A stretch of DNA of 64,000 nt from Candidatus Marithrix sp. Canyon 246 (GTDB lineage: Bacteria > Pseudomonadota > Gammaproteobacteria > Beggiatoales > Beggiatoaceae), in contig NZ_MCBX01000016.1 of NCBI RefSeq assembly GCF_001723685.1, positions 1-64,000 on the forward strand, read 5' to 3'. Numbering within the stretch: the first letter of the stretch is position 1; every line of letters begins with the position of its first letter. Shown one piece after another: positions 1 to 64,000 of this stretch. The notes under the pieces are model-generated. The model had not been told where the DNA came from. It saw nothing but the letters and a program-made list of their open reading frames with translations, and did not search any database. A program made the position numbers and the translations under genes.

Positions 1-3000
1 ACTGTTGCAGAACTAGTAGTTCTAATAGTTCCTTCTAATTTACCACCATTTACTGATGCTCCTCGTAATTCCGTATCTTTTAAGCTAACATCTTTAGGAA
101 GTTTAACAGTTTTATCAAGTATTACATGACTTAACTCAGCTTTAGCAGTTATTTTTACATTGATCAAGATAGCCGGTGCTTCTGGATTACCATTAATTTT
201 ACCTTCAATTTGTCCGCCTTCTATCTTAGTATCTTTTGCTAAAGTTACGTCTGTTAGAGTGCCTTCATTCTTGATTTCTCCTTCGAGAGTTCCGCCTTCA
301 TTTTTTATAACGCAGTTGATGTTTGAGGATAGAGTGCAACCTGTTGGTTCTGGTGTTGTTTGTTGGGTTGGTGTTGAAGATGGAAGTGGATTCACTTTAA
401 TATTAAAGGTTTGAGCTGCTGATGTCTCTATGTCATCACTTAATATTACTGTCACTACTGCGCTGCCAACAGCACTTGGTGTAAATGTCAAGTTACCTGA
501 AGCATCAATTGTAGGTTGTACAGAAAATAGACTTTCATTATCATTAGTGACTGTAAAGCTTAGCGTTTGTGATGATTCATTTGATGATCCTGCATCAATG
601 TTGGTTGCCCAAGCAGTAATGTTTTGTGCTGCACTTACAAAAACTGTTTGATCATCACCTTTAATAAATGAAGGTATATCATTAACAGCAGTAACATCAA
701 TAGTCATAGTAAAAGCAGCATCACTAAATGATGTACCATCATGCACCTTAAATTGGAAAGTGGCATAACTATTACCATTAGCGTTAGCTGCTGGGGTAAA
801 TGTCAATTTACTAATGTCGGCTACAACAATTTCTTGATCAACTGTGACATTAGCACCGTCAAGTTGTAAAGTTCCAACAGTTGGCAATTGGGTTATTTGG
901 ATTTGGTTTAAACTGTTGCCACTATCTATATCAGTAAATGCAAAATCGGCTTCTTTAAAAGGATAAGTTGCATCTTCATTTAGTGTAACTGTCTTATCAG
1001 CTGTTGTTGGTGCATCATTAACCGGATTAACAGTAATATTTATTGTATCATCATCAGTCAATGTACCATCATTTACTACAATCTGTACACTTGCACTACC
1101 ATTAAAATTACTTGTAGGTGTAAAAATCATACCTGCCAACCCAGTATTAATATCATTTTCAGTACCACTGAATTCCATGTTTACATCATCTGTACCATCA
1201 CCAATGTTGAATGTTAGATTTGTGGTAGAACTTAAAGTTAAAGTACCATTCGTTGCTGTTAAAGTTACTGTAACTGAACCAATATCTATATCACTGATTG
1301 AAATCAAATTTGAGTTAGTTGTGGAAAAACTAAGTGGCGTATCTTCATTAGTTGTTTGTGTATCTGATACAGTATTTGTTGGTGCATCATTAACAGCAGT
1401 AACATCAATAGTCATAGTAAAATCAGCATCACTAAATGATGTACCATCATGCACTTTAAATTGGAAACTGGCATAACTATTACCATTAGCGTTAGCTGCT
1501 GGGGTAAATATCAACTTACTAATATCAGCTACAACAATCTCTTGATCAACTGTGACATTAGCACCGTCAAGTTGTAAAGTTCCAACAGTTGGCAATTGGG
1601 TTATTTGGATTTGGTTTAAACTGTTGCCACTATCTACATCACTAAACTCAAAATCTGCTTCAGCAAAAGTATAAGTCGCATCTTCATTTAGTGTTACCGT
1701 CTTATCAGCCGCTGTCGGAGTATCACTAATAGCAGTAACAGTAATATTTATCGTATCATCATCAGTCAATGTACCATCATTTACTACAATCTGTACACTT
1801 GCACTACCATTAAAATTACTTGTAGGTGTAAAAATCATACCTGCCAACCCAGTATTAATATCATTTTCAGTACCACTGAATTCCATGTTTACATCATCTG
1901 TACCATCACCAATGTTGAATGTTAGATTTGTGGTAGAACTTAAAGTTAAAGTACCATTTGTTGCTGTTAAAGCTGCTGTAACTGAGTTACCAACAGCATC
2001 TTCAGCCTCTATGTCACTGATAGAAATAAGATTTGAATTAGCTGTTGAGAAGGTTAGTCTCGTATCTTCATCAATTGTTTGTGTATTTGGTACGTTATTA
2101 ACAGGGGCATCATTCACGGCTGTTACTGCAATGGTGAAGGTTTCTGTATCCGTCAATGTACCATCACTAACCGTGATTGTTACAGTTCCACTAGTACTCA
2201 CGCCTTCGCCGGGTGTCCAGTTTATCGCTCCGGTTGTGGCATTAATAGTCATGCCCGTGGGTTCTCCGCTGATTGTCCATGTAAGCATATCGTTATCTGC
2301 ATCAGTTGCAGTAGGGGTATAGGTGTACTCCGTATCTTCGGTGGCACTAGTGCCAGCCGTGGTATTGATGGCAGGAGCACTATTGGCAGCAATTACAGCA
2401 GTGCTATTAATACTGCTTTCAACCGCTGTACCACTGGAATTAGCATTGACTGGTGTGACTTCAAAGCTAATAAATTTATCAATGTCAGCATTGCTTAACA
2501 CATAGGTTTCACTGGTTGCACCTGAAATAGCGGCTTTATTTGTGCCACTCGCATCATCAGAATGATACCACTGAAAGCTGGTACCATTTTGGCTATCGCT
2601 TTCGGCATCTGCGTAAGTGTAACTGCCTGTTAAGGTTTCACCCTCTAGTAATGTGCCTGAAAACGTGACACTGCTGGCGGTTGGTGGAGTATCGGGGCAG
2701 GTTGAACCAAAGGTCCCAACAATTTCTGTGGTGCTGGTGCTGCCACATTGATTGACCACAGCACCACAAGCAGCGGCTGTAACATCTAAATTACTGGTAC
2801 AAATAAACAAATCCCTAGCATTAGCTGTACCGTCTTGTAAACCTGTTCCTATGACAACTGTATTGTTACTGAAGCTAACATCTTTCAATGTTGTTGTGCC
2901 GTTCATGGCAAAGATAGCACCGCCGCCGCCGAATCCGCCGCCGCCGCCGAATTCGCCGCCGCCATCGCCGCCTCCGTATCCGCCTCCGCCTTTACCTCCG

Positions 3001-4430
3001 CCTCCGCCTCCGAATCCGCCTCCGCTTCCTCCGAATCCTCCGTATCCGCCTCCGCCTCCTCCGAATCCTCCGTATCCGCCGCCGTCTCCGCCTCCGCCTC
3101 CGAAGCCGCCGTCTCCGCCGTCTCCGCCTCCGCCGCCGAAGCTACCAATACTCCCACCATAATTCCCATTCCCTCCATAAGCCCCATTCCCATTTGTACT
3201 GGAGGCAAATAACCCACCACCGCCTTTGCCGCCAGCATTACCAAACATTCCGCCGCCACCATGAGAAAAAGCATCTACATTGCCGCTTCCCCCCGTGGCA
3301 TTATTATCACTGAATATCACCATATCCACAGTAACCGTACCATTATAGATAAATAAAGCACCACCCAAACCAGCACCACCGCCGCCTAAATTACTATCAC
3401 CGCCTTTGGCTTTACCATTTATCAAGCTCAGATTTTGAATGGTGACTGTACCTGATTTAATAAACAAAGGGCGATAAGTATCCCCGCCACTGATACTGCG
3501 AGCTGTGCCATCATTTTGTAAGGTGACATCACTATTAATCAGGGTTTTCATCACCCCTGTAACAGTTACATCGGTTTGCACAGTAATGGTATCCGCACCT
3601 GCATTGTTATTGGCTTGTAAAATAGCCCAACTCAGCGTATTTGCCGTACCGCCGGTGCCATCATCAGACCCTACGGTTACAGGGTAATCAGTTGCATATG
3701 CAGGCATACTCTTGCCTAATGCCAATGTCATTGCCGTAGCTAATACACTATTAAATTTCGATTTTTGCGGTTTTTTGGTAGGGAGCAAATTTGTAACGGT
3801 GATATCATATCCTATCATTCGTTGAGACAATCGGGCTAAAGTCTTGCTTTGATGAAAATCCTTTGCCAACAAGCCAAAAGCAGCTAAATCAATAAAATTT
3901 TCGTCTTGTTTTGAATAAATATGACCAGAGCGAATCCCTTCTGCATTAAAGCCTAGACTCAATAAATTTCTCTGTGGCTGGAAATTATTCTGATAACTAT
4001 AAGCATCAATTTTGTTTAAATGGTATTGATTAAAACCAAGATCTAACAGCAATAAGGTAGCTTCAATGCCATAGCCTGCTTGACGATGATTAGCAAACAA
4101 ACCAATCAAATATTCAGCACGGCAATGCACAGGAGAATAATCGGCTAAGGCAAGCAAGCCAATGGGACCTTTGCGTTTATGGATAATTAGTATTTCTAAA
4201 TAACCACTTTGCTCAGGACTATGTTGCCATTGTTTTTCCAGATAGTTCTGCGTTTGTTCTAAGCTATTAAAATCCCCATTTAAGCGGAATAAACGCATAA
4301 ACTCGCTATCACCGAAAGCATTTTCATACAGTATATTTGCATCTGCTGGAATGGTTCGGCGTAACAGTATATTTTTACCCACCTTTAAAATTGGTGAATT
4401 ATCTATGTCATCATAATAAATTGTTTTCAT
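1..4430 (-). CDS. Giant repeat-rich secreted surface protein with N-terminal GNAT domain (3' end outside window)
   Basis: One open frame runs from ATG at 4430 to the window edge (about 1476 codons, no stop found when read at many points). Residues 1-200 form a RimJ/RimL-type GNAT acetyltransferase with the acetyl-CoA loop RQAGYG near 116-121. A Sec-like signal follows internally at about 219-246: a KKPQKSK basic start, a hydrophobic stretch and an AYA cleavage site. Next come a parallel beta-helix-like stretch, a glycine-rich block (about 380-500), an Ig-like domain (about 590-660), a putative-Ig domain, then cadherin-like repeats opening with VNDAP, and a beta-solenoid-like region (EGGQIEGKI type). 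The ATG overlaps the TGA of the upstream sulfotransferase (ATGA), suggesting coupled translation. Likely an adhesin or sheath protein. It may instead be two products, if translation restarts at the internal ATG (3818). Confidence 0.8.
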   Translation of the reverse strand, partial: MKTIYYDDIDNSPILKVGKNILLRRTIPADANILYENAFGDSEFMRLFRLNGDFNSLEQTQNYLEKQWQHSPEQSGYLEILIIHKRKGPIGLLALADYSPVHCRAEYLIGLFANHRQAGYGIEATLLLLDLGFNQYHLNKIDAYSYQNNFQPQRNLLSLGFNAEGIRSGHIYSKQDENFIDLAAFGLLAKDFHQSKTLARLSQRMIGYDITVTNLLPTKKPQKSKFNSVLATAMTLALGKSMPAYATDYPVTVGSDDGTGGTANTLSWAILQANNNAGADTITVQTDVTVTGVMKTLINSDVTLQNDGTARSISGGDTYRPLFIKSGTVTIQNLSLINGKAKGGDSNLGGGGAGLGGALFIYNGTVTVDMVIFSDNNATGGSGNVDAFSHGGGGMFGNAGGKGGGGLFASSTNGNGAYGGNGNYGGSIGSFGGGGGDGGDGGFGGGGGDGGGYGGFGGGGGGYGGFGGSGGGFGGGGGGKGGGGYGGGDGGGEFGGGGGFGGGGAIFAMNGTTTLKDVSFSNNTVVIGTGLQDGTANARDLFICTSNLDVTAAACGAVVNQCGSTSTTEIVGTFGSTCPDTPPTASSVTFSGTLLEGETLTGSYTYADAESDSQNGTSFQWYHSDDASGTNKAAISGATSETYVLSNADIDKFISFEVTPVNANSSGTAVESSINSTAVIAANSAPAINTTAGTSATEDTEYTYTPTATDADNDMLTWTISGEPTGMTINATTGAINWTPGEGVSTSGTVTITVSDGTLTDTETFTIAVTAVNDAPVNNVPNTQTIDEDTRLTFSTANSNLISISDIEAEDAVGNSVTAALTATNGTLTLSSTTNLTFNIGDGTDDVNMEFSGTENDINTGLAGMIFTPTSNFNGSASVQIVVNDGTLTDDDTINITVTAISDTPTAADKTVTLNEDATYTFAEADFEFSDVDSGNSLNQIQITQLPTVGTLQLDGANVTVDQEIVVADISKLIFTPAANANGNSYASFQFKVHDGTSFSDADFTMTIDVTAVNDAPTNTVSDTQTTNEDTPLSFSTTNSNLISISDIDIGSVTVTLTATNGTLTLSSTTNLTFNIGDGTDDVNMEFSGTENDINTGLAGMIFTPTSNFNGSASVQIVVNDGTLTDDDTINITVNPVNDAPTTADKTVTLNEDATYPFKEADFAFTDIDSGNSLNQIQITQLPTVGTLQLDGANVTVDQEIVVADISKLTFTPAANANGNSYATFQFKVHDGTSFSDAAFTMTIDVTAVNDIPSFIKGDDQTVFVSAAQNITAWATNIDAGSSNESSQTLSFTVTNDNESLFSVQPTIDASGNLTFTPSAVGSAVVTVILSDDIETSAAQTFNIKVNPLPSSTPTQQTTPEPTGCTLSSNINCVIKNEGGTLEGEIKNEGTLTDVTLAKDTKIEGGQIEGKINGNPEAPAILINVKITAKAELSHVILDKTVKLPKDVSLKDTELRGASVNGGKLEGTIRTTSSAT
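680..2095 (-). repeat. Two tandem 708-bp units inside the surface-protein gene
   Basis: Units at about 680-1387 and 1388-2095 are nearly identical at the DNA level. For example, the segment at 1177 recurs at 1885 and the segment at 680 recurs at 1388. Each unit encodes 236 residues, equal to two cadherin-like domains. The similarity points to a recent in-frame duplication. Confidence 0.85.
2910..3180 (-). repeat. Glycine-rich, GC-rich low-complexity segment
   Basis: About 80 codons are almost all GGN with interspersed Phe, Tyr, Asp and Lys, giving GGYGGFGGSGGG-type protein. Its GC content is far above the surrounding AT-rich DNA. It lies in frame within the surface-protein gene, in the beta-helix-like region. 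The proline-rich and alanine/glutamate-rich readings in other frames are by-products of the same repeat. Confidence 0.85.
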
Positions 4431-5263
4431 TGTCTAACTCTAGGGTAAAATAGTTGATAAAAATCCACAAACAGCCGTTGAATATCAGCTTCAATTCGTG
4501 CCGATATTTGATGACGTTGTGGTGGTGATAAACTCGTGCGAGTTTGATGTGAATATTTAAAACGGTAATAACTATCACTTTCATGGGCTTTAACAGGCAA
4601 TTTTTGCGGGTTAAAAGCTGCAGACGGCAAATCTAACCAGCGATAAATATCTTGCATAACTCGTTGCGGATCTTGCATAAGATCTTCAAACACAACATAA
4701 AATAAGCGTTTTTGCAGGGTTTCAGCTTCATCCTGTAAAGCTTCAATAGCTTTCATTGGACCACCAATTACCCCATCACTGGCAAATAATTTTTCAGCTC
4801 GGGCATAACGTGATAAATGTGCCAAATGATCAGGAAAGTCCAATAACAGTGTGTTTTGGTGTCGGGCTTCAATAGAGCCATAAATCTGGGCAGGCTCGCG
4901 CACACAAACCAGCATTCTAAAGTCAGGATTAAGCAAAGACACACTATCCAACTGGTTTAACCAGCCACGATTTTTATCCACTACCCACGGTTTATCAGTT
5001 TCAGCAAACCAACCATTAATAAAGCCCCGATAGGCATTTAATAAGCGTTGATAGCCTAAATTAAAATCACAATCAAGCTGAGATAATAAAAATTCATTAT
5101 CACTAAGATTATGACGCAATTGGTTTAAAGTCTGACATAAAGGTGACGAATGCCCAGTGCTGTATATTTGACTGTGTATATCCAATAACTGACACAATAA
5201 AGTTGAACCTGAACGGGGCAAACCTGTTACATATAAAATATTTTTATTAATACTGATATTCAT
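4427..5263 (-). CDS. PAPS-dependent sulfotransferase family protein
   Basis: The 278-residue product begins MNISINKN and carries the 5'-phosphosulfate-binding loop GLPRSGSTLLCQLLD near the N-terminus, the hallmark of Sulfotransfer_1/3 proteins, which move sulfate from PAPS to an acceptor. The acceptor cannot be read from sequence; a surface glycan or the neighbouring surface protein is an inference. The start is set at ATG 5263. An upstream in-frame TTG at 5320 would give 297 residues, but that TTG is the -35 box of a consensus promoter, so it is not the start. The stop overlaps the next gene's ATG. The divergent neighbour makes PAPS. Confidence 0.82.
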   Translation of the reverse strand: MNISINKNILYVTGLPRSGSTLLCQLLDIHSQIYSTGHSSPLCQTLNQLRHNLSDNEFLLSQLDCDFNLGYQRLLNAYRGFINGWFAETDKPWVVDKNRGWLNQLDSVSLLNPDFRMLVCVREPAQIYGSIEARHQNTLLLDFPDHLAHLSRYARAEKLFASDGVIGGPMKAIEALQDEAETLQKRLFYVVFEDLMQDPQRVMQDIYRWLDLPSAAFNPQKLPVKAHESDSYYRFKYSHQTRTSLSPPQRHQISARIEADIQRLFVDFYQLFYPRVRQ

Positions 5264-5291
5264 AAATTTAAAAAATAATTTTACAGTGGTT

Positions 5292-5320
5292 ATTATAATC
5301 AGATTATTATCAGATGTCAA
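5292..5320 (-). promoter_or_regulatory. Perfect-consensus sigma-70 promoter of the sulfotransferase/surface-protein operon
   Basis: Read on the minus strand: TTGACA (5320-5315), a 17-nt spacer, then TATAAT (5297-5292). Transcription would start near 5285, leaving about 22 nt before the ATG at 5263. Confidence 0.85.
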
Positions 5321-5392
5321 GCTATTGTTTTTTTTTGCAAAATCATATATATAAATATAAATACTTCAATATCTAGCCTTATGTTATAATTA

Positions 5393-6028
5393 ATGCAAAT
5401 GGCAACAAACATCTTTAAACATCAGTCTAATATTATACATCAAAAACCTCACCCAGCCTTAGTACTCTGGTTCACTGGCTTATCAGGTTCAGGCAAATCT
5501 ACCTTAGCTCATGCAGTAGAAGAAAAACTATATGAAATGCAATATCATACATTTGTACTTGATGGAGATAATATGCGTAATGGCTTATGTAGTGATTTAG
5601 GATTTTCTGATGAAGATAGAATCGAAAACATTCGTCGTACTACAGAAGTAGTTAAATTATTTTTTGATGCTGGATTAATTGTATTAACTGCTTTTATTTC
5701 ACCTTTTAGAAGTGATCGTAATAAAATAAGACAATTAATAGGAAATAACTTTATTGAAATTTATTGCGACACTCCACTTTCAACCTGTGAAACACGTGAT
5801 ATAAAAGGTTTATATAAGCTTGCAAGAGCAGGTAAAATTAAAGATTTTACAGGAATTTCATCTCCTTATGAAAAACCTGAAAACCCAGAAATAACCATAG
5901 ATACAGTTAATCACAGTATTGATGACTGTGTGAATCAAGTCATAGTAAACCTGACAACTAATTATTCTTGTTCTGTTCCGTCAGGGTTTGTAAATTTTAA
6001 CTGCAATACCCCTGAACCGAAAAAATAG
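5393..6028 (+). CDS. cysC: Adenylylsulfate (APS) kinase
   Basis: Phosphorylates adenosine 5'-phosphosulfate to PAPS, the sulfate donor of sulfotransferases. The 211-residue protein has the P-loop GLSGSGKST near residue 30, the DGDNMRNGL substrate motif, the NIRRTTEV segment and the [10 protein letters not shown] motif, all typical of CysC. The last 25 or so residues (rich in Asn, Thr and Pro) extend past the family's usual end and abut decayed DNA, so the tail may be altered. Starts at ATG 5393 or 5399. A TATAAT at 5385-5390 is so close that the message may be leaderless, but no good -35 was found. It sits divergently to the sulfotransferase. Confidence 0.92.
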
Positions 6029-6071
6029 GCGAACCAGAGTTACTAATTGGGCGAGAAAAGGAATTTAAACC

Positions 6072-6238
6072 GGCAAAACTAGCTTTGTACAACGAATTTT
6101 CAACCAATTATGGACATAAAATAAATTCTGAGACAAAAGTTATACCATTTTAATATTACCGGGCTTTTGCTTCACAGTATATTTCTTTTATTACTCAAAT
6201 TCCAAACTTGGTAAGTAGGTACGCAAAAGTTTATTAAC
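6072..6238 (+). repeat. 167-bp direct repeat, copy 1 (decayed P-loop NTPase fragment)
   Basis: Matches 7123-7289 with about five differences in 167 bases. In one frame both copies encode a Walker-A-like GKTSFVQRI followed by NQLW; three differences between copies fall at third codon positions in that frame, two of them synonymous. This suggests it was once coding. Stops interrupt every frame, so no gene is intact. Confidence 0.8.
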
Positions 6239-6432
6239 AAAAATACTTAATATTATGTAAGTATGTTAAAATATTTATACGTACCGACATAATAGATCAT
6301 TTATCTAGTAAATATTTAGTTTATATGACTTAGCTTCGCTGACTTCGTATCGTATCGTTACTTCGTTTAGTTTAGTTCTTAATTCGTTGTACTAATCTTC
6401 AATTAGTTTTAGCAACTTATTTATCCTTGAGT

Positions 6433-6447
6433 AAACCTGTCAGGTTT
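6433..6447. repeat. Short palindrome AAACCTGTCAGGTTT
   Basis: Perfect palindromic arms around CCTGTCAGG. The same core recurs at 50019-50051 and, degenerate, at 28672-28686, so it seems to be a dispersed palindromic repeat. Confidence 0.6.
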
Positions 6448-6453
6448 GTTCAA

Positions 6454-7003
6454 CTAATTATTCAATGTTTGCGCCGCTGATGTATCAATACCATCATTTA
6501 ATACTATTGAAACTACTGCACTACCTGTAGCATTTGTTGCTGATGTAAAACTCAAATTACCAGTAGCATCAATTGCAGGTTGGGCTGCAAATAGGCTATT
6601 ATTATCATTAGTTTCTATCGTTAAAAAGCTATTACCGTTAAAATCAGCAGTTGGATTAAAACTAATTCCTGCTAAAGCGGTGTTGATATTAATTAGAGTT
6701 CCAGTGAATACCATACTAACATCTATATCATAGATTGAAACCAGATTATTATTGTTTGTTGAGAAAACTAATTGGCTGTCTTCATTTGTAATTTGTGTGG
6801 TAGATCGTATTTTATTGATTGGTGTTTTATTTAATTGTTGATAACAAGAAAGGAATATTAGCAATAATATTATTATTTATAATTGTAATGTTATTAACAA
6901 CAGTTGGCGGATGATTTATAGGAAGGTTATTATTTGCAAAGGCAGTTTGTAAATGCCATAGCAGCGTAAGGAACATTATTAATTGATAAAAATATTTCGA
7001 CAT
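6454..7003 (-). pseudogene. Frameshifted secreted protein related to the giant surface protein
   Basis: ATG at 7003 opens a frame with a good signal peptide (MSKYFYQLIMFLTLL, then TAFA cleavage) that reaches a stop after about 58 codons. The next segment lies one frame over (6864-6454) and carries a cadherin-like repeat (ITNEDSQLVFS, NLVSIYDID) plus a module resembling NDNESLF-QPTIDASGNL of the giant surface protein. A single frameshift near 6865-6890 would join them. The encoded protein would be about 180 residues. It is probably a decayed partial paralog of the 1-4430 gene. It lies between the two 167-bp repeats. Confidence 0.7.
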
Positions 7004-7122
7004 ATTATCTTGCTCTGGTCATAGTTTATGAAATAAGCGTCATAAATATCATTATAAATCATATCAATTAATTTAAACAATAACTATTTAAATCCAGAGT
7101 AATAATAGCCAGAAGGAAAAGC

Positions 7123-7289
7123 GGCAAAACCAGCTTTGTACAACGCATTTTGAACCAATTATGGACAGAAAATAAATTCTGAGACAAAAGTTATACCATT
7201 TTAATATTACCGGGCTTTTGCTTCACAGTATATTTCTTTTATTACTCAAACTCCAAACTTGGTAAGTAGGTACGCAAAAGTTTATTAAC
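7123..7289 (+). repeat. 167-bp direct repeat, copy 2 (decayed P-loop NTPase fragment)
   Basis: Second copy of the 6072-6238 repeat. Upstream bases add RRKS before GKTSFVQRI, completing a plausible Walker A motif, but a TGA follows about 20 codons later. Confidence 0.8.
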
Positions 7290-7508
7290 CTAAAATTGGT
7301 TTAAATAAAGTTGAAGTTTATAAAACTCTTTTTCCTGACGCTATTGTTTTAGCTGGTTATTTATCTTTGGGTGATTTTTGTTTGAGACATGGAATTGGGG
7401 TGGATGATAAAATTGAAAAATTACCAATTTAGATACTTATCTAAACAGCGTAATAATTGGTTACAATCTCAGAATCGACGCTTTTATCCTACTAGTTTGT
7501 TTATGTAA
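7289..7508 (+). pseudogene. Fragment of an unidentified protein with a frameshift
   Basis: One frame reads KIGLNKVEVYKTLFPDAIV and on to about 47 residues before TAG at 7430. A second frame continues from 7425 with QFRYLSKQRNNWL to TAA at 7506. The composition looks coding and the two parts overlap at the likely frameshift. No start codon is available. I do not recognise the family; it may be the C-terminus of the P-loop protein left in the adjacent repeat. Confidence 0.45.
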
Positions 7509-7525
7509 AAATTTAAGGTTTACAA

Positions 7526-8146
7526 ATGAAATCACTACCAATATTATATTCTTTTCGTCGTTGCCCATACGCAATGAGGGCTAGAATGGCTTTAAAATAC
7601 AGCGGAATAGCTGTTGAAATACTAGAAGTTAAATTAAGCAATAAGCCTCAAGAAATGCTTAATTATTCACCAAAGGGAACTGTGCCAGTATTGATTTTAC
7701 CTAATGGTGATGTGATTGATGAAAGTTTGGATATTATGCTTTGGGCTATTTCACAACATGATCCTAATAACTGGCAATTAGAAGGGTTTAAACAATTGAT
7801 TGATGAAAATGATTATGTGTTCAAACAACACTTAGATAAATATAAATATTCTGTGAGGTATCCAGAACATTCAACAGAATATTATCGTCAACAAGGAGAA
7901 GTTTTTCTACAACAATTAGAACAGAATTTAGAACAGCATAAATACTTATTATGTGATCAAATAACAATTGCCGATGTAGCTATATTTCCATTTATTCGTC
8001 AATATGCACATGTAGATAAACAATGGTTTGATCAAACTCCATATCGACAATTACAAATTTGGTTTAATGAATTTTTACAATCGGATTTATTTAATGCTGT
8101 TATGAAAACTCGAACTCCAAACTTGGTAATAGATCATTTACTATAA
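7526..8146 (+). CDS. Glutathione S-transferase-like protein
   Basis: 206 residues with an N-terminal thioredoxin fold (SFRRCPYAMRARMAL, a CPYA motif at about 14-17; KGTVPVLI with the cis-proline; DESLDIM) and an all-helical C-terminal half (ITIADVAIFPFIRQYA). The family conjugates or reduces with glutathione; the substrate is unknown. The only intact gene in a stretch of decayed DNA. Its 3' end meets a truncated permease gene on the other strand, and 17 bases near 8110-8126 also occur in the two 167-bp repeats, which may mark a past recombination join. Confidence 0.85.
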   Translation: MKSLPILYSFRRCPYAMRARMALKYSGIAVEILEVKLSNKPQEMLNYSPKGTVPVLILPNGDVIDESLDIMLWAISQHDPNNWQLEGFKQLIDENDYVFKQHLDKYKYSVRYPEHSTEYYRQQGEVFLQQLEQNLEQHKYLLCDQITIADVAIFPFIRQYAHVDKQWFDQTPYRQLQIWFNEFLQSDLFNAVMKTRTPNLVIDHLL

Positions 8147-8306
8147 GAACAAGCAGAATTAACATTCGCGCAACCGCATAAAGCGCATTACTAGAATTGA
8201 GAGACCATTTAAAAAGGATTAACATCGTCGCCAAAACCGGAATAAAGGCAATGGCTAAATTTATAATTGCTATGGTTTCAACTGAATTATTTTCCAAACC
8301 GCCCAA
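8142..8306 (-). pseudogene. Truncated FetB/YbbM-type ABC transporter permease
   Basis: The frame gives a transmembrane start (ETIAIINLAIAFIPVLA) and then KWSLNSSNALYAVARMLI, which resembles the first part of FetB-family permeases, but the match stops after about 50 residues at the 3' end of the glutathione-transferase gene. The family is usually about 260 residues. The remnant follows directly on the glyoxalase gene and overlaps its end. Identity is a moderate call from a short segment. Confidence 0.5.
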
Positions 8307-8673
8307 ATTTCTCTAAAACCTCAATTTCATACCCATCAGGATCTGTTATAAAAAAGAATTTAGCAAATGAGTTAAAACTAACAATTTTTTGAGGATTAAA
8401 TCCTAAATCACTTAATCGTTTATGTTCGCTTTCAATATCATCAACAACAAAAGCTAAATGCCCATATCCAGAACCGTGACTGTACGGTTCTTTTTGATCG
8501 TGATTATAGGTTAATTCCAGTTCAATATCACTTTCACTGTTTCCCAAATAAATAAGACTGAAACCATCAAAATCACATCGTTCAGCTATTTCAAGATTAA
8601 AGACTTTATTATAAAACTCAATAGATACATCAGGCTTAAATACCCGTATCATCGAATGAATTATTTTTGCCAT
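8287..8673 (-). CDS. Glyoxalase/lactoylglutathione lyase-like (VOC family) protein
   Basis: 128 residues built of two beta-alpha-beta-beta-beta units. Candidate metal ligands are at the family positions: His in IIHSMIRV, Glu in ELELTYN, His in GYGHLAF and Glu in YEIEVLE. This layout matches GloA, which isomerises the methylglyoxal-glutathione adduct to lactoylglutathione. It starts right after the stop of the glutaredoxin-like gene, so the two are probably co-transcribed, which fits a shared glutathione theme. GloA is the leading reading, but other VOC enzymes share this fold. Confidence 0.8.
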   Translation of the reverse strand: MAKIIHSMIRVFKPDVSIEFYNKVFNLEIAERCDFDGFSLIYLGNSESDIELELTYNHDQKEPYSHGSGYGHLAFVVDDIESEHKRLSDLGFNPQKIVSFNSFAKFFFITDPDGYEIEVLEKFGRFGK

Positions 8674-9042
8674 TTATGCACCAAAACGCTTATTTAAATA
8701 AGTAATAATATCAGCAGATTCATACATCCAAATCACCTTGCCTTTTTCCTCAATCCGTAAACAAGGAACCTTAATTGCACCACCTTCAGCCAACAATTCC
8801 TGCCTATATTTAGGATCATTTTGAGCATCACGCAACTCAATATTAATATTCAGAGCATGTATTGCGCGACGAGTGCGAATACAAAAAGGGCAAGCATAAA
8901 ATTGATATAAACTTAAACCCTCAGCCTCTTTATCAACTAACTTTTGTGCTGCATCTGTTCTAATTATTTTTTTAGGTTTAGTAATAAAATTAATAAAAAC
9001 AATAAGTCTGCCTAAACCTTCACGAAGAGCTTTTAAAATCAT
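8674..9042 (-). CDS. Glutaredoxin-like protein
   Basis: 122 residues; the first 40 form a hydrophobic/basic leader (LIVFINFI), possibly a membrane anchor. A glutaredoxin fold follows with the dithiol motif ACPFC, the KVPCL cis-proline segment and a C-terminal ESADIITYL helix (glutathione-binding TVxD region replaced by MYESAD). Predicted to reduce disulfides with glutathione. It lies between dut and the glyoxalase in a tight minus-strand run. Confidence 0.85.
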   Translation of the reverse strand: MILKALREGLGRLIVFINFITKPKKIIRTDAAQKLVDKEAEGLSLYQFYACPFCIRTRRAIHALNINIELRDAQNDPKYRQELLAEGGAIKVPCLRIEEKGKVIWMYESADIITYLNKRFGA

Positions 9043-9045
9043 AAA

Positions 9046-9489
9046 TTATTTTATCCCAGTCGAACCAAAGCCATCACGCCCCTGATCATTCAATTCTTCT
9101 ACCCATTCCAATTGCACCTGCACAATTGGAACAAACACCATTTGACAAATACGATCACCCGGATTAATTACAAAAGCAGTATCACTACGATTCCAAACCG
9201 CAATCTTAACTTCCTTTCTATAATCAGAATCAATCAAACCCACCAAATTAGCTAACACAATACCATGCTTAACACCCAAACCAGAGCGCGGTAATAACAT
9301 CGCACTTAAATTCGGATCATTAATATCAATCGCAATACCACTACCAATCAACTGAGTTTCACCCGCTTGTATTTCTAATGGCTTCTCAATACAAGCACGT
9401 AAATCAATGCCAGCAGCACCATTAGTAGCATAACTAGGTATAAAATCAGCAATTAACGGATTAACTATTTTTGCTTCTATTTTCTTCAT
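9046..9489 (-). CDS. dut: Deoxyuridine 5'-triphosphate nucleotidohydrolase (dUTPase)
   Basis: Hydrolyses dUTP to dUMP, keeping uracil out of DNA and feeding dTMP synthesis. The 147-residue, trimeric-type protein shows the family motifs in order: AAGIDLRA (motif 1), LLPRSGLG (motif 2), GLIDSDYRKEV (motif 3), RICQMVF (motif 4) and the C-terminal GRDGFGSTG arm (motif 5). Start MKKIEAK fits the family. It overlaps the 3' end of the preceding small gene by about 29 bases. Confidence 0.97.
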   Translation of the reverse strand: MKKIEAKIVNPLIADFIPSYATNGAAGIDLRACIEKPLEIQAGETQLIGSGIAIDINDPNLSAMLLPRSGLGVKHGIVLANLVGLIDSDYRKEVKIAVWNRSDTAFVINPGDRICQMVFVPIVQVQLEWVEELNDQGRDGFGSTGIK

Positions 9490-9673
9490 AATGAGCTTTA
9501 CAGCAATAATAATGCTGATCTAAATACAAGGCTTCCTGTTTAGGAAAAAAGATTCCACAATGATCACAACTTACCATTAAACCAATTTTAGTAACATTCT
9601 TTCGAGACTTATAACGATTTATAAATCCCCATATTACAAATATCAACAATAACAATAATAGTAAACGTATCAT
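9461..9673 (-). CDS. PP0621-family small membrane protein with zinc-ribbon-like cysteines
   Basis: 70 residues: one N-terminal transmembrane helix (MIRLLLLLLLIFVIWGF), then a small domain with CDHC, FFPKQEAL and a CC-x2-H ending, a candidate metal site. It resembles the uncharacterised PP0621 family of proteobacteria. Its ATG overlaps the nusB stop (ATGA), so it is probably translated with nusB. Function unknown. Confidence 0.75.
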   Translation of the reverse strand: MIRLLLLLLLIFVIWGFINRYKSRKNVTKIGLMVSCDHCGIFFPKQEALYLDQHYYCCKAHYEENRSKNS

Positions 9674-10083
9674 TTATTATTAGCAAGCTTATCTAAAATA
9701 CTATTAACATATTTATGACTTTTCTCTGCCCCAAACCTTTTTGCTAACTCAACCGACTCATTAATAACAACTTTAAAAGGTACATCAGGGCAATATTTCA
9801 ATTCATAACTACCAATTCTTAAAATCACCAACTCAATCAAATCCAATTGACTAATATCGCGATCTAAAAAACCGACAAAGCTAGAATCTATATTCTTTAA
9901 CTCTTTAGGAATCTCATGCAACAGCTTCTTAAAATAAGGCACATCAACCTTAGCCATATCTTCTTCTTCAAAAAACTGAGACTCAATTAATTGAATATTT
10001 TGCTTAGTGATTTGCCATTGATATAAGGCTTGTAAAGTACGTTGACGTGCATTAGTACGAGCTGAAAAAAATTTTTTAGCCAT
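9670..10083 (-). CDS. nusB: Transcription antitermination factor NusB
   Basis: Binds boxA RNA with NusE (S10) and promotes antitermination in rRNA operons. The 137-residue helical protein has the typical N-terminal RQRTLQALYQWQ, the central LDLIELVILRIGSYEL and the conserved KVVINESVELAKRFG-KSHKYVNSILD. Usually nusB follows ribH. Here only a short ribH remnant precedes it and its ATG comes one base after the remnant's stop, so it may be translationally coupled to that remnant. Confidence 0.97.
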   Translation of the reverse strand: MAKKFFSARTNARQRTLQALYQWQITKQNIQLIESQFFEEEDMAKVDVPYFKKLLHEIPKELKNIDSSFVGFLDRDISQLDLIELVILRIGSYELKYCPDVPFKVVINESVELAKRFGAEKSHKYVNSILDKLANNK

Positions 10084-10084
10084 A

Positions 10085-10183
10085 TTAAAATAAACTCTCA
10101 GTAATAAAACTATTAAAACGTCCTACCACTAAAGCATACGGAGCATCTCCGCCTGCAAAATCACCTTCAATAATTGTACTCAT
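10085..10183 (-). pseudogene. ribH: Remnant of 6,7-dimethyl-8-ribityllumazine synthase (first 32 codons)
   Basis: ATG at 10183 overlaps the TGA of the ribB-like gene (ATGA). It encodes [12 protein letters not shown], then [17 protein letters not shown] and a stop. The [10 protein letters not shown] segment is the well-known start of lumazine synthase, a protein of about 155 residues. Everything after residue 31 is missing and nusB follows immediately, so an internal deletion of about 370 bases is inferred. The product cannot be an active enzyme. It may persist as a leader coupling ribB and nusB translation. Confidence 0.85.
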
Positions 10184-11301
10184 TTATGTATCTCATTATT
10201 AATATAATCAACTACTTCCATGCCAAAGCCAGATAAAGCGTGCATTTTCTTTGGCGCACTTAATACCCGCATCTTACGAACACCTAAATCAGATAAAATC
10301 TGCGCCCCTAAACCATGATTTCTTAAATCATGTGTAGGAGGAAGTGCAGGTAAATCCTCACCATGATCTTTGCGTGAACAATTATCAATTCTATGAATCA
10401 TAGTATCAACATCCTCATCCTGATGTAAAATAACTACCACACCACTACCTTCATCTGCTATCCGTTTCAAAGCCCCACGCAAAGGCCATCCACACTCAGG
10501 ACGCGAACTAAAAGTTAAATCACACAAAGTATTACGAGTATGTACTCGCACTAAAATTGGTTCCTTAGAATTTAACTCACCTTTCACCAAAGCAAAATGC
10601 AATATATTCTCAATATTATCCTTATAAGCAACCAACTTAAATTCACCAAACTCCGTTGGTAAATTACAACTACTCATCCGTTCCAGAGTTTTCTCATGCG
10701 CCATCCGAAACCGAATTAAATCCGCAATAGTTCCAATTTTTATATTATGCTGCTTTGCAAACTCTTCCAAATCTGGACGACGCGCCATCGTACCATCTTC
10801 ATTCAAAATCTCCACAATCACAGCCGCTGGCTCTAATCCAGCTAAACGCGCCAAATCACATCCAGCTTCAGTATGTCCAGCGCGTCTTAACACCCCACCA
10901 GCCTGAGCCATTAACGGAAAAATATGCCCCGGCTGTACCAAATCAGAAGGTTTAGCATCCCCACTGACAGCCGCACGAATAGTAACCGCACGATCAGCCG
11001 CTGAAATACCAGTAGTTACACCCTTAGCAGCCTCAATTGAAACCGTAAAATTAGTAGAATGTACCGCATTATTATCATTTACCATCAAAGGCAATTGCAA
11101 CTGCCGGCAACGCTCAGATGTCAAAGTCAAACAAATTAAACCACGTCCATAACGTGCCATAAAATTAACATCTTCAGCCCGTACCTGACTAGCAGCCATA
11201 ATCAAATCGCCTTCATTTTCTCGATCTTCATCATCCATCAGGATGACCATTCTACCTTGTCGAATATCAGCGATAATTTCTTCTATATTATTTAAAGCCA
11301 T
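10180..11301 (-). CDS. ribB: 3,4-dihydroxy-2-butanone-4-phosphate synthase with degenerate GTP-cyclohydrolase-II-like domain
   Basis: Residues 1-205 are a full RibB domain with [11 protein letters not shown] (metal and substrate acidic loop), the [16 protein letters not shown] motif and GTMAR; it converts ribulose 5-phosphate to the four-carbon riboflavin precursor. The C-terminal half has the GTP cyclohydrolase II fold ([29 protein letters not shown]) but lacks the GD-x8-CDC zinc motif, so it fits the gammaproteobacterial RibBX type without cyclohydrolase activity. A dedicated ribA is expected elsewhere. ATG at 11301 is preferred over an upstream TTG (11307); it overlaps the channel gene's end. 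Confidence 0.92.
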
Positions 11302-12994
11302 AAGCAAATTTTTTTTCTAACCAGCGTCCAATATAAGTACGTGGCGGCATCTCTCCAGTTACAAGATAAGTCAACACTAAGTGATCATACCAACACCATT
11401 TCATCCATGTTGCAGCTCCTTTTTTACTACACCATAATATCTGATCATTTGGTGCTAAAACTTCATCATTTTTAGGTAATAGTATTGTTTTATCACCACG
11501 TCGCAATAATAATGCTACTACCGCTAACCTAGAATCACGATCTCTAGGATCCTTTCTTAAATATCCTAAATTAATCACTTGTCCCTTCTCAATCGCCTGC
11601 CACAAAACTGGACTTTCTTTAGTAGTGATTGACATTTGCCAAGTTATTGGTATAGTATTACCTAATGTATTCTGTAAATAGTTAATAAGTTTTAACACTA
11701 ATTTATAATCATATGATTTAGTTAATAAATCCAAAAAGTCTTCTAATAAAGGATTAGTTAATAAAACTCGTATATAGTTAGCAATAATGTTACTAGCTTG
11801 CATCACAATATCCGCCCCTGCGGCATCAAAAATAATTTGATTAGTCGCATTATTTTGACGAATAACAATAAATAATGATGGATTTAATTTGCGAGCTAGC
11901 ATAATAATTGAAAGATTAGTGACATCATCATTGGTTCCAACAACAATACCAACTGCATCTTCAATTTGTGCTTGTTGTAAAGTATCAACCTCAGTACCAC
12001 GACCAACTATACATTCACCCCTTGGATAACCTGTTTCATCTGGATTAGCCTCAATCACAATTATATGAATATTTTTTTCTGTTTTAAACTCTTCATATAC
12101 AGCTTTACCAAAGCGTCCATAACTACAAACTATCCATAAACCTTGTTTGGGAGGTTTTAAAGTCTTGCAGTCTGAAAAACATTTATGTCTAGTCAGACAT
12201 TCACGTAATGTTAATAGCATTGAAGCATGTAAAGCATAATGTAATTTCTCTGCAAAAATCTCAAATGGATCAATTACATAATCACTACCAAATGCCAACA
12301 TATTATTAGCTATTTTCTCCGAATCAGCACGTCCAATTATTGTTAATTTAGGTTTCAGAAGCTTACTACTAATTGCAATATGTAAATTCGCTATATTATC
12401 ATCAGTAATAGCAACGACACCAGCACAGTTTTCATTATTTAATGCAACTTGCAAATTCTCTGGTTTACTTGCATCAGCGCAAAGTGCAGGAATATGAACA
12501 GAATAATTTTCTAAAATTAAATGATTGAGACGATCTGGATTGGATTCTATTACAATAGTACCTAAAGCACGTTCTGTTAAGGCACTAACTAATGCAGTTC
12601 CGGTATCTCCATAGCCACAGATAATATAAAAAGGTTCCTTAATCTTTTTTACAGCATTCTCAAAACTATTTTCAGTTAATACATTTTGTAATGCATCATC
12701 TTGCAACAGTTTGATTAAGCCAGTTATAGCATAAAACCATGATATAACTGTCATATATAAGGAAATAGTTACCCACATCCGCTGTAAATCAGTAAATTCA
12801 TGAGGTATTTCGCCAAAACCAATAGTTGTACCCATATAAGATACAAAATAAAAAGCATGGAAAAAGCTCATACGTTCATTATTAATATCAGGAATTAAAG
12901 TCATGCCTACTCCTGCTATAGAATAGACAGTCAATAATACCAATAATGGACGACGCATCCTGCGCATCACCAAAAAGAAAATCATGCTATTCAT
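11288..12994 (-). CDS. Potassium channel with two RCK (TrkA-N) domains
   Basis: 568 residues. The N-terminus (about 1-95) holds two transmembrane helices around a pore with the selectivity-filter-like TTIGFGE. Two Rossmann RCK domains follow: one with CGYGDTGTALV (about residue 120), one with CSYGRFGKAVYEEF (about 290). A C-terminal RCK_C-like domain includes LLLRRGDKTILLP. Such channels pass K+ under control of nucleotides or ions. The start overlaps the upstream DUF6394 stop (TAATG), the usual partner of this channel type in gammaproteobacteria, suggesting a functional unit. Confidence 0.88.
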   Translation of the reverse strand: MNSMIFFLVMRRMRRPLLVLLTVYSIAGVGMTLIPDINNERMSFFHAFYFVSYMGTTIGFGEIPHEFTDLQRMWVTISLYMTVISWFYAITGLIKLLQDDALQNVLTENSFENAVKKIKEPFYIICGYGDTGTALVSALTERALGTIVIESNPDRLNHLILENYSVHIPALCADASKPENLQVALNNENCAGVVAITDDNIANLHIAISSKLLKPKLTIIGRADSEKIANNMLAFGSDYVIDPFEIFAEKLHYALHASMLLTLRECLTRHKCFSDCKTLKPPKQGLWIVCSYGRFGKAVYEEFKTEKNIHIIVIEANPDETGYPRGECIVGRGTEVDTLQQAQIEDAVGIVVGTNDDVTNLSIIMLARKLNPSLFIVIRQNNATNQIIFDAAGADIVMQASNIIANYIRVLLTNPLLEDFLDLLTKSYDYKLVLKLINYLQNTLGNTIPITWQMSITTKESPVLWQAIEKGQVINLGYLRKDPRDRDSRLAVVALLLRRGDKTILLPKNDEVLAPNDQILWCSKKGAATWMKWCWYDHLVLTYLVTGEMPPRTYIGRWLEKKFAYGFK

Positions 12995-13374
12995 TAACGT
13001 CTTAACATTGCAGTATCAATTACAATTAACAATACCGAAATAACATTAGCTAACATAGCACCACCTGCAAGTGAAACTATACTTGGCATCAATTCTACTA
13101 AATTATTAGACCCAACATGAGTTGCAGAATACCAAACCATCGCAGCAACAATCAATTGTAAATTAGCTACCAAACTAGTAGCTAACAACAAAGCTCCAAC
13201 TTGAGTACGATCTCCAAATTTTAAGATAGTAGCAAATAGGTTCACAACAATAGCCATTGCTAATTCATAGACATTATGATGTTTTACATCAGCCATATCA
13301 CCTATAAAAAAGCCAAAATTTAGTGTCAATGCCAATACTATAAAAAATCCGAACGCAATTTTTTCCAGATTCAT
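12994..13374 (-). CDS. DUF6394 family membrane protein
   Basis: 126 residues with about four predicted transmembrane helices (KIAFGFFIVLALTLNFGFF; ELAMAIVVNLFATIL; LLLATSLVANLQLIVAAM; MLANVISVLLIVIDTAML). The sequence fits the uncharacterised DUF6394 family, commonly next to RCK potassium channels. It overlaps rpoC's stop and the channel gene's start by single TAATG junctions, so rpoC, this gene and the channel may share a transcript. Possibly a channel subunit or regulator (inference from context). Confidence 0.7.
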   Translation of the reverse strand: MNLEKIAFGFFIVLALTLNFGFFIGDMADVKHHNVYELAMAIVVNLFATILKFGDRTQVGALLLATSLVANLQLIVAAMVWYSATHVGSNNLVELMPSIVSLAGGAMLANVISVLLIVIDTAMLRR

Positions 13375-16300
13375 TAATCAACTACTTTAGAAACATGACT
13401 TATAGGTTTTAATTCTTTAGGATAAGGATTTTCTCTTAACCTTCTATCTTCATGATATGCCATACCAGTACCTGCCGGTATTAAACGCCCTACGATCACA
13501 TTTTCTTTTAAACCACGTAAATCATCACAACGTCCACTTACAGAAGCTTCAGTTAATACCCTTGTTGTTTCTTGGAAAGAAGCCGCTGATATAAATGAAT
13601 CAGTTGCCAAAGAAGCCTTAGTAATACCTAGTAATTGAGGTTCATAAGTGGCAGGTTGCTTATCTTCTGCAATTACCCGTTCATTTTCTTCCAATAATTT
13701 TGAACGTTCAATTAATTCATTATGCAATAAGCCTGTATCGCCCGGATCAATGATCATCACTTTACGTAGCATTTGACGTACAATCACTTCAATATGCTTA
13801 TCATTAATCTTAACCCCTTGTAGGCGATAAACCTCTTGCACCTCATTGACAATATAATTTGCTAAAGCATCAACACCATTAACCCTTAAAATATCATGTG
13901 AATTTGACGCACCATCAACTATTTCTTCACCCTTCTCAACTTGTTGACCCTCAAACACATTAATATGTCGCCATTTTGGAATTTGGATTTCTATTGGATC
14001 CCTATCATCAGAAGGCGTAATAACTATTCGCTGCTTAGTTTTAGTATCTTTACCAAAAGTAACAGTACCAGAACATTCAGCTAGAATTGAAGGTTCTTTT
14101 GGTGTACGTGCCTCAAATAAATCAGCAACCCGTGGTAAACCACCAGTAATATCCCGTGTTTTAGAAGACTCTTGCGATAAACGAGCAATAATATCACCTA
14201 CCTTCACCTCTGCACCATCTTCAACATTAATAATAGCCATAGGAGGTAAATAATAATTAGCTGGAATATCAGTACCAACTAGAGTTAAATCTCGATCATG
14301 CTCATCCACTAATTTAACTATTGGACGCAAATCTTTTGCATGAGATGGTCTTAACTTAGGATCAATAACCACAATATTACTTAAACCAGTAATATCATCA
14401 ACATCCCTACTAACCGTAACACCTTCTACCACATCAACAAATTTGACAATTCCAGCTACTTCCGTAATAACAGGAATAGTATGTGGATCCCAAGTTGCAA
14501 TTGTTTGCCCAGCTTCAACCTTATCTCCATCATGAACGCTTAACATCGCACCATAAGGCACCTTATATCGTTCACGTTCTCTACCAAATTCATCTAATAA
14601 AGTTATTTCACCAGAACGTGACACCGCAATCAATTGCTGCTTATCATGTTGTAAAAGCAATTTCAGATTAGAAAAGCTTAAAGTACCAGTAGATTTAACC
14701 TCAATATGACTAACTGCGGCAGAACCAGAAGCAGCACCACCAATATGGAAAGTCCGCATAGTTAATTGAGTACCCGGTTCACCAATAGACTGAGCCGCTA
14801 TTACACCTACAGCTTCACCACGATTAACCAAATGCCCTCTACCTAAATCACGTCCATAACATTTAGCACAAACACCATAATGAGATTCACAAGTAATAGC
14901 AGAACGAACTAGAATTCTATCAACACCTTCTTGTTCTAAAAACTCCACCCAATCCTCATCAATTAAAGTACCAGCTGTTATAACAGCTTCTTCTTGTTCA
15001 GGCTTCATCACATCAACAGCTACTACACGTCCTAATACTCGATCTCCCAAAGGTTCAACTACTTCACCACCTTCAATCAAAGGATGCATTTCTAAACCAT
15101 GAGTGGTCTCACAATCATATTGCTTAATCACCATATCTTGAGCCACATCAACTAAACGCCGCGTTAGATAACCAGAGTTAGCAGTTTTTAAAGCAGTATC
15201 AGCTAGACCCTTCCTAGCACCATGAGTAGAAATAAAGTATTGCAATACATTTAAACCCTCACGGAAATTAGCAGTAATCGGCGTTTCAATAATAGAACCA
15301 TCCGGTTTCGCCATTAAACCACGCATACCAGCTAATTGACGAATTTGAGCAGCAGAACCACGCGCCCCAGAATCTGCCATCATATAAATTGAGTTAAAAG
15401 AAGCTTGCTGTTCCTGCTCACCTTTTTTATTAGTAACTGTTTCTACACCCAATTGATCCATCATAGCCTTAGCTAATTTTTCATTGGTATGTGACCAAAT
15501 ATCAACTACTTTATTATATCGTTCACCTTGAGTAATTAAACCAGAACCATATTGATCTTCAATCTCTTTAACTTCTTTTTCTGCTTCTTCAATAATTTGA
15601 TGTTTATTGTTAGGAATCCTCATATCCTCAATACCAATAGAAATACCAGCGCGAGTTGCAAAAGAAAAACCAGTGTACATCAATTTATCAGCAAAAATAA
15701 CAGTATCTTTAAGACCTAAACTACGATAAGCACTATTAATTAAATTAGAAATATTTTTCTTGGTTAAATCTCGATTTAACAATTTAAAAGGTAAACCAGC
15801 CGGCAAAATCTTAAATAATAAAGCCCGTCCAACTGTAGTATCGAATCGCTTAATATTAGTTTCAGTAACAGTGGTTTGATTCTGAGGTGTTTCAGGTTTA
15901 GTTATAACAGTTTCTTCTAATCTAACTGTAATCATTGCATTTAATGAAACTAACTTATTTTCATAAGCACGTCGTACTTCATCAACATTACTAAATATCA
16001 TACCTTCACCAAGAGCATTGATAGATGATCTGGTCATGAAGTATAAACCTAGCACCACATCTTGAGAAGGTACAATAATAGGATCACCATTAGCTGGTGA
16101 TAAAATATTATTAGTTGACATCATTAAAGCACGAGCTTCTAATTGCGCCTCTATAGATAAAGGAATATGCACAGCCATTTGATCACCATCAAAGTCAGCA
16201 TTAAAAGCAGTACAAACCAATGGATGTAATTGGATTGCTTTACCTTCAATTAAAACTGGTTCAAATGCTTGTATGCCTAATCTATGTAATGTCGGAGCAC

Positions 16301-17573
16301 GATTCAACATTACAGGATGTTCACGAATTACTTCTTCAAGCACATCCCAGACTTCTCCACCTTCTCGCTCAACTAATTTTTTAGCCGCTTTAATAGTAGT
16401 TGCAAAACCCTTCAACTGTAACTTTCCAAACACAAAGGATTTAAACAACTCTAAAGCCATTTTTTTAGGTAAACCACATTGCTGTAATCTTAAAGTTGGT
16501 CCAACTACGATTACAGAACGTCCAGAATAATCAACCCGCTTACCTAACAAGTTTTGTCGAAAACGCCCCTGTTTACCCTTAATCATATCAGCTAATGATT
16601 TTAAAGGTAACTTATTAGTACCAGTAATAGCCCTGCCTCTACGACCATTATCCAATAAAGCATCTACTGACTCTTGCAACATACGCTTTTCATTGCGCAC
16701 AATAATATCAGGAGCATTCAACTCCAATAAACGATTTAATCTATTATTACGATTGATTACACGTCTATAAAGATCATTTAAATCAGAAGTTGCAAAACGT
16801 CCACCATCTAAAGGCACCAAAGGACGTAATTCAGGCGGTAATACAGGTAACACCTTAAAAACCATCCATTCTGGTCTATTACCAGAATGTAAAAAAGATT
16901 CTATTAACTTCAGACGCTTAGTATATTTTTTAATCTTAGTCTCTGAACGCGAAGTACTTATTTCCTCGCGAAGACGATTAACCTCACTCGCTAAATCAAT
17001 TGAAGCTAATAACTCACCTATTGCCTCAGCTCCCATTTTAGCTTCAAACTCATCGCCATATTCTTCAATAGTTTCCAAATAAGCATCTTCAGTCAGTAAT
17101 TGACCTAGATCTAAAGGAGTTAAACCCGGATTAATAACTACATAAGCTTCAAAGTACAGAATACGTTCAATATCCCGCAAGGTCATATCCAGCATTAAAC
17201 CCATTCGAGAAGGCAAAGATTTTAAAAACCAAATATGAGCCACTGGACTTGCAAGTTCTATATGACCCATACGCTCACGGCGTACTTTAGACTGTGTTAC
17301 TTCAACCCCACATTTCTCACACACAACCCCCCGATGTTTCAGACGCTTATATTTACCACATAAACACTCATAATCTTTTACTGGTCCAAAGATTTTGGCG
17401 CAAAACAGACCATCACGTTCAGGTTTAAAAGTACGATAATTAATCGTTTCCGGCTTTTTAACCTCACCATGAGACCATGAACGAATTTTTTCTGAAGAAG
17501 CTAAACCGATACAAATTCTGTCGAAGTCTTCTATATGACCCTGATTATTTAATAACTTGATTATATTGCGCAT
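13374..17573 (-). CDS. rpoC: DNA-directed RNA polymerase subunit beta'
   Basis: Catalytic subunit of RNA polymerase, 1399 residues, near the usual 1407 of gammaproteobacteria. Visible landmarks are the N-terminal zinc site ([14 protein letters not shown]-x2-CGVE near residues 70-90), the Mg-binding [12 protein letters not shown] (about 460), the bridge-helix region [19 protein letters not shown], the second zinc site with [13 protein letters not shown], and the trigger-loop region [19 protein letters not shown]. No intein or split was seen. It starts two bases after rpoB. Confidence 0.99.
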
Positions 17574-17575
17574 AA

Positions 17576-20500
17576 TTAAAATTGTTCTAACTCAATATCA
17601 ATTCCCAAAGAACGAATTTCCTTAACTAAGACATTAAAAGACTCTGGCATTCCAGCATCAATACGATGATCACCATCTACGATATTTTTATACATTTGAG
17701 TTCTACCAGCGACATCATCTGATTTAACAGTCAACATTTCCTGCAATGTATATGCAGCACCATAAGCTTCTAAAGCCCAAACTTCCATCTCACCAAAACG
17801 TTGCCCACCAAATTGAGCTTTACCGCCTAATGGTTGCTGTGTAACCAAACTATAAGGTCCTGTAGAACGAGCGTGCATCTTATCATCCACTAAATGATTT
17901 AATTTCAACATATACATATAACCTACTGTTACAGAACGTTCAAAAGCATCACCTGTTCGTCCATCATATAAGGTAGTTTGACCACTAGTTGGTAAATCAG
18001 CTAAAGCTAGCATTTGTTTAATTTCTACTTCACTAGCACCATCAAACACAGGTGTTGCCATAGGCACACCTTTACGTAAATTTGACGCTAATTCCATTAT
18101 CTCCGAATCGCTTAATGTTTCTAACTGTTCTTTTTTACCACTGACATTATAGATTTTTTCTAAAAATTCTCGTAAATTACTAATTAAATTAGACTCAACC
18201 TCAGCCTCTTCAGCTATTTTTAGCCTTCTCTTTTCCTCATCTAATAAATGAGCAATTTTTTCACCTAAATGTTTAGCCCCCCAACCCAAATGAATTTCTA
18301 ATACTTGTCCAATATTCATTCGTGAAGGCACACCTAAAGGATTTAACACAATATCTACTGGTCTGCCATCGGCACTATAAGGCATATCTTCCACAGGAAC
18401 AATCATTGACACCACCCCCTTGTTGCCATGCCTACCTGCCATCTTATCTCCCGGCTGAATCCGTCGTTTAATTGCCAAATGGACTTTAACCATTTTTAAA
18501 ACACCCGGAGGTAACTCATCTCCAGCTACAAGCTTCTGGCGTTTATCTTCATACATATCATCAGAAATTTTTCGCTGTTTTTTTACTTCCTCAGCATAAG
18601 ACTCTAATTGAACTGCAATTTCTGGATCTTGTAAACGAATATCAAACCAATATGGACGCTTGACACTATTTAAATAGTCTTGATCTATAGTAAGACCATC
18701 TTGTGTAACTTTACCAATTAATAATTGCTCTAACCTTTTATAAAGCGCATCTTCAATGATCCGAAACTCATCTTGTAAATCTTTTTTAATTTTAACTAAA
18801 TGACCCTGTTCAATTTGTCGAGCGCGATCATCTTTTTCCAATCCATCTCTGGTAAATACTTGTACATCAATAACAGTAGCCATAGTGCCACTAGGTACTC
18901 TTAAAGAAGTATCTTTAACATCTGAAGCTTTTTCACCAAAGATTGCTCTTAATAATTTTTCTTCAGGAGTTAATTGAGTTTCACCCTTTGGTGTCACCTT
19001 ACCTACCAAAATATCACCAGCTTTAACTTGCGCTCCAATCGAAACTATTCCAGATTCATCAAGATACCGCAGTGCAGATTCACTAACATTTGGTATATCA
19101 GCAGTAATTTCCTCTGGGCCCAATTTCGTATCACGAGCCATACAACTATGCTCAATAATATGAATAGATGTAAATCGATCTTCTTTTACCACCCGTTCCG
19201 AAATTAAAATAGAATCCTCAAAGTTATAACCATTCCAAGGCATAAAGGCAACTAACATATTCTGCCCTAATGCCAACTCTCCCAAATCAGTTGAAGGACC
19301 ATCTGCTAATACATCACCTGCTTTAATTTTATCTCCCGGTTTAACTAAAGGCTTTTGATTTATACAAGTATTTTGATTTGATCGAACATATTTGGTGAGA
19401 TTATAAATATCCACATATTTATCACTACTATCATCATCAATACGCACCACAATACGACCAGCATCAACATCATCCACAACACCATCATGTTCTGCTACTA
19501 AAGTTACACCAGAATCTACTGCAACTCTTCTTTCCATACCAGTTCCAACTAAAGGCTTTTCAGCACATAAAGTTGGTACTGCTTGTCGTTGCATATTAGA
19601 ACCCATTAAAGCCCTATTAGCATCATCATGTTCTAAAAACGGAATCATTGAAGCAGCAACAGACACAATTTGCTTCGGCGATATATCCATATATTGAACT
19701 TTATCTTTGGCTAATACAGTAAAATCATTTTCATGCCTGACAGTGACTAACTCATTTAGCAAATAACCTTCACTATCTACCTTAGCATTAGCCTGTGCTA
19801 TAACATAATTACCTTCTTCGATGGCAGAGACATATTCTATCTTATCTGTTACCTTAGCATTTTCTACTACTCTATAAGGAGTTTCTAAAAAACCATAAGC
19901 ATTAGTTTTAGCATAAACAGCCAAAGAATTAATTAAACCAATATTAGGACCTTCAGGAGTTTCAATTGGACATAATCTGCCATAATGAGTAGGATGCACA
20001 TCACGTACTTCAAACCCAGCACGTTCTCGCGTTAAACCACCCGGCCCCAGTGCCGAAATACGACGCTTATGAGTTATTTCAGATAAAGGATTATTTTGAT
20101 CCATAAATTGTGACAATTGACTAGAACCAAAAAATTCTCTAATCGCTGCTGAAACTGGCTTCGCATTAATTAACTCTTGCGGCATCATAGATTCAACTTC
20201 AGGCAGACTTAAACGTTCCTTAACCGCACGTTCTACGCGAACTAAACCAATACGAAATTGGTTTTCTATCATTTCCCCAACACTACGAACCCTACGATTA
20301 CCTAAATGATCAATATCATCGATTACACCCTTACCGTTACGAATATCAATCAAAGTACGCATTACATCAAGAATATCTTGATTTGAAAGAATACCTTCAC
20401 CAGTGAGCTTATCCCGACCAACCCTTCTGTTAAATTTCATTCTTCCTACCGTTGATAAATCATAACGGTCTTCAGAAAAAAATAGGTTCTTAAATAATGT

Positions 20501-21685
20501 TTCGGCTGCTTCTGGAGTCGGAGGTTCACCCGGACGCATCATCCGGTAAATTTCTACATAAGCTTCTAATTGAGTAGAAGTAGTATCAATAGCTAAGGTA
20601 TCAGAAATATATGGACCCCTATCGAACTCATTAGTATATAAAATATCAAAACCATCAATCTGATTTGACATTAAGTTCTTTAGATTTTCTTCAGTCAATT
20701 CCTCATTAGCAGCAGCTATTTTTTCACCAGTGACAGGATCAATGACTTCATGAGCTAAGATTTTGCCTAATAAGAACGAATTTAAATTTCCATCATCATA
20801 TTCATAGGGAATTGGTACACTAGTAATACCAGCAGATTCTAACTTCTTTAAATGTCTAGCATTTATACGTCTTCCTGACTCAACAATGATCTCACCATCA
20901 GGTCCTTTCATATCAAAGTTAGCCACTTCACCACGTAAATGCTCGAAATTTAATACCCAATAAAAATCAGAACCAATGCGTTTAATTTTATGAGTATCAA
21001 AAAACAAAGCTAAGATTTCTTCATTAGAAATCCCTAAAGAACGTAATAATATTGTTGCTGGTAATTTACGTTTTCTATCTATCCTAACAAACAGTTTATC
21101 TTTATGATCAAATTCTAAATCTAACCATGATCCGCGATAAGGTATTATTCTAGCAGTGAATAAGTTTTTCCCAGAACTATGCGTTTTACCTTTATCATGA
21201 TCAAAAAAGACCCCGGGTGATCTATGTAATTGTGATACAATCACTCTTTCTGTGCCATTAACAACAAATGTTCCATTTTTGGTTATTAATGGAATTTCAC
21301 CCATATAAATTTCTTGTTCTTTTATATCTTTAACAGCTTTATTTTTACTGTCTTTATCATATACAACAAGACGTACTTTAACCCTTAGTGAAGCCGCATA
21401 ATTCATACCCCGCTGCTGACATTCGTTAACATCAAATTTTAAATTTTCTAAACGATAACTAACATATTCAATTGCAATATTGCCAGAATAACTTACAATT
21501 GGAAAAACAGATTTGAAAGCTGCATGTAAGCCAATATCTAAACGTTTATTAGCTTTGATATCCGTTTGTAAAAAATTTTTATAAGAATCTATTTGGATAG
21601 CTAGCAAATAAGGTACATCTAAAATGCTAATACTTTTTCCAAAATTGTTGCGGAGGCGTTTTTTCTCAGTGAAAGAATAGGTCAT
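17576..21685 (-). CDS. rpoB: DNA-directed RNA polymerase subunit beta
   Basis: 1369 residues, slightly longer than the 1342 of E. coli. Start [18 protein letters not shown]. The rifampicin-region sequence [23 protein letters not shown] is wild-type-like (Ser, Gln, Asp, His and Arg at the usual contact sites). The C-terminal [29 protein letters not shown] segment is present. Cotranscribed with rpoC, and separated from rplL by about 195 bases that include a strong hairpin. Confidence 0.99.
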
Positions 21686-21840
21686 ATCTGGAACTATTTA
21701 GAAGATGGGTACGCAGCTCAGAAGTTGCGTATATATGTTAGATTATTTACTTTAAAGTAAAAACTAATAGTAAAATCAATTCAAGTTGTATATAATATAA
21801 AATGTGTAGATTTGTTTTTATTGTTTAGTACGATGATTAA

Positions 21841-21875
21841 ATTAGGAATAGTGAATGTTATTCACTATTCCTAAT
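21841..21875 (-). terminator. rplL-rpoB intergenic hairpin (attenuator or processing site)
   Basis: A perfect 16-bp stem (arms 21841-21856 and 21860-21875, core TAGGAATAGTGAAT) with a 3-nt loop, just after the rplL stop. Downstream on the transcribed strand only a weak T-run is present, so partial termination or RNase III cleavage, as in E. coli rplL-rpoB, is more likely than full termination. Confidence 0.8.
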
Positions 21876-21879
21876 ACAA

Positions 21880-22260
21880 TTATTTAACTTCTACACTACC
21901 GCCGGCAGCTTCAATATCTTTCTTGATTTTCTCGGCTTCATCTTTAGTAACATCTTCTTTAACTACTGAAGGTGCTCCTTCAACTAAATCCTTAGCTTCT
22001 TTTAAGCCCAAACCTGTAATTGCACGAACTGCTTTAATGACGGCTACTTTCTTAGCGCCAAAGCTGGTTAAGTTCACAGTGAATTCAGTTTGTTCTTCAG
22101 CAGCGGCGGCACCGCCTGCATCAGCAGCGGCTGGTGCAGCAGCTACCGCAGCAGCAGCGGATACACCAAACTTATCTTCCATTGCAGTGATTAATTCCAC
22201 TACTTCCATTACACTCATGTTTGCAATGGCTTCTAAAATATCTTCTTTGGCTACTGCCAT
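21880..22260 (-). CDS. rplL: Ribosomal protein bL12 (L7/L12)
   Basis: 126 residues: N-terminal dimerisation domain ([17 protein letters not shown]), alanine-rich hinge (about 37-55) and C-terminal domain with [26 protein letters not shown], which recruits translation GTPases. Multiple copies bind L10 on the stalk. Follows rplJ by 14 bases. Confidence 0.98.
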
Positions 22261-22274
22261 AATTAATAATTCCT

Positions 22275-22796
22275 TTATGATTTACTATCGCGTACAGCAG
22301 CGATTGTGCGTACTAGTTTAGCGTGTGGTTCTTTGATGGTGCGTACTAATTGAGTAATTGGTGCTTGCATTACAGACATTAACATACTAACTGCTTCAGG
22401 ATAAGTTGGTAACTTAGCAACTTTTTCAAGATCCTTAGCATCTAATAGTTCACCAGTGAGTGCAATTGCTTTTACAACTAATTTTTTATTTTCTTTTGTA
22501 AAATCTTTTATTACTCGTGCAGCAGCACTGGGTTCTTCTTTTGAGAAAGCTAACACTATTGGACCAGCTAAGCTGTCTCGTAAACATTCAAAATTTGTAT
22601 TTAAGAATGCACGTCGTGCTAGAGTATTTCTCACTACCCGCAAATAGACACCACCATCTCGTGCTTTTTGACGAAGCTCTGTCATTTCTGCTACAGTAAT
22701 TCCGCGATATTCAGCGGCTATAGCAGAATGTGCTGTACTAGCAATATTAGCAATATCAGCAACAATAGCTTGCTTATCTTCAAGCTTGAGCGGCAT
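22275..22796 (-). CDS. rplJ: Ribosomal protein uL10
   Basis: 173 residues; base of the ribosomal stalk that binds L7/L12 dimers through its C-terminal helix. Typical start [15 protein letters not shown] and [15 protein letters not shown] segment. Clear Shine-Dalgarno (CTAGGAGAG) ahead of the ATG. Preceded by an L10 leader, so autoregulation by the L10-L12 complex is likely. Confidence 0.98.
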
Positions 22797-22936
22797 TAAT
22801 GCTCTCCTAGATTAGTGATAAGTTTGCAAAACTTGATAGTTTTGCCATCTGCGTAGGATTTATTATTATATTCACCTACGGTCTTTGACGGCTGCTGGAG
22901 TATTATTCCAGTAGCTCAAAGTCTTTTTAGTTCTAA
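22797..22936 (-). ncRNA. L10 leader RNA (rplJL autoregulation)
   Basis: The rplA-rplJ gap, read on the minus strand, has the conserved elements of the gammaproteobacterial L10 leader: a CTGGA/TCCAG hairpin, then GTCAAAGACCGTAGGTG pairing (CGTAGG) with CCTACGCAGATGG. In E. coli the L10-L12 complex binds this element and represses translation. Assigned from the motif order, not from a covariance search. Confidence 0.8.
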
Positions 22937-23626
22937 TTAAATACTAGAACTATCTACAGCAATACCCGGTCCCATTGTGGTCGAAAGAGTGATCTTTTTC
23001 AGATACACACCTTTCGCAGTACTAGGTTTTGCTTTTGTTAAACCTGCTAATAAAGCTTGTAAATTTTCTTCGATTGCATTATTAGGAAAATTAATTTTTC
23101 CTACACTACAATGAATAATTCCACCTTTATCAGTTCTATAACGTACTTGTCCAGCTTTGGCATTTTTTACTGCTCCTGCAACATCAGCAGTAACAGTACC
23201 GACTTTAGGGTTCGGCATTAATCCTCGTGGTCCAAGAATTTTACCTAATGTACCTACAATGCGCATTGCATCTGGTGATGCAATTACCACATCAAAATCT
23301 AAAACACCTTTTTTAACTTGTTCAGCTAAATCCTCAAATCCAACAATATCCGCACCAGCTTCTTTAGCGGCATCAACATTGGCTCCTTGAGTAAATACTG
23401 CAACCCGTATATCTTTACCAGTACCATGTGGTAATACAGTAGAACCTCTGACCACTTGATCAGATTTACGAGGATCAACACCTAAGTTGATACTTACATC
23501 TAATGATTCAGTAAATTTTACTGCTGGCAAAGATTTTAGTAAATCAATTGCTTCATTGATTGCATAAACCTTACCGGGCTGTATTTTTTCTTTGATAGCT
23601 CGTATTCTTTTTGATAGCTTAGCCAT
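22937..23626 (-). CDS. rplA: Ribosomal protein uL1
   Basis: 229 residues. Forms the L1 stalk and represses its own operon. Typical [22 protein letters not shown] start, [11 protein letters not shown], and the highly conserved [20 protein letters not shown]. Directly follows rplK with no spacer. Confidence 0.98.
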
Positions 23627-24061
23627 TTAAACAACACCCTCTACATCAATACCCATACTACGCGCACTACCTGCGATGGTACGCACTGCTGCATCCATAT
23701 CTGCTGCTGTTAGATCAGGCATTTTAGTGGTTGCAATTTCTTCTAATTGCGCACGATTAACTTTCGCAACTTTATCAGTGTGTGGAGTTTTACTACCTTT
23801 AGTTATTCCTGCTGCTTTTTTCAATAAAATTGACGCTGGTGGCGTTTTTATGACAAAAGTAAAGCTTCTATCAGAATAAGCTGTAATAATGACTGGAGTT
23901 GGCATCCCAGCTTCAAGTTTCTGAGTTTTGGCATTAAATGCTTTACAAAACTCCATGATATTAAGTCCATGTTGACCTAATGCGGGTCCAACTGGCGGAC
24001 TGGGATTAGCTTGACCAGCTTTAACTTGTAATTTAATGTAGGCTGTAACTTTTTTTGCCAT
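23627..24061 (-). CDS. rplK: Ribosomal protein uL11
   Basis: 144 residues. Binds 23S rRNA in the GTPase centre. Typical [35 protein letters not shown]-terminus (proline-rich hinge) and C-terminal RNA-binding [12 protein letters not shown]. First gene of the rplKAJL set. Confidence 0.98.
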
Positions 24062-24107
24062 TGTTTTTCCTTATTGGGTGCAAACGCTTTATCCAAGCTC
24101 CCCATAG

Positions 24108-24698
24108 TTATTCTTTTTCAACTTGTCCAAATTCTAGTTCAACTGGAGTTGAACGCCCAAAAATTGATACTGCAACTCGTAAACGATTTTTTTCATAGTT
24201 GATATCTTCAACTTCACCATTAAAATCATTAAATGGTCCATCTATAACACGTACAATTTCACCAACTTCAAATAGTACTTTTGGACGGGGTTTTTCTGCA
24301 CCTTCTTGGACTCGCTGTAAAATTATCTCAGCTTCTTGATCCGAAATAGGCGCAGGACGTTCTTGACTACCACCAATAAAACCTAGAACTTTAGGCACAT
24401 CTTTAACTAAATGCCAAATCTCATCTCTTAAAGAAAGAGGGTTTCCATGATTATCTTGTTGTTCTGAATCTACTTCATCCATATCCATTTGGATCAGAAC
24501 ATAACCGGGAAACAGTTTACGCTCACTTTTGCGCCGTTGACCTGCACGCATTTCAATGATTTCTTCAGTGGGTACTAATATTTCCCCAAAGCATTTTTGT
24601 AATTCACTTCTAGAACGCGCAAGACGTTCATCTAAAGAACGTTGAACTGTTTTTTCATATCCCGAATAGGCTTGCACAACATACCAGCGCAAAGCCAT
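24108..24698 (-). CDS. nusG: Transcription termination/antitermination factor NusG
   Basis: 196 residues from [18 protein letters not shown] domain (about 1-120, with [12 protein letters not shown] and [16 protein letters not shown]) and a C-terminal KOW domain ([21 protein letters not shown]). Couples RNA polymerase to Rho or the ribosome. The start at 24698 is chosen because of a strong AAGGAGGG Shine-Dalgarno; an upstream GTG at 24743 would sit inside secE and break the family's N-terminus. Confidence 0.98.
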
Positions 24699-24703
24699 AA
24701 TAT

Positions 24704-25075
24704 TTACCCTCCTTGGCCAGTCAAACTTTGTACAATCCACCATAAAAGGCTATCAATTGCCCAAATAAATAATGATAATAGTATTACCATTATTATTACA
24801 ATGCCTGTCATTTGTACGGTTTCTTGTCTGGTAGGCCAAACTACCTTCCTAACTTCAATATTGGTCTCACGTAAAAACGTTTTAGTATTTTGACCTTTGG
24901 TAGTGCTAAAAGCAATCACAGTTACAATAGCTACAATAGCTAATAAACTAAGGACACGTAAGAGTAATGAATATTCGGTTAGGGTATAAAAACTTACTAT
25001 GCCGACAGATAGTAATAATACAACTGATAACCATTTTAATTTATCAGAAGTATTTGATGTTGTTTTTGTACTCAT
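24704..25075 (-). CDS. secE: Preprotein translocase subunit SecE
   Basis: 123 residues with three transmembrane helices (about 12-32, 39-58, 95-118) and the conserved amphipathic [18 protein letters not shown] before the last helix, the functional core of SecE. Start ATG at 25075 is chosen. The open frame upstream runs through the tRNA-Trp gene and is not credible. Confidence 0.95.
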
Positions 25076-25110
25076 TATGTGAGTGTGATATGAGTGTTTG
25101 AGAGAAAAAA

Positions 25111-25186
25111 TGGCAGGACAGGAGGGACTTGAACCCCCACTCGGACGCTTTGGAGGCGCCTGCTTTGCCAATTAAGCTACTGTCCT
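25111..25186 (-). tRNA. tRNA-Trp (CCA anticodon)
   Basis: Full cloverleaf: acceptor AGGACAG/CTGTCCT, anticodon loop CTCCAAA (anticodon CCA), T-arm GGTTCAAGTCC, encoded 3' CCA (25111-25113). 76 nt. Confidence 0.95.
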
Positions 25187-25225
25187 AGAAATTTGACTAG
25201 GGATGTTTTAAACATCCCATACTAC

Positions 25226-26416
25226 TTATTCGATAATCTTAGATACTACACCAGCACCAACAGTACGTCCACCTTCACGAACTGCGAAGCGTAAACCTAA
25301 TTCCATCGCAATTGGAACGATTAATTTAACTGTCATTTTGACGTTATCACCCGGCATTACCATTTCTACACCTTCAGGTAATTGACAAGCACCAGTAACA
25401 TCAGTGGTACGGAAATAGAATTGTGGACGATAACCTTTAAAGAAAGGAGTATGACGACCACCTTCATCTTTACTTAGAACATATACTTCACATTCAAAGT
25501 GTGTATGTGGTGTAATTGAACCCGGTTTTGCTAACACTTGACCACGTTCAACATCTTCACGTTTTGTACCACGTAATAATATTCCTACGTTATCACCAGC
25601 AACACCTTCATCTAGCAATTTACGGAACATTTCAACGCCAGTACAAGTGGTGCTGACAGTGTCTTTAACACCAACAATTTCTATGGTTTCACCAACTTTA
25701 ACGACACCACGTTCGATACGTCCAGTTACTACTGTACCACGTCCAGAAATGGAGAATACATCTTCAATTGGCATCAAGTAGGCTTGATCAATATCACGTT
25801 CTGGTTGTGGGATATATTTATCCATTTCTTCGACTAATTTTAATATCGAAGGAACGCCAATCTCACTTTGATCGCCTTCTAAGGCTTTTAGTGCTGAACC
25901 TATTACGATAGGTGTATCATCACCCGGGAAATCGTAACTATCTAATAGTTCACGAATTTCCATTTCGACCAATTCTAATAATTCTTCATCATCAACCTGA
26001 TCAGCCTTATTCATATATACAAGAATATAAGGCACACCAACTTGACGTGATAATAAAATATGTTCACGAGTTTGAGGCATTGCACCATCAGCTGCTGATA
26101 CTACTAGTATTGCACCATCCATTTGTGCGGCACCAGTAATCATATTTTTTACATAATCAGCATGACCGGGACAATCTACGTGAGCATAGTGACGATTATC
26201 AGATTCGTATTCTACATGCGCTGTAGCAATAGTAATACCACGAGCACGTTCTTCAGGGGCATTATCAATTTGGTCATATGCTTTAAATTCACCGCCATTT
26301 TTTTCAGCCATACATTTTGTAATTGCGGCTGTTAAAGTGGTCTTACCGTGATCTACGTGACCAATAGTACCAACGTTTAGATGTGGTTTACTGCGATCAA
26401 ATTTTTCCTTGGACAT
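25226..26416 (-). CDS. tuf: Elongation factor Tu
   Basis: 396 residues, the gammaproteobacterial EF-Tu length. Delivers aminoacyl-tRNA to the ribosome. Motifs: [11 protein letters not shown] (G1), RGITI (G2), DCPGHADY (G3), NKAD (G4) and a C-terminal [13 protein letters not shown]. Lies between tRNA-Thr and tRNA-Trp, the conserved tuf position. Confidence 0.98.
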
Positions 26417-26468
26417 TTATTTCAATAACCTTCTCAAATGCTACTATACTTTATTACTATTTAATAAT

Positions 26469-26541
<73 letters not shown>

Positions 26542-26555
26542 ATTTCAATGGGATT

Positions 26556-26629
26556 TGGAGCGGGTGATGGGGATCGAACCCACACTATCAGCTTGGAAGG
26601 CTGAAGTTCTACCATTGAACTACACCCGC
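26556..26629 (-). tRNA. tRNA-Gly (TCC anticodon)
   Basis: Cloverleaf with acceptor GCGGGTG/CACCCGC, anticodon loop CTTCCAA (TCC), T-arm GGTTCGATCC, and encoded CCA. Confidence 0.93.
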
Positions 26630-26745
26630 AAATTTATTAATACCGTTTGGGAACCTCTCCCATCTTTAAAGTTATAACTTTAGAAGGATTGTAATGCAAG
26701 TGGTTTTGATATATACGGTATCTTTAATTTAAACAAATTCTTTTG

Positions 26746-26827
26746 TGGAGGGGGGAGGATTCGAACCTCCGAAGGATGAACCAGCAGATTTACAGTCTGC
26801 CCCCTTTGGCCGCTCGGGAACCCCTCC
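26746..26827 (-). tRNA. tRNA-Tyr (GTA anticodon)
   Basis: Class II tRNA with a long variable arm: acceptor GGAGGGG/CCCCTCC, anticodon loop CTGTAAA (GTA), T-arm GGTTCGAATCC. CCA is not encoded. First of the tRNA-Tyr/Gly/Thr-tuf set. Confidence 0.93.
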
Positions 26828-26840
26828 AAACAAGCCACGT

Positions 26841-26869
26841 ATTATCCAGCATTTTTTATCAAATGTCAA
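26841..26869 (-). promoter_or_regulatory. Sigma-70 promoter of the tRNA-Tyr-Gly-Thr-tuf transcript
   Basis: On the minus strand TTGACA (26869-26864), 17-nt spacer, GATAAT (26846-26841), then tRNA-Tyr at 26827. Near-consensus and correctly spaced. Confidence 0.85.
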
Positions 26870-26900
26870 CGGTTTTTTGCATTTTATTTTTTTATTGTTA

Positions 26901-27428
26901 TTATAATAATGTTACATGCAATGGAAATTGATCAGTAGTGACATCATCAAAATAATAGTTTAAGGTTTTTTCTATAACTGGAAATGCAATATTATCCCAA
27001 GGTATTTCATCTTTTGTGAATAATTTCACGTCTAAACTTTCTATGCCGGGCGCATAATTTAAATCGCTTAATTGAGCAAGAAATATCATATAAACTTGAT
27101 TTCTATTAGGCAAACTTATCATTACATATAATTTAACTTGTTCTACATTTGCTTTGGCTTCTTCGGATGTTTCTCGTATAGCGGCTTGTTCAACAGATTC
27201 ATTATTTTCCATAAATCCGGCGGGTAATGTCCATAAGCCATAACGGGGTTCAATCGCGCGTTTGCATAATAAAATTTTATCTTGCCATATAGGTAAAGTT
27301 CCTGTAACAATTTTAGGGTTTTGATAAAAAATCGTTTGGCAATTTTCACATATATAACGAGGTAAATTATCGCCTTCAGGTATTTTAAAAGCTAGGTTTG
27401 CTGATCCACAATTGCTGCAATATTTCAT
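26901..27428 (-). CDS. Nudix hydrolase with N-terminal zinc ribbon
   Basis: 175 residues. A small CSNCGS-x-CENC zinc ribbon at the start, then a Nudix domain with GFMENNESVEQAAIRETSEEA, matching the G-x5-E-x7-REUxEE core (final GU replaced by KA). Members hydrolyse nucleoside-diphosphate-linked compounds such as NADH or FAD; the substrate is not evident. Ends at the edge of the tRNA-Tyr promoter region. Confidence 0.88.
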   Translation of the reverse strand: MKYCSNCGSANLAFKIPEGDNLPRYICENCQTIFYQNPKIVTGTLPIWQDKILLCKRAIEPRYGLWTLPAGFMENNESVEQAAIRETSEEAKANVEQVKLYVMISLPNRNQVYMIFLAQLSDLNYAPGIESLDVKLFTKDEIPWDNIAFPVIEKTLNYYFDDVTTDQFPLHVTLL

Positions 27429-27437
27429 ATATTTGAT

Positions 27438-27923
27438 TTAAATATCAGTTGTTACGGTGACAATACAAAAAACTTGTATTGCTTCTCCACGCCCAAAGGC
27501 AGTTAATCCTTCACCAGAGGTTGCGGTTATACCAATGTCTTGTGTTTCTAAACCCAATAGTTGACTAATATTGGTTTTCATTTCTGATATTTTTGGAGTA
27601 ATTTTAGGTGTTTTGCATTCAATGCTGAATGATACGTGTGTAATGTGCCAGTCTTTTAAGTGGTTGAGTGCTTCTTGTAAATAAAAGCGGCTATCTGTTA
27701 TACCATGTTTATGGCATAAAGTGTCGCTTATTTTGCCTAAAATATTGACTCCGGTTACACCTGATATCGCGTTACATAAGGCATGTAGTACTACATCCGC
27801 GTCACTATTACCTTTTAATGGTGGTTGATTTTCAAATAGGACGCTGCCAAGTATTAATTTTTTAGTTTTCTCTTCAAAATCAAAACGATGGCTGTCTTGG
27901 CCTATTCCTGTTTTGATGCGCAT
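27438..27923 (-). CDS. ispF: 2-C-methyl-D-erythritol 2,4-cyclodiphosphate synthase
   Basis: 161 residues; MEP isoprenoid pathway. N-terminal GIGQDSHRF metal-binding motif, GNSDADVVLHALCNAISG, and a C-terminal ATSGEGLTAFGRGEAI. Overlaps ispD by 22 bases, an operonic arrangement (ispDF). Confidence 0.97.
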   Translation of the reverse strand: MRIKTGIGQDSHRFDFEEKTKKLILGSVLFENQPPLKGNSDADVVLHALCNAISGVTGVNILGKISDTLCHKHGITDSRFYLQEALNHLKDWHITHVSFSIECKTPKITPKISEMKTNISQLLGLETQDIGITATSGEGLTAFGRGEAIQVFCIVTVTTDI

Positions 27924-28600
27924 AAATATTGCTCTGCTAATTGTAAATCTTGTGGATGAGTTATTTTTATATTATCAGGATGCCCCTCTATTAGGATTGG
28001 TGATAGTCCTAATTTTTCAATTGCTTGTGCGTCATCTGTGACTAATTCATTATGTGCTAAGATGGTTTCTAGGGCTGTTGTTAGGGTTTTTAGACGAAAC
28101 ATTTGTGGAGTTAATGCGTGCCATAAATTTTCGCGATTAACGGTTTCTGTAATGGCATTTTTATTATTGGCTCGTTTCATGGTATCACGTACTGGTAATG
28201 CTAGTAAGCCTCCAACTGGGTGATCGGCTAGTTGTGTCATCAGTTTTTCAATATCAGTGGTACGAACGCAGGGGCGTGCAGCGTCATGAACTAATACCCA
28301 GTCATCAGGATGGGCTTGTTGTTGTAATATGTGTAAGGCGTTTAATACTGAATGACAACGCTCTTTGCCACCATTGACGCGAATAATTGGTTTAGCTAGA
28401 TTAGTAGGTGTTTTCCAGTAAGGATCATCTTTGGCTATAGATACTACTATGCCTTTAATATTTAATTGGGCAAGCCGATCTAGTGTATGTTCGATAATAG
28501 GTTTTTGTTGTAAATGTAAATATTGTTTTGGGAACTGACTATGCATACGGGAACCTATTCCAGCAGCGGGTACTATTGCCCAGTAGTTGGTTTTTTTCAT
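27902..28600 (-). CDS. ispD: 2-C-methyl-D-erythritol 4-phosphate cytidylyltransferase
   Basis: 232 residues. Forms CDP-methylerythritol from CTP in the MEP pathway. Motifs VPAAGIGSRMHSQFPKQYL (nucleotide-binding Arg and Lys), VHDAARPCVRTTDI, and the C-terminal EGHPDNIKITHPQDLQLAE. Paired with ispF in the same operon. Confidence 0.97.
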   Translation of the reverse strand: MKKTNYWAIVPAAGIGSRMHSQFPKQYLHLQQKPIIEHTLDRLAQLNIKGIVVSIAKDDPYWKTPTNLAKPIIRVNGGKERCHSVLNALHILQQQAHPDDWVLVHDAARPCVRTTDIEKLMTQLADHPVGGLLALPVRDTMKRANNKNAITETVNRENLWHALTPQMFRLKTLTTALETILAHNELVTDDAQAIEKLGLSPILIEGHPDNIKITHPQDLQLAEQYLCASKQE

Positions 28601-28858
28601 TAATTATTATGTGTATAGTTAATAATATTTATATTTGTTTTACTTACTGATGTTACTTAGTGTCGGGTTTTAGACCTGACAAGTCTTATGGTGTATTGTC
28701 GTGGTTCATGAATTGAAGCAGAAAAGGCTCAATAATAGCTGACCATTCATCAATTTTATCTTTTAGAGATGATAACTCATTCAAGTGGGTGATATACTGG
28801 TTTATAAATAATAACTAAAAAAGCTGTGTTTGATTCTAATAAAATAGAATATGAACCT
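28601..28858. other. 258-bp stretch without an intact gene
   Basis: Contains a degenerate copy (28672-28686) of the CCTGACAGG palindrome. On the minus strand a short open segment (YITHLNELSSLKDKI, then FLLQFMNH, to TAA near 28690) may be a gene fragment, but no start or family could be named. Confidence 0.4.
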
Positions 28859-29300
28859 TTAGACTGTATGAATTTTAGTATTTTCATCTATGCCCACAAT
28901 CTGCAACAAAATACCCAATAAAGTTGGCAATTCCTTAAAAGTGTACTCATCAATATCAATATAAGCATATTGCTGATCCAATTTAAGGAATTTCCAGTTG
29001 GTGCCTGTCGTCACGGCACCATAAATATAAGGAACAGTTTGTTGTTCTTTTTCATTGAATAATCGCGCTGCATACATCGTTGCCAAACATTGTCCAAGTC
29101 CTTCCACAATATTTTCTTTTTTTGCCTCAACAATCGTCAGTATGGGGGTAGATAAATAATACTGTTCGGAACTTAAGCTAATAATATAATCACAAAAACC
29201 ATCCAATCCTTGTTCAGGGGCAACATCCAAGCGTGTTCTTTCACTTCAGCCAAAATGGGTGCAATAATCCATTCTGAATAAACTGCAATGCAATTTCCGC
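28859..29300 (-). pseudogene. Broken PD-(D/E)XK-type nuclease-like gene
   Basis: The frame ending at 28859 reads GLDGFCDYII, then ILTIVEAKKENIVEGLGQC and TVPYIYGAVTTGTNWKFL, a pattern of a widespread uncharacterised PD-(D/E)XK-like family (D, then E-x-K). The upstream coding part (SGNCIAVYSEWIIAPILAEVK) sits one frame away, joining near 29240, so a frameshift is likely; the N-terminus is not found. It lies between ispD and sucA. Confidence 0.6.
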
Positions 29301-29379
29301 TAAAGGTCTTTAGGCGAAAATCTTTATCTGAAAAACTATAGTATCATAGTTATATTATAGTTGATTTTTTGATAAAAAT

Positions 29380-32055
29380 ATGAAACAACAATCAGATATT
29401 TATAACGCTACTTTTATTGAGACATTATATGAAACTTATTTAGTCAATCCAATGGATGTTAGCGCAGAATGGCGTAGCTATTTTGAGCAGTTAGAACAAA
29501 AAAAACCAACCGTAGTCAAGAACCCTTCTCTTACAAAACAAAGTGCGGTTTTACAATTAATTCATGCTTATCGTTTTCGCGCTCATCAACGAGCTAATGT
29601 TGATCCATTAAATTTATATACCGCTGCTTATATTGAGGAATTGTATCCTGAATATTATGGCTTTACTCAGGCTGATATGCAGACTGTATTTAATGTAGGT
29701 TCTTTTTATGGTCTTGAAAAGGCTAAATTATATGATATTATTACGCGCTTGGAAAGCATTTATTGTGGTGCTATTGGTGCGGAATATATGCACATCACTG
29801 ATACTAAGCAAAAGCGTTGGATTCAGCAACGCTTAGAAGGTTCATTTGCTAAGGCTGATTTTAGTGTTGAAAAGAAATTACATATTTTAAAAGCTTTAAG
29901 TGCTGCTCAAGGTTTGGAGGAATTTTTACATACTAAATATGTTGGACAAAAACGTTTTTCCCTTGAAGGTGCAGAAAGTTTAATACCTTTATTAGATCAG
30001 TTTATTCAAGATGCTGGTAGTTTGGGTGTTAAAGAAGTTGTGCTTGGTATGGCGCATCGTGGGCGTTTGAATGTGTTAGTCAATTTGTTGGGTAAGCGTA
30101 CTAAGGATTTATTTGCTGAATTTGAGGGTAAAGTTGATAATCAGCAACTTGGTTCGGGTGATGTTAAATATCATTTAGGATATTCTTCGGATATTATGAC
30201 TTCTGGTGGGCTTGTACATTTGGTTATGGGTTTTAATCCTTCTCATTTAGAAATTATTAATCCTGTAATAGAAGGATCAGTGCGTGCCCGTCAAGAGCGG
30301 CGCGGTGATACAGAACGTAATATGGTATTGCCGCTATTGATTCATGGAGATGCCGCTTTTGCTGGGCAAGGTGTGATTATGGAAACCTTGAATTTATCAC
30401 AAACGCATGGTTATGGCACTGGGGGTACGGTACATATTATTATTAATAATCAAATTGGTTTTACTACTAGTGAGCCATTTGATTCGCGTTCAACTTTGTA
30501 TTGTACTGATGTAGCTAAAATGGTGCAAGCACCGATTTTTCATGTTAATGCTGATGATCCTGAAGCAGTATTGTTTATTACTAAACTGGCATTGGATTAT
30601 CGGATGCAGTTTAATAAGGATGTGGTAATTGATCTGGTATGTTATCGTCGTCAGGGGCATAATGAGGCTGATAATCCTTTTGTGACTCAGCCTATGATGT
30701 ATAAAAAAATTGCTGAACATCCAACCACACAATCTATTTATGCAGAGAGTTTAGTAGAACTAGGTATTATTGATGCTGATGAAGCTGAGGCTTTATTACA
30801 GCAATATCGTGCTGATTTAAAAACTAAAGATATTGTTTCTATAGCCGAACATCATGATTTTAAAGAAGCAATTGATTGGAAACAATATATTGGAACTGAT
30901 TGGGATGCAAAAACAGATACTAGAATTAGTCTGGAGCAATTACAATCTTTAATAAGCAAATTCACTACTATACCTGAAGGATTTGAATTAAATCATGTGG
31001 TTGCTAAGTTAATGACAACTCGTAAGCAAATTCTTGATTGGGGTTGTGCTGAAACTTTGGCTTATGCTTCATTGTTAGAAGATGGTTATCCAATACGTTT
31101 ATCTGGGCAAGATAGCGCACGTGGTACTTTTGCTCATCGTCATGCGGTGTTACATGATCAAAATAGTGGTGATACATATATTCCCTTACAAAATATCTCT
31201 GAAACACAAGCAAATTTTTTAGTTATTAATTCTTTACTTTCTGAACAAGCTGTGCTTGGATTTGAATATGGTTATAGTTCTTCTAATCCTGAAACTTTAG
31301 TCATTTGGGAAGCACAATTTGGTGATTTTGTTAATAATGCTCAAGTTGTGATAGACCAATTTTTAAGTTCATCTGAAGCTAAATGGCAACGTTATTGTGG
31401 TTTGGTATTGTTTTTACCACATGGTTATGATGGACAAGGTCCTGAACATTCGTCAGCGCGATTAGAGCGTTTTTTATGGTTATGTGCAGAAGATAATATT
31501 CAGGTATGTATTCCTACAACACCAGCGCAATTTTTCCATTTGTTAAGACGGCAAATGTTAAGAAACTATCGTAAACCATTGATTATAATGACTCCTAAAA
31601 GTTTATTACGCCATAAACTGGCTATTTCTCAGTTTCATGAGTTTACTGAGCAAGGTTTTCAAACTGTGATTGATGACATTGTAGAGCCTACAGAAATTAA
31701 GCGGTTACTATTTTGTAGTGGTAAAGTTTATTATGACTTATTAGCAGCGCGTCAACAACATCAATTAAAACATATTGGAATCATTCGTTTAGAACAATTA
31801 TATCCATTCCCAGAACAAGCAATGGCAACAGTATTAGCGCGTTATGAACATGTTAAAGATCGGGTTTGGGTACAAGAAGAACCGCGTAATCAAGGGGCAT
31901 GGGAATATATACGCGCCCATCATTTAAATCTTGGACATAGTCATGCACTGACATATGTTGGACGTGCTGCGTCAGCCTCACCAGCAGTTGGTTATTTGCA
32001 AATTCATCGCCAGCAGTTGCAGCAGTTGATTAATGAGGCTTTGGATTTGAAATAA
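29380..32055 (+). CDS. sucA: 2-oxoglutarate dehydrogenase E1 component
   Basis: 891 residues; thiamine-diphosphate-dependent decarboxylase of the TCA cycle. Typical DGSNAEYLE-equivalent start (YNATFIETLYETYLVNP), GMAHRGRLNVLVNLLGK, the TPP region GDAAFAGQGVIMETLNLS, NNQIGFTTS and C-terminal RVVWVQEEPRNQGAW-type motif. In most proteobacteria sucB follows directly; here the next gene is on the opposite strand, so E2 must be encoded elsewhere. Confidence 0.98.
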   Translation: MKQQSDIYNATFIETLYETYLVNPMDVSAEWRSYFEQLEQKKPTVVKNPSLTKQSAVLQLIHAYRFRAHQRANVDPLNLYTAAYIEELYPEYYGFTQADMQTVFNVGSFYGLEKAKLYDIITRLESIYCGAIGAEYMHITDTKQKRWIQQRLEGSFAKADFSVEKKLHILKALSAAQGLEEFLHTKYVGQKRFSLEGAESLIPLLDQFIQDAGSLGVKEVVLGMAHRGRLNVLVNLLGKRTKDLFAEFEGKVDNQQLGSGDVKYHLGYSSDIMTSGGLVHLVMGFNPSHLEIINPVIEGSVRARQERRGDTERNMVLPLLIHGDAAFAGQGVIMETLNLSQTHGYGTGGTVHIIINNQIGFTTSEPFDSRSTLYCTDVAKMVQAPIFHVNADDPEAVLFITKLALDYRMQFNKDVVIDLVCYRRQGHNEADNPFVTQPMMYKKIAEHPTTQSIYAESLVELGIIDADEAEALLQQYRADLKTKDIVSIAEHHDFKEAIDWKQYIGTDWDAKTDTRISLEQLQSLISKFTTIPEGFELNHVVAKLMTTRKQILDWGCAETLAYASLLEDGYPIRLSGQDSARGTFAHRHAVLHDQNSGDTYIPLQNISETQANFLVINSLLSEQAVLGFEYGYSSSNPETLVIWEAQFGDFVNNAQVVIDQFLSSSEAKWQRYCGLVLFLPHGYDGQGPEHSSARLERFLWLCAEDNIQVCIPTTPAQFFHLLRRQMLRNYRKPLIIMTPKSLLRHKLAISQFHEFTEQGFQTVIDDIVEPTEIKRLLFCSGKVYYDLLAARQQHQLKHIGIIRLEQLYPFPEQAMATVLARYEHVKDRVWVQEEPRNQGAWEYIRAHHLNLGHSHALTYVGRAASASPAVGYLQIHRQQLQQLINEALDLK

Positions 32056-32472
32056 TTAATTATTAGTCTTCGATAGGTAAATTGGATCGCGTTGTTTGAT
32101 ATATATTTTGTCTTCCGAGTTTGCGTATGTCGCTGAAAAGTTTTGCCCTTCAAGTTTTTCGGTAATTTCTACCAGTTGTGACATTAATACTTGGGCTACT
32201 TCAACATATCTATCTGCGCCTTCAATATCATAAGCAGATAATCCAATAGGTAGTTGGATTAGTTGAGCATTTTGACACGGAATGGGTGGTATATCATATT
32301 TTTCAACACCAAGAAATTCGGTAATTTTTTCATCCGCAGTGTTTGCAGGCATATTTTCTAACAATGTAAGTTTTGCAACTAAGTCTAGTTTTTCTAGTAC
32401 CCATTCTGGTATAAGAGAATCAATGGCAAAATATAAGACAATATCTCCTTTTGTAACTCCGAAAAAAGCCAT
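32056..32472 (-). CDS. Conserved hypothetical protein
   Basis: 138 residues, not recognised. Mixed alpha/beta composition, no transmembrane helix or signal peptide; includes WVLEKLDLVAKLTLLENMPAN and DRYVEVAQVLMSQLVEI. A strong AAGGAG Shine-Dalgarno lies 6-7 bases before the ATG at 32472, supporting real translation. It runs convergently to sucA with no gap, and its stop follows sucA's stop. Confidence 0.6.
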   Translation of the reverse strand: MAFFGVTKGDIVLYFAIDSLIPEWVLEKLDLVAKLTLLENMPANTADEKITEFLGVEKYDIPPIPCQNAQLIQLPIGLSAYDIEGADRYVEVAQVLMSQLVEITEKLEGQNFSATYANSEDKIYIKQRDPIYLSKTNN

Positions 32473-32556
32473 GATTTTTCTCCTTATTAGTGTATAATCA
32501 ATTTAATAACTCATGTTACGCATTGTAGCCCAACAAATTCACTGATGTTAAGTAAC

Positions 32557-32862
32557 TTATTCTAATAGCATAAGTTCAATACCTTCTTTTTTTACTATTT
32601 GATCTATTGCTCTATTTTGTGAATGATCTGCTAAAACAACATCTATTTTTTGATCACCTATTAAAGATTTCAGTAGCACTAAAAAATCTATTTTCTTTTT
32701 AATTCCATTTACAATTCGATATTCAGATAAAATATATAAATCAATATCTCCACCACATCTGGAATCATCAATTCTACTACCAAATAAATAAATTTTAGAA
32801 TCAGCAAAAAATTTCTCTTTAGCTTTTAAAATCGCTGAAATCTGAGTTTTCGATAGTCTCAT
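32557..32862 (-). CDS. MNT-type nucleotidyltransferase (probable antitoxin of HEPN/MNT pair)
   Basis: 101 residues with the minimal nucleotidyltransferase signature YLFGSR, DID (GS-x9-DxD) and a later KIDVVLAD aspartate. In MntA-HepT systems the MNT protein inactivates the HEPN toxin by adding AMP to it. Overlaps the preceding HEPN gene by 44 bases. Spacing in the GS-x-DxD motif is one short of the usual ten, which is worth noting. Confidence 0.75.
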   Translation of the reverse strand: MRLSKTQISAILKAKEKFFADSKIYLFGSRIDDSRCGGDIDLYILSEYRIVNGIKKKIDFLVLLKSLIGDQKIDVVLADHSQNRAIDQIVKKEGIELMLLE

Positions 32863-33376
32863 AAAACTTGTTTATCTCTATTTTAGTATCTTCAAATATG
32901 TTTGAATACATCTTGGTTTTAACATAATCTAAAATATCTTTAAATATTTTAATAATTTCTAAACCCTTGGTTTCAAACAGGTGATTTAGAAGTTCTATAT
33001 CACTATTTATATCATCTAAATATTCGTGAGCAAGAGAATTTCTAATTTCTCTCATACTTTGCCAATCAATATCATTCGCAATAATGCCATATTTTTTCAT
33101 AATATTTATGATTTCTAAAATCGGCTTATTAAAAATTTCTGTTTCACCTAAATTTGCTAACACAGATTTAAACAGCTTAGTTCCCATATCGTCTTGTAGC
33201 TTTTGAAATCTATAGACGAATTGATCTATATGTTCTATTTCTTCATTGGATAGATCATTATATTGAGAGAGAGTTATTAAAGGAAAAAAATCCATCATTC
33301 TTCCTCTTGCATATAAAATTCTATAGCAATGTCTAATTGCTAAACGAATATTAAAATTCAGTTTTTCTTGTTCCAT
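32819..33376 (-). CDS. HEPN-domain protein (probable RNase toxin)
   Basis: 185 residues, all helical, with REIRNSLAHEY near residue 130, the R-x4-H core of HEPN nucleases (RNSLAH). Longer than typical HepT (about 140). Encoded before and overlapping the MNT gene, the usual toxin-antitoxin order. Its ATG lies inside a duplicate of the recQ tail (33373-33416), so the start or its neighbourhood was reshaped by the insertion of the R-M genes. Confidence 0.72.
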   Translation of the reverse strand: MEQEKLNFNIRLAIRHCYRILYARGRMMDFFPLITLSQYNDLSNEEIEHIDQFVYRFQKLQDDMGTKLFKSVLANLGETEIFNKPILEIINIMKKYGIIANDIDWQSMREIRNSLAHEYLDDINSDIELLNHLFETKGLEIIKIFKDILDYVKTKMYSNIFEDTKIEINKFYETIENSDFSDFKS

Positions 33377-33416
33377 AAATTAGCCCTAATACATCTTAAA
33401 ATATCATAACTATCTT
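33373..33416. repeat. Duplicated recQ 3' end, copy distal to recQ
   Basis: 44 bases matching 35167-35210 at about 40 positions. On the minus strand it still reads SYDILRCIRANLW, the recQ C-terminus. The two copies bracket the restriction-modification genes. Confidence 0.8.
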
Positions 33417-33417
33417 T

Positions 33418-34305
33418 TTACAATAACATTAACTGTTCTTGTTTTTCTGCTTCTTTTTGTTTATAAATAGAAGTATCGTAATTTGTTACAATTGCTTCAA
33501 TCATTGGATTTCGATTCTTTTCACTAGCACCTACATGATAAAAATGTTCTCGTGTCAGAATATGAAATTTTTTCCAATATTTTTTTATATATTCATTGTT
33601 GCGATAATCGTTATGATGCCAAGTAGATAAAATAAATTTGCTTGGGGAATTAGATAAGACTTCAAATAGCAATTGTTCATTTTCTTTATTCCAACCATTA
33701 TAATAATCAACATGACGACCAATGTATGGTGGATCACAATAAATAACATCTTTATCTGTAGTTGCCTTTATAGCTTGTTCAAAAGATTGACATTTAAAAG
33801 TAAAATCTTTTGCTTTTAAGGATTTAGCAACATAATCGACTTGATTAACAATTTTTGTTATATATGCTTGTGCAAATCGTTGAGGTTTTTTACAAAATGG
33901 AATATTGAATTTACCCTTACGATTAAAGCGAATCATTCCATTGAATCCAGCGCGATTTAAAAATAAGAAATCTAATGGCTGATGTTTATCATTAAAACGT
34001 TCACGTACTTCATAATAGTGTGATTCACCTTTTTCAAGTAATTTTCTACCTTCATAAATTAAATATTGACGGACAATTTCTGGAGTTATTTCACCGGAAG
34101 CAATTGCAGAATAAAAATTTATTAAATGTGGATTAGTATCAGATAATAAAGCCTGTTTTGGAGCTATATTAAAAGCAACAACACAAGTACCCATAAACGG
34201 TTCAATCCATCTGCCTTCAAAATTTGATGGCACAATACTCTGTATCCATGGAACCAGTTTAGTTTTAATACCTTGTGATTTAATTGGTGGTATATTTACT
34301 TTCAT
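33418..34305 (-). CDS. D12-class N6-adenine DNA methyltransferase
   Basis: 295 residues. AdoMet motif with [11 protein letters not shown] (about residue 36) and catalytic DPPY (about 197), plus [14 protein letters not shown] typical of D12 (Dam/M.EcoRV-like) enzymes. Companion of the adjacent EcoRV-like nuclease, so predicted to methylate adenine in GATATC. Codirectional with the nuclease gene, 9 bases downstream of it. Confidence 0.9.
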
Positions 34306-34313
34306 TAAATAAA

Positions 34314-35150
34314 TTAGCTATCTCTGTATTTATTGTGCTTTGGAACAATAAGTGCCACATTTCCTTTTTTATATCTAACAAAACTTTCCAAATCAGTCAG
34401 TTTTTTTGTGTTTCCTTTACGATCTTGAATCGTTATTTTTCCGTAGTTCATCCAATAATCATCAAACCAATGTTCTCCAAGCTTTGAGAACATGCCATTT
34501 TCATTAATAAGATCCTTGATGTTGTTTATGCTACCAATATTAGCAGTATTACCACTTCCACTTTTATCACTTGCGATTAGCCATTTTTCAGCGACAAATA
34601 ATCGAAAATCACGCACTACTGAACTGATAGATGTCAATTCACTCAGTTTATATGGCTTAGTTTCATCAATTGTAGAACCATCTACTCTATTATAAATAAT
34701 CCCCAAACAAAAATGACCAGAATATGAGCTATATGGAAACTGTATATTTTTTGTGCTATTTCTATCTTGAAAGTATTTTCCATGCGAACCAAGAGTAAAA
34801 CCATTACATAAAAATGGTTTATCAGGGATACGGTAAGTAGTTTTAAAATCAACTGCAAACTTGATTGTTTCATCATCCGCTTTAACAAAAGAAATGTCAG
34901 GATAATAATTTTGGTGTTCTGCCAATACTAGCTTGTAACCATGCTGACGCGCAAAATTCATAATTTTTGGGAATAGATGAATTTCTAATATCTTTGACAC
35001 GATCTTTGTATCAGATGAAATGGTATATATATTTTGGAATACATCTATGAAACCTTTAATTGTCCATTGTCCATCATCTGTGCTAATATGTTCCTGTAAA
35101 CCATTAACAAATTCTTTTAGTTGAGCTTTAAATTCTTCTCTATTTCTCAT
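34314..35150 (-). CDS. EcoRV-like type II restriction endonuclease
   Basis: 278 residues from MRNREEF (35150); ORF starts at 35186 overlap recQ and are not preferred. Aligns with EcoRV along its length: [11 protein letters not shown] (EcoRV GSDTKVLSTIF), HQNYYPD with the catalytic Asp, then VDFKTTY (Asp and Lys) at identical spacing (16 residues between the two Asp), and the recognition loop [11 protein letters not shown] (EcoRV GSGNTTNIGSI). These are the catalytic D74/D90/K92 equivalents and the DNA-reading loop, so specificity for GATATC is predicted. The paired methyltransferase lies downstream. Confidence 0.9.
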
Positions 35151-35160
35151 ATTAATATAC

Positions 35161-37275
35161 TTATCTCCACAAATTAGCCCTAACACATTTTAAAATATCA
35201 TAACTATATTCACCATCAAAAGTGTCAAAAACTGGTTTTAAAGTATGCTGTTCTTCTTTTGATAATTCTAAGAATTGCTCTTCAATTTCTTTTATTTCTG
35301 CTGCTGGTAGTTTGATTACTTTATCTAATTCTATTTGTCTGGCTTCTATGCCTTCAGATAGGTGTTGATAAATCGTTGAGGCTTTTAGGGCGCGTTGTTC
35401 GGCTATTTGTTCTATTGATTGCCCTTGTTTAAAAGCATCAATACTTATTATTGCTGTCTCTGATGTTGTGCTTGGTAGTGGATTTAATATATCTATAAAT
35501 GCTTGTGCATAGCGTTCTAGTTTGCTCTTACCAACTCCTGATAATAATGAAAACTCTTTTAAATTGCTTGGGCGTTTAGAAATCATTTCTTCTAAGGTGC
35601 TATCATGGAAGATTACATAAGGTGGAACCTCTTGCGCTGTAGCTAGTTCTAAACGTTTGGTGCGTAGTTTTTCCCAGATAATTTTATCTGGTTGAAATGT
35701 CTTAGTTTTATTGTCTTTTTTGCTGGTTTTCTTAGTTACGATATCTTTACGTAAATTTAAACGCATTTCGCTACGTAATAATGGACGAGCTTTGTCTGTA
35801 AGTTCTACACTTCCAAAACCTTCAACATCAACATTGGCAAAATTCATTGCAATTAATTGTCGAAATATTGAACGCCATTCACCTTCTTTTAATTCTTTAC
35901 CAATTCCAAATGTACTTATATTATTATGTCGCAATTTGATGATACGCTCGTTGTTTCTGCCTAATAATACATCAATTAAATAATTGACTCCAAAGCGTTG
36001 CCCGGTACGATAAATACAGGATAAGGCTTTTTGAGCTACTTCGGTACCATCAAAAGTTGCCACTGGTTCTAAACAAGTATCACAATTACCACAAGCTTTG
36101 TCTCGGTTTTCACCAAAATAATTTAATAGGGCTTGACGACGACAACTTGACATTTCACAATAGCCAAGCATTGAATCTAATTTATGCCGCTCAATACGTT
36201 TTTGTTGTTCATGAGCTTCTGAACTATCTAACATTCGTCGCAACATAATCACATCTTGTAATCCATAAGCCATCCAAGCATTTGCTGCTAAACTATCGCG
36301 CCCAGCTCGCCCTGTTTCTTGATAATAAGCTTCTAAACTCTTAGGTAAATCTAAATGCGCTACAAAACGTACATTAGATTTATCTATTCCCATTCCAAAG
36401 GCAATAGTTGCAACTATTATAATACCTTCTTCGCGTAAAAAACGGTTTTGATTATTTGCACGTATATGATTATCTAATCCAGCATGATAAGGCAAAGCTA
36501 ACCAACCTTGGTCATTTAACCAAGCGGCAACTTGTTCTACTTTTTTACGCGATAAACAATAAACAATACCAGCGTCACCTTTATGCCCTTCAGTTTCAAG
36601 AAAGTTTAATAATTGACGACGAGCATTATCTTTTTGCACCACACGATAACGAATATTAGGGCGATCAAAACTAGTTATAAAGACTTTTGCTTGTTCTAAA
36701 GCTAAATGCTTTATAATATCATTGCGAGTTGGTTCATCAGCGGTAGCGGTGAGCGCAATACGTGGTATATCAGGAAAACGTTGAGCTAAAATAGATAATT
36801 GAGTATATTCTGGTCTAAAATCATGCCCCCATTGTGATACACAATGAGCTTCATCAATAGCAAATAGAGCAATATTGGCGGTATCAAGAAACTCTAAAAA
36901 GCGCGTGGTCATTAATCGTTCAGGTGCAATATATAATAAGTCTAATTCACCTTGACGTAACTGATTTGAAACTAAACGCGCTTGTTCAAACGTTAAACTA
37001 GAATTTAAATAAGCGGCACGAACACCATATTGTTGTAATGCAGTAACTTGGTCTTGCATTAAAGCAATTAATGGCGAAATAATAATAGCGACACCGGGGC
37101 GAATTAGAGCGGGAATTTGATAACATAAAGACTTACCGCCACCAGTAGGCATTAATACTAGCGCATTTTTATTAGCTACAACATGTTCAATAATTTCCGC
37201 TTGCTGACCACGAAAACTTTGATAACCAAAGATATTTTTTAATATTTCTAAAGCTGATAATTTGGAATTATTCAT
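35161..37275 (-). CDS. recQ: ATP-dependent DNA helicase RecQ
   Basis: 704 residues, longer than E. coli RecQ (609). Superfamily 2 helicase motifs [43 protein letters not shown], and QETGRAGRD; RecQ-Ct zinc site ([18 protein letters not shown]); an HRDC domain ([23 protein letters not shown], about 570-600); and a C-terminal helix-turn-helix extension ([12 protein letters not shown]). Its last codons overlap the duplicate repeat copy at 35167-35210. Confidence 0.97.
35167..35210. repeat. recQ 3' end, original copy of the R-M flanking repeat
   Basis: Pairs with 33373-33416 (about 40/44 identical). The restriction-modification genes lie exactly between the copies. Confidence 0.8.
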
Positions 37276-37338
37276 TTTTTAGATTATACCATACATATAT
37301 CAAGGTTTGCATTTAACTTAAAACAGGTATTATATAAT

Positions 37339-37866
37339 ATGTCTCAATGGTTCATGATAACTTTGGTCGGTAAAGACCAAATAGGTATTGTTGCTAAAAT
37401 AACTACTAGTCTCTATGAATGTGGTTGTAATTTAGGTGAAGCTTCTATGTTACGCTTAGGGGGTAATTTTACTATTATGTTAATGGTAGCTTATGATGGC
37501 ACGGATCAATCTCTACATAATTTGTTGAAGCCAGTTGCAGATAAACTAGAGTTACATCTTCATATAAATAGTATCGAAGGCCAATTGCATCAACATCAAA
37601 TACCTAATGTGCGTGTCAAGGTTTATGGTTCTGATAGAATTGGGATTCTAGCACAAGTCACCACTGCCTTAGCAAAAGCTGGTTTCAATATTCTTGATTT
37701 AGAATCAGATGTTGGAGGTGATAATGCTAAGCCTTTCTACATCATTAATATTGAAGGTTTTGCTACTGCTGGTATTGAGACAGTAGAAACTGTGTTAGAA
37801 GAATTATCATCACAACAGCATGATCTTGAAGTTAAAATTGAAGCTATTGAAACAGTGGTGATGTAA
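37339..37866 (+). CDS. gcvR: Double-ACT-domain protein, glycine cleavage regulator (GcvR)-like
   Basis: 175 residues made of two ACT domains (about 5-75 and 90-160), each with the G(K/S)D-x-IG(I)-x-A-x-(V/I)T signature. GcvR-family proteins sense glycine and modulate GcvA in E. coli; here the regulatory target is not visible, so the name is by family. Divergent from recQ; followed closely by def. Confidence 0.78.
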   Translation: MSQWFMITLVGKDQIGIVAKITTSLYECGCNLGEASMLRLGGNFTIMLMVAYDGTDQSLHNLLKPVADKLELHLHINSIEGQLHQHQIPNVRVKVYGSDRIGILAQVTTALAKAGFNILDLESDVGGDNAKPFYIINIEGFATAGIETVETVLEELSSQQHDLEVKIEAIETVVM

Positions 37867-37871
37867 GGCAG

Positions 37872-38369
37872 ATGGCTATTCTTGATTTATTAATTTATCC
37901 CGATGTTCGCTTAAAAACGCTATCAACTCCTGTTAGAGTATTTGATGAAAAATTACATGCTTTTATTGCTAATTTAGAAGAAACTATGCGAGCTGGGCAA
38001 GGTAGTGTAGGAATTGCTGCACCACAAGTTGGGTATTTTGAACGTATTGTTATTGTTGATGTTTCATCTAAACAAAAAATTAAGCATCATGGTCGTTTGA
38101 TATTAATCAACCCTGAAATTACAGACTGGAAAGGATTTAAAATTGGTCGTGAAGGTTGTATGTCGGTGCCAGATTATACTGGTAATGTGATACGTGCTAA
38201 AAATATTCATCTGCAAGCTTTGGATGAAAATGGCATAGAGCATGAGTATGATATGGAAGGTTATGAAGCCCGTGCAGTGCAACATGAAATTGATCATCTT
38301 GAGGGGTTATTATTTCTTGATCGTTTGGTGAGTCGTCGGCATGATTTATTTCAACGTAAGTGCTATTAG
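37872..38369 (+). CDS. def: Peptide deformylase
   Basis: 165 residues. Removes the formyl group from nascent proteins. The three motifs are intact: GIAAPQVG (motif 1), EGCMSVPDY (motif 2, metal Cys) and QHEIDHLEG (motif 3, HExxH). Five bases after the gcvR-like gene, so probably cotranscribed. The organism's usual fmt neighbour is absent. Confidence 0.96.
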   Translation: MAILDLLIYPDVRLKTLSTPVRVFDEKLHAFIANLEETMRAGQGSVGIAAPQVGYFERIVIVDVSSKQKIKHHGRLILINPEITDWKGFKIGREGCMSVPDYTGNVIRAKNIHLQALDENGIEHEYDMEGYEARAVQHEIDHLEGLLFLDRLVSRRHDLFQRKCY

Positions 38370-38378
38370 GAAACTTAT

Positions 38379-38990
38379 ATGTCAACAATTTTAAAAAAAG
38401 ATAAAAAATATACATTCTCTGATTATTTTGAACTAAACAATCCAACCAAAGAAATTGTTGAAGAATTTGGATATAAATATAGTTTTGAAATCTTAAAATT
38501 ACCAAAGTCATCTAAAGATATTGGTAATCTTGAGAGACTAAAACAAACTTATATTAAAAAACTGCCATTAATTTCTTTAAATTCAGAAATGGCAAAAAGA
38601 GAATTTTATATTTCTCCTTTATTATTAGAACTTCTTGAATATATTCAAGCTCAAATTAACATTGAATATCCTTTAAATGGTGGTGAAAATTTGAGCGGTA
38701 ACATTGATTACCTAATAAAATTTACCAACAATATTATAATTCTGGAAGCTAAAAAAGGAGATTTAGAACGAGGATTTAATCAATTAGCAGTAGAATTAAT
38801 TGCCTTAGATAAATCTCTTGAAAATGAACAACAACAACTACTATATGGTGCGATAACATTAGGTGATGTATGGCGTTTTGGAGTATTAGAAAGAAAAAAT
38901 AAAGTCATAAAAAAAGATATGGAAGCTTATACATTAATATCGGATTTGAATGATATTATTTTGATATTGATTGGGATATTAGAATCATAA
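38379..38990 (+). CDS. PD-(D/E)XK-fold-like hypothetical protein
   Basis: 203 residues. Central part reads GNIDYLI, then IIILEAKKGDLERGFNQLAVELIALDK (D and E-x-K) and YGAITLGDVWRFGVL, resembling a nuclease-like helper domain of restriction-type proteins. A related but distinct broken gene lies at 28859-29300. It begins nine bases after def. Function not known; a link to the neighbouring R-M island is a guess. Confidence 0.6.
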   Translation: MSTILKKDKKYTFSDYFELNNPTKEIVEEFGYKYSFEILKLPKSSKDIGNLERLKQTYIKKLPLISLNSEMAKREFYISPLLLELLEYIQAQINIEYPLNGGENLSGNIDYLIKFTNNIIILEAKKGDLERGFNQLAVELIALDKSLENEQQQLLYGAITLGDVWRFGVLERKNKVIKKDMEAYTLISDLNDIILILIGILES

Positions 38991-39038
38991 AAGACGTTAA
39001 ATGTTGTAAAATAGTAACTTTAAACCATTAAACTTAGC

Positions 39039-40082
39039 ATGAAATATCAAACAGACGATTTAAAAATAAAAACAATTAAAGAACTCTCTACCCCTGCACA
39101 AGTGCATGATGAATTACCTATCACTGAAACTGCTGCTAAAACTGTCTATGAGGCACGTCAAGCAGTACAAAAGATAATATCTGGTGAAGATAAACGTTTA
39201 TTGGTAATAGTTGGTCCATGTTCTGTGCATGATGAAAAGGCTGCTTTAGACTATGCACAAAAGTTGTTGCTTGTACGAGAGCAACTGAAAGATGATTTAG
39301 AAATTATCATGCGAGTTTATTTTGAAAAGCCTAGAACAACTGTAGGTTGGAAAGGTTTAATCAATGATCCGACATTAAATGATAAATTTGAAATTAATAA
39401 AGGTTTGCGTTTAGCCCGCAATTTATTATTAGATATTAATAAGTTGGGCTTGCCAGCCGCTACAGAATATTTAGATTTAATTAGCCCTCAATATATTTCT
39501 GATTTGATTAGTTGGGGTGCAATTGGTGCTAGAACCACTGAAAGTCAATCACACCGCGAATTGGCATCTGGGCTTTCATGTCCAGTTGGATTTAAAAATA
39601 GTACTAATGGTAGCTTACGTGTATCTTTAGATGCGATTAATTCTGCTTCACGCCCTCATAACTTTTTATCTGTAACCAAAGAAGGCTGTTCTGCGATTTT
39701 CTCCACCAGCGGAAACCCTGATTGTCATGTAATTTTACGGGGAGGTGGTCGTCCGAATTATGATTCTGAAAGTATCAATATTGCAGCCGATGAAATGCAA
39801 AAAGTTGGATTGAAACCCCAGATGATGGTTGATTTTAGTCATGCCAATAGCCGCAAACAATATGAACGTCAATTGATTGTCGGTAAAGATGTTGCAAGTC
39901 AAATCAGCCGTGGTGATTTTCGCATTATGGGAGTAATGATTGAGAGTTTCTTGGTAGAAGGGCGACAAAAGAAACCTTTAACTTATGGTCAAAGTATTAC
40001 TGATGCTTGTATTGGTTGGGAAGATACCGTGCCGCTGTTAGAGCAATTAGCTGAAGCAGTTCGTCAGCGACGCGCTAATTAA
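39039..40082 (+). CDS. aroG: 3-deoxy-7-phosphoheptulonate synthase (DAHP synthase), AroG type
   Basis: 347 residues; first step of the shikimate pathway from PEP and erythrose-4-phosphate. Type I signatures: LLVIVGPCSVHDEKAALDYA, VYFEKPRTTVGWKG, GARTTESQSHRELASGLSCPVGFKNSTNG, MMVDFSHANS and EDTVPLLEQLAEAVR. Feedback isoform (Phe, Tyr, Trp) cannot be told from sequence reading. Followed by a hairpin terminator. Confidence 0.96.
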   Translation: MKYQTDDLKIKTIKELSTPAQVHDELPITETAAKTVYEARQAVQKIISGEDKRLLVIVGPCSVHDEKAALDYAQKLLLVREQLKDDLEIIMRVYFEKPRTTVGWKGLINDPTLNDKFEINKGLRLARNLLLDINKLGLPAATEYLDLISPQYISDLISWGAIGARTTESQSHRELASGLSCPVGFKNSTNGSLRVSLDAINSASRPHNFLSVTKEGCSAIFSTSGNPDCHVILRGGGRPNYDSESINIAADEMQKVGLKPQMMVDFSHANSRKQYERQLIVGKDVASQISRGDFRIMGVMIESFLVEGRQKKPLTYGQSITDACIGWEDTVPLLEQLAEAVRQRRAN

Positions 40083-40443
40083 ACTAAACCTTACAGGTGT
40101 TTTTATCTATAAATAAAAATTACTTATAGATAAAAACGCATTTTCGCAAATAAAAAATTACTTTTTTTGTTGATTATACTAATTAGGTTTTTATCTTGGT
40201 TTAGCTTATTATTTATCGAGTGTTTATATATAGAATGCAATCAAGATCAAAAAGGTCAGGGTAAATTTTAATTTATTTTATAAATATTTGTTTTTTTAGC
40301 TAATTTTTTGCAAAAAATCTTTAATGCTAAATATAGCGTTTTTACTAAAAAAAATGTAAATCAATTTAATGGTTGCATATTTTTTGATTCTATGTAAAAA
40401 TAATTTTAATATTAAAAACGCTTTTTTATTGCAGGAGTAGTTT
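40083..40443. other. 361-bp AT-rich intergenic region
   Basis: Holds the aroG terminator hairpin (40099-40137) and a poly-T/poly-A-rich remainder. No promoter matches the consensus well; a GGAG Shine-Dalgarno precedes the ATG at 40444. No coding signal was seen on either strand. Confidence 0.6.
40099..40137 (+). terminator. Hairpin after aroG
   Basis: Arms GTTTTTATCTATAA (40099-40112) and its complement (40124-40137) with an 11-nt loop, 17 bases after the aroG stop. Confidence 0.7.
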
Positions 40444-43400
40444 ATGACTAAACCAACAACCATATCGACCATATTAATATTTTTAATATGGTTACTTTCT
40501 TATGCCCAAATCGCAGCGGCAGTAAATGCTGTTTCAATAACGCCAGATTCTAGGGTAGTATTTAGCAAAGCTTCAGACAAAAAGACTTTATTTATAAAAG
40601 TTAGCCCAGCAGAAGCTGGAGTAGAAGTTATTGTAGATGTTGATACTAGTGTAGTAGAAGTTTCTTCTGAAACATTAACTACTGACAGTAAAGGCAAAGC
40701 GAAACTGATTATTAAACCGGGTAATACTCAAAATACCACTCTTTTAACAGTTATGGCTGATGGTGCTGAATCAAATGTAATTGTGGTAGAAAATATTGCA
40801 GCAAGCACAAGCACTATAATCAAGCTTCCTGATGAGCTACGCATTGATTTTGATCAAAATCCTAATTCAAGCGCGACAATTTCAGTTATACCAGCACAAG
40901 TTACCAATGTCACAATTCAAAATCAAAATCCTGATATTATCACTACGCCTAGTGCTTTATCTACTGATAGTAGTGGAAACACAAAGCTGACTATTATTGC
41001 TCATCAATGTGGTGAAGCTGAAGTTATTGTTAGTTTGCCAGATGGAAGTGCTAGTGAAACTTTGCATGTTAAGGTAGTAGCTTGTGAAGGCATGGCTACT
41101 ACTCCTACTCAGACTACTTTGCTAACAGAAGAGTCGAAAAAATTTAATGTTAAAGGTGGTTCTGGTATTTATACTTGGGATGCTGAAGATGGTAGTTTAG
41201 ATGCTCATAGCGGAGATGAAGTAAATTACACTGCGCCAAGTTATCCCGGTGACTTTGATGTTATTGTCAGAGACAATAAAGGCAATAAGGCGATTATTAA
41301 GGTTCATGTCATTGAAGCTTTGAAGCTTTATCCAACTGAAGCTTGTTTGAGAACTGGAGAAAAAATTAAAATGCAGGCTAGTGGAGGTAAACTGCCTTAT
41401 GAATTTAGCATTTTAAATGGCTCAGCTACAATTGATAATATTGACGCTAATTCAGCTTGGATAACAGCACCAGCTTCAAAAGGTGATTCTACAATTTTAG
41501 TGAAAGATAGTGCCGGAAATGAAGCCGAAGCCATCTTGAATATGGGTGAAGGTATGTTACTTTCTTCTAAAGAAATAGAAATAACTGAAGAAAATAACTC
41601 TAAAACAATATCAATTCAACAAGGTTGCGCTCCTTTTTTGGCTAATGTTGAAAAAGGTAATGTTGAATTAATTGGACGCGAAATTAAGATTGATCCGCCT
41701 GTTGAGAATGGTAGTTATCGTTTAATAGTTAAAGATGCTACAGGGGAACTGCAAGAAGCTTTAGTAAATGTTAAAATTCCCGGACGACTTCAAATATCGC
41801 CGAGCAAAACACGGCTAACATTAGGAAGTACTGTTAGTTTTGAAGCGGTAGGAGGAAAAGCACCATATACATTTATTAGTAGTGGCGGTAGTTTGTCTTG
41901 TAATGAGTGTAAGAATACTAATTTCTCTGTTGAAGATAGCGATTTTGATTTAAAGTTACATGTAACAGATAATACTGGTGCTAAAGCTACAGCTATTATA
42001 GAAATAGATGAACCTATTAAGGTGAGAACTGTTGATGGTCAAACAAGAAGCAAATTGATAACAGTTTATCCGGGACAAAGTAAACGTTTTAAAATCACAG
42101 GAGGAAGTGGTAGTTATTCTTATAATAATGACTTGCAAATTCCTAATTTAATTACTGAAACTAATAATGGTGATATAATTTTCACAGCTCCTATTAATAT
42201 TGATAAAACATTTTCTATGACTGTAACAGATACTCGTAGTAATACTGCGCTTGTTGAATTTCAAGTTGAGCCAACTACATTAGGTATAACGCCTTCTATT
42301 GTAAGCTTAGATTTGGGTGATAGTAAAAATAAAACATTTCGGATCATCAGTGATGAAGATGATTTTAAGATATGGGCTGAAATGGGAACAATTATTGATC
42401 GTAAGGGCAAATCAATAATCTATCGTCCACCAGAGAAAATTGCTGGTATTGACTTATTACATGTGGAATCCAAATCAACTGGTGAGAAGACAATAGCTAC
42501 AATTGACATTGCAAAGTCATTATCTATATCACCAGATATTATCTATATTAAAAATAAATCTTATGCTTCCAAAGTTTTTCATGTTAGCGGCGGTTATGGA
42601 AATTACGTTTTTCATGCTAAATATGGTGATTTTAATCCATCATTTGCTAAGGCTTCAGAAACAGGAGTAGATATTACTTATACACCACCGGGTGTAATGA
42701 TGCCGGATGAGATCATATCAGTTAGCGATAGTAAATCTAACACAGATTCTACACAAGTTAAGATTAGCAATAGGCTTAGAATTACACCAAAAATGGTAAC
42801 ATTAGCACCGGGAGAGCAAGTTGAAATTACTGGAATTAATGGCGTTGCACCTTATGATGCAACTGTTAATGCTGGCAATATAGAAAAAATTAATGGTCAA
42901 ACTAACAAAGTTATCTATCGTTACACTGCACCCGCCGAAACTGGTACATATAGATTAAAGATAATTGATGCTGCTGATAATGTTGCTACAGGCGAAATTT
43001 TTGTGACTTCTAGTTTAAAGATAACACCTACAACAAAAACTCTAAGACCGGGTGAAAGTGCAACAATTAGAGTTATAGGTGGTAGTAAACCTTATGTATT
43101 TACTGCTGAACTAGGAGATTTACTTAATACTGAGACAAATGGTAATGAAATTAGCTATCGTGCCCCATTTTCCTTTGAAGGTGAAGAGATAGATGACTAT
43201 ATTAAAATATATGATTCACAAGATAAGTATATATCAGCACACATAAAAGTTGTAAAAACTCCTAAATCTATTCTTAGCTGCAATGCTAAAAGTTTTGGCG
43301 TTGGTGATAATCTGAAAATTAATCTTAGTCTGTTAGGTATGGGTAAGGTTGATGTTTATGTTGCAGTTAAGTTGCCAGATGATTTAGGAATATTATTTTT

Positions 43401-43635
43401 TACTCAAAATCCAGAAGCAGCATTTGTAACGGAAGCAAGTCCTTATTTAATCAATGCGGGATTGATTAAAGAAACAAAATATGAAAATGTTTTGTCTTTG
43501 GATAATATACCTCAATTACCAGCGGGTAAATATACTTTGTATAGTCGTGTGGTACCACATAATAGTTTAGCAGCTACAAGCTTTGAAAGTGTTTTTTCGG
43601 GCGAGTTCAGCAGCTTTACTGTTGAAATTCAATAA
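40444..43635 (+). CDS. Secreted multi-Ig-like repeat protein A
   Basis: 1063 residues. Signal peptide of about 26 residues (ISTILIFLIWLLSYAQIAAA). Then about ten repeats of 75-90 residues with a GGxxPY/YNF-G-L, then YTAP/ITAPA and V-D-(N/S)xGN pattern, resembling bacterial Ig-like/putative-Ig domains. The last 110 residues form a distinct domain (VDVYVAVKLPDDLGILFF, ending FSSFTVEIQ) that recurs at the end of the next gene. No obvious anchor or sortase motif; likely exported outer-surface or matrix protein. Operonic with 43650 (14-base gap). Confidence 0.8.
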   Translation: MTKPTTISTILIFLIWLLSYAQIAAAVNAVSITPDSRVVFSKASDKKTLFIKVSPAEAGVEVIVDVDTSVVEVSSETLTTDSKGKAKLIIKPGNTQNTTLLTVMADGAESNVIVVENIAASTSTIIKLPDELRIDFDQNPNSSATISVIPAQVTNVTIQNQNPDIITTPSALSTDSSGNTKLTIIAHQCGEAEVIVSLPDGSASETLHVKVVACEGMATTPTQTTLLTEESKKFNVKGGSGIYTWDAEDGSLDAHSGDEVNYTAPSYPGDFDVIVRDNKGNKAIIKVHVIEALKLYPTEACLRTGEKIKMQASGGKLPYEFSILNGSATIDNIDANSAWITAPASKGDSTILVKDSAGNEAEAILNMGEGMLLSSKEIEITEENNSKTISIQQGCAPFLANVEKGNVELIGREIKIDPPVENGSYRLIVKDATGELQEALVNVKIPGRLQISPSKTRLTLGSTVSFEAVGGKAPYTFISSGGSLSCNECKNTNFSVEDSDFDLKLHVTDNTGAKATAIIEIDEPIKVRTVDGQTRSKLITVYPGQSKRFKITGGSGSYSYNNDLQIPNLITETNNGDIIFTAPINIDKTFSMTVTDTRSNTALVEFQVEPTTLGITPSIVSLDLGDSKNKTFRIISDEDDFKIWAEMGTIIDRKGKSIIYRPPEKIAGIDLLHVESKSTGEKTIATIDIAKSLSISPDIIYIKNKSYASKVFHVSGGYGNYVFHAKYGDFNPSFAKASETGVDITYTPPGVMMPDEIISVSDSKSNTDSTQVKISNRLRITPKMVTLAPGEQVEITGINGVAPYDATVNAGNIEKINGQTNKVIYRYTAPAETGTYRLKIIDAADNVATGEIFVTSSLKITPTTKTLRPGESATIRVIGGSKPYVFTAELGDLLNTETNGNEISYRAPFSFEGEEIDDYIKIYDSQDKYISAHIKVVKTPKSILSCNAKSFGVGDNLKINLSLLGMGKVDVYVAVKLPDDLGILFFTQNPEAAFVTEASPYLINAGLIKETKYENVLSLDNIPQLPAGKYTLYSRVVPHNSLAATSFESVFSGEFSSFTVEIQ

Positions 43636-43649
43636 TAGGAGAACCCCAA

Positions 43650-45329
43650 ATGAATCTTATAAAATTATTTGTTTTAATGAATTTACTCTTTTTAGCTAAA
43701 GCAGCATTTTCTATTCCATTAATAGTATCACCTACATCAGCATTAATAAAAGATTGTCAAATAGTTGAGTTTGAAGTACAGGGTGGTACACCACCTTATG
43801 CAGTAACAGCTACTGGTGGAGAAGTCACTAAAATAGTTGATAGTGAATTTACTTTTATTCCACCAGATATAGAAACATCCAGAAGTAGTGAATTTATTAA
43901 CGTATATGATTCTTCTGATAATGAAAAGAGCATAAGGGTCATCATCACTAATAGTAAAGTTGATGATGACGATTGCGCTCCTCCAAAAATAACTCCTAAA
44001 GCAGTTACTACTATAATAGGGAATAACAAATCACTTGAATTTAAAGTAATTGGTGGTATTAAACCATTTAAATTTATAGCTAGTGAGGGAAGAGTTGAAG
44101 TTAAGGCTGCAACTGTGCTTTATTATCCACCAGCTAAAATTGGTAAATATCAGATTACTGTGTATGACCATAAAAATAAAGAGGGTAGTGCTGAAATAAA
44201 TGTAATTTCAGTACCGGTTCTAACTCCCGGAAAAGCAGTTTTATTTCCTAATCAATCGATTCCGTTAAAAGTAAGTGGCGGAAATGCTCCTTATAATTGG
44301 TCGGCTGATGCAGGTCAATTATCCGCTGTTGAAGGAAATAATGTAATTTATGCAGCACCGAATAATACAGGCTTATATACAGTTGCTGTTATGGATCAGA
44401 ATGGATTTAACAGTATGACACAGATACAAGTTATTATTCCGGGTAAGCTAGCGTGTGGTCCGACAAACAATATGATCGCAGTTGGAGAACCAATTGATTT
44501 AGCAATTGCTTATGGTCTTGCTCCTTATACATGGCAAGATGGTTATCAAGGACGAACTCATCAAATGACCTTTAATCAAGTTGGTAAAAATAAAGTGGAA
44601 GTGCGTGATGCTCAAGGAACTTCTTGCAATGTTGAAGTTAATGTGATTAATGGTGGTTTACCTATAACTCCTGCTATTGTGTATCTAAAACCCGGTGAAC
44701 AAACAAATTTTGCTGTAACTGGTCTATCGCAATACACTTGGACGGCTGAAGCTGGTAGTCTTACTACTTTAGAGGGTCCACAGGTAAAATATATTGCTCC
44801 TGATCAACCGGGAAGTTACCATATAACAGTAACAGATCAGCAATCACAATCTCAAGGAATAGCAGTTGCTATTGTAACGGCTCCCTTGACTGGACCGGGC
44901 GAGGTTCGTAATGAAACCACAATAGATAATATATCTAGGGTAGAAGCAAAAATTATGGTAGATAAAAACGCGCTGGTAGATCTCAAGTTTATCATAAATA
45001 TACCTAATGATCCTCAAGAAATATATAATATATATGCTGCGGTTATGTTGACACAAGCTGATACTCCGCCATTGTTATTATTTATCGCTAATAATCAAAT
45101 GGTAGCTTTAAGTGATCCATTTCCTGTTTATAAATCATCAGCAAAATCAGGGCAAAGTGTGTCAATAAATGTATTTCAAGGAGTTATCACCCAATTATTG
45201 GAACAGTTTAATATACCTATAGCTGATAAAGTCAAGCTTGATTATTTCATTGGGTATAGACCAGTTGCTGCAACTGGTCTTGATAAATTAATTTTTAATC
45301 CAGTTCCATATAGTTTAGAAATTCAGTAA
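43650..45329 (+). CDS. Secreted multi-Ig-like repeat protein B
   Basis: 559 residues, shorter paralog of the upstream gene: signal peptide (LFVLMNLLFLAKAAFS), about five Ig-like repeats with the GG-xPY pattern (for example NAPYNWSADAGQLS, LAPYTWQDG), then the same C-terminal domain ending YSLEIQ. Starts 14 bases after protein A. Good Shine-Dalgarno (AGGAGAA). Ends overlapping convergently by 15 bases with the MNT-HI0074 gene. Function unknown; the shared end domain suggests a common anchoring or assembly route. Confidence 0.8.
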   Translation: MNLIKLFVLMNLLFLAKAAFSIPLIVSPTSALIKDCQIVEFEVQGGTPPYAVTATGGEVTKIVDSEFTFIPPDIETSRSSEFINVYDSSDNEKSIRVIITNSKVDDDDCAPPKITPKAVTTIIGNNKSLEFKVIGGIKPFKFIASEGRVEVKAATVLYYPPAKIGKYQITVYDHKNKEGSAEINVISVPVLTPGKAVLFPNQSIPLKVSGGNAPYNWSADAGQLSAVEGNNVIYAAPNNTGLYTVAVMDQNGFNSMTQIQVIIPGKLACGPTNNMIAVGEPIDLAIAYGLAPYTWQDGYQGRTHQMTFNQVGKNKVEVRDAQGTSCNVEVNVINGGLPITPAIVYLKPGEQTNFAVTGLSQYTWTAEAGSLTTLEGPQVKYIAPDQPGSYHITVTDQQSQSQGIAVAIVTAPLTGPGEVRNETTIDNISRVEAKIMVDKNALVDLKFIINIPNDPQEIYNIYAAVMLTQADTPPLLLFIANNQMVALSDPFPVYKSSAKSGQSVSINVFQGVITQLLEQFNIPIADKVKLDYFIGYRPVAATGLDKLIFNPVPYSLEIQ

Positions 45330-46007
45330 GTTATCTTTTAATTTTAAAAATGCGAATTTATAATCAGAGACTTTATCTAAAATTTCTCTGATTTCAAATT
45401 CGTCATAAATATGCGAACTTAGATTTCTTTGTTCAATCATATCCAACCAAATCTCTTCATCTTCAATGAAATTTTGAATATATGCCTCTTTAAAAACCAT
45501 CCTTGGGCTTCTTGCTTCAATGCCTACAAAAGTTAAATACCTTTTTAAAGCTTTCCAAGCCATTTCATAAGTAAATTCAAATCGTTTAACAACAATATCT
45601 AAATAAACATCAGCATATCCTTCTGCCTCAAATTCAGCTTGTCTATCAACAATATTTACAAATTTATTCAGTGCATTTTGAAAATTATATAACCCATCTT
45701 CAGCGCGTAATTTTTTAGTAGCACTATATAAAACTTTTCCTGTTGATTTGACTCTATTTGTAAATCTATCTTCAGTAAATGCTATATTTTTTATATCTAT
45801 TTTTAATAGTGTTTCTAACTCTTCTACTTCAGATTGTATTAAATAATTTTCTTTAAATTTGTCATCATCATAAGCAATATCAATATCACTATTAATATCT
45901 GCTTCACCATTAGCTCTAGAACCATATAGATATATTCTATTTGGATTTGAATAATTTAAAATTATTTGAACAATCTGTTTGATCAAAACGGTTTTATTGG
46001 TACTCAT
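45315..46007 (-). CDS. Fused MNT nucleotidyltransferase-HI0074 (HEPN-like) protein
   Basis: 230 residues. The N-terminal half is a minimal nucleotidyltransferase (YLYGSRANGEADINSDIDIAY, GS-x10-DxD). The C-terminal half is a four-helix HI0074-like domain with RNLSSHIYDE (RN-x3-H). The two parts are usually separate genes that form a toxin-antitoxin-like pair; here they are one polypeptide. ATG overlaps the stop of mtaD (46004-46007). Confidence 0.82.
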   Translation of the reverse strand: MSTNKTVLIKQIVQIILNYSNPNRIYLYGSRANGEADINSDIDIAYDDDKFKENYLIQSEVEELETLLKIDIKNIAFTEDRFTNRVKSTGKVLYSATKKLRAEDGLYNFQNALNKFVNIVDRQAEFEAEGYADVYLDIVVKRFEFTYEMAWKALKRYLTFVGIEARSPRMVFKEAYIQNFIEDEEIWLDMIEQRNLSSHIYDEFEIREILDKVSDYKFAFLKLKDNLLNF

Positions 46008-47341
46008 TTTTCACGACGTGAATCTAAGGTGGCTTGAATTTTATCTCGCCATAAGTAAGTTTTGGCTTTAATGTCGTGTATATCTAATGAGGTTAAAGTA
46101 CGTGATTTAAGTAAATGTTTTCCCGCTACCCACACATCTGTTACTTTATCGCGCCCAACTGAATAAACTAATTGTGATAAGGGATTATAAATTGGTTGAG
46201 TCTCAATATTCAGCATGTCAATTGCTACAACATCAGCCGATTTTCCCGGTACTAAGGATCCTGTAACATCATCTATACCTAATGCTTTGGCACCATTAAT
46301 TGTTGCCATACTCAGAGCAGTAGCCGCTGGAATCGAATGAGCCTCTCTAGTAAATATTTTGCCAAGTAATGCCGCTGTTCGCATTTCACCAAACATATCT
46401 AAATCATTATTACTAGCTGCACTATCGGTACCTAAAGCAACATTAACACCTGCATTTAATAATTTTGGAACTGGGCATATTCCACTAGCTAACTTTAGAT
46501 TAGATTCTGGGCAATGAATGACGCTAACATTTTTTTGAGCTAATAGGTTTATTTCTTCATTTTTTAATTGTGTTAAATGTACACCCATGAATTTATTAGA
46601 TAATAATTCTAAATTATTTAGGCGAGTTAAAGGTCGTTCGCCTTGTTTTTCTATAGCGTCATCAATTTCCCCAAGAGTTTCATGTAGATGAATATGAATA
46701 GGTAAATCCAATTCATCTGCCATCGCTTTAATTGCTTGAAATGACTTATCTGATACAGAATAAGGCGCATGAGGAGCTAAAATAGTTTTTATCAATGGAT
46801 GATCATGATAGGTGTCATAAACTTCTCTGGCTTTGCTTAAATACTCATCAGCATTTTTAGCCCAAGCAGTAGGAAATTCAATGACAATTAAGCCTAATGC
46901 AGCTCGCATACCGACTTTATCTACGATTTCACCGACTACATCGGGAAAATGGTACATGTCATTAAAACAAGTAACTCCACCACGTAGCATTTCAGCCATT
47001 GCTAATTTAGTACCATCAGCGACAAATTCTCGACCGACATGAACATGTTCCGCTGGCCATATTCGATCATTTAACCATTCATTTAATGACATATCATCTG
47101 CAAAGCCGCGTAATAAATTCATAGCGGCATGAGTATGACAGTTTATTAATCCGGGTATTAATAAATGACTGGTTAAACGGTAAGTAATACGTGCTGAGAA
47201 ATACCTCACAGCTTCATTACTTGGTAATATGGCAACGATTTTACCTTCATGTATTGCTAGTGCGTGTTGTTCATACACTTCGTTTTCTGGTTCGACAGGA
47301 ATAATCCAGCCGGCATAAATGAGAATATCAATAGCTTGCAT
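46004..47341 (-). CDS. mtaD: 5-methylthioadenosine/S-adenosylhomocysteine deaminase-like amidohydrolase
   Basis: 445 residues; TrzA/ATZ amidohydrolase. Metal ligands: GLINCHTHAAMN, HIHLHET and GTDSAASNNDLDMFGEMR. Closest known role is deamination of methylthioadenosine or S-adenosylhomocysteine; other guanine-type deaminases share these motifs. A LIPGLINCHTH start and a ALGTDS end fit the family. Overlaps the MNT-HI0074 gene start, divergent from mutM. Confidence 0.85.
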   Translation of the reverse strand: MQAIDILIYAGWIIPVEPENEVYEQHALAIHEGKIVAILPSNEAVRYFSARITYRLTSHLLIPGLINCHTHAAMNLLRGFADDMSLNEWLNDRIWPAEHVHVGREFVADGTKLAMAEMLRGGVTCFNDMYHFPDVVGEIVDKVGMRAALGLIVIEFPTAWAKNADEYLSKAREVYDTYHDHPLIKTILAPHAPYSVSDKSFQAIKAMADELDLPIHIHLHETLGEIDDAIEKQGERPLTRLNNLELLSNKFMGVHLTQLKNEEINLLAQKNVSVIHCPESNLKLASGICPVPKLLNAGVNVALGTDSAASNNDLDMFGEMRTAALLGKIFTREAHSIPAATALSMATINGAKALGIDDVTGSLVPGKSADVVAIDMLNIETQPIYNPLSQLVYSVGRDKVTDVWVAGKHLLKSRTLTSLDIHDIKAKTYLWRDKIQATLDSRREK

Positions 47342-47398
47342 TAATTCGTCCGATAGTTGATTATAATAGTTATCTTGGATAATTATATCATAACTAAA

Positions 47399-48217
47399 AT
47401 GCCTGAATTACCTGAAGTTGAAACAACGCGACGTGGAATTGTTAAGCAAATTAAAGAACAAGTTATTACTAAGGTTATAATACGTGAAAAACGCTTACGT
47501 TGGCCAATTCCAGATGATTTGTCTAGTATTTTACCGGATCAACAAATAGAAGCTGTTAATCGTCGTGGTAAATACTTATTATTAAAATGTACAAGCGGAT
47601 ATATCATAATTCATTTAGGTATGTCAGGTCATTTACGTCTGTTAGATTCTAACACTGCCGTCAAAAAACATGATCATGTCGATATTGTATTATCAAATGG
47701 ATTGTGTTTACGTTATCATGATCCACGCCGTTTTGGTTGTGTCTTATGGACTTCTGATGCTATTTTTAATCATCCATTATTGGTAAAATTAGGCTTAGAG
47801 CCATTAGAAGTGGAATTTACTGGTGAGTATTTGTATAGTAATGCTCAAAAAAGACGTATGGCGGTGAAAAATTATATTATGAATGCGCATGTAGTTGTGG
47901 GTGTTGGTAATATTTATGCTAATGAAGCTTTATTTTTAGCCGGCATTCATCCTGCTTGTATTGCAAGTGAAATTAATTTAAAACGTTATCAACGCCTTGT
48001 TAAGATGATTAAACAAGTTTTACAAGCTGCCATTGAAAAAGGTGGCACTACTTTACGCGATTTTATCAATACTAGTGGTAATCCGGGTTATTTTCAACAA
48101 TCGTTGCTTGTCTATGCTCGTGCTGGTGAGCCATGTGTAAAATGTGGAGAAAAGCTGTTAATGGAAAAAATTGGGCAACGCGCTACATATTATTGTTATC
48201 ATTGTCAACAGCTATAA
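47399..48217 (+). CDS. mutM: Formamidopyrimidine-DNA glycosylase (Fpg/MutM)
   Basis: 272 residues. Repairs 8-oxoguanine and related lesions. Starts MPELPEVETTRRG, so Pro2 becomes the catalytic nucleophile; this fixes the start at 47399, not the upstream in-frame ATG. H2TH region VGVGNIYANEALF and C-terminal zinc finger (CVKC, YCYHC) are complete. Confidence 0.96.
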   Translation: MPELPEVETTRRGIVKQIKEQVITKVIIREKRLRWPIPDDLSSILPDQQIEAVNRRGKYLLLKCTSGYIIIHLGMSGHLRLLDSNTAVKKHDHVDIVLSNGLCLRYHDPRRFGCVLWTSDAIFNHPLLVKLGLEPLEVEFTGEYLYSNAQKRRMAVKNYIMNAHVVVGVGNIYANEALFLAGIHPACIASEINLKRYQRLVKMIKQVLQAAIEKGGTTLRDFINTSGNPGYFQQSLLVYARAGEPCVKCGEKLLMEKIGQRATYYCYHCQQL

Positions 48218-48238
48218 AATAATTGAGATTTAATACTA

Positions 48239-49996
48239 ATGAGTATTTTAAATAAAGATAAACTAAAGGAATTTCGTTACCTATTCATTACTATTATTAG
48301 GTGGTTAAATTTATATCTACACAAGACTCTTAATGTAATAGAACAGATACCGCAAATGATATACAGAAGCATTATTTTAATGTTGATTCTGATCATTTTT
48401 GTGGTGCAATTAATTATTAGAATTCTAATAGCTACACCAAGATTTATATGGTTATTTTTAAGAAATAGTAAAACAGTCTTTATTGCTATTATTAATAGCA
48501 TACCTAGAGTTGTAAATTGGATTTTTACTATTGGCTTTGCTGTTATTGGTTTAATGTTATCTGTTAGCTTTTTAAAAATCGGTTTGATTTTTATTATGAT
48601 TGCAATCTTCATTTCTCCATATGTGAATGATTTTTTTGGGAAAACAATCAGTGTAAGTAATAAAGTCGTAATCATTTTATTAGGTTTAGTTGGTTCAATC
48701 ATTTCATTAAATTATGAATCAAATCAGACACGGTTTTTAGTTGGTTTTTTGATTGAAACAGCTTGGTTAGATGAAGATAAAAAAGAAGATTTGAAAAAGT
48801 TGAAGCAATATATTACTATAGATAAGCAAAGACAGGTAGAACAAGCCTATCTAGCACAACGCGAACAACAGTTAGTGGAAATTGAAACACTATATAATAA
48901 TGGTTTTTATCAGCAAGCTATTTTTTTAGGAACTCCTTATGTAACATTTGAACCTAAAATAAGAAATTTAGTTGATAAATCACGACAAATACAAAAAACT
49001 CAGCAAATTGAAACCGCACTTGAAGAAGTTCCACAGTTAATGCGAGTTGGTCAATATCAGGAAGCTTATCAATTAGCTAAACCTTTGTATTTAGAAGTAC
49101 CTGAATTGCAAAGCTATGTTGCGAGAGCAAAACAAAAATTGGATAAAGATGTAGAGAAATTAGGTTATTTGTATCAAAAAGGTCAGTATAAAAAGATAGT
49201 TGATAAGGCATCTGCTTATACTGAAATAGATTGTAGAATCAGAAAAATAGTTAATAAAGCCAAAAAATCAGAAGATAGCAAAGCAGAACGTCGGCGTTTT
49301 CGTAAAGCATTGAAAACAGTTGATAATTATATTAAAAAGCGTAAATATCAGGACGCTATTGATTTTATTCTGCAATCTGAATATGTTAAACATCCAAGAA
49401 TGCAGAGACGTATAAAACTCGCAATTACCAAAAATATTAAGTATTTAACGAAACGTCGTAAGTATATAGAAGCAATTCAGTTTGGAAGTCAATCTGTATT
49501 GGCAGATGATAAAGCAGTAATAAAACTGATTAAAAAAGCTAAATATAAACAGAAAAAAGCTGAAGAAAAGAAAATATTAGCTCGTTTACGTAATATTCCA
49601 GCTGAATATTTAGAGGCGAATATTAGAGAATATAGTCATTTAGTTAATTTATTTCCTAATAGTCGTAAATATCAAAGTAAATTAGATGATTATAAACGAC
49701 GTTTAGTTGCTATGAGAAAACAGCCACCTAAGTTAATAACCAAAGAGATGTTTGGAGATCAATGGCCTTTTACTGTGCCTAAAGGTGAATTAGAATGTTT
49801 ACCGCCTGCTCTGGTTACTTTTAAGGTCAATGGTATTATTTATGCTGTTAATGCTTTAGCCAGTGCGCGTGGTTATCAAAGCATTAATCGAATTTGGAAA
49901 ACTGATCCTAATAGATTTAATGAGGCAGGTTTTCCAGCGAAAGCTGATATTTTACCTGTAGTTCATACAGGTTTAGCTTTATGTAATCCTAATTAG
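48239..49996 (+). CDS. Membrane protein with TPR-like region and C-terminal DUF2511 (YebY-like) domain
   Basis: 585 residues. About four transmembrane helices in the first 150 (IILMLILIIFVVQLIIRILI; FTIGFAVIGLMLSVSFLKIGLIFIMIAIF; VVIILLGLVGSIISL). A helical, TPR/solenoid-like stretch follows (about 190-500) with repeated A-(I/Y)-L-G-x-F/Y patterns. The last 90 residues (EMFGDQWPFTVPKGELECLP, NGIIYAVNALA, IGLALCNPN-like end) resemble DUF2511/YebY. Such fusion is unusual. No function known. Confidence 0.65.
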   Translation: MSILNKDKLKEFRYLFITIIRWLNLYLHKTLNVIEQIPQMIYRSIILMLILIIFVVQLIIRILIATPRFIWLFLRNSKTVFIAIINSIPRVVNWIFTIGFAVIGLMLSVSFLKIGLIFIMIAIFISPYVNDFFGKTISVSNKVVIILLGLVGSIISLNYESNQTRFLVGFLIETAWLDEDKKEDLKKLKQYITIDKQRQVEQAYLAQREQQLVEIETLYNNGFYQQAIFLGTPYVTFEPKIRNLVDKSRQIQKTQQIETALEEVPQLMRVGQYQEAYQLAKPLYLEVPELQSYVARAKQKLDKDVEKLGYLYQKGQYKKIVDKASAYTEIDCRIRKIVNKAKKSEDSKAERRRFRKALKTVDNYIKKRKYQDAIDFILQSEYVKHPRMQRRIKLAITKNIKYLTKRRKYIEAIQFGSQSVLADDKAVIKLIKKAKYKQKKAEEKKILARLRNIPAEYLEANIREYSHLVNLFPNSRKYQSKLDDYKRRLVAMRKQPPKLITKEMFGDQWPFTVPKGELECLPPALVTFKVNGIIYAVNALASARGYQSINRIWKTDPNRFNEAGFPAKADILPVVHTGLALCNPN

Positions 49997-50018
49997 GATT
50001 AAGTAAATCTAAGATTTT

Positions 50019-50051
50019 AGACCTGACAGGTTTTAAAAACCTGTCAGGTCT
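50019..50051. terminator. Palindromic repeat acting as bidirectional terminator
   Basis: Perfect 16-bp arms (50019-50034 and 50036-50051; AGACCTGACAGGTTTT) with a one-base loop, flanked by T/A tracts, between convergent genes. It also encodes the last residues of rlmB (KDLTGF-stop). A core copy occurs at 6433-6447. Confidence 0.8.
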
Positions 50052-50788
50052 TTAAACTTTGAAACCTTGCCCTTGGTTTGTCGTACCACTTCATACAAAC
50101 AAATTCCAGTAGCGACTGATACATTTAAGCTTTCAATCTTGCCTAGCATCGGAATTGATACTAAGCTATCACAATTTTCTTTTGTTAAGCGGCGTAAACC
50201 TTCCCCTTCTGCACCCATTACTATTGCTAATGGACCGGTTAATTTGCTTTCAAAGATACTAGTTTTACTATAATCATCAGTACCAATGATCCATATTCCT
50301 TGTTTTTGTAACCAATTCAAGGTTCTAACTAGGTTTGTGACTTCTATTAAGGGTATATTTTCAGCGGCACCGCTGGCGATTTTACGTACTGTTGGTGTTA
50401 ATTTACAGGCTTTATTTTTTGGTATTATGACTGCATGAACCCCAGCGGCATCAGCAGTTCGTAAACAGGCTCCTAAATTATGAGGATCTTGTATTTCATC
50501 AAGTATTAATAAAAAAGGTGACACCTTTAAAGACTTCAGAATTTGTTCTAAACTTGGTGTTGGTGGAACTCTGTAATTAATAATGATGCCTTGATGGTGC
50601 CCATTTTCTGATAATTTATCTAAGCTTTTTTTAGCTACTGTTTGAATTGGAATACCATGTTGTTGAGCATCTTTAATTAAATCTTGTAAGTTTTTTGAAT
50701 TTTGTTGCACCCAAATTTCTAGGATACTACTAATGTCAGTATTAAAAATTTGTTTAACTGCATGTAAACCGAAAATTTTTTGATTCAT
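50033..50788 (-). CDS. rlmB: 23S rRNA (guanosine-2'-O-)-methyltransferase RlmB
   Basis: 251 residues; SpoU/TrmH family. N-terminal substrate-binding MNQKIFGLHAVKQIF, then the SPOUT motifs: LLILDEIQDPHNLGACLRTADAAGV, GLRRLTKENCD, and ESLNVSVATGICLYEVVRQ. Methylates G2251 of 23S rRNA in E. coli. The C-terminus beyond the family core (KGKVSKFKDLTGF) runs into the palindromic repeat and uses its stop. Confidence 0.95.
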   Translation of the reverse strand: MNQKIFGLHAVKQIFNTDISSILEIWVQQNSKNLQDLIKDAQQHGIPIQTVAKKSLDKLSENGHHQGIIINYRVPPTPSLEQILKSLKVSPFLLILDEIQDPHNLGACLRTADAAGVHAVIIPKNKACKLTPTVRKIASGAAENIPLIEVTNLVRTLNWLQKQGIWIIGTDDYSKTSIFESKLTGPLAIVMGAEGEGLRRLTKENCDSLVSIPMLGKIESLNVSVATGICLYEVVRQTKGKVSKFKDLTGF

Positions 50789-51009
50789 TTGTTTTATGTT
50801 TTAATAAAAATATTTATAAGTTTAATTTTGACTTTCTTTATTATACCACTAACACTATTTAGTGGAATAAAATAATGATTAGTAATACCTTATATAGTCT
50901 TTTTAGGTATATTAATTGCATTAATTTAGGCTTTGAACTTTGGGATTTATACCAAATGTTCTTGTACTTATTAAGTTAATTATCATTAGAGACCCTTGGA
51001 TATTTATAT

Positions 51010-52500
51010 ATGGATGTAATTGAACTTTCTAGAATTCAATTTGGTTTAACGGCTATGTATCACTTTATATTTGTACCACTTTCAATAGGTTTGATGCTAT
51101 TAATTGCCATCTTAGAAACATTCTACATAGTAACAAAAAACAGATTGTGGCAAAGTATTGCTATCTTTTGGAGCAAATTCTTTGTGATGAATTGGGTATT
51201 TGGCATACTTACTGGCATACCTTTGCGTCTGCAACTTGCCGATAATTGGGCAAACTATAGTGCTTATATTGAATCGGTTAGCCGTGAATTGTTTGCAATA
51301 GAAGCTTATATTGCACCTTTTTTATTCGGATTAGTTTTTCTATTTGCTATCGGATGGAGACGCTTCAATCCTTATTTTCATTGGTTAATAAGTTGTTTAC
51401 TTGCGCTTATCCTCTCTGTACAAGGCATCACAATTTTGACCTTAAATGCTTGGATGATGAATCCAGTTGGTGTGGAATTTATGTCTGAAAATGTAAAATT
51501 AGTCTCACTTTTAGAAGTATTTCTTAATCCAATTTTAATAAATAAAGTCGCCCATAGCTTGTTCTCAGCGTATCTATTAGGTAGTGTATTTGTAATAGCT
51601 ATTAGCGCATGGTTTTTACTCAAAAAAGAGTCTATACAAGCAGCACGAACTTCTCTTAACCTTGGAATTATATTAGGATTTGTGATGATAATTGCTACCA
51701 TGATATCAGGACATAAACATGGAGACGATGTTTCCCATTATCAGCCGATGAAATTTGCTGCTATTGAAGCTATTTGGAATCAAGCACCTTCACCTGCTCC
51801 TTTGATATTATTTTCTGTTCCTGACACTGAAACACAGACTAACCATTATACAGTCCAAATTCCTTATCTGTTAGGTCTGATGATTACTCATAGTTGGAAT
51901 AAGACTATACCCGGTATTCAAGAGTTAGTTGAAGAAGGAAAACAACGAATTCGCGATGGTTTACTGGCTTATCGTGCCATGCAACAGCCCGATGACCCAC
52001 AAATGCAACAAGTTTTTGAAACACATAAAAATTATTTAGGTTATGCAATGCTGTTGCAAGCTCATATCAAACAAATTGAAAATGCAACCGAGGAACATAT
52101 TACACAAGCAGCACATGACTTAGTACCCAATGTACCATTATTATTTTGGAGCTTTAGAATAATGTTCGGTTGTGGTTTAATACTGTTTTTATTATGTTTA
52201 TTAGGGCTAGTAATTTATTTAAAAAATGCAAGTTATAATCGCGGTTTTTTATTATTTGCTTTATGTAGTTTGCCATTACCTTGGATAGGTACTTATGCAG
52301 GTTGGTTGCTTACTGAAACTGGACGACAACCTTGGACAGTAGTAGGAATGTTGCCAACTCTTAACAGTGGTGGTCATCTTGATCCACATACAGTTCTTGT
52401 TACATTAATGTTTTTTGTCACGGCTTATACAGCACTATTTATTTTGTATGTGTTTTTAAATATTAAGTATATTAATAATGGTTTTATAAAAGCCAGCTAG
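51010..52500 (+). CDS. cydA: Cytochrome bd ubiquinol oxidase subunit I (divergent, no cydB nearby)
   Basis: 496 residues with about nine transmembrane helices. Haem ligands are conserved: His (AMYHFIFVPL, b595), His (INKVAHSLFSAYLLG, b558) and Met (FWSFRIMFGCG, b558). Quinone-site QPMKFAAIEA keeps Lys252/Glu257, and GRQPW is present. By alignment with E. coli, the normal FFLE (Glu107) reads FLF and the EFQFGTNW motif reads RLQLADNW. A proton-channel acid and a usual structural motif are thus lost. cydB does not follow; a minus-strand pil gene does. May be a specialised or partnerless oxidase. Confidence 0.85.
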   Translation: MDVIELSRIQFGLTAMYHFIFVPLSIGLMLLIAILETFYIVTKNRLWQSIAIFWSKFFVMNWVFGILTGIPLRLQLADNWANYSAYIESVSRELFAIEAYIAPFLFGLVFLFAIGWRRFNPYFHWLISCLLALILSVQGITILTLNAWMMNPVGVEFMSENVKLVSLLEVFLNPILINKVAHSLFSAYLLGSVFVIAISAWFLLKKESIQAARTSLNLGIILGFVMIIATMISGHKHGDDVSHYQPMKFAAIEAIWNQAPSPAPLILFSVPDTETQTNHYTVQIPYLLGLMITHSWNKTIPGIQELVEEGKQRIRDGLLAYRAMQQPDDPQMQQVFETHKNYLGYAMLLQAHIKQIENATEEHITQAAHDLVPNVPLLFWSFRIMFGCGLILFLLCLLGLVIYLKNASYNRGFLLFALCSLPLPWIGTYAGWLLTETGRQPWTVVGMLPTLNSGGHLDPHTVLVTLMFFVTAYTALFILYVFLNIKYINNGFIKAS

Positions 52501-52522
52501 TATTGAGTGAGAATAAAGATTT

Positions 52523-52540
52523 ACGACGCGCTAGCGTCGT
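52523..52540. terminator. Small hairpin between cydA and the pil operon
   Basis: Arms ACGACGC (52523-52529) and GCGTCGT (52534-52540) with a 4-base loop, in the gap between convergent genes. Confidence 0.55.
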
Positions 52541-52576
52541 CGGGTTACTAATCATCATCGTATAATTCTTCATCAG

Positions 52577-53587
52577 TCATTTTAAAACCTTCACTCTAAC
52601 AAAAATCAGCAATTCTTGGTGCCGCTTTTTAAAAAATTTACCTATAAGCGGCAATTTAGAAAATTTGCCTTGTTTATGATAAATGCTTCCTAAAACAATA
52701 GTATCGCCATTATTCATTACTATATTAGTTTTTAGTTCATATCTATTAAAATTCAATGATAGTGCTAAGCTAATACGATTATCTGGTGTAATTTCTGGAG
52801 TTACTCTTAATCTTATTTCATTGGTTTTCAATTGTTGAGCTAAATGAGCTTGTTGTCGATTCTTAGTAATAATTTTAGGTATTGAAATAATTTTTCCGCG
52901 CGATTTCATTGATAATAGTTCTAATTCTAATAATTCATTTTTGTGGTTATCAATTACTACTCCAATAATACTAGTTTTCTTTCTATGATTAGGTAATGTC
53001 ACAATAAAATTATCATCTAACACATATTGATTATCATTGCTGTTATCACTAAATTTATGCCCTAATTCTTGACTAAACTCAGGTGTAGTCAATACTATTT
53101 TAGATTCTATTAATACTTGACGCGCTGGAATATCAACTAATTTTATGACCTTACGTAATTCTTCAATTCTGGTTTTTGTATCTTCAATGATTAAGCTATT
53201 ACTGCGATTATCTACATTGACATTTTTCGCAAGCAAAATTTTAATAATCTCTTGTGCCTTAGTATGATGAAGCTTAATAACTTCTATACGCTGTTTTTTG
53301 ATAGCATTAATTTTGACAATATTACCCTCGCGCTGCATTGTCAAACCCTTAGTATCAAGAATAATTTTCAACGCCTGCTTCCAAGTTACATTATTCAAGC
53401 GTAAACTAACAGTACCATGCACACCTTCAGCAGCTACCATATTTACATTCACGCCCGGTAATTCAAACAATATATTTAATACTGCACGTACATCAATTTT
53501 TTGAAAATTAAATGTGACTAATTGATTTTCATAATCATCGGCTAAGACACTATGACTAATAATTAGAATTAATAAAAATTTTTTCAT
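52577..53587 (-). CDS. pilQ: Short PilQ-like type IV pilus secretin
   Basis: 336 residues from MKKFLLILIISHSVLA (signal peptide). A STN/N0-like domain (NQLVTFNFQKIDVRAVLNILFELPGVN, about 20-110), an N1-like domain and a secretin C-domain (RLRVTPEITPDNRIS, GDTIVLGSI, PLIGKFF, LLIFVRVKVL). Usual PilQ is about 700 residues: here the N-terminal AMIN domains and a central stretch around the SIPKIITKN segment appear missing. Whether it forms a pore is uncertain. Its start lies inside pilP; the upstream ORF start (53623) is not preferred. Confidence 0.78.
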   Translation of the reverse strand: MKKFLLILIISHSVLADDYENQLVTFNFQKIDVRAVLNILFELPGVNVNMVAAEGVHGTVSLRLNNVTWKQALKIILDTKGLTMQREGNIVKINAIKKQRIEVIKLHHTKAQEIIKILLAKNVNVDNRSNSLIIEDTKTRIEELRKVIKLVDIPARQVLIESKIVLTTPEFSQELGHKFSDNSNDNQYVLDDNFIVTLPNHRKKTSIIGVVIDNHKNELLELELLSMKSRGKIISIPKIITKNRQQAHLAQQLKTNEIRLRVTPEITPDNRISLALSLNFNRYELKTNIVMNNGDTIVLGSIYHKQGKFSKLPLIGKFFKKRHQELLIFVRVKVLK

Positions 53588-54137
53588 AGACTTTTTTCCA
53601 ACATCCTTTACCATCGGGAACAATTCTTAGAAATATAATATGGTTTTTCCTAATTCTAAGAACTTTTGCTTTACCAATATAATCATATCGTTTTACACGT
53701 AACACTATACCATTTGATTTTACTAATCCCCATTTATGTTTACCCATTTGTAATGTACCAACCATTTTTAGGTGTTTTATGCCTGTATAATCTATATGAG
53801 AATTTCTTCGACATTTTTTTCGCTTCTTCTTTACTACAGGTTTTATTATTTCAGGTTTTATTACTTTTGGTTTAGGCTGCTTAGACTTAGGTTTAGATTT
53901 AGGTTTAGATTTTGCCATTAAACTTTTAAGTGGTATAAATGGATCACGATTTTTTGTAGCATTATAAAAATAATGCTGAATTGGTTCATAAGCACTAATT
54001 GGTTTAATTGAACTATGGTTAATAGCTCTTATGTTAGCAATATAGGTTTCTAAATCTGATAAATCATGTTTGTTACATGCTGATAATAAAATTATTATTC
54101 CCAATAAAGAAAATAATTTATAAGTTTGCTTGATCAT
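53556..54137 (-). CDS. pilP: PilP lipoprotein (type IV pilus inner-membrane component)
   Basis: 193 residues. Lipoprotein signal with lipobox LLSAC (Cys near 21), a basic Lys/Pro/Ser linker (KPKSKPKSKQPKPKV) and a C-terminal beta domain (MVGTLQMGKHKWGLVKSNG, RVKRYDYIGKAKVL). RDPF segment near the middle is typical. Links PilMNO to PilQ. Overlaps pilO and pilQ at both ends. Confidence 0.88.
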   Translation of the reverse strand: MIKQTYKLFSLLGIIILLSACNKHDLSDLETYIANIRAINHSSIKPISAYEPIQHYFYNATKNRDPFIPLKSLMAKSKPKSKPKSKQPKPKVIKPEIIKPVVKKKRKKCRRNSHIDYTGIKHLKMVGTLQMGKHKWGLVKSNGIVLRVKRYDYIGKAKVLRIRKNHIIFLRIVPDGKGCWKKVYEKIFINSNY

Positions 54138-54669
54138 TTCTGTTCACTTTTTTGTCTAAATCAACAGAGCGATATATGTATAATGTCATTTCTAATATTA
54201 AAGGATATTTATCATCTTTATTGGTTCTAATATCAACATTATGTTGTGTAACAATATGATCCATAATTGCAATACGACTAACCAATTTAGCAAATTGATG
54301 ATAATTACCAATCACACGTAGTCTAATTGGTAATTTCATATACAGTGAATGTTCTGAAATTTCTTTACTATATAACGGCTGAAATAATTGTCGTTTGACA
54401 TTACTCGCTTGTATAATTTTAGAAATTTTCTGAATCGATGCTACATAATCCTTAGTCAATAAATGATTTAAACGATTTCTGAGCCTAGATTCTAACAATG
54501 TCAACTGTTTTTTTAATTGAATTAATTCAAATACTTGCTGTTCTGCTAAGCTTTGTTTTAATTTTTGTTCTTGTAATTGCAATTGTTTTAATTGATCAAG
54601 TTGATATTGTGTGTCAAAGTAATAAACAGAGACGATTATTATAATAAATAAGATGATAAATTTTGTCAT
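54118..54669 (-). CDS. pilO: PilO type IV pilus assembly protein
   Basis: 183 residues with one N-terminal transmembrane helix (FIILFIIIIVSVYYFD), a coiled-coil (QLKQLQLQEQKLKQSL) and a ferredoxin-like periplasmic domain (LPIRLRVIGNYHQFAKLVSRI). Dimerises with PilN. Between pilN and pilP with short overlaps. Confidence 0.88.
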   Translation of the reverse strand: MTKFIILFIIIIVSVYYFDTQYQLDQLKQLQLQEQKLKQSLAEQQVFELIQLKKQLTLLESRLRNRLNHLLTKDYVASIQKISKIIQASNVKRQLFQPLYSKEISEHSLYMKLPIRLRVIGNYHQFAKLVSRIAIMDHIVTQHNVDIRTNKDDKYPLILEMTLYIYRSVDLDKKVNRNDQANL

Positions 54670-55208
54670 TGCGAAGCTTGTGTTAATTCTAATTTAAAGT
54701 GACTAACAGTGGATTTTAGTTTATCCTGCTTCATTTCAATAGAGTAAATCTTAGGATTTGTTAAAAATTTAGATTGTTTAAAATTTTTTATTAAAATAAA
54801 AAAATTTTTTTCTGAGTCTGCAACCCCTTCCAAAAAAATTTTATTAGCATTTTGAGTCAGACTATTAAAATACACGCCATCAGGCACTAAGTTGATAACT
54901 TCTTCAAATAAATGTATTACTTGAGTTCTGTTGGCTTCAATTGTTTGAACTAAGTCTATGTGTTTAATTAATAGTGCTTTTTTAGCTTCTAATTGGTTTT
55001 TTTCAATCTTAATATCTTTAGATTTATCAATCTCTTGTTGTAAATACTTATTTCGCTCTAGTTGATAATTAATTTTATCTACTAATATATAGTGTTGCAT
55101 AAACAATACCAGTATGCTAACAACAACTAATGAGATTGCAAAAATAATAGCAAGATTAGGTTTATATATTTGTTGCTCACGCAATAGATTAATACGATAT
55201 AATGGCAT
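54666..55208 (-). CDS. pilN: PilN type IV pilus assembly protein
   Basis: 180 residues. N-terminal MPLYRINLLR (PilM-binding motif) with a transmembrane helix (ISLVVVSILVLFMQHYIL), coiled-coil and a C-terminal alpha/beta domain (GVYFNSLTQNANKIFLEGVADSEKNFFILI). Stop overlaps the pilO start. Confidence 0.9.
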   Translation of the reverse strand: MPLYRINLLREQQIYKPNLAIIFAISLVVVSILVLFMQHYILVDKINYQLERNKYLQQEIDKSKDIKIEKNQLEAKKALLIKHIDLVQTIEANRTQVIHLFEEVINLVPDGVYFNSLTQNANKIFLEGVADSEKNFFILIKNFKQSKFLTNPKIYSIEMKQDKLKSTVSHFKLELTQASQ

Positions 55209-55213
55209 AAAAT

Positions 55214-56239
55214 TCAGCTTAAATTTTGATCAAAATTACGCAAAGCAAGGCCACAAGCAATCATCAAAGTTGGTGCATCTTTCATTAAAGCTGTTTTATT
55301 AATTCGTGATGCGATTGACATTGATGCCATTGGATTGACAATTGAGACATGCCCGCCCACTTTAGTGTATATTGGTTTTATGATATTAGGTATAGATGAA
55401 CCTCCACCTGTAATTAGGAGATGTGATAGTTTGTCAGATTTATGTGAAGAGTAATAAGTTTGTACGCTTCGACTAATTTCTTGAGTCATATTGGTTTTAA
55501 ATGATTCAAGCAGTTGATCAGGAATATTCTGATAGCGTTGTGCTAGTTCAGCTTGCAAATAATTGTAACTATAATAAGTTTGAATTTGTTTGGTTAATTG
55601 TTGACATCCAAACAACTTTTTATCTGTATAGAGAATTTTATTTCCATAAAAGACATTCATTGTCATAGTAGTTGCACCTATGTCAATTAAACCAATAATT
55701 TCATTATTATTAATTTCAGGATTATTTTCAATTACTAATTGTAAGGCATTAGCTAAAGCAAGTTTATCTATATCGACAATTTTAGGGATTAATCCAGCTT
55801 GTTTTATAAGTTTGATCTTATCATCTAAAGTGTTTTTTTGACAAGTTGCTATTAATACATCAATATGATTATTAGACTTCAGAATTTGAAAATCCAAATA
55901 AATATCCTCAAGAGATTTATTATTTTGAATACATTCAGTTTCAACTTGAGTTTTTATATCTTCATTAGACAAACCGCGTTCCAGTCTGATATATTTTGTA
56001 AACACAGTGGTTCCACCTACTGCAATAGCAGTATATTTAGTACGTGGTTTAGCTCGTTTAACAACACGCCGAATGGTATCAATAAGGATATCCTTATTAA
56101 AGTTTTCTGGCAGTATTTCAATGGCATAACTTTCAATATGAAAGTTTGTTCCAACTTGGCTAAGTTCAACTAACTTAATGGCAGTCGAACTAATTTCGAT
56201 ACCAATTACAGAATTAAATCTAAAATTGAATAAATTCAT
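55214..56239 (-). CDS. pilM: PilM type IV pilus assembly ATPase-like protein
   Basis: 341 residues, FtsA/actin-like cytoplasmic fold: VIGIEISSTAIKLVEL, IGLIDIGATTMTMNVFYGNKIL (phosphate loop), LITGGGSSIPNI. Binds the N-terminus of PilN. Its ATG is only eight bases from the divergent mrcA start. Confidence 0.92.
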   Translation of the reverse strand: MNLFNFRFNSVIGIEISSTAIKLVELSQVGTNFHIESYAIEILPENFNKDILIDTIRRVVKRAKPRTKYTAIAVGGTTVFTKYIRLERGLSNEDIKTQVETECIQNNKSLEDIYLDFQILKSNNHIDVLIATCQKNTLDDKIKLIKQAGLIPKIVDIDKLALANALQLVIENNPEINNNEIIGLIDIGATTMTMNVFYGNKILYTDKKLFGCQQLTKQIQTYYSYNYLQAELAQRYQNIPDQLLESFKTNMTQEISRSVQTYYSSHKSDKLSHLLITGGGSSIPNIIKPIYTKVGGHVSIVNPMASMSIASRINKTALMKDAPTLMIACGLALRNFDQNLS

Positions 56240-56247
56240 CTGCTCTT

Positions 56248-58851
56248 ATGAGTGTTAAAAATTATTTTCGCAAAGTACTATATACTACCCTAATGATGGG
56301 TTTATTGCTGTTTCTAATAGTTGTATCTATTATCGCAACAGTTAATTGGTATTTAATACCTCAATTACCTTCTACTGAACATCTTAAAGATGTTAATTTA
56401 CAAGCTCCATTTCTGGTTTATACACGAGATAAACGTTTTATAACTGGATATGGTAAGCGTCGTCGTATTCCTTTAGCTCTTGAACAAATTCCTCCTTTGT
56501 TAGTAAAAGCGGTGTTAGCATCAGAAGATGAGACCTTTTTTGAACATAAAGGCGTGGAAGCTAAAAGTTTATTTAGGGCAGTTTTTAATTTATTGATTAC
56601 TGGGCAAAAACGTCAAGGTGGTAGTACTATCACTATGCAAGTAACTCGTAATTTTTTATTAACTAGAAAACGAACTTTTACTCGCAAATTTCAAGAAATT
56701 TATTTATCTTTAAAAATTGAAAAAGAATTATCTAAAAAGGAAATTTTAGCGTTATATTTAAATAAAATTTACCTTGGATATCGTTCTTATGGTTTTGGTG
56801 CCGCTGCTCAAGTATATTATGGTAAAGATCTTAGAGATTTAAGTTTAGCGCAATGGGCTATGATGGCAGGTTTACCAAAAGCTCCTTCTGCAAATAATCC
56901 TCTCAGAAATCCTAAACGCGCTCTTGAACGTAGGGGCTATGTTTTAGCACGTATGTTAAAGCTTAATTATATTACTAAAAAACAATATGATAAAGCTATG
57001 AAAGAATCTATTAAGGCTAAGCAGCATCAACCGGCTTCTGAATTTGATGGATTTTATATTGCTGATATGGTTCGTGCTTATATGATCAGTAAATTTGGTA
57101 AGGATGCTTATAAGGGTTATAAGGTTTATACAACTATTGATAGTAGATTACAAAGACGCGCTCAAAGCATAGTACGTAGAAAAGTCGGTGGCTTTGACAG
57201 AGCGCGTGGTTATCGTGGTCCACTGGCTCATGTTTCAATACCTAGAAATATCAAAAAGAAAGATGATAAATATAAATGGGCGCATGGTGCTTTAAAAAGG
57301 TATCCGCTTGAAGTTGGTGGTACTATGCCTAGTATAGTATTAAGCATTGGGCGTAAAAGGCTGACCGTTTATAATCGTATGGTAGGCGTTGTTAAAATTT
57401 ATGGATCTAATGTCCGTTGGGCGCGTAGCTATACTGTACGACGGGGGCGTTATAAACGTAGAAAATATCTTAGAAAGGGAGATATTATTTGGGCAAAACC
57501 ACATCTGAGAAAAAGAAAAGGTAAAAAGGAAGATCCTGATAGTATTTATGAGCAATCTTTTTCAAAAAAGACAAAAATAAAAAGATTGAAACGTGCTGGT
57601 TGGAGTGTATTTCAACATCCAGAATTTCAAGCATCTATAGTCGCAGTCGAACCAAAGGATGGAGCTGTATTAGCTTTAGTTGGTGGATATAATTTTCATC
57701 ATAGTAAGTTTAATCGGGGTTCTTATGCTAGACGACAACCCGGTTCAACTTTTAAACCTTTTACCTATTCAGCAGCTATCAAGAAAGGTTATAGTGCTAG
57801 TAGTCGTATTTATGACGGTAGAATTGTGTTTAAAGTTGGTGGAACATATTGGATACCAAAGAATTATAGTCATAGATATTATGGTTGGGCAAGTCTCAGA
57901 AGAGCATTAACTTATTCTTATAATGTTGCTGCTGTACGTTTATTAAAACAGGTTGGGCTTGATTATACGCTGGAACATTTAAAGAAATTTGGATTTAATA
58001 GAGTACCTCGTAATTATACTATTGCTTTAGGATCTTCTGAGGTGACGGTATTAGAATTAACTTCTGGTTTTACGGTTTTTGCTAATGGTGGATATAGGGT
58101 TAAACCTTATCTAATTGATCGAATTGAAGATTATTCTGGTAGAGTTGTTTATACTGCTCATCCATTTAAAATTTGCCGTAAATGTCCCAAAGATGTTTTA
58201 GCTACTCTAAAGGAAGTAAATGCTAGTGATATTGTGGTTCCTAATCAATCTTGTTCATTAGTACCGCGTTATGCACCACGAGTGATTAGTAAACGTAATG
58301 TTAGAAACATGACATCTATGATGAGAAGTGTAGTCAATCGTGGAACTGGTAAGCGAGCAAGATATCTCGGGCATGGTTTAGCAGGAAAAACAGGTACTAC
58401 TAGTAATCAACGTGATGTATGGTTTGCTGCTTATACTTCTAAACTAGCAGCTAGTGTTTGGTTAGGTTATGATAGACCTCGTTCTATTGGTGGTAAAGCA
58501 GCAGGTGGTAAAACAGCGGCACCAGTATTAGCTAGATTTCTTAAAACTGCTTTAAATAGTAAAGTTGTAAGTTCGTATTCCAGACCAGTGCCTACAGAAG
58601 TAGAAAAAATACGCGAATATGATTATAGTAATATAACAGAGAGTGTAAATTCTGAGTCATCGGTTAAAGAAATTACCGAAACTGCAACTACTGGAACTCG
58701 TGCTTTGTTTGTACCTAATTCTCCTCGTAGTGATTATAATAAAAAGCGGAAAACAACTAAGAAAGAAAAGGTTAAAGCTAAAACTAAAACTAAAACTAAA
58801 AAGAAACGTCGTAGTAAACGTAAACGTAAACGGAAACGTAATAATAGATAA
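56248..58851 (+). CDS. mrcA: Penicillin-binding protein 1A (bifunctional peptidoglycan synthase)
   Basis: 867 residues. One transmembrane helix (about 12-34), glycosyltransferase motifs SEDETFFEHKG, GGSTITMQVTRNFLL and ALYLNKIYLG, then a transpeptidase with RQPGSTFKPF (SxxK, Ser near 500), YSYNVAAVRLL (SxN) and GKTGTTSNQ (KTG, about 713). Polymerises and cross-links peptidoglycan. The last 36 residues contain 25 Lys/Arg (KKRRSKRKRKRKR type), an unusual tail, encoded partly by an AAAACT repeat. Stop overlaps plsY start (TAATG). Confidence 0.95.
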   Translation: MSVKNYFRKVLYTTLMMGLLLFLIVVSIIATVNWYLIPQLPSTEHLKDVNLQAPFLVYTRDKRFITGYGKRRRIPLALEQIPPLLVKAVLASEDETFFEHKGVEAKSLFRAVFNLLITGQKRQGGSTITMQVTRNFLLTRKRTFTRKFQEIYLSLKIEKELSKKEILALYLNKIYLGYRSYGFGAAAQVYYGKDLRDLSLAQWAMMAGLPKAPSANNPLRNPKRALERRGYVLARMLKLNYITKKQYDKAMKESIKAKQHQPASEFDGFYIADMVRAYMISKFGKDAYKGYKVYTTIDSRLQRRAQSIVRRKVGGFDRARGYRGPLAHVSIPRNIKKKDDKYKWAHGALKRYPLEVGGTMPSIVLSIGRKRLTVYNRMVGVVKIYGSNVRWARSYTVRRGRYKRRKYLRKGDIIWAKPHLRKRKGKKEDPDSIYEQSFSKKTKIKRLKRAGWSVFQHPEFQASIVAVEPKDGAVLALVGGYNFHHSKFNRGSYARRQPGSTFKPFTYSAAIKKGYSASSRIYDGRIVFKVGGTYWIPKNYSHRYYGWASLRRALTYSYNVAAVRLLKQVGLDYTLEHLKKFGFNRVPRNYTIALGSSEVTVLELTSGFTVFANGGYRVKPYLIDRIEDYSGRVVYTAHPFKICRKCPKDVLATLKEVNASDIVVPNQSCSLVPRYAPRVISKRNVRNMTSMMRSVVNRGTGKRARYLGHGLAGKTGTTSNQRDVWFAAYTSKLAASVWLGYDRPRSIGGKAAGGKTAAPVLARFLKTALNSKVVSSYSRPVPTEVEKIREYDYSNITESVNSESSVKEITETATTGTRALFVPNSPRSDYNKKRKTTKKEKVKAKTKTKTKKKRRSKRKRKRKRNNR

Positions 58852-59441
58852 TGTTAATTAATAGTTTGTTAATTGTTGGAGCTTATTTGTTAGGCTCCAT
58901 TTCAGGTGCAATTGTTGTCACTAAATTGATGAATTTAACTGATCCACGTACTCAAGGATCAGGTAATCCGGGTGCGACTAATGTATTGCGTCATAGTGGT
59001 AAAACAGCGGCTTTATTAACTTTATTAATAGATATTAATAAGGCTGTAGTTGCTGTGTGGATTGCGATTTTGTTTACTGATAATGTCAATATATTGGCTG
59101 CTGTAGGTTTAGCAGCTTTTTTAGGACATGTATATCCTATTTTCTTTAATTTTAAAGGTGGTAAAGGAGTAGCTACTGCTCTTGGAATTTTATTGATATT
59201 GACATGGCAAGTAGGTGTAGCGGCATTAGTAACTTGGTTAATGGTAGCATTAGTCTTACGTTATTCATCATTAGCCGCGATTTCAGCTGCTATTTTTAGT
59301 CCAGTTTATATGTATTTGTTTACAGATCAATTGGCTTATGTTGTGATGAGTTGTATAATAACTGCTCTACTCCTTTGGCGACATCGTAGCAATATTGATA
59401 AATTATTAAATGGTAAAGAAGATAAAATAGGCAAGAAATAA
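58851..59441 (+). CDS. plsY: Glycerol-3-phosphate acyltransferase PlsY
   Basis: 196 residues with about five membrane segments. Transfers acyl from acyl-phosphate to glycerol-3-phosphate. Conserved LGSISGAIV, DPRTQGSGNPGATNVLR and GHVYPIFFNFKGGKGVAT motifs. Overlaps mrcA by one base. Confidence 0.95.
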   Translation: MLINSLLIVGAYLLGSISGAIVVTKLMNLTDPRTQGSGNPGATNVLRHSGKTAALLTLLIDINKAVVAVWIAILFTDNVNILAAVGLAAFLGHVYPIFFNFKGGKGVATALGILLILTWQVGVAALVTWLMVALVLRYSSLAAISAAIFSPVYMYLFTDQLAYVVMSCIITALLLWRHRSNIDKLLNGKEDKIGKK

Positions 59442-60188
59442 ATGGCAGGACATAGTAAATGGGCAAACATCCAACACCGTAAAGGTGCGCAGGATGCTAA
59501 ACGCGGTAAATTATTTACTAAATTAATTCGTGAAATTACTGTAGCAGCTCGTCTAGGTGGAGGCGATGTGGATTCAAATCCGCGTTTACGTGCCGCTATT
59601 GATAAGGCTTTAGCTGGTAATATGACTAAGGATACTATAGAACGCGCTGTAAAGCGTGGTTCTGGTGCCCTTGATGGTGAAAATTACGAAGAAGTTCGTT
59701 ATGAGGGTTATGGCCCCGGTGGTGTTGCGGTTATGGTTGATTGTATGACTGATAATCGTAATCGTACAGTATCTGAGGTGCGTCATGCTTTTAGTAAATC
59801 TGGTGGTAATTTAGGTACTGATGGTTCAGTCTCTTATCTTTTTACAAAAGTCGGATTATTGAATTATCCTGCTGGTAGTGATGAAGATCAAATTATGGAA
59901 GCGGCTTTAGAGGCTGGTGCTGAAGATGTTGTACATCATGATGATGATTCAATTGATGTATTAACCGCTGCTGATAATTTTTATGCTGTATCAGATGCTA
60001 TGAAAAAAGCTAAGTTGATACCGGATCATGCTGAAGTAACAATGCAGGCTTCAACTACTAGCACTCTTGATTTAAAGACTGCTGAAAAAATGTTACGTTT
60101 GTTAGATATGTTAGAAGATTTAGATGATGTACAAAAAGTGTCTTCTAATGCTGATATTAGTGATGATATATTGTCTAAATTAGGGTGA
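59442..60188 (+). CDS. yebC: YebC/PmpR family transcriptional regulator
   Basis: 248 residues starting [25 protein letters not shown], the family signature, with [35 protein letters not shown]. Directly upstream of ruvC with a GTGA overlap, as in many gammaproteobacteria. Starts one base after plsY's stop. Confidence 0.95.
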
Positions 60189-60658
60189 CAATACGTATTT
60201 TAGGTATTGATCCCGGTTCGAGAATTACTGGATTTGGGATCATTGAAATTCAGTCGCGTAAAGCTACATATATAACTAGTGGTTGCATACGTCTCAAGGC
60301 AAAAGCAATGCCTGTGCGTCTCAATGAAATTTTTGAGAGTGTAAATGAAATTATTGAACAATATCAACCAACTATATTGTCAATTGAACAGGTATTTGTG
60401 TATCGTAATGCGGCTTCAGCTCTTAAATTAGCTCAAGCGCGAGCTGTTGCTATAGTTGCAGCTATGCAACATAGCTTATCTGTACATGAATATGCTCCTA
60501 CCAAAATTAAACAAACTATAGTTGGAACTGGTCATGCTGATAAAGTTCAAATACAACAAATGGTTAAGTTATTATTAAATCTTCCCGGCACACCACAAGC
60601 TGATGCTGCTGATGCTTTAGCGATTGCCCTTTGTCATTCACATCATTCCTCTTATTAA
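60185..60658 (+). CDS. ruvC: Holliday junction endonuclease RuvC
   Basis: 157 residues from a GTG start overlapping yebC's TGA. Catalytic acids: Asp in [13 protein letters not shown], Glu in [11 protein letters not shown], and Asp in [15 protein letters not shown]. Resolves recombination intermediates. Confidence 0.97.
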
Positions 60659-60660
60659 AC

Positions 60661-61248
60661 ATGATTAGTAGTTTACGTGGTTTATTAATAGAAAAACAAG
60701 CTCCTTCTTTGGTCATTGATGTACAAGGTGTTGGTTATGAAGTATTAGCACCTATGTCAACTTTTTATAATTTACCTTCGCTAAATAGCGAAGTAAGTTT
60801 ATTAACACATTTAAGTGTACGCGAAGATGCGCATGTATTATATGGATTTTTAACGGAATCTGAACGTTCATTATTTCGTGATTTAATTCGTGTCAGCGGC
60901 ATTGGTCCAAAATTAGCTTTGAGCGTTATATCGTCGATGGAATTACCAACGTTTGCGCAATGTATTAATCAAAATGATACTAAGCGTCTGATTAAGATTC
61001 CCGGTGTTGGTAAAAAAATGGCTGAACGATTAGTAGTAGAAATGCGTGATCGTTTGTTGAGTGTTAAAACAACATCTACTACTATCCCTGTAACAAAAGA
61101 TATTGCAACACCAGTTGAAGATGCAATTAGTGCTTTAATAGCATTGGGTTATAAGCCTGCTGATGCACGTCGTTGGGTGCAAGCAGTTGCAGAAGATGGT
61201 TTGACTAGTGAAGTTTTAATTCGTAGAGCTTTACAGTCTGCTTTGTGA
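60661..61248 (+). CDS. ruvA: Holliday junction branch migration protein RuvA
   Basis: 195 residues from MISSLRGLLI (60661), two bases after ruvC. OB fold then helix-hairpin-helix (VSGIGPKLALSVISS, KIPGVGKKMAERLVVEMRD). ruvB, which usually follows, is absent here. The upstream ORF start (60631) lies inside ruvC and is not preferred. Confidence 0.96.
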   Translation: MISSLRGLLIEKQAPSLVIDVQGVGYEVLAPMSTFYNLPSLNSEVSLLTHLSVREDAHVLYGFLTESERSLFRDLIRVSGIGPKLALSVISSMELPTFAQCINQNDTKRLIKIPGVGKKMAERLVVEMRDRLLSVKTTSTTIPVTKDIATPVEDAISALIALGYKPADARRWVQAVAEDGLTSEVLIRRALQSAL

Positions 61249-61277
61249 GTTTATCAACTAACATTGAGATAAAAATT

Positions 61278-61706
61278 ATGAGCCAAATCATTACACTAAA
61301 TCTACCAGATAATTTTTATGATCCAATAAAACGTATGGCTGAAGCTATGGCTCAACCTATAGAGTCTGTATTATTAAAAGCACTTCAGTCTTCACTGCCG
61401 CCACTTGAGGGTTTATCTCGCGAAATAACTCAAGAATTAACTCAGTTAGAGATATTGGATAATGATTCGCTTAGGCAATTATTATTAAAAACCGTTCCAA
61501 AAAAGCAACAACAAGAATTAGAAGAATTACTACATAAAAATCAATTACAAGAACTTAATCAAACAGAAGAAAAACAATTAGCAAATTTGCAAAAGACGGT
61601 TAATAAAATTATGTTGCAAAAAGCACGAGCGGCTGTTTTATTGCGATTTCGTGGACAACGTTTACCAACTTTGGCTGAATTACGTAAATTAACTACAAAA
61701 GCATAA
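61278..61706 (+). CDS. Hypothetical protein preceding an HNH endonuclease
   Basis: 142 residues from MSQIITLNLPDN, mostly helical, Leu/Gln/Glu-rich (QQQELEELLHKNQLQELNQTEEKQL). Stop overlaps the HNH gene start (TAATG), so the two are translated together. The arrangement recalls a small partner-plus-HNH unit; no known family recognised. The start at 61278 is preferred over the upstream in-frame start at 61245 that overlaps ruvA. Confidence 0.6.
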   Translation: MSQIITLNLPDNFYDPIKRMAEAMAQPIESVLLKALQSSLPPLEGLSREITQELTQLEILDNDSLRQLLLKTVPKKQQQELEELLHKNQLQELNQTEEKQLANLQKTVNKIMLQKARAAVLLRFRGQRLPTLAELRKLTTKA

Positions 61707-62134
61707 TGAGTAAAACTTATGTACCAGTTGCGCTTAGGCGACATATAACAGAGTTATCACGTCATCGTTGTGGTTATTGTTTACGAACTGAAGAATTGAT
61801 GGGAATGTCAATGACAATAGAACATATTATTCCTGAAGCATTAGGTGGCACAACTACTGAAAATAATTTATGGTTAGCTTGTCCGAGTTGTAATCAATTT
61901 AAAGGTAGCAAAATAAAAGCACATGATCCAGAGAGCGAAAAATTAGTAAAACTTTTTAATCCTCGTACTCAAAATTGGAACGAACATTTTCAGTGGAATA
62001 TTGATGGTAGCCAAATTTTAGGTAAAACAGCTTGTGGACGAGCTACTGTAGTAGCTCTTAATATGAATAATGCTGAAATTGTTATCACAAGAAAGTTATG
62101 GGTGAGCGCAGGATGGTGGCCTCTGGATGATTAG
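61706..62134 (+). CDS. HNH endonuclease family protein
   Basis: 142 residues with the HNH core: CGYC, then [32 protein letters not shown] (H...N...H/N and C-x2-C zinc pair). Binds or cuts DNA or RNA; target unknown. Coupled to the upstream small gene. Convergent with pdxH. Confidence 0.85.
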
Positions 62135-62715
62135 GGAGATAAATGTTCAATCTCCCATGAATTATTCGCATGTGTATATAAAAACCTATCATGCAATCTA
62201 TTAGTTTTACCTTGCCAAAATTCAATTTTCTTGGGAACTACTCTAAATCCTCCCCAAAAGCTGGGTAAGGGTATTTGACCGTCTTTATATTTTTGTTTTA
62301 TTTCTTCAAATTTGTTTAATAAGACGCTTCTGGATGATATGACGCTACTTTGTTTGGAACACCAAGCTCCAATTTGACTGCCTCTGGGGCGACTAGCAAA
62401 ATATTTAAAGGATTCAGCGGCGGAAATTTTTTCCGCTGTGCCCATAATTTTTACTTGACGTTCTAGTTTTAACCACGGAAATAATAGGGCAACATTTGGA
62501 TTTTCTGCAATCTGTTGTGCTTTTTTGCTTTCATAGTTAGTAAAAAATACAAATCCATTTGTATCAAAATATTTTAAGAATACTGTTCGTATTGTTATTT
62601 CTCCTTCAGAGGATGCTGTTGCGATACTCATTGCATTGGCTTCGATTATCTCAGCTTGTTGTGCTTCTTTAAACCATAATTCAAATTGTTCAAAAGGGTT
62701 ATTATTCATTGCCAT
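62131..62715 (-). CDS. pdxH: Pyridoxamine 5'-phosphate oxidase
   Basis: 194 residues, FMN-dependent; makes pyridoxal 5'-phosphate. Motifs [67 protein letters not shown], and the C-terminal R(L)HDRFLY. Convergent overlap with the HNH gene, divergent from thiL across 28 bases. Confidence 0.96.
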
Positions 62716-62719
62716 AGTT

Positions 62720-62743
62720 ATGTTAAAATTTAAATTTTAACAT
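62720..62743. promoter_or_regulatory. 24-bp perfect palindrome in the pdxH-thiL divergent gap
   Basis: Half-site ATGTTAAAATTT, mirrored exactly and ending at the base before the thiL ATG (62744). Fills nearly all of the 28-base gap. Could be an operator or an RNA hairpin covering the thiL start. No typical Shine-Dalgarno is visible for thiL. Confidence 0.55.
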
Positions 62744-63655
62744 ATGTCTGAATTTGATTTAATTAATCGTTTTTTTAAGCAAAAGTTTCCAACACGAAAA
62801 GATGTGATTTTAGGTATAGGGGATGATGCTGCTTTATGTACTGCACCTGCTGGAATGCAATTAGTTATGGCTATGGATACATTAGTCGAGGGGGTGCATT
62901 TTCCTATAGATACTAAACCTGAAGATATTGCTTATAAAGCTTTGGCGGTAAATTTAAGTGATCTTGCTGCAATGGGTGCTACTCCTGCTTGGATGACTTT
63001 GGCTTTAACTTGTCCAAAAGTAGATGAGTCTTGGTTAGCGCGATTTAGTCAAGGTTTATTAGATTTAGCTACAGCGGCTGATATTAGTTTAATCGGTGGG
63101 GATACTACTCGTGGTTCTTTAACTATAACTATACAAGTTACTGGTTTTGTTGAGCTTGCTTTGTTGCGCAGTGCCGCTAAAGTTGGAGATGGTATTTATG
63201 TAACTGGCACTTTAGGTGATGCTGGTTTAGGTTTAGCCGCTGTAGAAAAACGTATTAAATTAGCTCCTGAAATGCAAAATTATGCAGAATCGCGGTTAAA
63301 TAAACCAACTGCTCGTCTCAAAGAAAGCCAAAATTTAATAGGTATTGCTAATGCTTGTATTGATGTTTCTGATGGTTTAGTTGCAGACTTAAATCATATT
63401 TTAACTGCAAGCAAAGTTGGAGCGTCATTAAATGTAGAAACTTTACCTTTATCAAAGGCTTTGCAGTCGATAAATCGAGCAACTGCATTGGAATTAGCTT
63501 TAACAGCAGGAGATGATTATGAGTTATGTTTTACCATGCCAGATCATAAAAAACTATCTATAGCGGCAACTCGTATTGGTACAATTGAAGAACAATTGGG
63601 TTTACGCTGTGGTAAAGCTTTTAGTGGTAAAATATCTGGCTATCAACATTTTTAA
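62744..63655 (+). CDS. thiL: Thiamine-monophosphate kinase
   Basis: 303 residues; phosphorylates thiamine monophosphate to diphosphate. PurM-like fold: GIGDDAALC, AMDTLVEGVHF, AVNLSDLAAMGATP, LIGGDTTRGSL, and DVSDGLVADL. Divergent from pdxH, another cofactor gene. Confidence 0.96.
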   Translation: MSEFDLINRFFKQKFPTRKDVILGIGDDAALCTAPAGMQLVMAMDTLVEGVHFPIDTKPEDIAYKALAVNLSDLAAMGATPAWMTLALTCPKVDESWLARFSQGLLDLATAADISLIGGDTTRGSLTITIQVTGFVELALLRSAAKVGDGIYVTGTLGDAGLGLAAVEKRIKLAPEMQNYAESRLNKPTARLKESQNLIGIANACIDVSDGLVADLNHILTASKVGASLNVETLPLSKALQSINRATALELALTAGDDYELCFTMPDHKKLSIAATRIGTIEEQLGLRCGKAFSGKISGYQHF

Positions 63656-64000
63656 CTTATAGATATACTTTCTAGTGAAGCCATAGCAACTTCAGTTATT
63701 GAAGGTGAAATATTACAACGTTCTTCAGTTCATTCATCTATCAATAAAATTTTAAAACTTGGATTAGAAGACTACAGTGCAGAGTGATGCAATTGTTGAA
63801 ATCACAATAGATGCGAAACAGAATGCAAAACAGCCATTGACTAAAGAACGACTTTGTCGTTGGCATAAAGCATTGTTTCCTATGGGAGAGTATCGTAGTG
63901 GTAAAGAGGATATGAAAATAGTTTCTGGAGCTTGGGGAAGAGAAAAAATTCATTATATAGCCCCTGCTTCAAAACAAATTGAAGAGCTAATGGCTGAGTT
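63656..64000 (+). pseudogene. Broken Fic family protein (runs off window)
   Basis: Begins without a start right after thiL and reads ILSSEAIATSVIEGEILQRSS, then a stop near 63785. The following part (IVEITIDAKQNAKQPLTKERL, WHKALFPMGEYRSGKEDMKIVSGAW) is one frame over. Both stretches resemble the N-terminal part of Fic AMP-transferases. The first roughly 60 residues and the frame are lost; the Fic core would lie beyond 64000. At least two lesions make it non-functional as drawn. Confidence 0.75.

Follow-up and report, generated by a model that had tools for sequence, protein, structure and literature searches.

Sulfotransferase genes beside genes for giant surface proteins in several phyla suggest that bacteria sulfate surface proteins before export

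Layout of the locus

The window analyzed here, 64,000 nucleotides of a contig of Candidatus Marithrix sp. Canyon 246 (NZ_MCBX01000016.1), carries near its start a sulfotransferase (ST) gene whose direct neighbors are cysC and a long open reading frame (ORF) in which a GNAT domain precedes a surface protein (Table 1). The cysC gene is divergent from the ST/GNAT-surface pair, within which the TGA stop codon of the ST gene (4429-4427) shares 4 bp with the ATG of the GNAT-surface gene (4430-4428), an overlap that possibly reflects translational coupling of the two genes. Position 1 of the window is also position 1 of the contig, which ends inside the surface ORF. A sequence-only reading of this DNA had described a PAPS kinase, an ST, and a GNAT-surface gene whose start overlaps the ST stop, and the profile matches and the ATGA overlap bear this description out. 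That reading delimited the locus as 4427-6028, which spans the ST gene and cysC, the GNAT-surface gene lying outside.

Table 1. Features of the ST/surface-protein locus in window coordinates
Feature	Coordinates	Strand	Description
Surface ORF with GNAT domain (GNAT-surface)	3..4430	-	At least 1476 aa, cut by contig end
Ig/cadherin-like (tandem-95) repeats	702..2675	-	Residues about 586-1243; PF17803, PF17963, PF17892; NF012211
Strand-rich, glycine-rich surface module	2706..3692	-	Residues 247-575; homology module A4
Signal-peptide-like hydrophobic stretch ending AYA	3693..3761	-	Residues about 224-246; by eye, alignment of the four fused loci
GNAT domain	3795..4430	-	Residues 1-212; Acetyltransf_3 (PF13302), 6.9e-14; acetyl-CoA motif R-Q-A-G-Y-G intact
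ATGA overlap, ST stop and GNAT-surface start	4427..4430	-	From sequence
ST	4427..5263	-	278 aa from ATG 5263; PF13469 (Sulfotransfer_3), 1.5e-19
Sigma-70 promoter-like TTGACA-17-TATAAT	5292..5320	-	Upstream of ST; identified by 12/12 consensus match only
cysC, adenylylsulfate kinase	5393..6028	+	PF01583 (APS_kinase), 1.3e-65; TIGR00455, 1.8e-73

ORFs were called mechanically, without a gene finder, and those of at least 80 aa were listed for the window. The ST ORF obtained in this way begins at TTG 5320 and is probably over-long; ATG 5263 is favored as the start because the promoter-like site occupies 5320-5292 on the minus strand. A plasmid search (window positions 9000-24000) and Rfam and tRNA scans returned nothing bearing on the ST/surface locus. 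We consider the arrangement to go beyond chance, since the frame that joins the GNAT domain to the signal peptide is conserved and the linkage of ST and surface genes recurs, as set out below.

The sulfotransferase and its PAPS supply

With 71.6 bits against Sulfotransfer_3 (gathering score, 27), the ST belongs to this family. Its AF2 model (pLDDT, 93.5) was closest in fold to the metazoan tyrosylprotein sulfotransferases (TPSTs) TPST1 and TPST2 (Z, 19.8 and 19.7), and ranks 1 to 7 were all TPSTs (Z, 19.3 to 19.8; 243 to 251 residues aligned; rmsd, 3.5 to 3.8); the curacin ST (Z, 18.0) and heparan 3-OST (Z, 16.2) followed at no great distance, and NDST reached 15.5. Profile similarity to the TPSTs was also found (1.9e-7). 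Residues R17, T21, K97, R122, and S130 were invariant in 80/80 sequences, namely the window ST and those of 79 of the 80 loci of the wider set described below, which also form the tree (L061, cut by a contig end, was omitted). By alignment, we take R17 and T21 to be the 5'-PSB and R122 and S130 the 3'-PB. H38 aligns with the catalytic Glu of the TPSTs, E99 of TPST2; this position is His in 67/80 sequences, M/Q/N/Y/L in 13/80, and Glu in 0/80, so the TPST mechanism cannot simply be transferred to this family. Hence, we do not assign the ST to the TPSTs: it has their fold, while the catalytic Glu is absent.

The window cysC scored 246.1 bits against TIGR00455, well above the cut-off of 138.7, and thus qualifies as an APS kinase gene. 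The same genome has one cysC, one Sulfotransfer_3 gene, and an ATP sulfurylase, and no CysH (PAPS reductase) was found in it; its PF01507 matches were rejected as CysH and by eye resemble a DndC-type sulfurtransferase and TilS. Within the family, cysC occurs in 31/36 genomes, 19 of which have neither CysH nor a full-length ST. PAPS must then have other uses in these 19 genomes, which weakens the idea of a PAPS supply dedicated to the ST. One of the 19, G035, carries a 38-residue ST fragment. Among the seven genomes with a full-length ST, cysC lies beside it in the window genome only; in G003 it is 9 kb away, in four genomes it is on another contig, and G017 gave no cysC match. We have therefore rejected cysC as a conserved partner of the locus in this family. 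In the wider set, cysC or a cysC-containing ORF lies within 2.5 kb of the ST in 12/80 loci. The three-gene adjacency proposed from the sequence thus stands for the ST and the surface gene and falls for cysC.

Linkage to surface-protein genes

For eight of the nine full-length ST genes of relatives, a homologous glycine-rich surface gene lies within 2 kb and, conversely, 8/9 strong (E<1e-30) surface genes adjoin an ST. The strong surface module is present in six of seven genomes with a full-length ST versus none of 50 others (Fisher, 1.9e-7, uncorrected for phylogeny). G031 has an ST without an adjacent surface gene, and weaker matches to the module (1e-12 to 1e-24) occur in the ST-less genomes G014, G022, G032, and G033 and also in G009. 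The composition criterion for surface-type genes, the distances of 2 to 2.5 kb, and the E<1e-30 line for a strong module are limits that we set ourselves.

The linkage extends well beyond close relatives. A wider set comprised 80 of 163 relatives; seven of its contigs (L025, L026, L027, L030, L034, L039, and L056) are those of G009, G017, G031, G002, and G027 and enter both counts. In 54 of these 80 loci, from at least four phyla, a surface-type gene lies within 2.5 kb of the ST; the count is 52 without two loci that proved doubtful on recheck, L071 (a 167-aa ORF) and L104 (a single 563-aa ORF, the size of a TpsB transporter). Of the 54, 22 have a partner of the window kind, recognized by the A4 profile in 20 and by clustering alone in L061 and L071; the partner falls in an FHA/GLUG cluster in 24 and in one of two further clusters of surface proteins in 5, and 3 (L070, L085, and L100) were identified by composition only and rest on low-complexity ORFs. 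The FHA/GLUG cluster was made by BLAST linking and contains TpsB transporters too; a member of surface composition lies within 2.5 kb in 21 of its 24 loci, the others being L073 (N-masked) and L102, with FHA-like sequence just below the composition line, and L104, with the TpsB-sized ORF only. The 26 loci without a partner within 2.5 kb include 15 with a flank shorter than that and 11 with a full flank, and in two of the latter (L062 and L064) a clustered surface gene follows at 3.5 kb. In a positional control, a partner was present at 19 of 27 full-flank loci, compared with 10 of the 54 positions taken 6.5 kb from the ST. The type of partner follows the branching of the ST tree, in which every label is confined to one side of a 100/99 branch, and in many loci ST and partner are directly adjacent, with overlaps or short gaps. 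Judged by their domains, the partners would use type I, Va, Vb, and Vc export.

In a class sample, the ST was found in 3/369 genomes, including that of the window, with at most six candidates scored per genome; all three non-window ST matches adjoin surface-type genes, for a TPS protein, a DUF4347/RTX pair, and an autotransporter. ST carriers are scattered over phyla. The linkage of ST and surface genes pointed out in the sequence-only reading recurs in relatives, and the outcome that would have spoken against it, relatives without linkage, was looked for and not seen.

The GNAT-surface ORF encodes, in order, an Acetyltransf_3 domain (residues 21-161; 53.2 bits against a gathering score of 25.4, which places it in that family), the signal-peptide-like stretch, the glycine-rich region, and cadherin/tandem-95 repeats, which NF012211 identifies at 118.1 bits (cut-off, 90). 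The RQAGYG of its GNAT domain agrees with the acetyl-CoA motif R/Q-x-x-G-x-G/A. A helix (residues 227-238) is predicted in the signal-peptide-like stretch with low model confidence; in the surface module, strands are modeled with high confidence around residues 250-390, the glycine-rich part being less sure. The fusion occurs in four loci of three genomes, with 54-55% identity to the window and a conserved junction frame. The true start of the surface protein might still be internal, after the GNAT domain; arguing against this, the frame is conserved through the junction, and where the window has a Met after the GNAT domain, the three remaining fused loci have Leu. Separate homologues of the window GNAT were found in cyanobacteria, and in L036, L037, and L054 such a gene lies between the ST and surface genes, so that the association of a GNAT with this locus, already suspected from the window, holds there as well. 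The survey of GNATs covered 18 of 48 GNAT places, six of which supplied the sequences for the secreted-family profile.

Tyrosine accounts for 160 of 4196 residues in the glycine-rich segments of 21 ST-linked proteins versus 19 of 1310 in those of nine unlinked homologues, which are mostly more distant (p per protein, 0.006; p for Phe as a control, 0.18). The comparison excludes two unlinked proteins that have no glycine-rich segment. The glycine-rich parts of L052 and L054 are nearly devoid of Tyr, and that of the unlinked L173 is as Tyr-rich as those of many ST-linked proteins.

Proposed sulfation before export

We think it fairly probable, from the combined analyses, that the surface protein is sulfated in the cytoplasm before export in a RaxST-like manner. 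The ST would be a cytoplasmic, PAPS-dependent enzyme of the protein type, dedicated to the co-encoded surface protein. ATP sulfurylase and CysC, whose genes are present, would activate sulfate to PAPS, and the ST, perhaps cotranslated with the surface protein as their overlap suggests, would sulfate residues of the preprotein before export, by analogy with the action of RaxST on RaxX. The likeliest acceptors may be tyrosines in or near the glycine-rich module, to which the Tyr excess weakly points. Since it precedes the signal sequence, the GNAT domain would remain in the cytoplasm, acting on its own polypeptide or serving as a docking or holding domain, and cleavage at the signal-peptidase site might release the exported part from it. 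The exported product could then be a negatively charged giant surface protein with a role in adhesion or sheath building.

Alternatively, the target of the ST might be not the polypeptide but a cell-surface glycan, an exopolysaccharide, or a glycan that the surface protein carries. Polysaccharide STs have the same fold, as the heparan 3-OST and NDST matches illustrate, in L022 the ST and surface genes flank a gene for a sulfatase (SGSH_C domain), and the window GNAT has a weak PseH-like (amino-sugar acetyltransferase) match, below the cut-off, and resembles the sugar GNAT FdhC in fold. However, the TPSTs top the fold ranking, the recurring partner is a protein gene and not a glycan cluster, and no glycosyltransferase was among the best 25 of 181 Pfam families in 133 smaller neighbor ORFs. 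The commonest families there were ShlB and POTRA_2 of TpsB, plus TPR_16, with 5 members each; the 133 belong to a list of 166 neighbor ORFs of 150-650 aa, which excluded those rich in Gly/Ser/Thr/Asn, containing X, or already labeled. A glycan target seems unlikely to us. We regard it as more improbable still that ST and surface genes merely co-reside in variable islands, the ST having an unrelated target such as a small metabolite. The sparse and scattered occurrence of the ST would fit such islands, as would the 26 loci without a nearby partner, and many bacterial STs act on natural products. Against this stand the immediate adjacency in many loci, a partner type that follows the ST tree, and the co-occurrence both among relatives (6/7 versus 0/50) and in the class sample (3/3).

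For the GNAT part, the choice is less clear. It is a serious possibility, if somewhat the less probable one, that the domain is degenerate and no acetyltransferase at all, being kept as a cytoplasmic anchor, a timer, or a chaperone of the preprotein. Four of the seven ST-linked GNATs carry Trp or Ser in place of the motif glycine, and a domain that precedes the signal sequence cannot function outside the cell, because there is no acetyl-CoA there. The motif is intact, however, in the window, L019, and L037, and by eye most of the separate relatives displayed keep the glycine (L126 and L133 do not).

Rather more tentatively than for the window itself, at close to even confidence, we propose that one TPST-fold ST family forms a general bacterial system that would sulfate giant surface proteins while still cytoplasmic, irrespective of how they are exported (type I, Va, Vb, and Vc domains are seen; Sec is presumed), across Pseudomonadota, Cyanobacteriota, Chloroflexota, Thermodesulfobacteriota, and others. 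A second modifier of the GNAT type would join in giant sulfur bacteria and some cyanobacteria, and may have ended up as the cytoplasmic N-terminal part of the very protein it modifies. More generally, ST relatives beside giant surface proteins in several phyla suggest that bacteria sulfate surface proteins before export. If this is true, with the family encoded next to giant adhesins in different phyla, sulfation would be a modification that recurs among bacterial surface proteins, which bears on how giant sulfur bacteria and cyanobacteria give charge to their sheaths and mats. It would also offer many ready substrate-enzyme pairs for testing, some in cultured species. The fusion of GNAT and signal peptide poses a separate testable question, that of a folded cytoplasmic enzyme domain ahead of an export signal.

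With TPST1 and TPST2 the ST has fold, profile similarity, and PAPS motifs in common; unlike them, it has no N-terminal anchor, its sequence beginning with the first strand of the fold. The GNAT domain resembles SpeG-type GNATs in sequence and fold but differs in that a signal sequence and a surface protein follow it in the same polypeptide. In the literature surveyed, the bacterial case of protein sulfation is RaxX of Xanthomonas (excerpts of PMC6637879 and PMC9372746), and in the titles and abstract openings of open-licence PMC articles we recognized none that deals with an ST of two-partner-secretion proteins or of surface proteins rich in glycine. According to the excerpts of PMC6637879, RaxST is a cytoplasmic TPST-type ST whose gene adjoins that of the exported substrate; core genes supply its PAPS, and homologues that share about 40% identity with it occur in Proteobacteria and Cyanobacteria, in varied gene contexts. 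The likeness to the RaxST-RaxX-RaxAB system, one by description, would lie in an ST beside the gene of an exported substrate. As described there, RaxX is a peptide of 60 residues that leaves the cell by a type I route, whereas the partner here is a giant surface protein. In the part of a review seen (PMC9372746), bacterial TPST genes next to export genes are mentioned as unpublished; that remark comes without data, whereas partner classes, GNAT fusion, and co-occurrence are documented here.

The locus and its fused surface protein

The window holds a real locus in which the genes for a PAPS-dependent sulfotransferase (ST), a GNAT-surface protein and the APS kinase CysC lie together (see the table). 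The ST stop and the GNAT-surface start overlap as ATGA, and the ATG at 5263 was taken as the ST start because a perfect sigma-70-like site occupies the stretch upstream.

Features of the window locus and of loci in related genomes
Feature	Locus	Positions	Strand	Remark
ST	window	4427-5263	-	PF13469 1.5e-19
GNAT-surface ORF	window	4430-3	-	downstream of ST; truncated by contig end
cysC	window	5393-6028	+	129 bases from ST
sigma-70-like site	window	5320-5292	-	perfect consensus match, not mapped promoter
177-nt direct repeat	window	6067-6243, 7118-7294		95% identity
cadherin-like remnant ORF	window	6454-6864	-	between the repeats; Pfam matches below gathering score
sulfatase gene	L022	2958-4391		PF00884 7.2e-49, SGSH_C; separates divergent ST from glycine-rich surface gene
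small phage-tail-collar proteins	L025	8024-9992		PF07484; upstream of ST
small phage-tail-collar protein	L170	7263-7922		PF07484; upstream of ST
cysC and giant FG-GAP/cadherin gene	L172 (G001)	1-4622		cysC downstream, same strand
DndC-like gene	L143 (G000 C14)	16978-17538		best PF01507 match of the genome
GNAT + secreted family	L125	7054-12991
GNAT + secreted family	L127	8372-10000
GNAT + secreted family	L133	7081-8710
GNAT + secreted family	L134	7100-8687
GNAT + secreted family	L140	8021-9483
GNAT + secreted family	L128, L130, L132
GNAT-DUF4915 fusion	L136	8179-9933		570 aa; PF16261
GNAT-DUF4915 fusion	L138	654-2366		584 aa; PF16261

In the surface ORF, Pfam places the GNAT domain at residues 21-161. 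Next comes a stretch that by eye resembles a signal peptide, then a strand-rich module with much glycine, and finally a set of cadherin/tandem-95 repeats. The same fusion occurs at three more loci in two other genomes, at 54-55% identity to that of the window, and in all three the reading frame is kept across the GNAT/signal-peptide junction. Judged from these sequences, the window ORF appears to be a true fusion. In an AF2 model of the first 575 residues, confidence is good for part of the GNAT domain, poor along the linker (about 145-245) and high in the strand-rich module (about 250-390); the top Foldseek matches of the model were SpeG-type GNATs.

Linkage of the sulfotransferase to surface genes

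The sequence-only reading had named conserved adjacency of cysC, ST and surface gene in relatives as its check, and for ST and the surface gene the adjacency held. Full-length ST was found at nine places in seven of the 57 genomes searched (besides these, G035 has a 38-residue fragment and G040 a distant match at 29%). At eight of the nine, a homologue of the window's glycine-rich surface gene lies within 2 kb, the sole exception being G031. These surface genes are fused to GNAT in the window's own genome (G000), G003 and G027 (two copies) and lack it in G009 and G017; in G002, one has its start cut off (contig C399) and the other is reached from ST across a sulfatase gene (C864). When the glycine-rich module (residues 247-575) was used as query, nine genes were recovered at E<1e-30, a threshold of our own choice, eight of them adjoining ST and the ninth on C135 of G017. 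Such genes occur in six of the seven ST-bearing genomes versus none of the 50 others (Fisher 1.9e-7, kinship ignored); weaker matches came from G009 and from four genomes that have no ST.

In a wider set, the best 80 of 163 relatives from one scan of genome contigs, a surface-type gene lies within 2.5 kb of ST at 54 loci. Twenty-two partners are of the same type as the surface gene of the window (20 were assigned by profile, L061 and L071 through clustering), 24 fall in a BLAST-linked FHA/GLUG cluster and five in two other surface-protein clusters, and three were assigned by composition only. A recheck cast doubt on L071, whose ORF has 167 aa, and on L104, which shows only an ORF the size of a TpsB; without these two the count is 52/80. 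The partners include an ESPR+TPS+Glug+YDG protein (L068), a TpsB transporter (POTRA_2, ShlB) adjoining ST (L077), a YadA head/stalk/anchor protein (L057), an RTX protein (L037) and a Calx-beta protein (L025). At the 26 loci lacking a surface-type gene within 2.5 kb, the flank was shorter than that distance in 15. Scored by composition alone, surface-like ORFs were found within 2 kb of ST in 19 of 27 full-flank loci and at 10 of 54 positions 6.5 kb from ST. In the 80-row ST tree, the sequences linked to the window's kind of surface gene (22, window included) and the FHA-linked ones (24) are each confined to one side of a 100/99 branch; the remaining 34 rows belong to neither group.

In a separate sample drawn from the class, ST was matched at E<=1e-20 in 3 of 369 genomes, the window's own among them. 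The other matches are three divergent copies in two genomes, each with a surface partner alongside: one adjoins a TPS protein of 1792 aa, another a pair of ORFs with DUF4347/cadherin and RTX domains, and the third is followed after 129 bp by a DUF4347 autotransporter of 2195 aa. Comparison across genomes supports the ST/surface-protein part of the reading well. As to the phage-tail-collar proteins seen in two genomes, PF07484 was tested for L025 8024-8605 and L170; among the 133 neighbour ORFs, 3 match this family.

Sulfate supply, enzyme and acceptor

The part concerning cysC fared differently. G000 encodes one CysC, one Sulfotransfer_3 protein and ATP sulfurylase, and CysH (PAPS reductase) was found neither there nor in any of the seven ST-bearing genomes, a gene set that suits a PAPS pool used by ST. 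By our count, however, 19 of the 36 family genomes (G000-G035) retain cysC but have no CysH and no full-length ST, and the ST-bearing G017 gave no cysC match. Hence, cysC cannot be called dedicated to ST, and the case for a dedicated PAPS supply is weakened. At 12/80 loci of the wider set, each of them from the FHA side of the ST tree, cysC (or an ORF that contains it) is no more than 2.5 kb from ST; in the window's family cysC is an incidental neighbour, though it recurs on that side. No ST was found in G001, the same-genus genome in which cysC follows a giant surface gene. The DndC-like gene of G000 is, by eye, a DNA phosphorothioation sulfurtransferase.

The seven top solved folds for the AF2 model of ST (pLDDT 93.5) are TPSTs (Z 19.3-19.8), followed lower down by the curacin ST domain (18.0), heparan 3-OST (16.2) and SULTs (about 12-14). 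R17, T21, K97, R122 and S130 are present in 80/80 ST sequences. At the position aligned to the catalytic Glu of TPST, 67 of the 80 carry His and 13 carry five other residues. In its PAPS motifs and its fold the enzyme matches a TPST, yet it is not classed as one.

Tyrosine may be considered a lead for the sulfate acceptor. It makes up 160 of 4196 residues in the glycine-rich segments of 21 ST-linked proteins versus 19 of 1310 in nine unlinked homologues (per-protein p 0.006; Phe control p 0.18), in small and related samples from which two unlinked proteins without such a segment were dropped. Two ST-linked proteins (L052, L054) have next to no Tyr there, and the one close unlinked homologue (L173) has a Tyr content like that of ST-linked proteins.

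The GNAT partner and known systems

At three cyanobacterial loci (L036, L037, L054), GNAT is a gene of its own, coding for 232-235 aa, which directly follows ST and precedes the surface gene. Since it aligns with the fused GNAT domain over that domain's whole length, separate genes in one lineage correspond to a single gene elsewhere. Of the seven ST-linked GNAT copies, those of the window, L019 and L037 retain the motif glycine and the other four have lost it, and acetylation, which the sequence-only reading had raised, is therefore putative. The GNAT family occupies 48 places in 25 of 57 relatives (E<=1e-15), and in 8 of the 18 regions examined GNAT is a separate gene with a secreted-protein family within 3.1 kb. 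Its members have 260-340 aa and no Pfam match (three scanned); at L126 and L135 a second secreted-protein type adjoins GNAT. Pfam was run on two of the GNAT-DUF4915 fusions, L136 and L138; L137 and L142 are similar to these in length.

Our searches of open-licence PMC papers, judged by title and the opening of the abstract, found no report on giant surface-protein partners, export-route spread, co-occurrence or GNAT fusion. The idea of ST linkage itself is not new, because a review already remarks, on the basis of unpublished observations, that TPST genes of bacteria often adjoin those encoding extracytoplasmic proteins and the export of such proteins (PMC9372746). RaxST sulfates the RaxX peptide ahead of type I export, and RaxST homologues are reported from Proteobacteria and Cyanobacteria (PMC6637879).
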